From contig NC_061080.1 of NCBI RefSeq assembly GCF_021917145.1, positions 10,305,631 through 10,369,630 of the forward strand: a stretch of 64,000 nt of DNA, given 5' to 3'. A model generated the notes under the pieces. The model did not search any database. It was not told the origin of the DNA and saw nothing but the letters and a program-made list of their open reading frames with translations. The DNA is from Hypomesus transpacificus (taxonomy: Eukaryota; Chordata; Actinopteri; Osmeriformes; Osmeridae). The position numbers were made by a program, and so were the translations under genes. Shown piece after piece: positions 1-64,000 of this stretch; positions within the stretch are counted from its first letter, which is position 1, and each line of letters opens with the position of its first letter.

Positions 1-39
1 CAAGTTGGAGGCTGGGGCAGCGGGTAGTGTGTTTTTTCT

Positions 40-693
40 CCCCGGAAAAGGTGTACTTTTTTCGGGGGAGACGTTTGAAATATTCGTGGGCCTCCCGTTT
101 TCGTTCTGCCCCATGGATTTGAACGGGGACAATTTTCCCATATAAGTTAGAGGCGGGGGCAGCGTGCACTGTGGTCGTTTCACCCGGAAACGGTGTTCCC
201 GACTCGGTAGAAGCGTTTGAAATCTTGTTTCGTTCCGTGCGTTTCCCGCGCGCGTGCACGCCCGGGGGTCTCTCATGGGCCTTCTTCCCCCGGTCCATAC
301 CTATCCAAAAAGTCTTCCCCCGAGTCTCTGAGTGCCCGCAAAGTGGAGATGCCTCCACACGAGTCTCAAATTCCTTCCACTTTTGCCGACTGAAAGTGTG
401 CTTGACTTTTTGAATGCTTTGGAGGTGTAAAATTCACAGTTATTCACCCGAACGTGGGATTTGGCTGGGGACACTTTTAAAATTCAAGTTAGACCCGGGG
501 GTAGCGTGGAGAGTGTTTATCTTCCCCGGAAAAGGTGTACTTTTTTCGGGGGAGACGTTTGAAATATTCGTCGGCCTCCCGTGTCCGTTGTGTCCCATGG
601 ATCTCGACGGGGACAATTTTCCCATTTAAGTTAGAGGCGGGGGCAGCGGGGAATTTGTTTTCTTTCCCCGGAAAAGGTGTACTTTTTTCGGGG
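40..693. repeat. 142 bp repeats and dyad-symmetric motifs in the array unit
   Basis: Two adjacent ~142 bp repeats span about 489-772. Each contains an inverted repeat with arms CCCCGGAAAA and TTTTTTCGGGG around the spacer GGTGTAC (524-551 and 666-693). Another copy sits at 40-67 and a diverged copy at 1149-1177. Looser relatives with CACCCGGAAA arms occur near 185 and 809. The set recurs in every unit, offset by 5524 and about 11009-11010. The function is unknown; the dyad plus 7 bp spacer layout resembles a YR core site. Confidence 0.7.
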
Positions 694-1463
694 GAGACGT
701 TTGAAATATTCGTCGGCCTCCCGTGTCCGTTGTGTCCCATGGATCTCGACGGGGACAATTTTCCCATTTAAGTTAGAGGCGGGGGCAGCGTGCACTGTGG
801 TTATTTCACCCGGAAAACGTGTTCCCATTTCGGTAGAAGCGTTTGAAATCTTGTTTCGTTCCGTGCGTCTCCCACGCGCGTGCACGCCCGGGGGTCTCTC
901 CTCGGCCTTCTTCCCCCGGTCCATACCTATCCAAAAAGTCTTCCCCCGAGTCTCTGAGTGCCCGCAAAGTGGAGATGCCTCTACACAAGTCTCAATTCCT
1001 TCCACTTTTGCAGACTGAAAGTGTGCTTGACTTATTGAATGCTGGCAAGATAATAAATTCACAGTTATTCAACGGAACATGGGATTTGGCTGGGGACTCT
1101 TTTATTATTCCAGTTAGACCCGGGGGCACGGAGGGGAGTGTTTATTTTCCCCTGAAAAGGTGTACTTATTTCAGGGGAGACGTTTGAAGTTTTGTTTCGG
1201 TTCCTGTGTCGCGCACGCGCACGTGCGCAAAAGTTGCACACCGGGGTTTTGTTGCCCCGGATCTTACCTATCCAACGAGCCTTTATTCACAAAAATCGGT
1301 TGAACGGCACCGGAGATAACCGTGTTTGACCGTTTTCCCAGCCTTTTCAGCAGTCTCCCAGCTTCGAGATTACAAACTTTACATGGTCGCGGGCCCCAGT
1401 CCACCAGACGACCATCGGCGCGGTTTCAGAAACCTGGTTTTCAGAGACCTGAAAGAACCAGAG

Positions 1464-2520
1464 GGTCTGCCCAGGACCCAGTGCCCGCCCAAGAGGCACC
1501 CCGGTCGGATACCCCCCGGACCCCGAGAGGCCTGGAGGTCAACCATGGACTCAAACATCCAGCCGAGGGTCTGCCCAGGACCCCGTGCCCGCCCAAGAGG
1601 CACCCCGGTCGGATACCCCCGCACCCTGGCGACCCCTGGAGGTCAACCATGGACTCAAACATCCAGCAGGGGGTCTGCCCAGGACCCCCAGGACCCCGTG
1701 CCCGCCCAAGAGGCACCCCGGTCGGATACCCCCGCACCCCGAGACCCCTGGAGGTCAACCATGGACTCAAACATCCAGCAGAGGGTCTGCCCAGGACCCA
1801 GTGCCCGCCCAAGAGGCACCCCGGTCGGATACCCCCGCACCCCGAGACCCCTGGAGGTCAACCATGGACTCAAACATCCAGCAGAGGGTCTGCCCAGGAC
1901 CCAGTGCCCGCCCAAGAGGCACCCCGGTCGGATACCCCCGCACCCTGGCGACCCCTGGAGGTCAACCATGGACTCAAACATCCAGCAGGGGGTCTGCCCA
2001 GGACCCCCAGGACCCCGTGCCCGCCCAAGAGGCACCCCGGTCGGATACCCCCGCACCCCGAGACCCCTGGAGGTCAACCATGGACTCAAACATCCAGCAG
2101 AGGGTCTGCCCAGGACCCAGTGCCCGCCCAAGAGGCACCCCGGTCGGATACCCCCGCACCCCGAGACCCCTGGAGGTCAACCATGGACTCAAACATCCAG
2201 CAGAGGGTCTGCCCAGGACCCAGTGCCCGCCCAAGAGGCACCCCGGTCGGATACCCCCGCACCCTGGCGACCCCTGGAGGTCAAACATGGACTCAAACAT
2301 CCAGCAGAGGGTGTGCCCAGGACCCAGTGCCCGCCCAAGAGGCACCCCGGTCGGATACCCCCGCACCCCGAGACCCCTGGAGGTCAAACATGGACTCAAA
2401 CATCCAGCAGAGGGTCTGCCCAGGACCCAGTGCCCGCCCAAGAGGCACCCCGGTCGGATACCCCCGCACCCTGGCGACCCCTGGAGGTAAAACATGGACT
2501 CAAACATCCAGCAGATGGCA
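1464..2520. repeat. 103-112 bp GC-rich minisatellite (array unit 1)
   Basis: About ten tandem copies. The internal ATGGACTCAAACATCCAG landmark recurs at 1545, 1649, 1761, 1864, 1968, 2080, 2183, 2287, 2390 and 2494, giving periods of 104,112,103,104,112,103,104,103,104. Two unit types alternate, one with CACCCTGGCGACC and one with CACCCCGAGACC, so there is a higher-order repeat. The period is not a multiple of three and the long open frames across it exist in several frames, so I treat them as non-coding. Same array at 6988-8044 and 12474-13530. Confidence 0.95.
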
Positions 2521-2604
2521 GCCTACCCTCTAAAACCAAAGGTCAGTTTCCCCCTCTCCCTCACCTGATCCTCAACTGAGCCGTGGATGTGTGAATAACC
2601 GCCG

Positions 2605-2644
2605 TGGCAGATGGCAATGGAAATGGGTGACCGGGGTTCGTACC
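2605..2644 (+). promoter_or_regulatory. tRNA-like A box and B box pair (pol III promoter-like)
   Basis: TGGCAGATGG at 2605-2614 fits the pol III A box and GGTTCGTACC at 2635-2644 fits the B box. The latter sits inside a GGGG/CCCC stem like a tRNA T-arm. A T-run follows near 2720. No complete cloverleaf is evident, so this is a tRNA-derived remnant or an internal pol III promoter. It repeats at 8129-8168 and 13615-13654. Confidence 0.35.
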
Positions 2645-2920
2645 CCAGAGGCGTCTTACTTTCCCCAATCTAATTTCGGGGGAACACTTTATAAAACGGC
2701 TGAGTAGCCCACTCTCTTAGGCTTTTAACCCCGGTGAATAATATGGGGTGGACGCCGTGGACGCGTGACGTAGGCCCGGGTGTTTGGAGCGTCCAATTAA
2801 ACCCGGCTTAGGGCTAGGGCGCACGTCCACTTTGAGGGAGAGGAGTGGCCGATGTGAGATGTGTATGCTCGGGCTTTGAAACCCACGTAAACACGAAACG
2901 AAATTCATTCAAATGGTTCT

Positions 2921-2928
2921 TTTATTCA
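2921..2928 (-). promoter_or_regulatory. Poly(A) signal overlapping the recombinase stop codon
   Basis: On the minus strand the gene ends TGAATAAA: the TGA stop (2926-2928) shares bases with a canonical AATAAA hexamer (2921-2926). The same arrangement occurs at 8445-8452 and 13931-13938. It implies an almost absent 3' UTR and an independent pol II transcription unit within each array unit. Confidence 0.6.
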
Positions 2929-4245
2929 AACATTTGGACCACACAGCAAAGCAGCGATGTTTTTGCGGGCCTGAACATGCCCAAGAGGTGTCCCAATGCG
3001 GACATAAAACCTCTCTTCGGTAACAGCAGAATGGCACATATGGTGAGCTATCAAATTTCGTTCCGACCCGCTCATGTGGGTCCAATTTAATGTGCTTATG
3101 GAATGGCGTAAGTGATGCAGGGTGATGCCTTGGTGGCCCAAGCTATGCATCAACTTCCGGACGTTTGTGGATAGCCCATTCATGCAAGATCCGCTGCGGG
3201 AAAAGAACAGTCTCTGGTCGGTGTTCCGAGGGTAACCGGGAAGCTTGGTGGATGCCTCTACAAAGCGAGAGAGCCATCCATGCTCTTCCCCCGTGAGAGC
3301 TAAGACGGCAGGGCCATGATATTGCGCCGTCTTGTGCTCCGGCACTGAAACAAGAAACATATCCTCCAGGCGCTCGGCGGAGGCAAAGTTGTCGCGGGTC
3401 ATCTCCAAGAAAACCCCGCGCCTGGCGCCGTTGAATATTGTAACCTGCAGGATGATGGCAGCTGCAGCCCTGTTAGCGTTCCGATGCGTAGCAGCCCTCT
3501 CCAAAGCCAGCAGTAGCTCGGGTATGCACCTATCCAAATCGGTGCCAATGGCACGGATCTCCTCACTCCTTAGCAGGCCCGTCTGCTGGGAATGGGTGAT
3601 GGTCAGCCGGTGTCTACGAACGTTGACACGGTTGTCTCTTGAAAGCTTGCTCAATTTCATGAGCATGGGACGGAGGACCTTTTTTGAAACGGCAAGGCCG
3701 GTCGGCTTATAATCTTTAACCCACTTCACAAACGCAGTAACGTCACAGAGGTACGATTTGAGGGTACTCGCCTTCAGACCTCGGGTGGACAGGTCGCTGT
3801 ACCAACTTTGAACTGCTTCTGGTTCTTCAAAGTTCTTAATTTGACCCATAAAGTCTATGATTCGATTAACGGTGCTTTTGACGTTTTCCATCTGTCTTTT
3901 CGAAGCTTGCGGGATCACCAGGTAAGCGTGGTAAGCGCTCACAATGGTCCCAGTGTCTGTGTCTTCGTCGGTTGAGCTGCAGCTGGAACTGGGGCTGGAA
4001 CTGGACATGTTCTGGTGGGTCTCCGGACCGGTGGGTACAGCGTTGTGGGTATTTGAGCACCCCGGCTTGAGGTGTTGATCGTCCTCGGCGGCATCCTTGG
4101 ATGTCAGTCCTCTGTAAGCATTGTCGTAATCGTGGGTGCCAACTTTCAATTTGTGCACCTTTGTAAGATGTCTGTCTAGTCGGGCGAAAGGTTTCCCAGA
4201 GCAGAGAATGCAGGGTTTCACTACCTTCTTCCTTGAAACGTCCAT
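2926..4245 (-). CDS. Tyrosine recombinase with N-terminal zinc finger, Crypton-like (array copy 1)
   Basis: A 439-residue ORF starting at the ATG at 4245; the frame is open further upstream but only with a TTG. Residues ~10-31 form a C2H2-like finger (CILC...HLTKVH). A Ser/Asp-rich linker (~80-100) follows, then an alpha-helical core-binding region (~105-230) and a YR catalytic domain. Visible catalytic residues are Arg ~275 (GARRG), Lys ~305 (EHKTA), H-x-x-R ~377-380 (LHHLRHS), His ~405 (MCHSAV) and the nucleophile Tyr ~414 (RFYVR), so the active site looks complete. YRs cut and rejoin DNA through a 3'-phosphotyrosine. Zinc finger plus YR with no reverse transcriptase fits Crypton-type DNA transposons; a YR stripped from another element class is possible. 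The TGA stop overlaps an AATAAA signal. Confidence 0.85.
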   Translation of the reverse strand: MDVSRKKVVKPCILCSGKPFARLDRHLTKVHKLKVGTHDYDNAYRGLTSKDAAEDDQHLKPGCSNTHNAVPTGPETHQNMSSSSPSSSCSSTDEDTDTGTIVSAYHAYLVIPQASKRQMENVKSTVNRIIDFMGQIKNFEEPEAVQSWYSDLSTRGLKASTLKSYLCDVTAFVKWVKDYKPTGLAVSKKVLRPMLMKLSKLSRDNRVNVRRHRLTITHSQQTGLLRSEEIRAIGTDLDRCIPELLLALERAATHRNANRAAAAIILQVTIFNGARRGVFLEMTRDNFASAERLEDMFLVSVPEHKTAQYHGPAVLALTGEEHGWLSRFVEASTKLPGYPRNTDQRLFFSRSGSCMNGLSTNVRKLMHSLGHQGITLHHLRHSISTLNWTHMSGSERNLIAHHMCHSAVTEERFYVRIGTPLGHVQARKNIAALLCGPNV

Positions 4246-4479
4246 GATGTGCGGCAAGCATTGAGGTCGGTCGGCATCAATCAAGGCATAATTGCCGATT
4301 GGCAGGAAGGTGTTTTTCCATGGGAAGCGTGTACTGGGCGGGGACAGTGTTGATCCATGGTAGGGGAGTCAATGGAGGGACGCCGAGAGGCAAGGAGTGG
4401 TACTTCCCCCAAAACCAAAGCCCACAAACAGTCACCCTCCTGTGGACTCAAAAGGGATGACATGTCGGTGAAAACAACC

Positions 4480-5125
4480 AAAACCTAAGTCCATTTTGAA
4501 TGGGAGTCAATGGGCGGAGTACCAGAGGCACAAACTTTTAAGCCTCCAAAACCTAAGTCCATTTTGAATGGAAGTCAATGGGCGGATGCCCAGGTGCACA
4601 AAATTCTAAGCCTTCAAAACCTAAGTCCATTTTGAATGGAAGTCAATGGGCGGATGCCCAGGTGCACAAAATTCTAAGCCTTCAAAACCTAAGTCCATTT
4701 TGAATGGAAGTCAATGGGCGGATGCCCAGGTGCACAAAATTCTAAGCCTTCAAAACCTAAGTCCATTTTGAATGGAAGTCAATGGGCGGATGCCCAGGTG
4801 CACAAAATTCTAAGCCTTCAAAACCTAAGTCCATTTTGAATGGAAGTCAATGGGCGGATGCCCAGGTGCACAAAATTCTAAGCCTTCAAAACCTAAGTCC
4901 ATTTTGAATGGAAGTCAATGGGCGGATGCCCAGGTGCACAAAATTCTAAGCCTTCAAAACCTAAGTCCATTTTGAATGGAAGTCAATGGGCGGATGCCCA
5001 GGTGCACAAAATTCTAAGCCTTCAAAACCTAAGTCCATTTTGAATGGAAGTCAATGGGCGGATGCCCAGGTGCACAAAATTCTAAGCCTTCAAAACCTAA
5101 GTCCATTTTGAATGGAAGTCAATTG
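4480..5125. repeat. 68 bp minisatellite upstream of the recombinase (unit 1)
   Basis: About nine tandem copies of a 68 bp unit containing AAAACCTAAGTCCATTTTG and GGCGGATGCCCAGGTG; GGCGGATGCC recurs every 68 bp from 4581 to 5057. The first copies are diverged. It starts ~235 bp upstream of the recombinase ATG, where promoter elements would be expected. No long ORF is supported. Confidence 0.95.
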
Positions 5126-5169
5126 GATGACCAGGGGCACATATTTCTTAAAGTTGCATTTAATGGGTT

Positions 5170-5450
5170 TTAACACAGGGGGTGGGCTTAATAGTGGGTG
5201 CACAGGGCCCCCCGGTGAATGGGTGATGGGGGACACCCCCCCCGGAGGTGTGCAGTCCCCCCTTGGAGAGGGGGTCCCCGGGGAGGCCGGGAGGGTGTGG
5301 GGGGGTCCCCTTGGATCCCAAAAGTGGGTGTGCAGGGTGCGGCCGGAGTGGGGGTCCCTTGGGAGCCCGGGGATGGGTGCCCGGGGACGTCCCGGAGTGG
5401 TGGTCCCCTGGGAGGCCGGGGATGACCGTGTGAGGGTGCGCTGGAGGTGT
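5170..5450. repeat. G-run/C-run rich segment of the array unit
   Basis: Low-complexity stretch with many GGGG and CCCC runs arranged as imperfect short repeats. It also occurs at 10655-10935 and 16180-16460. Open frames on both strands are compositional; no conserved domain is visible. Such runs could form G-quadruplexes. Confidence 0.6.
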
Positions 5451-6987
5451 GGAAAGGTGAAAAAGGGTAAAATTCGCCGTTTCTCGCCCGAGCGTGGGAT
5501 TTGGCTGGGGACACTTTTATAATTCAAGTTGGAGGCTGGGGCAGCGGGTAGTGTGTTTTTTCTCCCCGGAAAAGGTGTACTTTTTTCGGGGGAGACGTTT
5601 GAAATATTCGTGGGCCTCCCGTTTTCGTTCTGCCCCATGGATTTGAACGGGGACAATTTTCCCATATAAGTTAGAGGCGGGGGCAGCGTGCACTGTGGTC
5701 GTTTCACCCGGAAACGGTGTTCCCGACTCGGTAGAAGCGTTTGAAATCTTGTTTCGTTCCGTGCGTTTCCCGCGCGCGTGCACGCCCGGGGGTCTCTCAT
5801 GGGCCTTCTTCCCCCGGTCCATACCTATCCAAAAAGTCTTCCCCCGAGTCTCTGAGTGCCCGCAAAGTGGAGATGCCTCCACACGAGTCTCAAATTCCTT
5901 CCACTTTTGCCGACTGAAAGTGTGCTTGACTTTTTGAATGCTTTGGAGGTGTAAAATTCACAGTTATTCACCCGAACGTGGGATTTGGCTGGGGACACTT
6001 TTAAAATTCAAGTTAGACCCGGGGGTAGCGTGGAGAGTGTTTATCTTCCCCGGAAAAGGTGTACTTTTTTCGGGGGAGACGTTTGAAATATTCGTCGGCC
6101 TCCCGTGTCCGTTGTGTCCCATGGATCTCGACGGGGACAATTTTCCCATTTAAGTTAGAGGCGGGGGCAGCGGGGAATTTGTTTTCTTTCCCCGGAAAAG
6201 GTGTACTTTTTTCGGGGGAGACGTTTGAAATATTCGTCGGCCTCCCGTGTCCGTTGTGTCCCATGGATCTCGACGGGGACAATTTTCCCATTTAAGTTAG
6301 AGGCGGGGGCAGCGTGCACTGTGGTTATTTCACCCGGAAAACGTGTTCCCATTTCGGTAGAAGCGTTTGAAATCTTGTTTCGTTCCGTGCGTCTCCCACG
6401 CGCGTGCACGCCCGGGGGTCTCTCCTCGGCCTTCTTCCCCCGGTCCATACCTATCCAAAAAGTCTTCCCCCGAGTCTCTGAGTGCCCGCAAAGTGGAGAT
6501 GCCTCTACACAAGTCTCAATTCCTTCCACTTTTGCAGACTGAAAGTGTGCTTGACTTATTGAATGCTGGCAAGATAATAAATTCACAGTTATTCAACGGA
6601 ACATGGGATTTGGCTGGGGACTCTTTTATTATTCCAGTTAGACCCGGGGGCACGGAGGGGAGTGTTTATTTTCCCCTGAAAAGGTGTACTTATTTCAGGG
6701 GAGACGTTTGAAGTTTTGTTTCGGTTCCTGTGTCGCGCACGCGCACGTGCGCAAAAGTTGCACACCGGGGTTTTGTTGCCCCGGATCTTACCTATCCAAC
6801 GAGCCTTTATTCACAAAAATCGGTTGAACGGCACCGGAGATAACCGTGTTTGACCGTTTTCCCAGCCTTTTCAGCAGTCTCCCAGCTTCGAGATTACAAA
6901 CTTTACATGGTCGCGGGCCCCAGTCCACCAGACGACCATCGGCGCGGTTTCAGAAACCTGGTTTTCAGAGACCTGAAAGAACCAGAG

Positions 6988-8044
6988 GGTCTGCCCAGGA
7001 CCCAGTGCCCGCCCAAGAGGCACCCCGGTCGGATACCCCCCGGACCCCGAGAGGCCTGGAGGTCAACCATGGACTCAAACATCCAGCCGAGGGTCTGCCC
7101 AGGACCCCGTGCCCGCCCAAGAGGCACCCCGGTCGGATACCCCCGCACCCTGGCGACCCCTGGAGGTCAACCATGGACTCAAACATCCAGCAGGGGGTCT
7201 GCCCAGGACCCCCAGGACCCCGTGCCCGCCCAAGAGGCACCCCGGTCGGATACCCCCGCACCCCGAGACCCCTGGAGGTCAACCATGGACTCAAACATCC
7301 AGCAGAGGGTCTGCCCAGGACCCAGTGCCCGCCCAAGAGGCACCCCGGTCGGATACCCCCGCACCCCGAGACCCCTGGAGGTCAACCATGGACTCAAACA
7401 TCCAGCAGAGGGTCTGCCCAGGACCCAGTGCCCGCCCAAGAGGCACCCCGGTCGGATACCCCCGCACCCTGGCGACCCCTGGAGGTCAACCATGGACTCA
7501 AACATCCAGCAGGGGGTCTGCCCAGGACCCCCAGGACCCCGTGCCCGCCCAAGAGGCACCCCGGTCGGATACCCCCGCACCCCGAGACCCCTGGAGGTCA
7601 ACCATGGACTCAAACATCCAGCAGAGGGTCTGCCCAGGACCCAGTGCCCGCCCAAGAGGCACCCCGGTCGGATACCCCCGCACCCCGAGACCCCTGGAGG
7701 TCAACCATGGACTCAAACATCCAGCAGAGGGTCTGCCCAGGACCCAGTGCCCGCCCAAGAGGCACCCCGGTCGGATACCCCCGCACCCTGGCGACCCCTG
7801 GAGGTCAAACATGGACTCAAACATCCAGCAGAGGGTGTGCCCAGGACCCAGTGCCCGCCCAAGAGGCACCCCGGTCGGATACCCCCGCACCCCGAGACCC
7901 CTGGAGGTCAAACATGGACTCAAACATCCAGCAGAGGGTCTGCCCAGGACCCAGTGCCCGCCCAAGAGGCACCCCGGTCGGATACCCCCGCACCCTGGCG
8001 ACCCCTGGAGGTAAAACATGGACTCAAACATCCAGCAGATGGCA
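6988..8044. repeat. 103-112 bp GC-rich minisatellite (array unit 2)
   Basis: Same copy order and alternating unit types as in unit 1, offset by 5524 bp. Preservation of the full internal order suggests the 5.5 kb unit was amplified as a block after the minisatellite formed. Confidence 0.95.
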
Positions 8045-8449
8045 GCCTACCCTCTAAAACCAAAGGTCAGTTTCCCCCTCTCCCTCACCTGATCCTCAAC
8101 TGAGCCGTGGATGTGTGAATAACCGCCGTGGCAGATGGCAATGGAAATGGGTGACCGGGGTTCGTACCCCAGAGGCGTCTTACTTTCCCCAATCTAATTT
8201 CGGGGGAACACTTTATAAAACGGCTGAGTAGCCCACTCTCTTAGGCTTTTAACCCCGGTGAATAATATGGGGTGGACGCCGTGGACGCGTGACGTAGGCC
8301 CGGGTGTTTGGAGCGTCCAATTAAACCCGGCTTAGGGCTAGGGCGCACGTCCACTTTGAGGGAGAGGAGTGGCCGATGTGAGATGTGTATGCTCGGGCTT
8401 TGAAACCCACGTAAACACGAAACGAAATTCATTCAAATGGTTCTTTTAT

Positions 8450-9769
8450 TCAAACATTTGGACCACACAGCAAAGCAGCGATGTTTTTGCGGGCCTGAAC
8501 ATGCCCAAGAGGTGTCCCAATGCGGACATAAAACCTCTCTTCGGTAACAGCAGAATGGCACATATGGTGAGCTATCAAATTTCGTTCCGACCCGCTCATG
8601 TGGGTCCAATTTAATGTGCTTATGGAATGGCGTAAGTGATGCAGGGTGATGCCTTGGTGGCCCAAGCTATGCATCAACTTCCGGACGTTTGTGGATAGCC
8701 CATTCATGCAAGATCCGCTGCGGGAAAAGAACAGTCTCTGGTCGGTGTTCCGAGGGTAACCGGGAAGCTTGGTGGATGCCTCTACAAAGCGAGAGAGCCA
8801 TCCATGCTCTTCCCCCGTGAGAGCTAAGACGGCAGGGCCATGATATTGCGCCGTCTTGTGCTCCGGCACTGAAACAAGAAACATATCCTCCAGGCGCTCG
8901 GCGGAGGCAAAGTTGTCGCGGGTCATCTCCAAGAAAACCCCGCGCCTGGCGCCGTTGAATATTGTAACCTGCAGGATGATGGCAGCTGCAGCCCTGTTAG
9001 CGTTCCGATGCGTAGCAGCCCTCTCCAAAGCCAGCAGTAGCTCGGGTATGCACCTATCCAAATCGGTGCCAATGGCACGGATCTCCTCACTCCTTAGCAG
9101 GCCCGTCTGCTGGGAATGGGTGATGGTCAGCCGGTGTCTACGAACGTTGACACGGTTGTCTCTTGAAAGCTTGCTCAATTTCATGAGCATGGGACGGAGG
9201 ACCTTTTTTGAAACGGCAAGGCCGGTCGGCTTATAATCTTTAACCCACTTCACAAACGCAGTAACGTCACAGAGGTACGATTTGAGGGTACTCGCCTTCA
9301 GACCTCGGGTGGACAGGTCGCTGTACCAACTTTGAACTGCTTCTGGTTCTTCAAAGTTCTTAATTTGACCCATAAAGTCTATGATTCGATTAACGGTGCT
9401 TTTGACGTTTTCCATCTGTCTTTTCGAAGCTTGCGGGATCACCAGGTAAGCGTGGTAAGCGCTCACAATGGTCCCAGTGTCTGTGTCTTCGTCGGTTGAG
9501 CTGCAGCTGGAACTGGGGCTGGAACTGGACATGTTCTGGTGGGTCTCCGGACCGGTGGGTACAGCGTTGTGGGTATTTGAGCACCCCGGCTTGAGGTGTT
9601 GATCGTCCTCGGCGGCATCCTTGGATGTCAGTCCTCTGTAAGCATTGTCGTAATCGTGGGTGCCAACTTTCAATTTGTGCACCTTTGTAAGATGTCTGTC
9701 TAGTCGGGCGAAAGGTTTCCCAGAGCAGAGAATGCAGGGTTTCACTACCTTCTTCCTTGAAACGTCCAT
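8450..9769 (-). CDS. Tyrosine recombinase with N-terminal zinc finger (array copy 2)
   Basis: Predicted protein identical to the copy in unit 1: the same 439-residue ORF from the ATG at 9769, N-terminal CxxC...HxxxxH finger and complete R-K-HxxR-H-Y catalytic set. It lies between the 103-112 bp minisatellite (downstream of its 3' end) and the 68 bp minisatellite (upstream of its start). Retention of an open frame across all copies argues either for very recent amplification or for conversion that keeps the frame intact. Confidence 0.85.
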   Translation of the reverse strand: MDVSRKKVVKPCILCSGKPFARLDRHLTKVHKLKVGTHDYDNAYRGLTSKDAAEDDQHLKPGCSNTHNAVPTGPETHQNMSSSSPSSSCSSTDEDTDTGTIVSAYHAYLVIPQASKRQMENVKSTVNRIIDFMGQIKNFEEPEAVQSWYSDLSTRGLKASTLKSYLCDVTAFVKWVKDYKPTGLAVSKKVLRPMLMKLSKLSRDNRVNVRRHRLTITHSQQTGLLRSEEIRAIGTDLDRCIPELLLALERAATHRNANRAAAAIILQVTIFNGARRGVFLEMTRDNFASAERLEDMFLVSVPEHKTAQYHGPAVLALTGEEHGWLSRFVEASTKLPGYPRNTDQRLFFSRSGSCMNGLSTNVRKLMHSLGHQGITLHHLRHSISTLNWTHMSGSERNLIAHHMCHSAVTEERFYVRIGTPLGHVQARKNIAALLCGPNV

Positions 9770-10003
9770 GATGTGCGGCAAGCATTGAGGTCGGTCGGCA
9801 TCAATCAAGGCATAATTGCCGATTGGCAGGAAGGTGTTTTTCCATGGGAAGCGTGTACTGGGCGGGGACAGTGTTGATCCATGGTAGGGGAGTCAATGGA
9901 GGGACGCCGAGAGGCAAGGAGTGGTACTTCCCCCAAAACCAAAGCCCACAAACAGTCACCCTCCTGTGGACTCAAAAGGGATGACATGTCGGTGAAAACA
10001 ACC

Positions 10004-10610
10004 AAAACCTAAGTCCATTTTGAATGGGAGTCAATGGGCGGAGTACCAGAGGCACAAACTTTTAAGCCTCCAAAACCTAAGTCCATTTTGAATGGAAGTC
10101 AATGGGCGGATTTTGAATGGAAGTCCAGCCCAGGTGCACAAAATTCTAAGCCTTCAAAACCTAAGTCCATTTTGAATGGAAGTCAATGGGCGGATGCCCA
10201 GGTGCACAAAATTCTAAGCCTTCAAAACCTAAGTCCATTTTGAATGGAAGTCAATGGGCGGATGCCCAGGTGCACAAAATTCTAAGCCTTCAAAACCTAA
10301 GTCCATTTTGAATGGAAGTCAATGGGCGGATGCCCAGGTGCACAAAATTCTAAGCCTTCAAAACCTAAGTCCATTTTGAATGGAAGTCAATGGGCGGATG
10401 CCCAGGTGCACAAAATTCTAAGCCTTCAAAACCTAAGTCCATTTTGAATGGAAGTCAATGGGCGGATGCCCAGGTGCACAAAATTCTAAGCCAAAATTCT
10501 AAGCCTTCAAAACCTAAGTCCATTTTGAATGGAAGTCAATGGGCGGATGCCCAGGTGCACAAAATTCTAAGCCTTCAAAACCTAAGTCCATTTTGAATGG
10601 AAGTCAATTG
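10004..10610. repeat. 68 bp minisatellite upstream of the recombinase (unit 2)
   Basis: Same array as in unit 1 but about 40 bp shorter, with rearranged junctions near 10108-10130 and 10490-10505 (partial copies fused out of register). This accounts for the shorter 5485 bp period of this unit. Confidence 0.93.
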
Positions 10611-12473
10611 GATGACCAGGGGCACATATTTCTTAAAGTTGCATTTAATGGGTTTTAACACAGGGGGTGGGCTTAATAGTGGGTGCACAGGGCCCCCCGG
10701 TGAATGGGTGATGGGGGACACCCCCCCCGGAGGTGTGCAGTCCCCCCTTGGAGAGGGGGTCCCCGGGGAGGCCGGGAGGGTGTGGGGGGGTCCCCTTGGA
10801 TCCCAAAAGTGGGTGTGCAGGGTGCGGCCGGAGTGGGGGTCCCTTGGGAGCCCGGGGATGGGTGCCCGGGGACGTCCCGGAGTGGTGGTCCCCTGGGAGG
10901 CCGGGGATGACCGTGTGAGGGTGCGCTGGAGGTGTGGAAAGGTGAAAAAGGGTAAAATTCGCCGTTTCTCGCCCGAGCGTGGGATTTGGCTGGGGACACT
11001 TTTATAATTCAAGTTGGAGGCTGGGGCAGCGGGTAGTGTGTTTTTTCTCCCCGGAAAAGGTGTACTTTTTTCGGGGGAGACGTTTGAAATATTCGTGGGC
11101 CTCCCGTTTTCGTTCTGCCCCATGGATTTGAACGGGGACAATTTTCCCATATAAGTTAGAGGCGGGGGCAGCGTGCACTGTGGTCGTTTCACCCGGAAAC
11201 GGTGTTCCCGACTCGGTAGAAGCGTTTGAAATCTTGTTTCGTTCCGTGCGTTTCCCGCGCGCGTGCACGCCCGGGGGTCTCTCATGGGCCTTCTTCCCCC
11301 GGTCCATACCTATCCAAAAAGTCTTCCCCCGAGTCTCTGAGTGCCCGCAAAGTGGAGATGCCTCCACACGAGTCTCAAATTCCTTCCACTTTTGCCGACT
11401 GAAAGTGTGCTTGACTTTTTGAATGCTTTGGAGGTGTAAAATTCACAGTTATTCACCCGAACGTGGGATTTGGCTGGGGACACTTTTAAAATTCAAGTTA
11501 GACCCGGGGGGTAGCGTGGAGAGTGTTTATCTTCCCCGGAAAAGGTGTACTTTTTTCGGGGGAGACGTTTGAAATATTCGTCGGCCTCCCGTGTCCGTTG
11601 TGTCCCATGGATCTCGACGGGGACAATTTTCCCATTTAAGTTAGAGGCGGGGGCAGCGGGGAATTTGTTTTCTTTCCCCGGAAAAGGTGTACTTTTTTCG
11701 GGGGAGACGTTTGAAATATTCGTCGGCCTCCCGTGTCCGTTGTGTCCCATGGATCTCGACGGGGACAATTTTCCCATTTAAGTTAGAGGCGGGGGCAGCG
11801 TGCACTGTGGTTATTTCACCCGGAAAACGTGTTCCCATTTCGGTAGAAGCGTTTGAAATCTTGTTTCGTTCCGTGCGTCTCCCACGCGCGTGCACGCCCG
11901 GGGGTCTCTCCTCGGCCTTCTTCCCCCGGTCCATACCTATCCAAAAAGTCTTCCCCCGAGTCTCTGAGTGCCCGCAAAGTGGAGATGCCTCTACACAAGT
12001 CTCAATTCCTTCCACTTTTGCAGACTGAAAGTGTGCTTGACTTATTGAATGCTGGCAAGATAATAAATTCACAGTTATTCAACGGAACATGGGATTTGGC
12101 TGGGGACTCTTTTATTATTCCAGTTAGACCCGGGGGCACGGAGGGGAGTGTTTATTTTCCCCTGAAAAGGTGTACTTATTTCAGGGGAGACGTTTGAAGT
12201 TTTGTTTCGGTTCCTGTGTCGCGCACGCGCACGTGCGCAAAAGTTGCACACCGGGGTTTTGTTGCCCCGGATCTTACCTATCCAACGAGCCTTTATTCAC
12301 AAAAATCGGTTGAACGGCACCGGAGATAACCGTGTTTGACCGTTTTCCCAGCCTTTTCAGCAGTCTCCCAGCTTCGAGATTACAAACTTTACATGGTCGC
12401 GGGCCCCAGTCCACCAGACGACCATCGGCGCGGTTTCAGAAACCTGGTTTTCAGAGACCTGAAAGAACCAGAG

Positions 12474-13530
12474 GGTCTGCCCAGGACCCAGTGCCCGCCC
12501 AAGAGGCACCCCGGTCGGATACCCCCCGGACCCCGAGAGGCCTGGAGGTCAACCATGGACTCAAACATCCAGCCGAGGGTCTGCCCAGGACCCCGTGCCC
12601 GCCCAAGAGGCACCCCGGTCGGATACCCCCGCACCCTGGCGACCCCTGGAGGTCAACCATGGACTCAAACATCCAGCAGGGGGTCTGCCCAGGACCCCCA
12701 GGACCCCGTGCCCGCCCAAGAGGCACCCCGGTCGGATACCCCCGCACCCCGAGACCCCTGGAGGTCAACCATGGACTCAAACATCCAGCAGAGGGTCTGC
12801 CCAGGACCCAGTGCCCGCCCAAGAGGCACCCCGGTCGGATACCCCCGCACCCCGAGACCCCTGGAGGTCAACCATGGACTCAAACATCCAGCAGAGGGTC
12901 TGCCCAGGACCCAGTGCCCGCCCAAGAGGCACCCCGGTCGGATACCCCCGCACCCTGGCGACCCCTGGAGGTCAACCATGGACTCAAACATCCAGCAGGG
13001 GGTCTGCCCAGGACCCCCAGGACCCCGTGCCCGCCCAAGAGGCACCCCGGTCGGATACCCCCGCACCCCGAGACCCCTGGAGGTCAACCATGGACTCAAA
13101 CATCCAGCAGAGGGTCTGCCCAGGACCCAGTGCCCGCCCAAGAGGCACCCCGGTCGGATACCCCCGCACCCCGAGACCCCTGGAGGTCAACCATGGACTC
13201 AAACATCCAGCAGAGGGTCTGCCCAGGACCCAGTGCCCGCCCAAGAGGCACCCCGGTCGGATACCCCCGCACCCTGGCGACCCCTGGAGGTCAAACATGG
13301 ACTCAAACATCCAGCAGAGGGTGTGCCCAGGACCCAGTGCCCGCCCAAGAGGCACCCCGGTCGGATACCCCCGCACCCCGAGACCCCTGGAGGTCAAACA
13401 TGGACTCAAACATCCAGCAGAGGGTCTGCCCAGGACCCAGTGCCCGCCCAAGAGGCACCCCGGTCGGATACCCCCGCACCCTGGCGACCCCTGGAGGTAA
13501 AACATGGACTCAAACATCCAGCAGATGGCA
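12474..13530. repeat. 103-112 bp GC-rich minisatellite (array unit 3)
   Basis: Third copy of the same minisatellite, offset by 11010 bp from the first, with the same alternating arrangement. Confidence 0.95.
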
Positions 13531-13935
13531 GCCTACCCTCTAAAACCAAAGGTCAGTTTCCCCCTCTCCCTCACCTGATCCTCAACTGAGCCGTGGATGT
13601 GTGAATAACCGCCGTGGCAGATGGCAATGGAAATGGGTGACCGGGGTTCGTACCCCAGAGGCGTCTTACTTTCCCCAATCTAATTTCGGGGGAACACTTT
13701 ATAAAACGGCTGAGTAGCCCACTCTCTTAGGCTTTTAACCCCGGTGAATAATATGGGGTGGACGCCGTGGACGCGTGACGTAGGCCCGGGTGTTTGGAGC
13801 GTCCAATTAAACCCGGCTTAGGGCTAGGGCGCACGTCCACTTTGAGGGAGAGGAGTGGCCGATGTGAGATGTGTATGCTCGGGCTTTGAAACCCACGTAA
13901 ACACGAAACGAAATTCATTCAAATGGTTCTTTTAT

Positions 13936-15255
13936 TCAAACATTTGGACCACACAGCAAAGCAGCGATGTTTTTGCGGGCCTGAACATGCCCAAGAGGTG
14001 TCCCAATGCGGACATAAAACCTCTCTTCGGTAACAGCAGAATGGCACATATGGTGAGCTATCAAATTTCGTTCCGACCCGCTCATGTGGGTCCAATTTAA
14101 TGTGCTTATGGAATGGCGTAAGTGATGCAGGGTGATGCCTTGGTGGCCCAAGCTATGCATCAACTTCCGGACGTTTGTGGATAGCCCATTCATGCAAGAT
14201 CCGCTGCGGGAAAAGAACAGTCTCTGGTCGGTGTTCCGAGGGTAACCGGGAAGCTTGGTGGATGCCTCTACAAAGCGAGAGAGCCATCCATGCTCTTCCC
14301 CCGTGAGAGCTAAGACGGCAGGGCCATGATATTGCGCCGTCTTGTGCTCCGGCACTGAAACAAGAAACATATCCTCCAGGCGCTCGGCGGAGGCAAAGTT
14401 GTCGCGGGTCATCTCCAAGAAAACCCCGCGCCTGGCGCCGTTGAATATTGTAACCTGCAGGATGATGGCAGCTGCAGCCCTGTTAGCGTTCCGATGCGTA
14501 GCAGCCCTCTCCAAAGCCAGCAGTAGCTCGGGTATGCACCTATCCAAATCGGTGCCAATGGCACGGATCTCCTCACTCCTTAGCAGGCCCGTCTGCTGGG
14601 AATGGGTGATGGTCAGCCGGTGTCTACGAACGTTGACACGGTTGTCTCTTGAAAGCTTGCTCAATTTCATGAGCATGGGACGGAGGACCTTTTTTGAAAC
14701 GGCAAGGCCGGTCGGCTTATAATCTTTAACCCACTTCACAAACGCAGTAACGTCACAGAGGTACGATTTGAGGGTACTCGCCTTCAGACCTCGGGTGGAC
14801 AGGTCGCTGTACCAACTTTGAACTGCTTCTGGTTCTTCAAAGTTCTTAATTTGACCCATAAAGTCTATGATTCGATTAACGGTGCTTTTGACGTTTTCCA
14901 TCTGTCTTTTCGAAGCTTGCGGGATCACCAGGTAAGCGTGGTAAGCGCTCACAATGGTCCCAGTGTCTGTGTCTTCGTCGGTTGAGCTGCAGCTGGAACT
15001 GGGGCTGGAACTGGACATGTTCTGGTGGGTCTCCGGACCGGTGGGTACAGCGTTGTGGGTATTTGAGCACCCCGGCTTGAGGTGTTGATCGTCCTCGGCG
15101 GCATCCTTGGATGTCAGTCCTCTGTAAGCATTGTCGTAATCGTGGGTGCCAACTTTCAATTTGTGCACCTTTGTAAGATGTCTGTCTAGTCGGGCGAAAG
15201 GTTTCCCAGAGCAGAGAATGCAGGGTTTCACTACCTTCTTCCTTGAAACGTCCAT
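13936..15255 (-). CDS. Tyrosine recombinase with N-terminal zinc finger (array copy 3)
   Basis: Third open copy, again predicted to give the same 439-residue protein starting at the ATG at 15255, with stop codon and poly(A) signal overlapping at the 3' end. Context is the same as in units 1 and 2. The fourth unit is cut by the assembly gap before its recombinase gene. Confidence 0.85.
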   Translation of the reverse strand: MDVSRKKVVKPCILCSGKPFARLDRHLTKVHKLKVGTHDYDNAYRGLTSKDAAEDDQHLKPGCSNTHNAVPTGPETHQNMSSSSPSSSCSSTDEDTDTGTIVSAYHAYLVIPQASKRQMENVKSTVNRIIDFMGQIKNFEEPEAVQSWYSDLSTRGLKASTLKSYLCDVTAFVKWVKDYKPTGLAVSKKVLRPMLMKLSKLSRDNRVNVRRHRLTITHSQQTGLLRSEEIRAIGTDLDRCIPELLLALERAATHRNANRAAAAIILQVTIFNGARRGVFLEMTRDNFASAERLEDMFLVSVPEHKTAQYHGPAVLALTGEEHGWLSRFVEASTKLPGYPRNTDQRLFFSRSGSCMNGLSTNVRKLMHSLGHQGITLHHLRHSISTLNWTHMSGSERNLIAHHMCHSAVTEERFYVRIGTPLGHVQARKNIAALLCGPNV

Positions 15256-15489
15256 GATGTGCGGCAAGCATTGAGGTCGGTCGGCATCAATCAAGGCATA
15301 ATTGCCGATTGGCAGGAAGGTGTTTTTCCATGGGAAGCGTGTACTGGGCGGGGACAGTGTTGATCCATGGTAGGGGAGTCAATGGAGGGACGCCGAGAGG
15401 CAAGGAGTGGTACTTCCCCCAAAACCAAAGCCCACAAACAGTCACCCTCCTGTGGACTCAAAAGGGATGACATGTCGGTGAAAACAACC

Positions 15490-16135
15490 AAAACCTAAGT
15501 CCATTTTGAATGGGAGTCAATGGGCGGAGTACCAGAGGCACAAACTTTTAAGCCTCCAAAACCTAAGTCCATTTTGAATGGAAGTCAATGGGCGGATGCC
15601 CAGGTGCACAAAATTCTAAGCCTCCAAAACCTAAGTCCATTTTGAATGGAAGTCAATGGGCGGATGCCCAGGTGCACAAAATTCTAAGCCTTCAAAACCT
15701 AAGTCCATTTTGAATGGAAGTCAATGGGCGGATGCCCAGGTGCACAAAATTCTAAGCCTTCAAAACCTAAGTCCATTTTGAATGGAAGTCAATGGGCGGA
15801 TGCCCAGGTGCACAAAATTCTAAGCCTTCAAAACCTAAGTCCATTTTGAATGGAAGTCAATGGGCGGATGCCCAGGTGCACAAAATTCTAAGCCTTCAAA
15901 ACCTAAGTCCATTTTGAATGGAAGTCAATGGGCGGATGCCCAGGTGCACAAAATTCTAAGCCTTCAAAACCTAAGTCCATTTTGAATGGAAGTCAATGGG
16001 CGGATGCCCAGGTGCACAAAATTCTAAGCCTCCAAAACCTAAGTCCATTTTGAATGGAAGTCAATGGGCGGATGCCCAGGTGCACAAAATTCTAAGCCTT
16101 CAAAACCTAAGTCCATTTTGAATGGAAGTCAATTG
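15490..16135. repeat. 68 bp minisatellite upstream of the recombinase (unit 3)
   Basis: Same length as in unit 1, with scattered single-base variants (for example CCTCCAAAAC instead of CCTTCAAAAC near 15620 and 16030). Confidence 0.93.
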
Positions 16136-17367
16136 GATGACCAGGGGCACATATTTCTTAAAGTTGCATTTAATGGGTTTTAACACAGGGGGTGGGCTTA
16201 ATAGTGGGTGCACAGGGCCCCCCGGTGAATGGGTGATGGGGGACACCCCCCCCGGAGGTGTGCAGTCCCCCCTTGGAGAGGGGGTCCCCGGGGAGGCCGG
16301 GAGGGTGTGGGGGGGTCCCCTTGGATCCCAAAAGTGGGTGTGCAGGGTGCGGCCGGAGTGGGGGTCCCTTGGGAGCCCGGGGATGGGTGCCCGGGGACGT
16401 CCCGGAGTGGTGGTCCCCTGGGAGGCCGGGGATGACCGTGTGAGGGTGCGCTGGAGGTGTGGAAAGGTGAAAAAGGGTAAAATTCGCCGTTTCTCGCCCG
16501 AGCGTGGGATTTGGCTGGGGACACTTTTATAATTCAAGTTGGAGGCTGGGGCAGCGGGTAGTGTGTTTTTTCTCCCCGGAAAAGGTGTACTTTTTTCGGG
16601 GGAGACGTTTGAAATATTCGTGGGCCTCCCGTTTTCGTTCTGCCCCATGGATTTGAACGGGGACAATTTTCCCATATAAGTTAGAGGCGGGGGCAGCGTG
16701 CACTGTGGTCGTTTCACCCGGAAACGGTGTTCCCGACTCGGTAGAAGCGTTTGAAATCTTGTTTCGTTCCGTGCGTTTCCCGCGCGCGTGCACGCCCGGG
16801 GGTCTCTCATGGGCCTTCTTCCCCCGGTCCATACCTATCCAAAAAGTCTTCCCCCGAGTCTCTGAGTGCCCGCAAAGTGGAGATGCCTCCACACGAGTCT
16901 CAAATTCCTTCCACTTTTGCCGACTGAAAGTGTGCTTGACTTTTTGAATGCTTTGGAGGTGTAAAATTCACAGTTATTCACCCGAACGTGGGATTTGGCT
17001 GGGGACACTTTTAAAATTCAAGTTAGACCCGGGGGTAGCGTGGAGAGTGTTTATCTTCCCCGGAAAAGGTGTACTTTTTTCGGGGGAGACGTTTGAAATA
17101 TTCGTCGGCCTCCCGTGTCCGTTGTGTCCCATGGATCTCGACGGGGACAATTTTCCCATTTAAGTTAGAGGCGGGGGCAGCGGGGAATTTGTTTTCTTTC
17201 CCCGGAAAAGGTGTACTTTTTTCGGGGGAGACGTTTGAAATATTCGTCGGCCTCCCGTGTCCGTTGTGTCCCATGGATCTCGACGGGGACAATTTTCCCA
17301 TTTAAGTTAGAGGCGGGGGCAGCGTGCACTGTGGTTATTTCACCCGGAAAACGTGTTCCCATTTCGG

Positions 17368-17467
17368 NNNNNNNNNNNNNNNNNNNNNNNNNNNNNNNNN
17401 NNNNNNNNNNNNNNNNNNNNNNNNNNNNNNNNNNNNNNNNNNNNNNNNNNNNNNNNNNNNNNNNNNN
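17368..17467. other. Assembly gap of 100 N
   Basis: Exactly 100 Ns, the conventional size for a gap of unknown length. It breaks both the 5.5 kb array (fourth unit) and the downstream part of the CUB-like gene, so the right end of the array is not seen. Confidence 0.99.
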
Positions 17468-17491
17468 TGGTAATAATGTAGGTCGACTTAC

Positions 17492-18164
17492 TCTCGTAAA
17501 ATAAGTGCAAGTAATGCGGATCGCTGCCTGGTTTAACCTTTATTGTCCAGGTCAGCGTGGCTCGAGCGCAGCCGTGGAGCAGCGCACTTTTCCCAGTCTC
17601 CAAAACTCGTTCCGCTCCGTTGGCCCCGCAGTGTACCGACAAGCGCGAGTCATCGTCCACCGTCACCGTTTCCAACCGTACCGACTGATTTGGAGGGACG
17701 TCGATGAACCATATGCAACCGGTGTCAAACGCTTTACCGCCTCCGTCATACTTGGAATGGACACCGTTGGGGTCCACTTTCCCCGGTATGGTGACACTGA
17801 TTAAACCGTTTTTCTCCTGGTTCACGGTTCCGCCACAGTCGTACTGTAACGTAGCAAATATATTACCTGAGAAAAAGGATAGAGTTAAAAATCGTCCACT
17901 CCTCAGAGACAGAACGCTTAAGACTATAAAATCACAAAACTTAATCTGCTTGAAAACAGTTATCCATCCTCTAATTTGATTTCAAACGGAACGTAACTCT
18001 AAGTTAGAGGAACATTCCAGTAAGGGTGGAAATAAGTGCGTAACGAACTACATCCTGCTTCAAACACACTGCCCCACTGATTACAGAGGTTTGGCCGTTG
18101 AACGTGTATTATCCTCCTTACCTGTCGTGACAATAAAGAGAAGCCCGTACGCGTGGAGACGCAT
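17492..18164 (-). CDS. Secreted CUB-domain-like protein, 5' exons only
   Basis: Exon 1 coding 18122-18164 begins with an ATG and gives MRLHAYGLLFIVTTG, a short hydrophobic signal peptide. It ends at a GTAAGG donor in phase 1. Exon 2 (17492-17866, 375 nt) starts after a TTTTTCTCAG acceptor and ends at a GTAAGT donor, again phase 1. Joined, the frame stays open. Exon 2 has the CUB pattern: YDCGG near its start, GCIWFI in the middle, VHCG, a TLTWTI strand and a final LHLFYES. CUB modules are usually encoded by phase 1-1 exons, as here. The rest of the gene lies beyond the N gap, so the full architecture and gene identity are unknown. Another beta-sandwich extracellular domain is possible. Confidence 0.7.
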
Positions 18165-19344
18165 TTTGTTTGTTCAGACATCTCACGGTCCGATCCTCAA
18201 AACCCAGATCCATGTATGGAGCCTCTGCGCGCGATGGAGACGACTCGGACACCAAGAACCGCACGGAAACACACTAGGAGCTTGCCAGATGAGTAGAAAG
18301 CCCCCTTGCCATCGCTTCCCCGTTAACGGAAATCAGAACGTTGCCCATCAGGGTAACTTCAGCATTGAAATGGGCCACACATGTGTTGCTTGTGTGTGTG
18401 TGTGTGTTTATGAGTGAAAGCGAGAGAGAGAAGGCAGTGGTTACAGCCCCCGCGCGCCGTTCCCTAGTTCCATATGAGCGTCATTAGCGCTTGGAACTCA
18501 GGGCGGTTCCTGTGGCGCGCGCGTAGGGGTGCATGCCTACGGCCAGTAGACCGCCATGATCACGGCGGGGGGCGGGCGGTTAGGCCGGTTTATTCGGTGT
18601 GCAGGAAGCCATTACATTTTACGGGACAGGGGGACATGAAAAGGCTCGAGAGGGCCTTCTTCAGTAGTTCCTATATGCACCCCGCGTGGAGGACAGCAGT
18701 TCGTTATAAGCTGGCGCCCGCGTGTCCTGTACAGAAACCCCTCCTGGTGTTTATACAGACACGCTCAACCGGCTAGGTAGACAGAATTGTTGATACAGAT
18801 CGAACAGAGTGAAATATCCAGCGGTACATGTGACGAGCATGTTCCACTGAACTGATATAGACCCAAACGGAGGTTCAAGTTGACCTACGTGCTTAAAATA
18901 CCTTTTAAAATATTGCCTAACGTTTTTATATATGGGTTAGTCATTTCTGCCAATCCAGAACACATGAAAACAATAATGAATATGTTTACCACAACACAGC
19001 AATAAACGACAACCACTTAATGACTGTAGATTTATTTTAATCACTGAAAGGCGAAAGAAAAAAAAAAAGAACAATGGCGTTTGGTTTTTGCTTGAATGGA
19101 GAGATTCAGGTAGAGAGGAAGCTGCTGATGAGGACAGAAAGGTCTAGTAAGATGGTCCGACAGCAAGGCATGTTTCCTAACTTGGCTGGCTGTCAACATC
19201 TACTGGGTCTTCTGCAGAAAACTAACTTTGGGCAGCAACTACCCTGTGTCACCACTAGATGGTGACAAAAATACAACCAGGCTTGAGACGCTACCTGTAC
19301 ACAAGCTCAAGTCAACAACCCTTGTAACATCTTATATACAGACA
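18165..19344. other. Intergenic, no gene recognised
   Basis: Contains a short TG microsatellite near 18390-18410 and AT-rich sequence. No ORF with recognisable domains and no RNA gene seen on either strand. The upstream non-coding part of the CUB-like gene probably starts just above 18164. Confidence 0.5.
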
Positions 19345-19350
19345 TTTATT
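19345..19350 (-). promoter_or_regulatory. ndufab1: ndufab1 poly(A) signal
   Basis: AATAAA on the minus strand, about 170 bp downstream of the start of the last exon (19524), an appropriate distance for a short 3' UTR. Confidence 0.55.
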
Positions 19351-19520
19351 TTCCCTCACAGGGGTAGATTCTATGAACTAGGAATAAAGCTTTTTATATT
19401 CTAAGAAACGTGTGGATGGTGAGAATGGGTGGATAGTGTGTGTGGATGGTGCATAGTGTATGAGTGTGTGTGTGTACAGATGTTGAGGCTGGCTTGTAGG
19501 AGTAGTGTCTGCCTGTCTCT

Positions 19521-25409
<5,889 letters not shown>

Positions 25410-25527
25410 CGTGGAAAACACCCAGAATGCAACTTGCGACGCATGCGCTTATCAATCTGTAGTTTTTTGGTTGGGGTCGTTTCAAAGTCAGACATACACG
25501 CCAAGACAAAACAAAATTGTATAAACA

Positions 25528-25533
25528 TTTATT
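25528..25533 (-). promoter_or_regulatory. palb2: palb2 poly(A) signal
   Basis: AATAAA on the minus strand, 155 bp past the palb2 stop and only ~120 bp before the ndufab1 start codon. The two genes are tightly packed head to tail. Confidence 0.55.
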
Positions 25534-25687
25534 TCAGACATATACAATAAAACATATATTGCAACATTTAAGACAGCAGGTTAAACTTTTTTTCAAACGT
25601 TTCTTTTAAAACTCAAGTAACCGAGAACAATGTTTGGATTAATACAATAAACTACAGTACAGGATTCTGTCACTCGTGTGTGCCCCG

Positions 25688-28600
25688 TCAGGTGCTTTGA
25701 GGCCTGTAGTGATAGATAGACAGGTCTCCGTTGGGATGTGACATCAGCAAGGTGTTCTTACCCCCCCAGAGGGCGAGCAGGTGTCCCCCCTCCCCCTCCG
25801 CCCCCCCCAGGAGCACCGTGGCCCCCCCTCGAGGAGCCCCCAGCTCCCACACACACACACACCCAGGCGCCCCCCCCACTCCTCTGGGTCACATACAGGA
25901 CTCTGGAGCCAAGGACATCCACCTCCAACAACCTGGGGGATAGACACACACACACACACACACACACTTTTAAGCATGAACAGATGAAAAAATACACCAA
26001 AACACACATTTACATTTGAATTGTACATTGCTCTGGGTGAAAGCTTCTGCTAAATAAATCAAATGTAATATGAAGAATATTGTCCTTGTCCCCCTCTCCC
26101 CCCCCCCCCCTCTCCCCTCCTCACCTCCCAGAGCAGACCCTTCCCCTCCTCACCTCCCCCTCTCCCCTCCCCCTCCTCACCTCCCAGAGCAGTCCCAGAG
26201 CAGACCCTCCCCCTCCTCACCTCTCCCCCCCCTCCCCCTCCTCACCTTCCTGAGCAGGCCCCCCCCCTCCTCACCTCACCTCCCCCTCTACCCTCCCTCC
26301 CCTCCCCCTCCTCACCTCCCAGAGCAGTCCCAGAGCAGACCCTCCCCCTCCTCACCTCCCCCTCTCCCCTCCCCCTCCTCACCTCCCAGAGCAGGCCCCA
26401 GAGCAGACCCTCCCCCTCTCCCCTCCCCCTCCTCACCTCCCAGAGCAGGCCCCAGAGCAGACCCTCCCCCTCCTCACCTCCACCTCTCCCCTCCCCCTCT
26501 CCCCTCCTCACCTCCCAGAGCAGACCCAGAGCAGACCCTCCCCCTCTCCCCTCCCCCTCCCCCCTCCCTCCCCACCTCCCCCTCTCCCCTCCCCCTCTCC
26601 CCTCCCTCCCCACCTCCCCCTCTCCCCTCCCCCTCTCCCCTCCCCCTCCTCACCTCCCCCTCTCCCCTCCCCCTCCTCACCTCCCAGAGCAGGCCCCAGG
26701 CAGCTCCAGTCCAGAGACCACAGCAGAGCCTCCCCCTCCTCACCTCCCAGAGCAGACCCTCCCCCTCTCCCCTCCCCCTCCTCACCTCCCAGAGCAGGCC
26801 CCAGGCAGCTCCAGTCCAGAGACCACAGCAGAGCAGGCCCCAGGCAGCTCCAGTCCAGAGACCACAGCAGAGCCTCCAATTACAGGGTTGGTGGCCAGCA
26901 GAGAGAACAGCTCTCCTCTCCTCTCACCCTTCCTGTCCTCCTCCCTCTCTCCTCTCTCCTCCTCCCTCTCTCCTCCCTTCTCCTCCCTCTCCTCCAGGGA
27001 GCTGTGGTACGTGTGCTGCAGCAGGACAAACAGCACCCCCTGCTGGATTCACAAGGAACTGAGAGTCACAACTACATACACCATACAAACATGTCTCCAG
27101 TAACACAGTGTTGTGTCCATGCAGGCCTCAGGAACACTGACCCTGCTGCTGTATCCTCTTAGGCAGATAGTCTGAGTCAAACTCTGCTGCAGCAACATCC
27201 TCTGTAGTAGCTGGCCAGTCCTCATGTTCCTACCCACACACACACACACACACACAGTGAGACACATGCATGCACACACACGCACACACATACACAGTGA
27301 GACACACCCACTGTGGTTAGAGCAGCTTTTCAGAACTCTGATCTGTTCTCCCTCACCACAACACAAGATGGCCGTCGTCTGTTGAGCCAATCAGAGCGTC
27401 CTCCTGCCCCTCCACAGCAGCCAGCGCACGCACACACGCACCTGGGGACACGAGAGGCTGGGTGGACTGTACCCTGCGGAGAGCACACACACACACACAC
27501 ACACAAACAAGAATGAACCCACGTGCAAACATAATGAAAATGAAACATAGTGTGAATAAAACTGACAGTGGAGACTGTTGATGAAACTTTGTTTGTCATG
27601 TTTAGATATGTGATATAAAACACACGTATGCACTCTCTCTCTCTCCCTCACACACACACACACTCTTTCTCTCTCTCACCCCCTCCCCCCCCCCTCTCTG
27701 TACCTGCCATCCTGCAGCAGAGAGAACACCTGGATGAGGGGGGCCGCTGAGTGGGAGGAGCTAACCACACGGCCTCGGGACACGCCCACTACCACCTGCC
27801 CCGCCTCCTTGCTCAGCAACACCTGGGAAAGACCACAGGACAGGACCCTGCACACACACACACATCAAGCTTCTTCAATCTTTAGGGTTAGTAGTAAACC
27901 TGCCTGGTCTCATAGTTCTACACACAACTACAGGAGTAAGAGTGTGTGTGTGTGTGTATATGACTGTGTGTTTCCTACCTGGTTTCCCTGACCTCCAGCT
28001 CTCCCAGAGTCACACACAGCAGCCCAGCAACATCCAGCACAGGAAACACACTGATCACTGGCTGTGGACACACACACAAACAGATTGTTCTGTATTACAT
28101 TGTCAACATGAAAATAATTCAGTGTACAGTACAGATACTCACTCACCTCGGTGAAGTTCCAGGTGTGCAGCCATGTGGGTGGTGTGTGTGTCCTGCACAC
28201 ACACACACTCCACACACACACACTGCTCTCTCCTGCTACGGCCACACACATCTCTCCTGTCGGCCAAGACACACAGCACGCATCCACTACACTGTCTCCT
28301 GCAGGGGCCTGCGCACACACACACACACCAACACACATAAATAACACTTTTACAAAGACTATGTCGTAATGAAGACCAGGATTGTTAAGTTAGGATGTGC
28401 GTGAGGTGCTAATAAAAGACGTTTTGGAGTTTAATGATAACTTCAACCCCCCATTCCGGAGAGAAAGCCTTCTTTACCTTCAGCGTGTGGGTTCTCCTCA
28501 GGACGACTCCCTCCATCCTCTCCTCCTCTTCCTCTCCCCCCAGGGAGTCTGGGGCAGGTGGGGGAGTTCTGTCATCCAATCGGTTAAGGTGCGGAGGGGT

Positions 28601-31367
28601 GAGGCGCAAGAGGGGAGAGACGGGGGAGTCAGAGGGGCGGGGGGAGAGGGGGGGAGGGGAGAGGGCCTGTGTCGGGGGGCTGCGGGTGTGGGGGAGAGTG
28701 GGGGCGAGGGGAGAGCAGGAGGGGGGGAGAGCAGGGGTGAGCCCTAGATAGGGCAGAGAGGAGGGGGAGAGGAGGGGGGTGAGACCGAGGAGAGGTAGAT
28801 GGAGGCTGGATTGCACTGAGGGGGTGTGGTCTGTTTGAATGGGTGTGGTCAGGGAGGGACTTAGGAGGAACTGGGAAGGACCATGCTGGGGGGCGGGGCA
28901 TTCAGAAGGACACTCAACTATTTCCTGATCTATAGGCTGGGCGTCTGATTGGTGGGCTACAGATTGGTCACGATGCTCGTCCTCTGATTTACAGTTCATC
29001 ACAGATTTGGGACCTTGTGATTGGTAGTCTACAGTGGGGATGACCTCTGGTTGGCCGAGAGGCTTGTCAATCTCACACGTTTCCTCTGATTGTTGTCCCA
29101 CAGACTGCTCAGGTTGGTCAATCGAACTGTGTTCTTTCAGGGGAGGGGCGGAGTCCATGACAGAGGGCGTGAGGCTAAGTGAGAGGGGCTCTGCCGTAGC
29201 TACGGCAACTTGGTACCAGTCATCGTCACAGATATGGTTGCCGAGGTGTCTGCGTCGGGTGCTGTAAGGAGATGCGGCAAAGGGTTCCTGCGTTTCCACG
29301 ACAATGCGTTGCAGCTTCTCCAGCTTGAGCTTGCCGAACTGGTCGTCAGGGAGATAGAAGTCCTGGAGGTCGAAGGTCGTTAGGACTCGTGTGAGGCTCC
29401 CAGCATGCCTTTCTCCAAGAGACGACACACTCCCTAGACACACAGGAAGTAAACAACTAAATTACCATGGAAACTAAGATTCTGTTAAGTGGTCGTCCAC
29501 AGACACACACACACACCACACACCTCTGTTCTGTAGAGGAGAGCTGGTCCTGAAGATGGGGTAGACCTTGGTCTCTGGTCCTCCAGAGAGAGGCTGGCCT
29601 TCTCGCCCTGGTGCCCCAGGGAGGGGCTGCGAGGCTGGGCCAGGACCAGCAGGATGCTGGGGTCTGTCTGGTGCTACGACCTCCAGCAAGTCTAAACTCA
29701 GAGATCCTCCCAGACCCCTCCCCTTCCTGTTTCCTCTCCTCCACTTCCTGCTCTTGAGGCAGCCTCTCATTGGTGCAGCAATGTGGCCTTTGGAGACCAA
29801 ACACGCATCCTCATTGGTCACTGACTCCCGAGCAGGCATGTGATGGGTTGCGGAGGCCTCTGGAGGCCTCTGATTGGAAGCCAACTCTGAGGTCACGTGG
29901 TCGCCGTCAGTGCCCTGAGACGAGTGTGTGTGTGTCCCTAGTGTTACAGAGTGTGTGTGTATGGTGTGTGTGGTGGGTCTGGCTCTCTTGCGCCCCCTGG
30001 AGAGCTGAGACAGAATGACTGCATGTAGATCCGGCTGGCTCTGGGAGGACGTCATGCGCCTTGTTGTGCGAACGTAGTACTCCACCGGGAAAAGCAGACC
30101 CTCCACCAGTGTGCAGGAGTTCAGAACAGTCCTCTCCTCTCTTCCTTCTCTCTTTCCTTGTTTGATCTCCTCTTTTCCTATTCCTCCCTCGTCTCCTTCC
30201 CCTCCCCCTTCATCTTGCTCTCCTCCTCCCTCTCTCTCCTCTTCTACTGCCCCCATCCCTCCTCCTCCTCCTGCTGCTCCCTGCTGCTTCATCTCTCCTC
30301 CCTCCATCTTTTGGATTACAGCTCCTCCCTCCCTCCTCCCAGGCAGTGTGTCTGTGTCACAGTGTGACATCAGCAGAGAGGGGGATTCAGACTCGGAGCA
30401 GGACAGCAGCTGTTCTGTCTCACCCGCCTCCCCCCTCTTCTCCTCCCCCCTCTCCTCCTCCCCCCTCTTCTCCTCCCCCCTCTTCTCCTCCCTCCCCTCC
30501 AGACGAAGGCTGCTTCGTCGTGACCTGAGGCGAGGGGCGGGACTTAACAAGGGACCCTGTGTTTGTCCGGGGTCAGGGGTTGAAGAGCAGGTTCCTCCAG
30601 CAGGGAGGAGGAAGCGGACAGATGGAGTCCTCTTCTGGCCCACCGAGCTACCTGTGAAAAATAGATTACAAACATGTTATAGACACGCTATAAACATGTT
30701 ACATGCATGTAGTAATCATTTCACTAACAGATAATACATTTATCAACCTTGTTGGGTTTGGTATAGTGCAGCAGTAGAGCCGTGTCTACAGGGTTACGTA
30801 AAGTAAGAAACATTAAATGTTATCAACTCACCTCCAACATGGCCCAGGCCAGGAGCTGAGCCTGGGAGTGCCCTGCCTGGGCTGCCCAGAGTGAGAGGGG
30901 ACGAGGCTGGGTAGAGAGCTGAGCTGGCTTGGCCTTCGTCCCTCTCCTGGTTCTGCTGGGAGATCCGGCTCCTTACATGCCTACGGACTGTCTCTGATCG
31001 CTCTGCACGCTGGAGACAGGATATATCATGATAACACACACACACTGTCTCTGATCATTCACTCACACGGACACACACAGCTTGTGCACCTGAAGTCGCT
31101 GAGCTGTCCGGAGGTACTCTTTCTGAAGCAGGGACAACTTCCTCCTCAACTGGGAGGAGACGGAGAGAGGGTGAGGAAAGAGGGAGGGGGAGAGGGTGAG
31201 GAAAGAGGGAGATAGAGGGTGAGGAAAGAGGGAGAGAGAGGGTGAGGGGAGAGACGAAGAGGTAAATGCATGTATGACTTTGTGGTTGAATAAAGCCCTG
31301 AAACCTATACTCTGCCCACCTGTTCCTTGTCATCGCAACTAAGAACGGCGTTAAAGTTGTCCTCCAT
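25688..31367 (-). CDS. palb2: Partner and localizer of BRCA2
   Basis: Twelve coding exons: 31320-31367, 31090-31149, 30832-31009, 29524-30651, 28478-29433, 28147-28308, 27979-28061, 27704-27847, 27357-27473, 27142-27229, 26786-27042, 25688-25932. Exons 1-3 hold the N-terminal coiled coil (KLSLLQKEYLRTAQRLQ) that in PALB2 binds BRCA1. Exon 4 has the chromatin-association motif (EGLLFPVEYYVRTTRRM) and a GEEKRGEE low-complexity run. Exon 5 contains LPDDQFGKLKLEKLQ. Exons 6-12 form the WD40 propeller that binds BRCA2, ending NGDLSIYHYRPQ. It scaffolds homologous recombination. The coding sum (3466 nt) is one base out of frame, traced to the G8/(GT)n stretch near 25852-25880 in exon 12: assembly error, or a real length variant. 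Confidence 0.95.
26005..26068 (+). repeat. SINE/L2-type tail fragment in palb2 intron 11
   Basis: CATTGCTCTGGGTGAAAGC followed by TTCTGCTAAATAAATCAAATG is recognisable as the conserved 3' tail of teleost SINE/L2 elements; the 5' part is missing. Confidence 0.55.
26090..26785. repeat. CT-rich minisatellite carrying repeated palb2 splice-donor copies
   Basis: Irregular minisatellite in palb2 intron 11. Read on the gene strand, the exon 11 end CTGCTCTGGGAG followed by GTGAGG recurs about nine times (near 26130, 26180, 26308, 26380, 26435, 26506, 26680, 26740 and the genuine site at 26785/26786). A longer stretch of exon 11 end sequence is also copied inside the intron near 26686-26735. Confidence 0.85.
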
Positions 31368-32440
31368 TCTACTTTCGCCACCGAATCTGTAACGTAAACA
31401 CACACAGTATACACTGATTTTGACATAAACAATGTGCCTTGTCAAAATAACTTAATCGTATATTTCAGTTCGTCGTTGAAAGGGTAGCAAGCTAGCTAGC
31501 TAACTAATACTGTGTTATGACGTTTCGACCCCAAGGTAACTAGGGATTCATTTACGAAAACTAGCAAGATAGGTTTCGTGGACACCGGCTATGTTAGCAA
31601 ACAAGCTAGTATAGTGGATTAGTACTGCTAGCTAGCTAAAAGACAACACCAATGGTAGCAAATATCGTTTACTTTACCAAGTGAACAACCAAAGAAAGTC
31701 CTGTGTTAGTACTGTTCCCTCCAGCGCTGTTTTCCCCTCACGTTCCGCTGCTGAAGCCCCACGTCACGAGGATAGACTACTTTCCAATCTCCCGCGACTT
31801 CGGGCGAGATCAGACGATACCGGAAACCATGTGTTGCCAGATATTATAAACCCCCTTTCCATGTTCATGCTTTTGGAGAAGAACTGTGTTTTCACAAACG
31901 CGCTAAAATGTGAAAATCGATTGCTGAAGGTGTTGAATACGTTTTATTTTTAAAGAGCAATGACTATATTCGAATTTGCTAATAGTTCCACAGCAAAACA
32001 TCAGGATTTTGGCTACAAATAGGACGTAATCTTTTGCTATATTTATAATGATTAAAATACTAAACCTGAAAACACCATAGGATTATATTCCTAATCTGTA
32101 ACATGAGCACCAGTTCACATATCTTGAGTATGTACGTATCGCTCATCCCCTATTAATTACAATTCAACTCACTTTGACACAAGACACAAGATGGATTGAA
32201 TCTTTATTATACAGTTGCTCAATGTTGTATGTCATACAGTTTTCCATGATCCAGATAATACTTGGACATGGTCTGAAGCCCGTTTCATACATCTTGATTA
32301 AATATATTTGTTGTTTTAATCAGTAACTTTGGCAACCAACCACGTGATATGGCCAGCTCCAGTACAATCCATCTTTCTCATGCGAACTCATCAAACCTTA
32401 ACTAGCACTACGGTTTATTATATGACAACGACCGCCGCCA
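31368..32440. other. palb2 upstream region / intergenic
   Basis: No gene recognised. It contains GCTAGCTAGC-rich segments near 31490-31640 and is AT-rich afterwards. palb2 promoter elements must lie here, but no clear TATA box was seen. Confidence 0.4.
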
Positions 32441-32727
32441 ACAGGCCGCCGCGGCTCTCCAGGCTCAGGAGGAACAGGCTCTCCAGGCTCAGGAGGAACA
32501 GGCTCTCCAGGCTCAGGAGGAACAGGCTCTCCAGGCTCAGGAGGAACAGGCTCTCCAGGCTCAGGAGGAACAGGCTCTCCAGGCTCAGGAGGAACAGGCT
32601 CTCCAGGCTCAGGAGGAACAGCCTCTCCAGGCTCAGGAGGAACAGCCTCTCCAGGCTCAGGAGGAACAGGCTCTCCAGGCTCAGGAGGAACAGGCTCTCC
32701 AGGCTCAGGAGGAACAGGCTCTCCAGG
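32440..32727. repeat. 24 bp minisatellite (PGEPVPPE-encoding on minus strand)
   Basis: About twelve copies of a 24 bp unit, GGCTCTCCAGGCTCAGGAGG plus AACA. On the minus strand it is open for 113 residues (32398-32739) from an ATG, repeating PGEPVPPE. Because 24 is a multiple of three, open frames are expected without selection. It lies between palb2 and the ZNF-A 3' end; no splice or domain evidence makes it a gene. Confidence 0.9.
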
Positions 32728-32764
32728 TTTCGAACCCATTTTACCCCCGTCCTCTCCACAGGAG

Positions 32765-32860
32765 ACCGACCACCTCTCTCAAACACCACCTCTCTCAAAC
32801 ACCACCTCTCTCAAACACCACCTCTCTCAAACACCACCTCTCTCAAACACCACCTCAGCC
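32765..32860. repeat. ~17 bp minisatellite (CACCTCTCTCAAACAC)
   Basis: Five to six tandem copies directly to the right of the 24 bp minisatellite. Confidence 0.85.
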
Positions 32861-33389
32861 CAGAGCTTCTCTGAGCAGAAAGAAATCTGATGGCACAGGG
32901 AAGCGGTGTTTACACTGAGGCGTGAACACAATTACATTTAGGTCCGACTGTTGATCTTTAGACACTTTTAATTTAAGTATCGTTAATATAGACCAAGTGA
33001 GGATTGATAGCGACACACAAATGTTTAAGGCTAACTGTCTTCTGCATCGGTGGGCCACGCCAGGACTAGGCTTGTCTCGTCACAGTGTTTACGAGCAGAG
33101 GAAATGACCGAGGATCATTTGAGATGTCGGGAATAATATCTGTGATGGCAGGAGGTGGAGACATGACCCCAGGGCACCACAGACGCACAGAAATGTAAAA
33201 CACATCCTAGCTTTAGACTACAACGAGTAAGACAATGTTCTCGAGAGGACAAAAAGTTCAGTGTCTTTTAACAAAAAAGTGATAACGGGCATTTCCGTTA
33301 AAGTAAGTAACTGCGTTTCCCACCGGGGTAAACAAGCATCGTCAGTCGGCCGTCTTTCCACCCGAGGACAGTTTCACATCGACGTCATA

Positions 33390-36300
33390 CTAATCATCAT
33401 CGCTTTGCATGGAGTCTTCCTCCCCATTCTCCACGATCTTGATTGGCAGGGTGATTCCCGGATGGGCCTTGCGCTGGTGTTTGAGGAGGGTGGAGGTGCG
33501 GGTGAAGCCCTGCCCGCAGGCAGAGCAGCGGTACGGCCGCTCTCCCGAGTGGGTCCTCAGGTGGGCCGTGAGGTCGGACAGCCGGTTGAACGTCTTGCCA
33601 CAATGCTGGCAACCGTGCGGCTTCTCCCTGACGTGCACTAGCATGTGCTCCTTCAGCCTGCCCGGCTGGGCGAAGCTGCGCCCGCACTCGGAGCAGGAGT
33701 AGGGCTTCACGTCCGAGTGCAGCAAGGCGTGCCTCTTTAGCGCCCCGGAGTACGAGAAGCTCTTTCCGCAGACGGAGCAGTGGTACGGCCTCTCTCCAGA
33801 GTGAACCTTCTGGTGGTCTTTCAGGTGGCCACTCTGGGTGAAGGTCTTGTCGCACATGGAGCACTTGTAGGGTTTCTCCCCGGAGTGGATCCTCATGTGG
33901 ATGTGCAGCGCCGAGCGCTTCAGGCAGTCTCTGCCGCAGAGAGGACAGATGTGCTCGGTCTTCTTGGAGGTTTTGTCGGCCTGCTGGGGGGCTGAGGCCT
34001 CCTCCTCTCCAGGGAGTCGGTGGCGCTTGACGTGTTTCCGGAGGCATCCGGAGAGAGCAAAGGTTTTCCCACAGATGGGGCAGATGTAGGGTCTCTCTCC
34101 CGTGTGGACACGCATGTGGTCGGTCAGGGCAGACTTCTTGCGGAAGCTCTTCTCGCAGGCGGAGCAAGGGAAGGGTTTCTCTCCTGAGTGGGTCAGCATG
34201 TGGTTCTGTAAGGAGCACCTCTTCTGGTAGCCTTTCCCACACAGCCTACAGACGTGGGGTTGGAGTGTGATGCCGTGATGGTTGGAAGCACCATCCTGGA
34301 GGTTGATACCACTGGATCCTGGAGGAAGTAAACACAGTTGGAGAAAACAAAACAGATTAAGCACGATGAGGCAGGTGAGGGACACAGTACATGCAGGAAA
34401 TATTGAAATAGTAAAATTGTACTACAGAAAAAACGATGTGAAATCTCAGAAAAATTGCCTCACCAAGGCCAGGGACATCAACCATTGTTCCCCCAGAGAA
34501 GACCACAGCACCAAGACTGTTGTCTTCATCCTCCTCCTCCTCCTCCTCTTCCTCCTCCTCATCACTGTCATCAAAATTCACTTCTTTCTTCAGACTAAAG
34601 TCCTCTGGCTCCTCAGGCCCATGCTGCGGCCTGCTCTGGTCACCGTGGTTACCAGTCTTCAGCGTGGGGGGGGTCAACCTGGATTCTGACAGCCAGGAAG
34701 TAGAACAGCTGGACTCCAACGCCTCCTGCCCGTCATAACCAGTGCGTGTAAAAGGAGAAGTGAGGAGGAGAGCCAAAGTCCCAAGCCCAGACCTAGGCCC
34801 AGACCCAGAACTAGGCCCAGAACTAGGCCCAGGCCCAGAACTGGGCCCAGGCCCAGAACCGGGCCCAGGCCCAGAACCGGGCCCAGACCCAAGCCCAGGC
34901 CCAGACCCAACCCCAGGCCTGTCCCTGGAGTGGATCTGCTGGTGTCTCTTCATACTCCCCAGCTGGGAGAAGCTCCTCCCACAATCCTCACACTGGTAGG
35001 GCTTCTCTCTGGTGTGGGAGCGCCGGTGACACTGCAGGTAGGACGTTTCTGAGAAGCCTTTACCGCACACATCGCAGACATGGCGTTTCTCCCCTGTGTG
35101 AGTCACCTGGTGCTTCTGCAGGGCCGACAGCCTGAAGAAGGTCTTCCCACACACGCTGCAGCAGTGCGGCCTCTCTCCTGTGTGCGTGTTCAGATGCTCT
35201 CGGAGACTACTTATCCTGGTGAACCTCTTGCCACATGCAGCGCAAGGGTGGGGTTTCTCTCCTGTGTGTGAGCGCTCGTGCCTTCTCAGCGCCCCCTGGT
35301 GACTGAACCTCACGCCGCAGTCTGAACAGGAGTAGGGTTTCTCCCCCGTGTGAACCTTCTCGTGTTCTTTCAGGTGCTCCTTCTGGCGGAAGTGCTTCCC
35401 ACATGCGGGGCAGGGGTAAGGTTTCTCTCCTGTGTGGGTCTTCATATGCATCTGGAGTCTGAAGAAGGATGGACACTCCCTCCCACACTCAAGGCAGCGG
35501 TGGAACTTCTTCACTGTCTGGTTCTCCTGCTGGTTCTCATGATTGCTCTTCTCACCTTCTCCTTGAGAGCACACACACAGGGACACAGAGAGAGAACACA
35601 CACAGATTTTTCACAGAGTTTCCACCTGAAACCCAACAAAAGCTGTCCTAATAATCCAAACCTATCCTCACACAATTGACTGTGTCAGACTGACCTGATT
35701 GAAGAGAATCCCACTCCACTTCCTCTCCGTCAGAGTTGATCAGACCCCCTACAGCCTCCTCGTCCTCTTCGCTTCCTGCCTGGTCTACACAGCTACTGTC
35801 CTGTCGCCTTGGCGACACGCTGGATTCGGAATCACGGCATTCCTATAACACAGAAAGATCAGAGCGCAGTTTAAGCCAAAGACCCATACACCGAAACCCT
35901 CTGATGATCAACAATCCCAGTCTCCTACCGTGTGTGTGACCCCCGCTGGGGCAGCATCGGGGCCCAGGCCCCCGGCTCCTCCCCCGGAGGTCTGGCTCGC
36001 GGTGCTGCAGGGGCCCAGGGAGTTCCGCTGGTGCCGACTCAGATTCTCCACCAGCGTGAAGCGCATCCCGCAGACAGAGCAGTGGAACGGCTTCTCCTTG
36101 GTGTGAACCCTGAGGTGCTGCTTCAGCCGGGAGGCGATGTTGAAGCTCTTGCCGCACTCGGAGCAGCAGTGCGGTCTCTCCACGCCGTGGCTGCTCCTCT
36201 GGTGGTCCTTCAGCCTGGTGGACGTGGTGAAGCTTTGATCGCACCGCGTGCAGCGGTAGAAGTTCTCCCCCGTGTGGATCTGCATGTGGATCTTCAGAGA

Positions 36301-39300
36301 CACCAGCTGGGCGAAGCCCTTGCCGCAGTGGGAGCAGCGGTAGGGTGTCTCCCCCGTGTGCAACCGCTCGTGCTTAACCAGCGTGCCCGAGTGGGCGAAG
36401 CTCTTGTCGCAGAAGGAGCACTGGTAGGGTCTCTCCCCCGTGTGCACCCTGTCATGGCTCTTCAGCTTGGCTGCCGTGGAGAAGCTCTTCTCGCACTGGC
36501 GGCAGCGGAACGACTTCTCTCCGGAGTGGGTGAGCTGATGCAGCTTGAGGTGGGCCACCTGGGTGAAGTCTTTCCCGCACTCGGAGCAGCTGTGGGGCTT
36601 GTGGCCGCTGTGCAGCAGCTGGTGCCTCTTGAGGTCTCCCAGGTGGGTGAAGCGGCTGCTGCAGTCGGGGCAGGCGTAGGCCCTCTCCCCGCTGTGCACC
36701 TTCTGGTGGGTCTTGAGGTTGGCCGCCTGGGAGAACTGCTTCCCGCACACGAGGCAGGGGAAGGGCTTCTCACCCGTGTGGGTCCTGTGGTGCAGCATCA
36801 GCTTGTAGGCGCTGGACAGCCGGCGGCCGCACTGTGAGCAGCAGTGGGTTCCCCTGCTCTCCTGGTTCTCCTGGTAGGGTTCACTTCCTCGTAGACTCTC
36901 TTCCCCTCCCAGTCCTGGGAACACAGACATGCACGTATCAGACAACATGAACATAGCGTACACCCACAAGCAGGACGTCCATCAACCATCTCCTACTCCA
37001 CACCGTGATCATATCTCACCGTAAGAGGGATCTTCCTCCTCCTCCTCCTTCACCACCACCACCTGTCTCTCCCAGGCATCATCCTTGCTGGGCGACTCCT
37101 CAGACTCTAGATCTGGCTGGCTGGCAGATCCTCCCTGGCGTCCTGCCACGGGCCTCGAGGTCCCCCCAGACAGTAGAGCCTCCAGCCTCTCCCTCTGGCC
37201 CCCAGACTTCCAACCTGGACCACGAAAGCCTCGAGGCTCTGGAACAAACTTCCTGTTCCCGTCGTGGGCTCTCTGGTGGACCCTGTAGTTCACCCAGAGA
37301 GTGAAGCGCCTCCCACAGAGACCGCAGGAGTACGGCTCCTCTGCGGGAGCCGCGCCGTGTGATCTCGGCTCCGCGGGTCTGCCGAGGCCCCTCCCAAACC
37401 GGGAGCGTCGGAAAGGAGTCTTCCAGGCATTCATGCACACGTGTCGGGTCAGAGAGCGCCGTTGAGAGAACGTCTTCCCGCTCACAATGCGGCGGTTGGA
37501 TATCCCCCTGGCATGGAGGTGCTCGTGCCTCGGATCAGACTCCGGCAGGGAGAAGCTCCCGCCCTCGGGTGCATCCTGGAGTTCCTGCTGCTCCGGCTCA
37601 GACAGACAGCTCCCCCTGCTGTCCGGGAGGGGGACGTGGCTGTTGGCCGTCAGCCTGTTCTCACAGTGCAATGCCATGTGGGACTTCAGGTACCAGAGAC
37701 GGGAGAAGCGCTTCCCGCACTGCGAGCAGGGGTGCGGTTTCTCCCCGGTGTGGGTGCGGCGGTGCTGAATAAGCTGTCCCTGGCTGACGAAGCTCACTCC
37801 ACAGTCGGGGCAGCGGTACGGCTTCTCTCCAGTGTGCAGACGGGCGTGGTTGTGGAGGTGCGCCGTCTCTCTGAAGCGCTTCCCACACACGAGGCAGGGG
37901 AACGGCCTGGCATCCGTGTGTGTGGCCTGATGCCGCCGTAGCTTGGATGGGTTGGGGAAGTCCTTCTGGCAGACGGTGCAGGCGTACGGACGCTTCCCGC
38001 TGTGGACGTAGCGGAAGTGAGTGCTGACCTGCTCCTGGCTGATATACGTCTTGCCGCACTCCAAGCAGCTGAAGGGCCTCTCGCCCGTGTGTGTCCTCAG
38101 GTGGACGGTGAGCCGGTGTTTGGTCAGGAAGCCCTTCCCACACACGGAGCAGCTGTGAGGTCTCTCCCCCGTGTGGGACATTATGTGGGTTCTGAGTGTG
38201 GACGGGCTGAGAAACGTCTTCCCACACTCCAGGCAGCTGTGGGGAGGTTTTGTCGTCCCTGACGATGCACGGCCATGCCGCCCCGTGGTTCCCGACGTGG
38301 AGGGACCCTCCTCACTGTGGAACCCACCGCTGAAGGGTTCTCCCGGAGGGGCAGAAAAGGAGCTGTGGAACCCACCGCTGAAGGGTTCTCCTGGAGGGGC
38401 AGAAGAAGAGGAGCTGTGATTAGGGAATTCTCGCAAGCCACAGAGGGAAAAGTTGAAGGATGTTTTAGTGTGATGTTTTGAAGGAGCAGGAATGTGTACG
38501 TTATTAACAGGGTTCATACAGATACTGTGTAATGAATCTCAAGGGGTCTCATTTATAAAACTGTGCGTAGGATTCTTACTAAAAGTGTACGTAGGCCAAA
38601 AACCCTAAAATGGCGTACGCCAAAGAAAATTCTGAATTGCGCGTACGCACACCTGTAAGCAATGTTCCCTTTATAAATTACAGATTACCCACAAGTGTGC
38701 CTACGTGAATCAGCATTCTACCCGGCCATGAACACGCCCATTTTTTTCCATAAAATGGTCAATGCAAAGCACCTCATGAATGATAATCTATATATCTATA
38801 TTAATGACCATGGCACGTTATTTACGATGACTCATGGCGACCGGTGGGAACAAATCTAAAAAGCGCAACTTTTCAGACACTGTTAGCATATTGGTGGAGG
38901 CCCGAAAACCACATTATTTGGTGGCCGGTGGATCACCAATAAAAAAAACAGTGCGAGTGGCGTCAACTGTGCCAGTGATACCGCGAGTCGAGATTCAATT
39001 TGTCATCTGCGTCGCCAATTCCCACTGTCTCCAAATGTGCGTAGGCCTACGGGAGGGTCAGAGTTTGCATGGAGGACCGCACATTCTCCCGTCAAGTTTT
39101 ATTTTTTTTATAAATCACAACCTTTGCCTAGAAAATGGCATACGCACACTTTCAGCCTCGTTTTGTGCGCAAAGTTTATAAATAGGGTGGGGTTTCTCTC
39201 CTGTGGACCCCAGGGCTTTCAAAGCACTAATTTGGGGATTTTCAAGGACTACAATCAGAGATCTCATTTATCAAACATATACTTTATTTACTTTAAATTA

Positions 39301-40261
39301 ATCCTTATTAAAGCTACAAATGTTATTCAATTAAGAGCAGCGAGTTATTCTCTTTTTATTTTGTTAACAAATTAATTAACTTGCTAACGTTAATGAGACG
39401 GACAGCAGTGGTTTTATTAGATGGCTGTCTCTTTAAGACCTGACACACGTCACGGATTTGACACAAATCCAGGGTCAGATGGCTGAGTGGTTAGGCAATC
39501 GGGCTATTAATCACAAGGTTGCCAGTTTGATTCCGGGCAGCGCCAAATGACGTTGCCTTGCCTTGGGGGGAATGTCCTTGTACTTACTATAAGTCGCTCT
39601 GGATAAGAGCGTCTGATAAATGACTCAATGTAAATCTGGTTTTCTTCCAGCTCTTCACCTTCATTTAAGATTTTGAAACTCATTTAAGACATGGTCATTT
39701 TGACCATTTTCTGTTTCGTCCTTAAGTAGGCCTAATCAATACGGTACTGGCGCTGAGAAGAAGCGGCTTTTCTCTCTGTGTGTGAGTCGGGTTTGTGTGC
39801 AAAGAATGCTGCGTCAGACAGCGCTTCTTCAGAACCTAATCGATTTCTACTATGGCTCTCATCGTGCTTGAAAAACACTTTGATGAATTGAGAACATGAT
39901 CATATGCTACAACACAAACCAAAGAATGACAGAAAAAAACGGATGGTGGTTGAATTCAATTCGCAAAAGGGGGGATGGGCTGAGGCGTTAATTTTGAGCG
40001 AAAATACCATATGTTTTATAGAAAAGAATTAACTAACCAGTTTCCCCACCAAAAGAGATGAGGGCAGTACTAACCAGTTACCTAAAGAGATGAGGGCAGT
40101 ACTAACCAGTTACCTAAAGAGATGAGGGCAGTACTAACCAGTTTCCTAAAGAGATGAGGGCAGTACTAACCAGTTTCCCCACCAGATGAAGTCAGCACAC
40201 CGACCCCATACTCTTCGTAGCCATCCTCCTCTTCCTCCTTCACCTTCATCACCAGCTCCAT
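33390..40261 (-). CDS. Large C2H2 zinc-finger protein, ~34 fingers in four exons (ZNF-A)
   Basis: Exons 40183-40273 (ATG at 40261), 37020-38390, 35929-36914, 35695-35842, 34464-35561 and 33390-34318. All junctions are GT-AG with matching phases and the coding sum from the ATG is 4611 nt with no stop. The first exon gives an acidic MELVMKVKEEEED leader. Then come 8 fingers plus one degenerate, a VVVVKEEEEEDPSYG link, 10 fingers (the last lacking its final His), an acidic [14 protein letters not shown] exon, 7 fingers, a GPGS-type repeat, and 9 fingers, ending EEDSMQSDDD. Linkers are mostly TGEKP/SGERP, typical of DNA-binding arrays, so a nuclear transcription factor is inferred. The finger exons could also be alternative ends of a multi-transcript locus: read-through ORFs stop soon after each donor. 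A non-coding upstream exon is likely but was not identified. Confidence 0.82.
34740..34915. repeat. Coding GPGSGPG minisatellite in ZNF-A
   Basis: 12-18 bp repeats of the CCCAGACCCAGAACTAGG type encode a Gly-Pro-Gly-Ser linker after the seventh finger of the exon 34464-35561. The homologous exon at 55494-56943 lacks the expansion. Confidence 0.85.
38543..39190 (+). mobile_element. Degenerate PIF/Harbinger-like element
   Basis: Ends show imperfect inverted TTTATAAA-ACTGTGCG-like termini (left GGTCTCATTTATAAAACTG, right CGCAAAGTTTATAAATAGGG). An internal frame from 38834 begins MATGGNKSKKRNFSDTVSIL, resembling the Myb/SANT-like protein of Harbinger transposons, and soon degenerates. No DDE nuclease is left. 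It sits in the ZNF-A intron between 38390 and 40183. Confidence 0.5.
39478..39633 (+). repeat. tRNA-derived SINE
   Basis: Head GGCTGAGTGGTTAGGCAATC (A box) and GGTTGCCAGTTTGATTCC (B box), then a body and the conserved tail TCGCTCTGGATAAGAGCGTC. In the ZNF-A first intron. Confidence 0.9.
40030..40182. repeat. ~33 bp minisatellite at the ZNF-A first donor site
   Basis: Four to five copies containing (minus strand) AACTGGTTAGTACTGCCC and TCATCTCTTT. The array starts at the exon 40183 donor and its last copy again carries a GGTGGGGAAACTGG donor-like sequence. The homologous intron of ZNF-B has a single diverged copy. Confidence 0.8.
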
Positions 40262-40273
40262 GGATTCAGGTCC

Positions 40274-42050
40274 CTGGTTAGGTGGGAGACATCAATGGAT
40301 CAAAGAACTTTTAACACTTTGAATTTCGACTAAAAGTGTAACTAATAAAGCATGCATCACGGCAAGCAGCAGCACTTACATGGTGGCTTCCATTACTGCG
40401 AGCAGCACATTCATTTAATTAGTTTGATGTGTAATTCAACATAAGATTATCAATTGTGAAACGGTTAAACACTAACAGCTAAAAGCTCAGTAATGTGTTG
40501 ATTTGATGCCGGTTTGCTACATCGGACATTGATGACTTACTCACTGTATTAAATATTTTTAGTTAAATACAAACTGGTCTCTAATCGCACAAACAAGCTA
40601 GCTATGGATAGTAGCCAACTTGTGTTTCCCAACCTGTATCTAGTTTTGATGGCTTCAACTAAGACAACCTGTTCTATGAGAAGCCTAACCCTTACTGTTA
40701 GTAAGTGGAGCTTACATTCTTCTTAAATTCTTCTTAAATTTAAGAAGCAAACTGATCAACTACATCCTTAGACTACTAAATAGCATCCGTGGACTCATCT
40801 GTAAACTATGAAACTGTGGTTTTCCCTGTGTGTTAGTAATCTGCACCGTGTTTCACAGTCAATAAGACGCTTGCATTTACTGAAATAAGATGCTACATTT
40901 AGGCCTACACCTTAGACATGTGTAGGTAGCTGTCTCTATCACTGCCGTAATATTGGGGTATGTCTAATGTGTAATTGAAAGTGTAAATAAAAAAGTTGTT
41001 TTCATGTTCCCAAAGATAGCGTAACTAATGAGGCATGTTTGAGATTTCACAACACTCTTTAAGAAAATAAAGATACACCAATTACAGAAGATCGCTAATA
41101 CAGACACTGTACAATTTTCCCAGTCGCTGAATGCAGAAAAATGTAACTAGTAGCCTAGCCGCTATTCCTAAATGAGTAGATTAACCCAAGTCTCAGCAGT
41201 GAGGCTAGCCATCTGCGAGAGTTGATGAACGGAAGTTACATGAGTCAAATTACAACCATTCAAAAACGCGTTAATCTATTGTTGATTTGATCATATAAAT
41301 GCATGTTCTTATAGTTAATGGTATTCAATTATATAATTTGGTTGTGAATATTAAACTAGTTATTTCTTCAAATCGCTCAAAAGGGTTCGACCTCCCTGCT
41401 AAAGCTAGAGCTAGCAGTGCTAGCACTACTGTAGCTAGTTGGAAGGAGCAACTGCATAGGGACAACATTTGCATTATTCTAGCTCTAATTACCACAAATT
41501 CACGACAATCATCTCACCCCATCCATCTTGAGTCGACCTCCTTTGATTGATAAATAGCTGTCGTTATCACCCTTTCTTCCTTCTCCTCCTACCGTCAGTT
41601 AACACGAGGCTAACGTCCGTGATTCAGGACTGAAAGTGTTCGGTCGTTGGTTAGGGAGCACATCAGAAACAGCATCATATTGTGGTTCGGAACATTTTCT
41701 GATAGAAATAATCCACGATCAGACATTGATGGCATTAATGAAATTATTAATTGATACAATGCAAAAAAGGGACCAGTTAGTGAAGCCCTCTCTCTGTCAC
41801 TTTAGGGTGATCTTGTTTTTTTTCGTTTCCGGGTTACTCTCCTTTTCCGTTCCAGGTCATCGATTCGTTTTAATTTTTTTATTTTTTTTCAACATTGTTT
41901 GCAAAGACAGTGTTCAAGAATTACATGCCATTTACGTAATACAGGTATTTTCTGTCAGATTAAACATAAAAGATCTTTATTTTTTAAAGACGGCAGTAAC
42001 ACTTCAATGAATGAACAATATGGATAGGGATATACAACACAATATAAAAA
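40274..42050. other. Intergenic / 5' region of ZNF-A, no gene recognised
   Basis: AT-rich, without domain-bearing ORFs. A 5' untranslated exon and promoter of ZNF-A are expected here but no convincing donor/TSS pair was identified. Confidence 0.4.
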
Positions 42051-42054
42051 ATGA

Positions 42055-42300
42055 CTAAATCAAATCAAATCACATTTATTTGTATAGCCCTTTTTACACG
42101 CAAGCATGTCACAGAGGGCTTCACATGCGCCCATAGAACTGCCCCTCAACCAACCTAAACCGTCAAGGAAAACAAGGAAAAACTCCCAGAAAAACTCCCA
42201 ACGGGAGAAAAAATGGAAGAAACCTTGGGAGGAGCAATTCAGAGAGGGATCGCCTCCTCCAGAGACGGTTGTTAGGAGAGAGGAGCAGAACACAAGCTAA
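42055..42300. repeat. Interspersed repeat (TTATTTGTATAGCCCTTTTT family)
   Basis: Begins CACATTTATTTGTATAGCCC and contains CATGTCACAGAGGGCTTCAC and GAAACCTTGGGAGGAGCAAT, the pattern of a widespread short teleost repeat. No coding capacity. Class not assigned. Confidence 0.7.
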
Positions 42301-43493
42301 ACACAGTCATACAGTGTCAATGGGTTTTGAAACACCAAAATCCATTGTTTGGCTTTATAGACGTTGGATGGGACCGGGAAACTCGCTGTTGGCCGTCATG
42401 GAGACTGGATTCCGGGTGACGACCTGGTCCAGCGTTTAGTTATTTTACAACTAAAATAAAATGAGTCTAACATCACTATAGGAAAGCATAATCACATCAT
42501 TTCTCAAGTTATTCTGTGTTACCATAGATTTTATTTAAAATGAGAGAAGTTTTAATAGCTTTTTTATTGTTTTATTTAGAAATAGAGTCAAATAGAGTTT
42601 TAAGTTCAAAGAGGAATAATTTAGAATTGGGCTTGGATTGGAGTACTCTTGCTTTATGAATATGACATTTACCAAGTAGACATAATAATTTGATTGTGAT
42701 GTCAATAAAGAGACAACCAGTATTAGAATTCAGAAACAATATAATTTTTCATAAATATGTACCAATTTGTTGTGGCATGTAAATATTTGCGTTGAAACAT
42801 CATTCCAGAATTTCTGTGAAAATGTGCATCTACAAAAAAGATGGCAGCGAAATATCTGGTTTAAATTTATTTAGGTCTTTGAGGAGTATCATTAACCCTT
42901 TAACGCCTGTTTTTTTGTCAAAACTTTTATAGCTGATCTTCAGCTCGCAGGGCTGAAACCAACTATAAAAGTAACAACGAAATAAACGGAAGACACCTTT
43001 CGTTTGGTCCCTTAAAATAAGGACCAAGATCCTTCACACCAAAGACACAAGACATTTTCTGAATTATCTGTATTTATTATAAATGTCAAGAGCCATATTT
43101 CATCATCAAGATGCAGATCATCAATAATAATCCATTAATCTCGGATAGTGGGTACATAGAGGAAGAAGGCAGATTTAATTAGTACAGCCAAGACATCTGC
43201 AACCCCCCCCCCTCAACAATCCATGAGGCAATATTGTGATTTGGATCATAACAAAAATAGAAAATTATTAATAAATCAATATTGTATTTTTATTATTACA
43301 AGGATTGTGGCAAATTACACTGCATTGGGGGTGCCGGTTGTTTTTCAAAGGCAGGTGGGACAGAGTTGTTTGAAAACTGAGGATTGATCATATCAACTGC
43401 AACTGTTTCTATGATTTACTTATTTATAGGGAATTTTCTAGGTGCTAAGAAATCACCCTAGCAACACCGCATTCTCAGCTAACAGAAAAAACC
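42301..43493. other. Intergenic, AT-rich
   Basis: No supported gene on either strand. A short C-run lies near 43201-43213. The region includes the 3' flank of ZNF-B, with TTTATT (minus AATAAA) around 43070. Confidence 0.4.
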
Positions 43494-44770
43494 CTAGTCA
43501 ACAGCATCTGCAGCGCCGGCCTCTGGTGTCGGCCCCTGCCCGGGCCCCTCCCCCGGCCCCTCCCCCAGCCCCTCCCCCGGCCCGTCCCCCGGCTCCTCCC
43601 CGTGCACCCTGTCCTGGTGTCGGTGGAGGGCGAAGATGCGTGAGAAACCCTTCCCACACACGCCGCAGCAGTAGCGCCTCTGCCTGTGGGTCTTGACGTG
43701 CAGCCTGAGGTTAGAGGGTCGGGCGAACGTCTTGCCACACTGCTGGCAGCCGTGCGGCCGCTCCCCTGAGTGATTCAGCATGTGCTCCCTCAGGTTGCTT
43801 CGCTGCGCGAAGCTGCGCCCGCACTCAGAACAGGAGAACGGCTTCAAGCCAGAGTGCATAAAGACGTGCCTCTTTAGCGCCCCGGAGTACGAGAAGTTCT
43901 TTCCGCAGATGGAGCAGTGGTACGGTCTCTCTCGAGAATGAACCTTCTGGTGGTCGTTCAGATGGCCCCTCTGACTGAAGGCCTTCCCGCACAGTTTGCA
44001 CCTGTAGGGTTTCTCTCCGGAATGGACCCTCATGTGGATCTGGAAAGCGGAGAGCTTATGGCAGTCTCTGCCGCAGATCCCACACACGTGCTGCCCGGTT
44101 TTTTTCTTCGGTGGTTTGGGGTCCTGCTCGTGTTTCGTAGCCAGCGAGTGTTTCCGGAGGGTGCTGGAGAGGTGGTATGCCTTCCCGCACACGGCACAGG
44201 CGTACGGTTTCTCCCCCGTGTGAAGTCGCATGTGGTCGGTCATGGAGCGCTTTGTGACGAACCGCTTCCCACAGACGGAGCAGAGGTGGGGTTTCTCCGC
44301 TTGGAGTTCAGCCCCCACAGGAGGAGCGTCCTCACCCCCTGGGGAGATGAACGCACCATACTCTTCATCCCCATCCTCCTCTTTCACCTTCACCTCCAAG
44401 AGCAGGGGCGATGAGGAGTTTTGCGGAGTTCCCTGGTTGCTGTGGTGAGGCTGCCTTGGGGCTACTGATGTAAACAGATCCTCCTTACTATCAAAACATT
44501 CACTGGCAGTTTCTCCTAAAAGGAAGAGAAGACGAGCTGGGTTGAAACCAGTTCACTCAGAAACCACAGAGGACGTTTCTGAAGGAGCTGGAATGTCAAA
44601 GTTACTCTTTTAGATGTTATGCTTAAATCTGGCTCAAAGATGATATGAGGGCAGTAGAAACCAGTAAACCCACCGATTGAATTCACCATAGCGACACCAT
44701 GCTCTTCATCCTCCTCTTTCACCTTCACCACCAGCTCAGGGATTGGACAGGCATGGTCTTTCAGAATTCC
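43494..44770 (-). CDS. C2H2 zinc-finger protein, 8 fingers, 5' end not found (ZNF-B)
   Basis: Exons 44674-44770 and 43494-44515, phase 1 junction, 1119 nt in frame to a TAG stop. The first visible exon encodes PELVVKVKEEDEEHG. The second starts ETASECFDSKED, has a second LEVKVKEEDGDEEYG module and then eight C2H2 fingers; it ends in a Gly-Glu-Pro-rich tail (GEGLGEGPGEGP). The first and third finger regions resemble those of ZNF-A's last exon (for example the SYSGALKRH finger), so they are paralogues. The acceptor phase shows that an upstream exon supplies the start codon. Confidence 0.8.
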
Positions 44771-44836
44771 CTGGTTACCAAGGGAGACATCGTTAAGTCT
44801 TAATTCAACAATTCATATCTAAACACAACACTCACC

Positions 44837-45574
44837 TTAATGATATACTGCACACATCGACAGAACCTGGGCTAAGTATGCTAACAGTAGCCAGCCCAGG
44901 ATGTGAATGTCCAATGTCGACATTACATTTCCACTATCAATGCATATTGGTCCAAATTCAAGACAATCCTGAATACAAGACGACTCCACCCTTTTTAATA
45001 CTTTTTTTGTGGGAAAACAGTTTTTGAAGAAGAAAATAACGTTTTCAATAATAAATACCGGCACTTGTAGCTTCTCTCTGGAGTCTGAATGCAAACTTGG
45101 TCCTAGTTGTTGTGCAAGTCCATTACGCTGAATCATTCTTCTACACCAGCCATAGCTTGCGTTGAAATCGGTGGTCGGTATGTTTAGCTCTTTGGCTATT
45201 TCCAAAGCCTTCAGTTGAATGACGGCTCTGGTAATTGGCATTCCATCATCCTGTTTTTCAGTTAGGTAGTCGCACACTCGCCTGTCAATCTCTTGGAAGC
45301 GGCCGCTCTGAGGACCGCGGTCAGATTTTCTCTGACTGTTCGCATTTTTAAGACGGTCTTTTTGGGTTCGCCATCTTCGAACATTACATTCCGTGACACC
45401 ATGTTCCTTAGCTGCTCGAGAATTGTCGGATGACTCCGCTGCATTAATCACCACGATCTTAAAACTTGCGTCATAACTCCTCCTCGGTTGTTGGTTAACC
45501 TGACCTACTTTTGAGACACTGTGTTCAAGACGATCACTGCTGTGTTCAAGACGATCACTGCTGTGTCTTTCCAT
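44837..45574 (-). CDS. HTH protein related to CENP-B/Tc5-type transposase N-termini, no DDE domain
   Basis: 245-residue ORF from an ATG. It starts with a duplicated SSDRLEH motif. Residues ~33-75 (SYDASFKIVVINAAE...VRRWRTQKDRL) look like a Brinker-type/Psq-like HTH and ~97-155 (RRVCDYLTEKQDDG...GWCRRMIQRNGL) like the CENP-B/Tc5 HTH. In pogo/Tigger-type transposases a DDE nuclease follows; here the C-terminal 80 residues are unrelated and hydrophobic at the end, so catalytic function is absent. It may be a domesticated DNA-binding fragment, a truncated transposon or an exon of a larger gene. It lies just upstream of ZNF-B on the same strand. Confidence 0.6.
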   Translation of the reverse strand: MERHSSDRLEHSSDRLEHSVSKVGQVNQQPRRSYDASFKIVVINAAESSDNSRAAKEHGVTECNVRRWRTQKDRLKNANSQRKSDRGPQSGRFQEIDRRVCDYLTEKQDDGMPITRAVIQLKALEIAKELNIPTTDFNASYGWCRRMIQRNGLAQQLGPSLHSDSREKLQVPVFIIENVIFFFKNCFPTKKVLKRVESSCIQDCLEFGPICIDSGNVMSTLDIHILGWLLLAYLAQVLSMCAVYH

Positions 45575-45810
45575 CTTTCAGGCCGATGGCACTGTACGCT
45601 ATGTAAATACCGGTACTTGGCGTCATCAGTCTAAGGAGCAAATATGAGACGAACCCACTGTTTCAGAATTATAGGAAGAAAGCCACGTCTTGTATTGGGA
45701 CCAAAACGGTACATATCTGACCTAAATAGCAACACTGTATCTGCAACTAGATACAGAGTTGAAATTACCACAACATCTACTACTACCTACTAACGTTGTC
45801 TAGTTTTACC

Positions 45811-46050
45811 TAGGGTGACCAGACGTCCTCTTTTACCCGGACATGTCCTCTTTTCGTGACCTAAGCTTTCACAACTATTACGCCCTTACAAGTTTTGGAA
45901 AGGGTATCTCCATTACGTTACACCTTCTTGAGCGAGCTCTGACTGTAGAGAGAACTGTCATATTGACCAGATAGTGCGGCATGCAATACACGACCCCCTC
46001 CGACGCAACGAAGTCTCCTCTTTTTCACAAACTCAAATCTGGTCACCCTA
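45811..46050. mobile_element. hAT-type MITE
   Basis: 240 bp with terminal inverted repeats TAGGGTGACCAGA and TCTGGTCACCCTA. The flanking octamers GTTTTACC and GTATTACG agree at six of eight positions, as an aged 8 bp hAT target-site duplication would. Confidence 0.8.
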
Positions 46051-46990
46051 GTATTACGGTAAAACGTTTACCCATCTAGCTCAAACATGGCTATTATGTA
46101 CTTCCCTAGCTGTAGCTTGCAGGCTATCACTGCAAGCAGCACTTCCCAGCTGCTACAACAGTCAACATTCACATAATTCTAGCTAGCCTACCAACGTCTG
46201 ACTAATACCGCTCACCCCGTCCATACCGAGTGACCCTTTCGCGTGCTAAAGAGTTGGGATTTGCATGGGAGACAGCGGTAAGACTGTTGACAGCAGATCA
46301 AGTGGTTGCAGGTTCAAATCACTTTCTATATGTTGCTTTGTATAAAAAGAGCTGTTTGTAGGACAAATGAAACTGTGAGACAGATTCTATGAACTGAAAA
46401 CAAACACGTGTCTTTTATTTCTATTTCAACTGTAAACCTGAATAACTGACGCATAAATAACGCGTCAGTCAAATACGTCATAGACGTGATGAACCTTCCC
46501 AGGAAACGCAACGGTCATGTGGTGAATTATGTCAGCGTCTCAATGTAGTCTCTGCCACACGCGGATTAAACCCACAAATAAGAGCAGAGTTTATGGTTAT
46601 TAAACGTGATAAATAGACCCTTGATTTCTTTAGACACTCATGATGGTTATAATTTAACCTAACAACTTGATATTAGTTACACTTGTGCTATTTCTGGGTC
46701 ACTATCTTTTCTGTAAACGGTCCTGACCATTAGAAATGGGAGTTAACAATGGCACCGGATGTAAAAGAGAGGACGTTATATATTTTCTTTTATTTGAATT
46801 ATCACATTAGTATCTGTGCATGGGTGGTGGTACGCTGGTTATCAGTGGGTGAAGATTGTGTATCTCATGTAGGATTTCAAGGCACTGTGTTGTGGAGAAC
46901 TATAACCTGTAAACAACATGGACACACCTTAAAAAACATAAAAACAGTTAGGTCTGTCGCCAAACTTGGAGATTTGTTGTAGTCATCACT
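46051..46990. other. Intergenic; possible degenerate SINE at ~46255-46340
   Basis: GGTTGCAGGTTCAAATC near 46303 fits a pol III B box, suggesting an old tRNA-SINE, but the tail is not clear. No gene seen elsewhere in this stretch. Confidence 0.35.
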
Positions 46991-47271
46991 TTCTTAGGTC
47001 ATTTTTTGTTTGTCCATCAGACTAAGGAAATCCTGACAACTGTTCAGTAAAACCGAACTATACTGAGACACAGGTCCAAGACTCAAGGTCCCTAGCAGCA
47101 AGTATGTCAGCAAAGCTGTGTTGTGATGAGTCAGAGGAAGCAATATCTCTCTCACACACACATACGCTTTCCACAAAAGGAAAAAACCTGGCTTCTTCAA
47201 GCCCCTGTCGTCGCTCCACACAGAAAGATCTGAGCGACAGGCTGACATCTTCTCCTGGTCCTCCCCGCAGC

Positions 47272-50200
47272 TCAGCACAGCAGCCTCCCCTCCTCCTGGT
47301 GGCTCTGCCTGGGCCGGCCCAGTTGCCGCGTGGGGCCCATGCGCCTCCCCCCGTGGGTGCGCTGGTGCTGCCTCAGCCCCTGCCGGTAGATGAAGCTCTT
47401 CCCGCAGTCGCTGCACCGGTAGGGTTTTTCCCCGGTGTGCAGCCGGTGGTGCACCTTCAGCTCCTCCGCCCGAGCGTAGCTCTTCCCGCACACGGAGCAC
47501 AGGTGCGGCCGGTCCCTGGTGTGGGTGAGGAGGTGGGCCGCCAGGTAGGACTGCACGCGGAAACGCCTCTCGCACACGGGGCAGCCGAACGGCCGGACGT
47601 CCGAGTGCTTCATGCTGTGCAGCCGCAGGGCGGACGCCGTGTAGTACGTCTTGTCGCACTCGGGGCAGCGGAACGGTCTCTCCCCCGTGTGGATCCGCTG
47701 GTGGATTTGGACGTAGCTCTCGTTGATGAACCTCTTGCCGCAGTCGGGGCAGGAGTAGGGCTTCTCTCGGACGTGGCCGTGCATGTGCTCCTCAAGCTGT
47801 CGCCTCTGGCTGAACTGGGTGCCACACTGCCGGCAGAAACACAGCTCCTCCAGGGGGGGCGCGGCCCGGGGGGGCAGCGGGGCACCGAGGGGGGCCGGGT
47901 TGGGACATGCCCCCTCTTTCTCCTCCTGCTGCTCCATCTGCACCTCCGGCAGGAGGTCTGGCTCCCCAGGACAGTCCACACTGGGTTTCCCTCCTGCAGA
48001 GGGAGAGAGAGAGAGGGGGTTGGGGGCGGGGTTGAGAGCAAGAGATCATGGCTTCGGACCCACAAGCTAACTGTATAGGCTAATGTCAAATGTTTTGGGA
48101 TAGCCTGTTTATGACTAGCAGGCTCCACTTTGTCCCCCTTCTCAGGGGTGAGGGATCACACTTAGCCACACCCCTCCCCTCATAGTTAATGGTCTGATCC
48201 TGTCCCTCACCTGAGTGCACCTTCTGATGCGTCTTGAGGTTTCCCTTCTGGTTGAAGCCCCTTCCACAGAGAGAGCAGCGGTGGGGCGTCTCTCCAGTGT
48301 GGATCAGCGCGTGTCTCTCCAGCTTGTAGGCGTGGGAGAACTCCCTACCACACACGGAGCAGCAGAACGTCAGCCGTGCTCTGGGCGTCGCCACCAGGCC
48401 GGCAGGGAGGACAAGAAGTGGGAGGGTCCTCTTCCTGCCCCGCCTCCTCACTGCTGGGGTTAAAGGGACAGTTAGTGGTTTGTCATCCATTTGTTGAAGG
48501 GACTATTACCAGAATAATAATAATAAGATCCATTGCAGGTTATAATAAGTGGTGGGCATACATTTATTTTTTTAATGTAGATTAATCTCACTGTAATCTT
48601 TTTTTTAATTTAGATTAATTTAGATTAAAATGGCTCATTTGAATTACGCCGAAGGCATTCAGAATGTGTGCTACCCAAATAATGACTAAAAGTAAGTCTT
48701 TGAGAATGGGTTTCTCAAGCCAGGTGAGCGAGGAGATGAGTTAGTTTGGCTGATAGAGCTGTGCTGACGGGCTTGGCTCAGTTGCACTCAAACATCGTAG
48801 TTTGGCGACGACTCTTCCCCTGCGCTACATCAGTGTTTGGCCCGGCATCTTCTGCATTAGATAAGGGATGCTTTGCGTTTAGGTGGTATTTGAGACTGGA
48901 AGAACTCCTACAGTAAACTAATTCCGCATCGCACAAGGTGCAAACAACCTTAGTCTTGTCGAGGTTTCCATTGGGAATCTTCTTAAAAATACATTTTCCC
49001 TGAAGCAAACCCGGCGGCTTCATAGCTGCATCCATGTTAGCACGTCACGTTTGATGTGGTAATTTCTTACACAAGGCATTCACACAGGTTCAAAGACTCG
49101 TTCTCGCCCCCTACAGTGCAATTCGGCTAGGTATACATCCGCGCTAAAATATCAAGGTGAAAGTCATCATAGCTTGCGTAGTATAGACCCAGCTCCCAAC
49201 CCAATTTAGAGAATAGATTAACGGCGATATTTTTTTTATTGCCAGATAAGAGTCTCACGTTAACGCAGCACGTTAACGCCGATAATGGCCCACCACTAGT
49301 TATAATCTAACTTGAGAACTTCAGAAGAAGGTTTCTAGAGAACTACCAAGTAATTTAGTACTTTAAACTGACAATGTAAGGACTTTACACAGACAGTTTA
49401 ATCTTTAATTTGAACTTCGATCAATTAACCTAGAACTGTCCGCGGCTCAGACAGGAAGCCTGCCGTTCTCACCAGGCGAGGCAGTCTCAGCAGGCGAAGC
49501 AGCCTCAGCAGACGAGGGAGCCTCAGCAGGCGAGGCAGACTCAGCAGGCGAGGCAGGCGAGGCAGCCTCAGCAGGCGAGGCAGCCTCAGCAGGCGAGGCA
49601 GCCTCAGCAGGCGAGGCAGCATCCATCCCAGCTCCTCCCAGCTGGCTGCTGCGTCGCCGAGGCCGCGTCCTGCTCCCTGCGAGTGGGGGAGAGGTGGGGG
49701 GGTTGCCCCCTCCTTCTGCTGGAGGCTTCCGACTGCGTCTCCTTCCTGTGGGAGGATGTGCCGATGGAGGGAGGAGAGGAGGGTAGAGAGGAGAGAAGAG
49801 AGGAGCTAGGGTTTATGAACACTACTTGAGCCTGTATTTTGATCGCATGGAAACCGGAAAACTGTGTTTTGCAAGAAACCTTATTTTACCAGGTAAGTCA
49901 ATTAAGGTTATCTTCTTATTTAGGCTTCTTGCAGGACAAGAAAATTCCTAACTTACAGTGCCCTCCAAAAGTATTGGAACAGTGAGGCCAATTCCTTTAT
50001 TTTTGCTGTAGACTGAAAACATTTGGGCTTGACATCAAACGATGAATGTGAAACCAGAGATCAACGTTTCAGCTTTTATTTCCAGGTATTTACATCAGGA
50101 TCTGATGCACAAATTAGAAAATATCACCTTTTTGTTCGAACCCACCCATTTGTCACGTGAGCAAAAGTATTGGAACATGTGACTGACAGGTGTGTTTTGT

Positions 50201-53200
50201 TGCCCAGGTGTGTCCTATTACATACATTATTCAATCAATAAATACCACTGAATGTCTACACTCAGGTTCAGATTGGGTAAGATAGGTTTTGTCTATGCAG
50301 ACTGTATTCAGAGGTGAAAACAACATGAAAACCAGAGCGCTGTCTTTGGGTGAAAAACAAGCAATTGTGAGTCTTAGAGAAGATGGAAAATCAATCAGAG
50401 CCATTGCAGAAACATTGGCCATAGCCAGTACAACCATTTGGAATGTCCTGAAGAAGAAGAAAACTACTGGTGTACTAAGTAACAGACATCGAACAGGTAG
50501 ACCAAGGAAAACATCAGCAGTTGATGACAGAAACATTGTGAGAGCTGTAAAGAAAGACCCTAAAACAACTGTTAGTGAGATCAGCAACAACCTCCAGATG
50601 GCAGGAGTGAAGGTATCACTATCTACTGTTCGCAGAAGACTTCATGAACAAAAGTACAAGGGCTACACCAGAAGATGCAAACCACTCATTAGCAAGAAGA
50701 ATAGGAAGGCCAGGCTGGAATTTGCCAAAAAGTACAGAGATGAACCTCAAAAATTCTGGGACAAAGTTTTATGGACTGATGAGACAAAGATTAACTTTTA
50801 CCAAAGTGATGGAAAGGCTAAAGTTTGGAGAAAGAAAGGAACTGCTCATGATCCCAAACACACAAGCTCATCTGTGAAACACGGTGGAGGTAATGTCATG
50901 GCTTGGGCTTGCATGGCTTCTTCTGGGACGGGCTCATTAATCTTCATTGAGGATATAACACATGATGGCAGCAGCAAAATGAACTCGGACGTCTACAGAA
51001 ACATTTTGTCTGCCAATTTAAGGAAAGATGCAACCAAACTGATTGGCAGAGCCTTCATCATGCAGCAAGATAACGACCCAAAACACACTGCCAAAACAAC
51101 AAAGGAGTTCATCAGGGGCAAGAAATGGAAGGTATTAGACTGGCCAAGTCAATCTCCAGACTTAAACCCTATAGAGCATGCATTTTACCTGCTTAAGAGG
51201 AGACTGAAGGGAGGAACCCCACAAAACAAACAACAACTGAAAGAGGCTGCAGTGAAAGCCTGGGAAAGCATCAAAAAGGAAGAATGCAAAAGTTTGGTGA
51301 CGTCAATGGGTCACAGACTTGCTGCAGTTATTGAAAGCAAAGGATTTGCAACTAAATATTAAGTCTTATTCACTTAAATATGTTTTAAGTATATCTGTTC
51401 CAATACTTTTGATCACATGACAAATGGGTGGATTCAAACAAAATGTGATATTTTCTTAGTTGTGCATCAGATCCTGATGTAAATACCTGGAAATAAAAGC
51501 TGAAACGTTGATCTCTGGTCTCACGTTCATTATTTGATGTCAAGCCCAAATGTTTTCAGTCTACAGCAAAAATAAAGGAATTCGCCTCACTGTTCCAATA
51601 CTTTTGGAGGGCACTGTATATATACTACAAGAAACACAGCTCCTCCAGGGGGGGGCGCGGCCCGGGGGGGCAGCGGGGCACCGAGGGGGGCCGGGCTGGG
51701 ACATGCCCCCTCCTTCTCCTCCTGCTGCTGCTGCTCCGTCTGCACCTCCTGCATCTCCATGGCCTGACAAGAGTTCCAGGCTCTACTCACCCATGGGCCG
51801 ACTGTCTTCCCCAGCATCGGGTCCCGGATCTGGGGGAGACGCCTTGGGAGGCCTCCCTCTCCTCCTCTTTCCTCCTGGAGGGGGGAGAGGCAATGTAAGT
51901 GGGAAATTTGATTACAATGTTTAGGTTGAGGGGTGGGGGTAATGGGGGGTGGTGGTGGTGGGGGGTAGAGGGGGTCTCTCAGTGTACTGTTTGAGTACTT
52001 TCATTTACATTAATCCCTGTTGAAGGAGCTGCAAATCAAGCATTTAATTACAAAGTATTTCTGCACACTGTGCATCTGACAAATAAACGTAGGTTTTATC
52101 AGAAGACTGTGAGCTGGTGTGATGGAATGGATCCTGCAGAGTAGAAGGCCTCTCTTTACCGTGGATGGGAGGAACCCTCAGCACCTCCTCTTCCCTTTTC
52201 AGGTTTGTCTTCTCTCTTCCCCTGGTCTCCTCCTCACTGTCTCCTCCCTCCCCTCGCTCCTCCTCGCCCCTGACCTCCACGATGGAGTTGTCTCCAGCTG
52301 TCTGGTCAGTCAGCCTCCAGTCCACCTCTTCACCATCAGAGTTGATCAGGCCACATATCCCCTCTTCCCCTTTCTCCTCCCCCTCTTCCTCCCCCTCTTG
52401 GTCGTTCTCGGTGTGGACAGTCAGTCTAAAGGTGTGGTCATCCAATGCCATCTTCAGACCCTCTGCCACCCTGGTGGGACTCTCACCTGTGGTGCGCGTA
52501 AAGGGATGGTACACTCAACACACACGCTATGAAGAATCATCACATTAAAATAAATTATAATTAAATAAGATTGTTGTTTAACATGCACTCATCACCTTAC
52601 CTTACCTTTCACACCCTCCTCTTCCTCCTCCTTGACAACAACTTTTATCCCCTGAATTCCACAGTGGTCGTTATGGACAACAAGGGAAAAAAACGGTCTC
52701 TGGTTGCCATGGTGACCCTCAGGACCTGGTGTCTCTGCTTGCTCCCCCTGGAGAGAATCCTGTTGAATGAAGAGAATTAGACACACGCTGTTTTATCTAG
52801 GTTAGAAAAAAAGACCCTTCAAAAGCCCTTGACGAGATAGAAAACATTTTAGTACACGTAACTTGTCTAGCTAGCTCTCCAATACAGTAGTCCAGTAAGT
52901 TTGCTAGCTACTATCATTCATTCAGATAGCCTTCTTTATAGCTTGGATAATGTAAATACATCTTGCATAACGGCAATACTAGCTCTATATTTGAAACAAA
53001 GGACCAAGTCACAAACATTGTAGAAAATATTACACGTTCCATTAGATATAGTCACATTTAGTTAGCTACCTAGACTAGCTACATTTAACTAGCTAGTGAA
53101 CACAGACGATATTGTACCTCATACATAACGAATCAATTCCTTTCAGATTCTCCTCAGTGTATTGTGAAAAATAAGTTGGCTAACGTCACTAGCGATGTCA

Positions 53201-53614
53201 AAGGCTGTCAGGCTAGCTAGCTAACCTTGTATAACAGAGCAGGCTAGCTAGCCAACTACTGGTGCTAGTACCAGCTAAACAAATCACAAAAAGTTGGCTA
53301 GCTAGCTCATGCTAGCATCTAACAAGATCACCAGCAAGCTGACCGTCAAACCAAAGCGCGTCTATTCTTTAAAGGCTCCATCAATTATTAGGCTGAAACA
53401 GACCCCAAACCTTAGTCTCTTTTTAGTATGTAACGCTACTGTCTACAGTGTATGCCACGGTTTAAATGTATGCTAGCTAGCTGCATTTGTCTGCATGAAA
53501 CTGTTATATTACCAAATGGCTTACGTTTGCTCCTGACGACCAAGCGCAGCTGTTGACTTTCCGGGTTTCAACCTGGTTAAGTTCCGAGTCAGTTGGAGTG
53601 GAGTTCCTCGCCAT
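47272..53614 (-). CDS. AT-hook and C2H2 zinc-finger protein, complete seven-exon model (ZNF-C)
   Basis: Exons 53525-53614 (ATG 53614), 52606-52759, 52160-52486, 51791-51874, 49473-49745, 48211-48450, 47272-47993; sum 1890 nt, 629 residues, phases consistent. Exon 2 ends IKVVVKEEEEEGVK. Exon 3 is acidic with [12 protein letters not shown]. Exon 4 carries an AT-hook (KRRRGRPPK). Exon 5 has basic RRRSRKPP and RTRPRRRSS stretches then Ser-Pro-Ala-Glu repeats. Exon 6 has two fingers and exon 7 six more, ending HGGRRMGPTRQ. AT-hooks bind the minor groove of AT-rich DNA, so combined AT-hook/finger DNA binding in the nucleus is inferred. A Tc1 element lies in intron 4 and a hAT in intron 5. A truncated duplicate of the exon 7 start (51640-51775) lies in intron 4. 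Confidence 0.8.
48547..49298. mobile_element. hAT-family non-autonomous element
   Basis: 752 bp flanked by perfect 8 bp duplications GTTATAAT (48539-48546 and 49299-49306), with short inverted ends AGTGGTGGGC and GCCCACCACT. Inside on the minus strand (48778-49035) an 85-residue ORF from an ATG has a BED-type finger (VVCTLCDAELVYC...LKYHLNAKH), the N-terminal domain of hAT transposases; the catalytic part is absent. In ZNF-C intron 5. Confidence 0.88.
49475..49620. repeat. Coding GCGAGGCAGCCTCAGCAG minisatellite in ZNF-C exon 5
   Basis: About eight 18 bp copies, some partial, encoding AASPAE on the gene strand. The unit is a multiple of three, so the frame is maintained. The array ends at the exon 5 donor (GTGAGA). 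Confidence 0.85.
49966..51616 (+). mobile_element. Tc1/mariner element, apparently complete
   Basis: 1651 bp with ~210 bp terminal inverted repeats starting CAGTGCCCTCCAAAAGTATT, flanked by TA on both sides (49964-49965 and 51617-51618). The arms differ at few positions. The long arms contain a second GCAAAAGTATTGGAAC-type motif at their inner ends (near 50160 and 51400), an IR/DR layout as in Sleeping Beauty-type elements. Inserted in ZNF-C intron 4. Confidence 0.95.
50295..51362 (+). CDS. Tc1-family DDE transposase
   Basis: Uninterrupted frame; the ATG at 50295 gives 355 residues (a second ATG is at 50325). Two paired-type HTHs with GRPRK between them bind the inverted repeats. The catalytic triad is visible as LWTDETK, QQDNDPKH and PDLNPIEH, with the DD34E spacing of Tc1. 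It cuts and pastes the element at TA sites. Because no disabling change is seen and the inverted repeats are similar, this copy may be recently inserted or active. Confidence 0.93.
   Translation: MQTVFRGENNMKTRALSLGEKQAIVSLREDGKSIRAIAETLAIASTTIWNVLKKKKTTGVLSNRHRTGRPRKTSAVDDRNIVRAVKKDPKTTVSEISNNLQMAGVKVSLSTVRRRLHEQKYKGYTRRCKPLISKKNRKARLEFAKKYRDEPQKFWDKVLWTDETKINFYQSDGKAKVWRKKGTAHDPKHTSSSVKHGGGNVMAWACMASSGTGSLIFIEDITHDGSSKMNSDVYRNILSANLRKDATKLIGRAFIMQQDNDPKHTAKTTKEFIRGKKWKVLDWPSQSPDLNPIEHAFYLLKRRLKGGTPQNKQQLKEAAVKAWESIKKEECKSLVTSMGHRLAAVIESKGFATKY
51640..51775 (-). pseudogene. Truncated duplicate of the ZNF-C last-exon start
   Basis: Near-copy of 47870-47960 (GACPSPAPLGAPLPPRAAPP against GACPNPAPLGAPLPPRAAPP), preceded by a CTTGTCAG acceptor-like sequence. 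It breaks off within the region corresponding to LEELCF, right beside the Tc1 right end. Its frame does not match the upstream phase 1 donor, so it is probably not spliced in. Confidence 0.65.
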
Positions 53615-54036
53615 CGTACTAGCCACCAGCTGCAGCTAAAACAAGTCGTTCAAGTATCAGACTGATGCAGAACCATGACAAAATACATATGAAAAGTACA
53701 CAGGCGAGACTCATGTCTGACATTCATTCATTCAGTTCTTTGTTCTGTATATATTTATTGCCCTTTATTTAAGTGAATACCACTGTAATGTCACAAATCA
53801 ACCTCGATCATCTCACAATTAAGGTAGAAGGGTATAGTCTTCAGGTTAATGCCCATGTTACTTCAACATCTAGTCACACCAGCCCATGTTATTATTTCAA
53901 CATCCAATCACAGGAGCCCATTTCTCTACCCATCAACTCTAAATCTGTAGGGTGACAAACCCTTTTGTGATGCATTACAATAACAAAATAAACCCAAACT
54001 ATGAGGAGGACACATGGTGGATGAACCATATATTAT
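53615..54036. other. Intergenic between ZNF-C start and ZNF-D end
   Basis: Promoter region of ZNF-C (minus strand, reading left) on its left side and 3' flank of ZNF-D on its right. No coding sequence recognised. Confidence 0.4.
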
Positions 54037-54042
54037 TTTATT
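54037..54042 (-). promoter_or_regulatory. ZNF-D poly(A) signal
   Basis: Minus-strand AATAAA about 700 bp past the first stop, immediately after the 21 bp minisatellite. Confidence 0.5.
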
Positions 54043-54104
54043 TGTAATAATAATTTTCACATCAGGCTGACCACAAATAGACAAACATGTCAATTCACAC
54101 CATG

Positions 54105-54776
54105 GTGAGGGCAGACAGCTATGCGGTGAGGGCAGACAGCTATGCGGTGAGGGCAGACAGCTATGCGGTGAGGGCAGACAGCTATGCGGTGAGGGCAGAC
54201 AGCTATGCGGTGAGGGCAGTAAGCTATGCGGTGAGGGCAGACAGCTATGCGGTGAGGGCAGACAGCTATGCGGTGAGGGCAGACAGCTATGCGGTGAGGG
54301 CAGACAGCTATGCGGTGAGGGCAGACAGCTATGTGGTGAGGGCAGACAGCTATGTGGTGAGGGCAGTAAGCTATGCGGTGAGGGCAGACAGCTATGTGGT
54401 GAGGGCAGACAGCTATGCGGTGAGGGCAGACAGCTATGTGGTGATGGCAGACAGCTATGCGGTGAGGGCAGACAGCTATGTGGTGATAGCAGACAGCTAT
54501 GCGGTGAGGGCAGTAAGCTATGCGGTGAGGGCAGACAGCTATGCGGTGAGGGCAGACAGCTATGCGGTGAGGTCAGACAGCTATGCGGTGAGGGCAGTAA
54601 GCTATGCGGTGAGGGCAGACAGCTATGTGGTGAGGGCAGACAGCTATGCGGTGAGGGCAGACAGCTATGCGGTGAGGGCAGACAGCTATGTGGTGAGGGC
54701 AGACAGCTATGCGGTGAGGGCAGACAGCTCTGTGGTGAGGGCAGACAGCTATGCGGTGAGGGCAGACAGATATGCG
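54105..54776. repeat. 21 bp minisatellite at the ZNF-D stop codon
   Basis: 32 copies of GCGGTGAGGGCAGACAGCTAT-type units. On the gene strand and in the gene's frame a unit reads Leu-Ser-Ala-Leu-Thr-Ala-stop, so the array consists of repeated C-terminal codons plus TAG. Most units keep the TAG. The plus-strand 248-residue open frame (VRADSYA repeats) is a by-product. Confidence 0.93.
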
Positions 54777-57700
54777 TGCAGCCCTTGCCCGGCGGCAGAT
54801 TTCCTCCGGTGCATCTTCTTGTGTCTGCAGTAGCTCTGCGGCGTGCTCAAATCCTTGCCGCACTCGTCGCAACGGAAAGGGTTCTCTTCCAAGTGGGATC
54901 TCCGGTGAGAGCCGAGGTTATACGGCTTGAAGAACACGTTCCCACAGTCTGGGCAGGCATAGCGGTTCCCCGAGTGGGTCCTCTCGTGGTCCCTCAGACG
55001 CTCCAGACGGCTGTAGCGCTTCTCACACAGGGAGCACCCGTACGGCTTCTCCTCAGTGTGTAACAGCCGGTGCCTCTTCATGGCCCCCGAGTGGCCGAAG
55101 CTCTTGCCGCAGTCCGAGCACTGGTATGGCTTCTCCCCCGTGTGGACCCTCATGTGGTCCTGGAGGTGGCGGTTCTGTGTGAACTGCTAGCCGCACAGGG
55201 TGCACTGGTAGGGCTTCTCCCCTGAGTGGATCCTGAGGTGGATCTGCAAGGTGGAGGGCTTCCTGCAGTCCAGCCCGCACACGGGGCAGTGGGAGCCGCT
55301 GGTCCGCTGCAGGAGGCTGCTTCTGAGACGCTGCATCGGGGGGGAGAGAGGCTGGTTCTCCCGGACCGCGGTGGAAAAACTCACACTCTGACCTGCGGTG
55401 GAAAACACAACACTGGTTAGAGGCAGAGTAGCTGTGGACACGATGGTTTGTGTTTGAATGCGGGCGTTACTCGGATTGACTTTCCCGACTCACTGAGATC
55501 AACTGAGTCCCATTCCACTTCCTCGCCGTCAGAGTTGATTAAACTGCCGAATTGATTTTCCCCTTCCTCTCTGCCCTCCTCTTCCTCCTTCTCATCCTCG
55601 TTCCCTGGAGACCCGATATGAATGATGGTCTTGATGCCTTCTTCTGACCCCTGGTCTCCATGCTGATGAACGGTCCTCACATGTTGAGTCTCTGCGTCAG
55701 GGTTTTGTCTGTCTGCCCCTCGGTGATGGCTACCCTCCCATCGCGGCTCACTTCCTGATTGGGCGAGAGTAGGGTGAGTCTGCATGTGTCTGTGTAGTTT
55801 GGAGGACTGGGGGAACTGGAGTCTACATAAGGGGCAGGTGTGAACATACCTGGAAACAACCGACGATGATCCAGATTTGAACAAATGACTCCATTCTTTA
55901 GCCTCGTCATGTTCTTCCTCCTCTTCATCATGCTCAGGCTCTTCAGGACACTGTGGCTGTTCTCTCAGGTCACCATGGTAACTGATAGTGTCGTGACCTC
56001 CTGGAGAAAGTGGATCAAGTTGATCAACCATGGCAGGCCCAAGCCCAGACGCAGGCCTGCCTCTGGAGTGGATCTGCTGGTGTCTCTTCATGCTCCCCAG
56101 CTGGGAGAAGCTCCTCCCACAGTCCTCACACTGGTAGGGTTTCTCTCTGGTGTGAGCCCTCTCGTGGCGTTGCAGGGTGGAAGCCTCGGAGAAGCCTTTG
56201 CCGCACACGTCGCAGATGTGGCGTTTCTCCCCCGTGTGAGTCACCTGGTGCTTCTGCAGGGCCGACAGCCTGAAGAAGGTGTTCCCACACAAGCTGCAGC
56301 AGTGCGGCCTCTCTCCTGTGTGCGTGTTCTGATGCTCTCGAAGACTGCTTCTCCTAGTGAACTTCTTGCCACATGCAGTGCAAGGGTGGGGTTTCTCTCC
56401 TGTGTGTGAGCGCTCGTGCCTCCTCAGCGCCCCCTGGTGACTGAACCTCACGCCACAGTCTGAACAGGAGTAGGGTTTCTCCCCCGTGTGAACCTTCTTG
56501 TGTTCTTTCAGGTGCTCTTTCTGGCGGAAGTGCTTCCCACATGCAGGGCAGGGGTAAGGTTTCTCTCCTGTGTGGGTCTTCATGTGCATCTGGAGTCTGA
56601 AGAAGGATGGACACTCCCTCCCACACTCAAGGCAGCGGTGGAACTTCTTCACTGTCCGGTTCTCCGGCTGGTTTTCCTGCTGGTTCTCAGAGTAAATGTC
56701 CAACTCCTCTCCTTCAGAATTGATGAATCCCCCAACGCTATTTGTTTCCCCTCCATCCTCCTTCCCCTCTTCTTTGTCCTTAACTAATTCTTCATGTTCC
56801 ATCTCCAGTGTTGTGTTGAGGTCATTGTGGGGATGCAAGAGCTCCACCAGATCCAAATCTGAGCTGATCAGATCTCCTTCATCCTCATCATCTTTATGCT
56901 TGTCTTCCTCTGCCTTCATTTCCAGTCTGGGGGCTCGAGGACCCTGTGATAGAAGAAGAAGGTAGACCACCCAAGATCAATGTCACAACACTGAGTGACA
57001 TAAGATACAATAAATAATATATTTGAAAGTTTTAAGGTAAAAAAAACTGCAACATAGCGTTTAATGACAAGACAACATAAATACATCTAGTCCAGCTCAC
57101 CTTCCTGGGGTTTTGGGCATCACCTCCACCCCTGTGTCTCCTCAGGTGTTTCACCAGTTGCCCCGGGCGACAGAAGCTCTTCCCGCACTCCGCGCAGTGG
57201 TACGGTCTCTCCCCGGCATGCGATCTCTCGTGGTCCCTGTGGCCGGAGGACGTGGCAAAGCCCTTCCCGCACACAGAGCAGGAGTACGGGTTCTCCCCTG
57301 TGTGGGTGACCTTGTGATCCCTGAGGCAGGACGAGGTGGAGAACCTCCTTCCACAAACGGTGCAGCCAAACGGTCTCTCCCCAGTATGCGTGCGCTCGTG
57401 AGCCTTCAGGAGCCGCGCTTCTATGAAGCGTTTGCCACACTCGGAGCAGCCGAACGGTCTCTCCCCCAGGTGCCTCATCTCGTGTCTCCTCAAGTCCCCC
57501 ACCTGAGCAAACTTGGCAGCGCAGATGGAACAGGAGTAAGGTTTCTCTCCAGTGTGGATCCTCTCGTGAACCTTGAGCTGCCCTTTCTGAAGGAAGCACT
57601 TACCGCACACGGAGCAGCGATGAGGCTTCTCTCCGGAGTGCGTCATCTGGTGTCGCTTCAGCTTGTTCTGATTCACAAACTCCTTTCCACACTCTAGACA

Positions 57701-58708
57701 GGGGTGTGGCTTCCTGGAAGAGGGGTGTGGCTTCCTGGCACCGTGGTGTTGCTTCCTGCCACAGCCCTCCACCTCAGAGAGGAAGTGGGAGACGCTGTCT
57801 ACGTGAGAAACAGGAAACACTTAAAGGCACAGCGACACATCACATTCACCATCAAATCACAATTCATTGAACAGACGCTTTAAACCAAAGCCACATTCAA
57901 ATAACGCACAGGGTCCGAAGTGCGTAGCTCTAATAGAGTCAAGAAATAAGGGTATTTTACCAGGCATGGTGCAAAATAACACCAAAAAGAAATTGTCTTG
58001 TTTAAAACAAACCTTCATGACCTGAGAGTACTTACCAAAACGTGGCTCCTCTTCTTCTTCACAGGCGTGCAGCTCACTGTTCTTTCCAGGAGGAACTTGT
58101 GAATGTCTCTGAGCTTTCATAGACAGGGCTCCCTCTTCAGGTTGCGCTTGTTCATGCCTTCTCATGTCTGACGAGTTACAGAACTCCTTGTCGCAGTAGG
58201 GGCAGCCGTAATGCTTGGTCCCTGTGTGAGTCTGCTGGTGATCCTCCCAAGCCTCCAACTTAGTGAAGGTCTTCCCACACTTGGCGTAATGGTGCAGTTT
58301 GTCCTCTGAATCTCTCTTCTCCTGCACCTCCCCCTGTTCTACTTGAACAGTCAGCACCTCTAATTCATCATCGCACTTAAAAACGGCACAGTTAGTGTCC
58401 TCGTCGTTGTGTTCTGTGTTCCAAGACTCAGTTGGATCATCTTTAGTATCTTCGTCTTGCACACAAAGTCTTTGGAGTTTCAACCTAATTTGGCAGCGAC
58501 TGCGACGACCACACGTAACAACCACACTTCCTGTCTGGGAGACCCGCTTCCCACTTCCTGTCTGGGAGACCCGCTTCCCACTTCCTGTGAGGGTTTCCAC
58601 TTCCTGTGGGGGGCAGCGGCAGGGTGTCTCTCCTGAGTCTCTCCTCTGGTCTCCTTCCAGCCTGGCAGCTCTAAAGGTGCCGTCTTCCCACTCCTCCCCA
58701 GAGTCCAT
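54749..58708 (-). CDS. C2H2 zinc-finger protein with one in-frame stop (ZNF-D)
   Basis: Exons 58036-58708 (ATG 58708), 57101-57798, 55494-56943 and 54749-55392, all GT-AG with matching phases, sum 3465 nt. The first exon has an acidic region, a 27 bp coding repeat (GKRVSQTGS) and two diverged fingers. The second has seven fingers, the third an acidic leader with [12 protein letters not shown], seven fingers nearly identical to ZNF-A exon 34464-35561, one further finger and [15 protein letters not shown]. The last has about six fingers, but a TAG (55187-55189, codon ~1009) replaces the residue after CTLCG of its second finger, where family members usually have Lys. Fingers after it are otherwise intact. 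A further upstream exon is possible (acceptor just above 58760). Confidence 0.75.
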
Positions 58709-58948
58709 GATTCTTAGAATGTCCCCCAGTTTGTTGTTGTTTTCCAAAGCATGGCATCTACCCCCAGCTCTGGTTGCTGTGGTTACAGGCCAGTTTGGCT
58801 CAGGGCAGAGACCACTGTGTACTCCTGCATTCCAACAGAGAACAGCATAACAGATGTGATAAAGCGCTACACGTACGTATATATGTGACGTGAAAGTCAG
58901 ATTAATCGAATGCCAGCATACTACACTACATAGAACATACTTAGAACC

Positions 58949-59143
58949 AAGGCCGTAGCCATGGAATCAACATTGGGGGGGACGATTTTTTAAAATAATT
59001 TCGGACAGCGTGCGTGGTTGCCTGTCGTAGCGTAGCACATTAATATTTTTATATCAATATATTGATATAATTTGGGGACATTGACCAGATTTGAATATTG
59101 GGGGGGATGTGTCCCCCCCAATATGTATTATGATTACGGCCTT
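58949..59143. mobile_element. MITE with AAGGCCGTA termini
   Basis: Inverted ends AAGGCCGTAGCC and ATTACGGCCTT about 195 bp apart, with G-run/C-run subterminal pairs (GGGGGGGACG and GTGTCCCCCCAA). No coding capacity; superfamily not certain. Confidence 0.6.
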
Positions 59144-60440
59144 GCTTAGAACATACAGAACAACCAACACATAAATATGTATTGAAACAAACTACAATGA
59201 AGAAGTACACCAGAATCCAAAATGTTTTTCGCAAAGCAAATCTTTTTCTCATAAACCACATGACCCGGGAATTCAGACTTATTAACTTTCAATATAACTC
59301 TATCCAATTAGATTCCCAACTAGGTCACGGTGACATCACTTAACAGTCCCCAACCTATTAAATGGGCTAAACTCTTAGGCATTTAACACAACAATGATCA
59401 AACCACGAACACAACATAAAGACAATTAGAGGACAAGAACATGAACACTCCCACAGACCGTATGATAATCCCCACGGACTGTCAGCCAATAGCGTGACCG
59501 TCTCCTGTCCCTAAATTCCGGATAGCGACTGCGACTGATTTAAGACCAGGGAGACGTGGATACAAAACCAGCAAGCTACTCCATGCAAATGTTTAACTGC
59601 ATCCAACATTGTCTGACATCAGCTAGTTTGCAACATACTAGTGCTAGCGTTAGCAAGTTTACAAGCCTTGCCAACAACGTTGGTCTAACTGACCAGTGAC
59701 ATAGGTGCTGGTTCAATCTTTAGTAAAAATCCGCAGAACATAAACTGACAAATATGTCATTTAAGTCTAATAACATCAATAAAATAAAATAGTGTCAAAC
59801 CTCTCTGGCTAAGCAAAATCCTACTGTTTCTATTCTTCTCACTAACCTGGGTAGACAAAACTGGTTGATGGCAGACAGTAAGATGAGAACTCTTTGATCA
59901 AGAATGATTAACGTCTATTGTCATACTTGGAATCCATAAATGTACGTGCTATTAATATATTTTTTTTATAAAAATGACAGTACGCGGTCATAAAATGGTA
60001 CGTATGCACCGACTGCTAACGGAAAAGTAATTCACTACTTCTGTCTGAATGCGCAGATGCTGACGACAGAACAATGTATTACTGCGATGTATAAACTAGG
60101 GCAGCCCGACGAGGCGGAGTTTGTGTTCACTTGCTACTTGCTGCTTGTAAACAGGCAAACCCCATTCACCTAGGTTACAAAGTGACCGAAAATGTATTAC
60201 AAAACGTAAAAGAGGAAAGCCAAAAGTCAAAAACCGGAGCTTTCTGACCTCATCTTAATCTTAAGCGTGTATGAAATTATAGTTTCATTTATGTCGATGA
60301 GTTGATCTCACCAATCATGTTACTTTACATGTTGAGTGTAGCCAATGAGGAGCGGGACAGCATACCGGGTGGCGTGCGAGTTTTGTTATACTGGGTTCGG
60401 GAGCTAGCTGCTAGCTAACCTGCAAGTCCTGCGAAAGTTG
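59144..60440. other. Intergenic between ZNF-D and bfar
   Basis: No coding exon recognised. The 5' untranslated exons and promoter of ZNF-D (minus) are expected near 59500-59900 and the bfar promoter (plus) just left of 60440. Confidence 0.4.
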
Positions 60441-60493
60441 ATGCAGGACAAGAATGATGAACATCCCAGCTATCGACCACAACTGAACTTGGA
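60440..60493 (+). other. bfar: Probable bfar 5' untranslated exon
   Basis: A strong donor, GGA followed by GTAAGT at 60494, lies in the upstream region and fits as the non-coding first exon. The left boundary is a guess. Confidence 0.4.
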
Positions 60494-61245
60494 GTAAGTA
60501 GCGGGACATTTATCTCTCCTGACGCTGTGATATGATCTTCCAGAAATGTTGACTACCTTTCTTCGTCAGGCAAGATTAACTGAATTAGCTAGTGCTAGCA
60601 AAGTTGTAGGGGCACCCCCTGCTAAAGCCAGGCATAACGTCACGACTTCAGCTAGCTAGCTGCAGTTTATCAACACAACGATGTTATAGTCTGTCATATA
60701 ACTAATTGCTATGTACACATACGAAGCGATTATTGACAATTAAAACATTTCTGGATATTCCTTGAGTTGTTGAAGTGTAGGTCAAGAGACAGTGTCATGT
60801 GTCATTATTTTGGACGTTCGCCTGTACAAATTGTGGACGTACTTCCTAGTTAGCTAGCTAGCTACTAGCTGACTAGAATGAGCCAGTTAGCCAACAATTC
60901 TTTAAGTGGCTAGCTAGCTGTTGTAATTGAAACAACAGTAAAGATGAGACTCGTTAACGCTCGTTATTACCCTTGGTGTCATCTTAAAACAAATTGTAAT
61001 AGGTTGTCGACATTTTGTTGTAGTTGGCATACAGATGGGATACGGAGTCCATAGGTCAGAGATAGCGCCCGGCCCAGTGTACACCCGTGCGTGCCCTGCA
61101 GTGAACGTACAGGTTGTGCTATGGACTGAACTGAATGTCGTATGATGTCAGAGCGTTTATGCAATACAGGCTCGATCTATCTCTCTGTCTCTTACTCTCT
61201 CTCTCCCCCCATATCTGTCCCTCTTCCTCCCCCTCCAGGCCTCAG

Positions 61246-64000
<2,755 letters not shown>

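Follow-up and report, generated by a model that had tools for sequence, protein, structure and literature searches.

Organization of the tandem array

A head-to-tail tandem array occupied positions 1-17367 of the window, that is, of the whole 64,000-bp stretch of Hypomesus transpacificus DNA that was analysed. Self-comparison gave periods of 5524 and 5486 bp, in agreement with the 5.5-kb tandem satellite described in an earlier note made from the letters alone, and the units were near-identical except for length changes in their minisatellites (Table 1). The array extended leftward beyond the window edge, from C21:10280545, and stopped on the right at a scaffold gap, with its adjacency to the following gene region being putative. 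TTAGGGCTAGGG was found at window positions 2808, 8332 and 13818, and its telomeric hexamer was common to insertion ends and array junctions. The element boundary was defined by a lone copy on contig C97 together with six left ends elsewhere in the genome. The imperfect inverted repeat across the junction might contain recombinase arm sites, for which it is weak evidence because 2 of 60 simulated sequences reached the same score. Long plus-strand ORFs of the 103-bp minisatellite region lay inside the repeat. Nothing was revealed by an Rfam scan of the window and 14 fetched pieces, or by a tRNA scan of the window.

Table 1. Coordinates of the array, its units and their features in the window
Feature	Position	Strand	Remark
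Right-hand part of an element copy	1..2807		Cut by window edge, continues leftward in genome
Complete element copy 1	2808..8331	-	5524 bp; tandem junctions CCCGGC/TTAGGGCTAGGG at both ends
Complete element copy 2	8332..13817	-	5486 bp
Element copy 3	13818..17367	-	Cut by assembly gap, recombinase gene complete
Tyrosine recombinase (YR) ORF	2926..4245	-	439 aa; C2H2-like motif, SAM-like core-binding region, R/K/HxxR/H/Y residues
Identical YR ORF	8450..9769	-	439 aa
Identical YR ORF	13936..15255	-	439 aa
AATAAA poly(A) signal	2921..2926	-	Overlaps YR stop codon; TTTATT on + strand
Tandem junction	2802..2819	+	TTAGGGCTAGGG at 2808-2819; telomeric hexamer, att-like core
103-bp minisatellite	1459..2515		Within unit; also 6983-8039, 12469-13525
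68-bp minisatellite	4479..5123		Also about 10003-10608 and 15489-16133
Imperfect inverted repeat across junction	2757..2830		Arms 2757-2776 / 2811-2830, 15/20 matching
Scaffold gap	17368..17467		100 N; array end

The tyrosine recombinase gene

The three identical 439-aa YRs reported earlier were all recovered. A YR carries R, K, HxxR, H/W and Tyr in this order. The predicted protein possessed G-A-R-R (273-276, with R275/R276 as Arg), K305, H377-x-x-R380, H405 and Y414, with nine positions from H to Y, which is the catalytic order with the usual spacing, and the claim of complete catalytic residues held. A C2H2-like motif (C12, C15, H26, H31) was recognized by eye. The open frame, at 480 codons, was longer than any stop-free stretch in 300 first-order simulated sequences, where the maximum was 352. 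Profile matches were weak, namely Pfam Phage_int_SAM_1 (E 5.7e-4, below the curated cut-off), NCBIfam XerA (5.6e-5) and XerD (1.1e-4), both below their cut-offs, and PHROG integrases (0.0096 and 0.016). The protein is therefore assigned to the YR family as a probable member, from the motif and these matches taken together. A PDB sequence search gave no YR match, no relative was found in viral_contigs, and single-sequence structure prediction was useless (pLDDT 31.7).

The AATAAA overlapping the YR stop provided the unit with its own poly(A) signal, as previously stated, and it was lost in one of the 33 copies read there, the edge copy on C68. No reverse transcriptase (RT), DDE, capsid or helicase match was found in the three other first-unit ORFs tested, and within that scope the earlier statement on RT, DDE and capsid stands. 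A profile search of the YR gave no match up to E 1 with DUF3504, which is a domesticated derivative. Membership of the Cryptons, to which the earlier note had compared the unit, thus found no supporting family match, and we refrained from labelling the unit purely as a Crypton.

Ends of the element in the genome

A total of 121 exact tandem junctions (CCCGGC/TTAGGGCTAGGG) were identified in the genome, and with the C97 copy they made up all 122 right-end matches, 78 of which were located on a single contig. The left terminus GGG/TTAGGGCTAGGGCGC occurred six times genome-wide with different preceding DNA each time, and the exact left-end string GGGTTAGGGCTAGGGCGCACGTCC was likewise present six times in 437 Mb (C21:5.98 Mb, C97, C376, C21:10.28 Mb, C69 and C328). 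The C97 copy, read at its ends and with five 81-base probes, was a lone copy of 4766 bp bounded by GGG/TTAGGGCTAGGG and CCCGGC/TTAGGGTTAGGG, and only there was the right end GTCCAATTAAACCCGGC followed by TTAGGGTTAGG. With regard to the dispersed copies typical of Cryptons, C97 was a lone copy, and 121 of 122 right ends were tandem junctions.

The unit boundary is the element boundary. The precise terminus at six places, together with a C97 copy bounded by both halves of the tandem junction, supports a unit that behaves as a YR-encoding mobile element and not simply as a satellite with an ORF in it by chance. We interpret the C97 copy as an element inserted into a telomeric hexamer at GGG^TTA, as reported for the kinetoplastid TATE elements.

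The left flanks at C21:10.28 Mb and C69 belonged to the same satellite family with breaks 157 bp apart, and the C69 edge was possibly derived from the C21:10.28-Mb edge through a 157-bp deletion. The remaining four left ends had flanks unlike these two. Other left flanks had no mutual match over 239 bp, except for a 51-bp match of 78% between C97 and C21:10.28 Mb. Element-free related copies were found for five of the six left sites (C21:5.98 Mb, C97, C376 in the adjacent repeat, C21:10.28 Mb, and C69 in the C21 flank), with C328 lying outside the search.

Before the pattern search, four of six mapped edges fell in an 89-bp stretch of the unit (simulated probability 0.00024, or 0.007 if two edges were one event). 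C21:5.98 Mb and C201 were probed afterwards, and in the one locus that contained an edge its position agreed to within one base. The left edge on C68 was at unit position 2775, away from the hexamer, and the right-side edges on C52, C31 and C69 were elsewhere in the unit, while those on C328 and C376 lay beyond the sequence read. One fixed attachment site for all array edges was rejected because of the deviating C68, C52, C31 and C69 edges.

False duplication of one copy during assembly would agree with the 100-N gap at which the window array stops and with the N runs bordering the arrays on C11 and at C21:5.97 Mb, but the spacing of 4.75 to 9.5 kb, the locus-specific SNPs and the accumulation of right-end matches on one contig make such an artefact extremely improbable.

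Variation among copies

Among 137 candidate protein matches genome-wide, all 96 that were scored were 100% identical and 41 were unscored. ORF integrity was counted in 41 copies for which at least 90% of the gene had been read. In 38 of them the frame was intact, starting with ATG and free of internal stops; a 1-bp frameshift was found at C21:10297516, the start codon was lost at C31:759322, and one C52 copy was read incompletely, ending at the edge of a fetched piece. The earlier claim of an intact frame in all copies is therefore nearly right. E94K and A290S were carried by all seven of the C52 copies that had been chosen for their absence from the identical set.

Away from the array edges, the distinct ORF changes comprised two nonsynonymous and five synonymous ones (0.015, with 0.74 expected to be nonsynonymous). 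When all copies were taken together, nonsynonymous changes or start loss made up 7 of the 13 distinct ORF changes (0.094 relative to neutrality), and the comparison of inner with edge units gave 0.10 (Fisher). Y149F in C376 and S153C in C328, from 81-base probes, were additional to the 13 counted changes. Strong purifying selection is not claimed, because the overall changes did not clearly differ from neutral. The C97 and C376 copies were diverged, being near the array type at the ORF probes and adjoining them, and 9 to 23% different from it in the distal 5' part.

The uniformity of the non-coding unit DNA was similar to that of the ORF, and many changes sat in edge units. The near-identity of copies is largely whole-unit homogenisation. 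Such uniformity, like the edge changes and the 7 of 13 altering changes, would also be expected of an ordinary macrosatellite shaped by unequal exchange, with the YR as a fossil ORF carried along and recently homogenised. We regard this origin as improbable, given the 38 intact ORFs and the mobility indicated by one terminus at six differently flanked places and by the copy bounded on both sides.

Telomeric context and proposed origin

Several flanks were satellites with interstitial telomeric repeats. The neighbouring satellite carried TTAGGG tracts and also had copies between 10 and 94 kb on contig C27, whose start was (CCCTAA)n, the array positions themselves being unanchored. The right edge on C69 was followed by (TTGGGG)n(TTAGGG)n. 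The left ends on C328 and C376 were 25 and 62 kb from the contig start, and the C376 flank was a satellite with 86-87% similarity to one on C21. Each of the six left ends carried a single hexamer ahead of CTAGGG, and telomeric repeats were absent farther left. GG was present at the break in four of five known cases, a pattern also compatible with telomere-type break repair, for which PMC7215372 describes GG/GGG in register.

These features would fit the main rival, Y'-like telomere recombination, in which broken or eroded chromosome ends gained the hexamer, then copied or recombined through internal TTAGGGCTAGGG, with the YR as a passenger or in another role. The left joins resemble repair at exposed GG, and the single hexamer would suit a single round of telomere addition with subsequent invasion. 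However, the C97 copy has a tandem-junction half at either end, and there are direct precedents for an intact YR combined with a hexamer target; we consider the Y'-like origin rather unlikely, albeit the strongest competitor.

We lean, by a little over an even chance, to a YR-only transposon at the telomeric hexamer that grew into macrosatellites via the hexamer core and unequal exchange. The element would insert in the telomeric hexamer at GGG^TTAGGG, several times in satellites with interstitial telomeric repeats. Every insertion would leave the hexamer core at the ends, where further copies could join to form head-to-tail arrays, and unequal exchange would afterwards homogenise the array. 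The joins might be made by the element's own YR, which may still be active, through a circular form, with CCCGGCTTAGGGCTAGGG joined to TTAGGG-repeat DNA as the putative substrate, and arrays might expand by repeated integration or exchange. Action of the YR on its own array, as suggested in the earlier note, is mechanistically possible, since the hexamer of the insertion junctions is kept at each tandem junction; mobility of the unit is supported and the action itself is conjectural. The single hexamer at all six left ends counts against the insertion model, because random choice inside a tract would give more. The deviating edges and the recovery of just one right end of the expected form also speak against it. 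An earlier telomeric tract at C97 is an assumption, since related empty copies had no telomeric tract.

More tentatively, and with somewhat less than even confidence, the unit may be a vertebrate YR-only transposon that recognizes the hexamer and loads its own copies at unit junctions, building and remodelling subtelomeric macrosatellites as a self-assembling, recombinase-encoded satellite. This gives a concrete route from mobile element to macrosatellite: with the insertion core surviving at unit junctions, a long array could arise from a single site-specific insertion. It also suggests that a vertebrate possesses hexamer-specific YR elements, which would contribute to the shaping of chromosome regions rich in satellites. 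Because the core is defined, the idea can be tested by recombination assay.

Comparison with known systems

The coding macrosatellites D4Z4/DUX4 and RS447/USP17 share with the 5.5-kb array an ORF per tandem unit, while they lack the defined insertion ends of transposable elements and are not such elements. The Y' elements of yeast are tandem subtelomeric units of 5-7 kb, delimited by telomere motifs and encoding a DNA-processing enzyme, a helicase, and they spread via homologous recombination; in contrast, no helicase match was obtained for the unit ORFs tested here. In titles and abstract openings of the publications retrieved on YRs or Cryptons with satellites or telomeres, no such vertebrate element was described, although similar telomere targeting is already known from kinetoplastid elements and crustacean viruses.

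Cryptons have very low copy numbers in most hosts and more than 2,700 copies in medaka (PMC3212892). They resemble the unit in that the YR was the only enzyme found, without RT in the three other ORFs tested, but a telomeric target and macrosatellites are absent from the passages on Cryptons consulted there. The YRs of endogenous nimaviruses insert in telomeric repeats, contain C2H2 and SAM-like domains and possibly form concatemers (PMC10871703). A finger motif seen by eye, a SAM-like region by weak match and the telomeric target make the unit a tentative counterpart; those YRs sit in large crustacean viral genomes, whereas the present element is 5.5 kb. TATE elements of kinetoplastids encode a YR and are clustered in tandem at a single position of the telomeric hexamer, GGG^TTA (PMC6681497). 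A YR, the same target position and tandem clustering were found here, the position at both ends of C97, six left ends and 121 junctions; the left edge on C68 and the right edges on C52, C31 and C69 were exceptions. TATE also encodes an RT/RNase H and a gag-like ORF, whereas here the YR was found alone and in a vertebrate host. In its telomeric target the unit resembles TATE and the telomere-targeting nimavirus YRs more than Cryptons.

The tandem array and its recombinase gene

The tandem array reported by the earlier note for window positions 1-17367 was confirmed as head-to-tail units with spacing of 5524 and 5486 bp, and the identical 439-aa ORF was present on the minus strand of each of the three full units. 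The array terminated at a 100-N gap, and since this scaffold gap adjoins it, its genomic placement is uncertain. The 439-aa protein carried a CxxC...H....H motif close to the N-terminus, part of it weakly matched the SAM-like core-binding domain of integrases in profile searches, and the residues of the tyrosine recombinase (YR) motif scheme occurred in order. For three further ORFs in the first unit no credible family match was obtained; the longest of them falls within a 103-bp minisatellite.

Array edges and other ORFs of the window
Feature	Location	Strand	Detail
Array edge	C21 (10280545) and C69 (269559)		identical unit base
Array edge	C68		unit 2775
Array edge	C52		unit 2717
Array edge	C31		unit 3541
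Array edge, right side	C69		near unit 5275
LINE-type ORF, 1098 codons, stop-free	window 20950-24246	+	endonuclease and reverse transcriptase domains, RVT_1 E 2.4e-32
Tc1-type transposase frame, open, 358 codons	window 50286-51362	+	HTH_Tnp_Tc3_2, DDE_3
Several long ORFs, read as C2H2 zinc-finger proteins	window 33390-58966	-	one tested by domain search
ORF with Tc5 and Brinker-type DNA-binding domains	window 44837-45577	-	domain matches

Genome-wide extent and ORF variation

In the genome from which the window comes (437 Mb in 376 contigs), the YR protein had 137 candidate matches, and all 96 that were scored were 100% identical and stop-free (41 had no score). The right-end string occurred 122 times, 78 of them on contig C52, and the tandem junction 121 times. 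Unit spacing ranged from 4.75 to 9.5 kb, which argues against assembly duplication of a copied block. A single isolated tandem junction was observed at C7:7253125, with the flanking satellite present in one copy about 8 kb away.

Frame retention, claimed for all copies, was found in 38 of the 41 copies spanning at least 90% of the YR gene; one had a 1-bp frameshift, one had lost its start codon, and another was truncated where the fetched piece stopped. There were 13 distinct ORF substitutions (6 synonymous, 7 nonsynonymous or start loss), with 2 nonsynonymous versus 5 synonymous in inner array units, and 5 versus 1 in the short C31 array taken together with units at array edges. Tested against an expected 0.74 nonsynonymous, the changes of inner units gave 0.015 and all 13 substitutions 0.094; inner versus edge units gave 0.10. 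Non-coding segments (1216 bp examined) were roughly as uniform as the YR ORF. The variation is that of arrays homogenised as whole units and decaying where they end, and it gives weak evidence that the YR protein is constrained.

Ends of the element

Mapping covered the array edges that were due neither to an N gap nor to the end of a contig. Four of six fell in an 89-bp stretch of the unit, for which simulation gave 0.00024, or 0.007 counting the two identical edges as a single event; this suggested a defined terminus. Two further loci were then probed: the C21:5981098 edge had the same unit position within a base and a different flank, and the pieces of C201 that were read contained no edge. 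Genome-wide the exact terminus existed in six places (C21 twice, C69, C97, C328 and C376) with flanks differing from one another, those of C21:10.28 Mb and C69 being one satellite family with breaks 157 bp apart. In the fetched pieces, overlaps counted, the bases preceding TTAGGGCTAGGG were CCCGGC in 38 of 44 junctions, and the remaining six were left ends.

One copy bounded on both sides lies on C97 (4766 bp; both ends read, with five 81-base probes). Its left junction was CATACCT-GGG followed by TTAGGGCTAGGGCGC, and its right junction AATTAAACCCGGC followed by TTAGGGTTAGGGTTAGGGTTAGG and then satellite. These ends are halves of the tandem junction, one on each side, and lie at GGG^TTA in a tract of telomeric repeats; a right end of this type occurred once in the genome. 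Two relatives of the C97 flank, at C82 and C97:64 kb, have CATACCTGG followed by CCGAG, with neither hexamer nor element, so an empty C97 site bearing the tract is presumed.

Satellite setting and diverged copies

The satellite adjoining several arrays has TTAGGG tracts, often as other sequence followed by GGG(TTAGGG)n, and some copies lay at 10-94 kb on C27 (40 of 123 candidate places scored), which starts with (CCCTAA)n. In three fetched pieces (L024, L033, L022), satellite of 1.0-2.1 kb with TTAGGG tracts was seen; it was on many contigs, also near the telomeric C27 start. Left of the C21 array (L016:3461-6517), long minus-strand ORFs were observed, with a telomeric tract and a 135-bp satellite close by; three of the ORFs (549, 301 and 183 aa) had no Pfam match up to E 0.1.

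In the ORF probes and the DNA beside them, C376 and C97 matched the array type closely; their distal 5' region was 9 to 23% different. C328 was tandem across at least 5.6 kb probed. Relatives of the C376 5' region on C8, C152, C161 and C211 indicate that a more varied family exists; several of these relatives are spaced roughly 13.5-14.4 kb apart and may represent a longer form of the element.

Proposed insertion at the telomeric hexamer

On the likeliest account, which we favour at somewhat better than even chance, the telomeric hexamer is the target into which the YR places the element. A hexamer core would remain after each insertion, leaving later copies able to join there; arrays would expand by such joining, and exchange would then homogenise them. 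The element ends, the C97 target and the tandem core could be read from the assembly, and a YR role in joining is suggested by its family, by TATE and by telomere-inserting nimaviruses.

Its chief rival, in which ends tipped with telomeric repeats would capture the element in the manner of yeast subtelomeric Y' elements, is less likely. The strongest point for this rival is that each of the six left ends has just one hexamer, which random insertion into a tract would not predict. In addition, the C328 and C376 left ends lay no further than 25 and 62 kb from the start of a contig, with C376 in satellite, which weighs slightly against YR insertion and for Y'-like capture. GG was found at the break in four of five known left sites, a feature that PMC7215372 also describes for interstitial telomeric repeats formed at broken DNA.

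For insertion by a YR, searches of open-licence literature on YR/Crypton with satellites or telomeres showed no vertebrate case in titles and abstract starts. Nimaviruses insert at telomeres, according to PMC10871703, and TATE, the kinetoplastid telomere-associated transposable element, forms tandem clusters at GGG^TTA (PMC6681497), as the fish element does.
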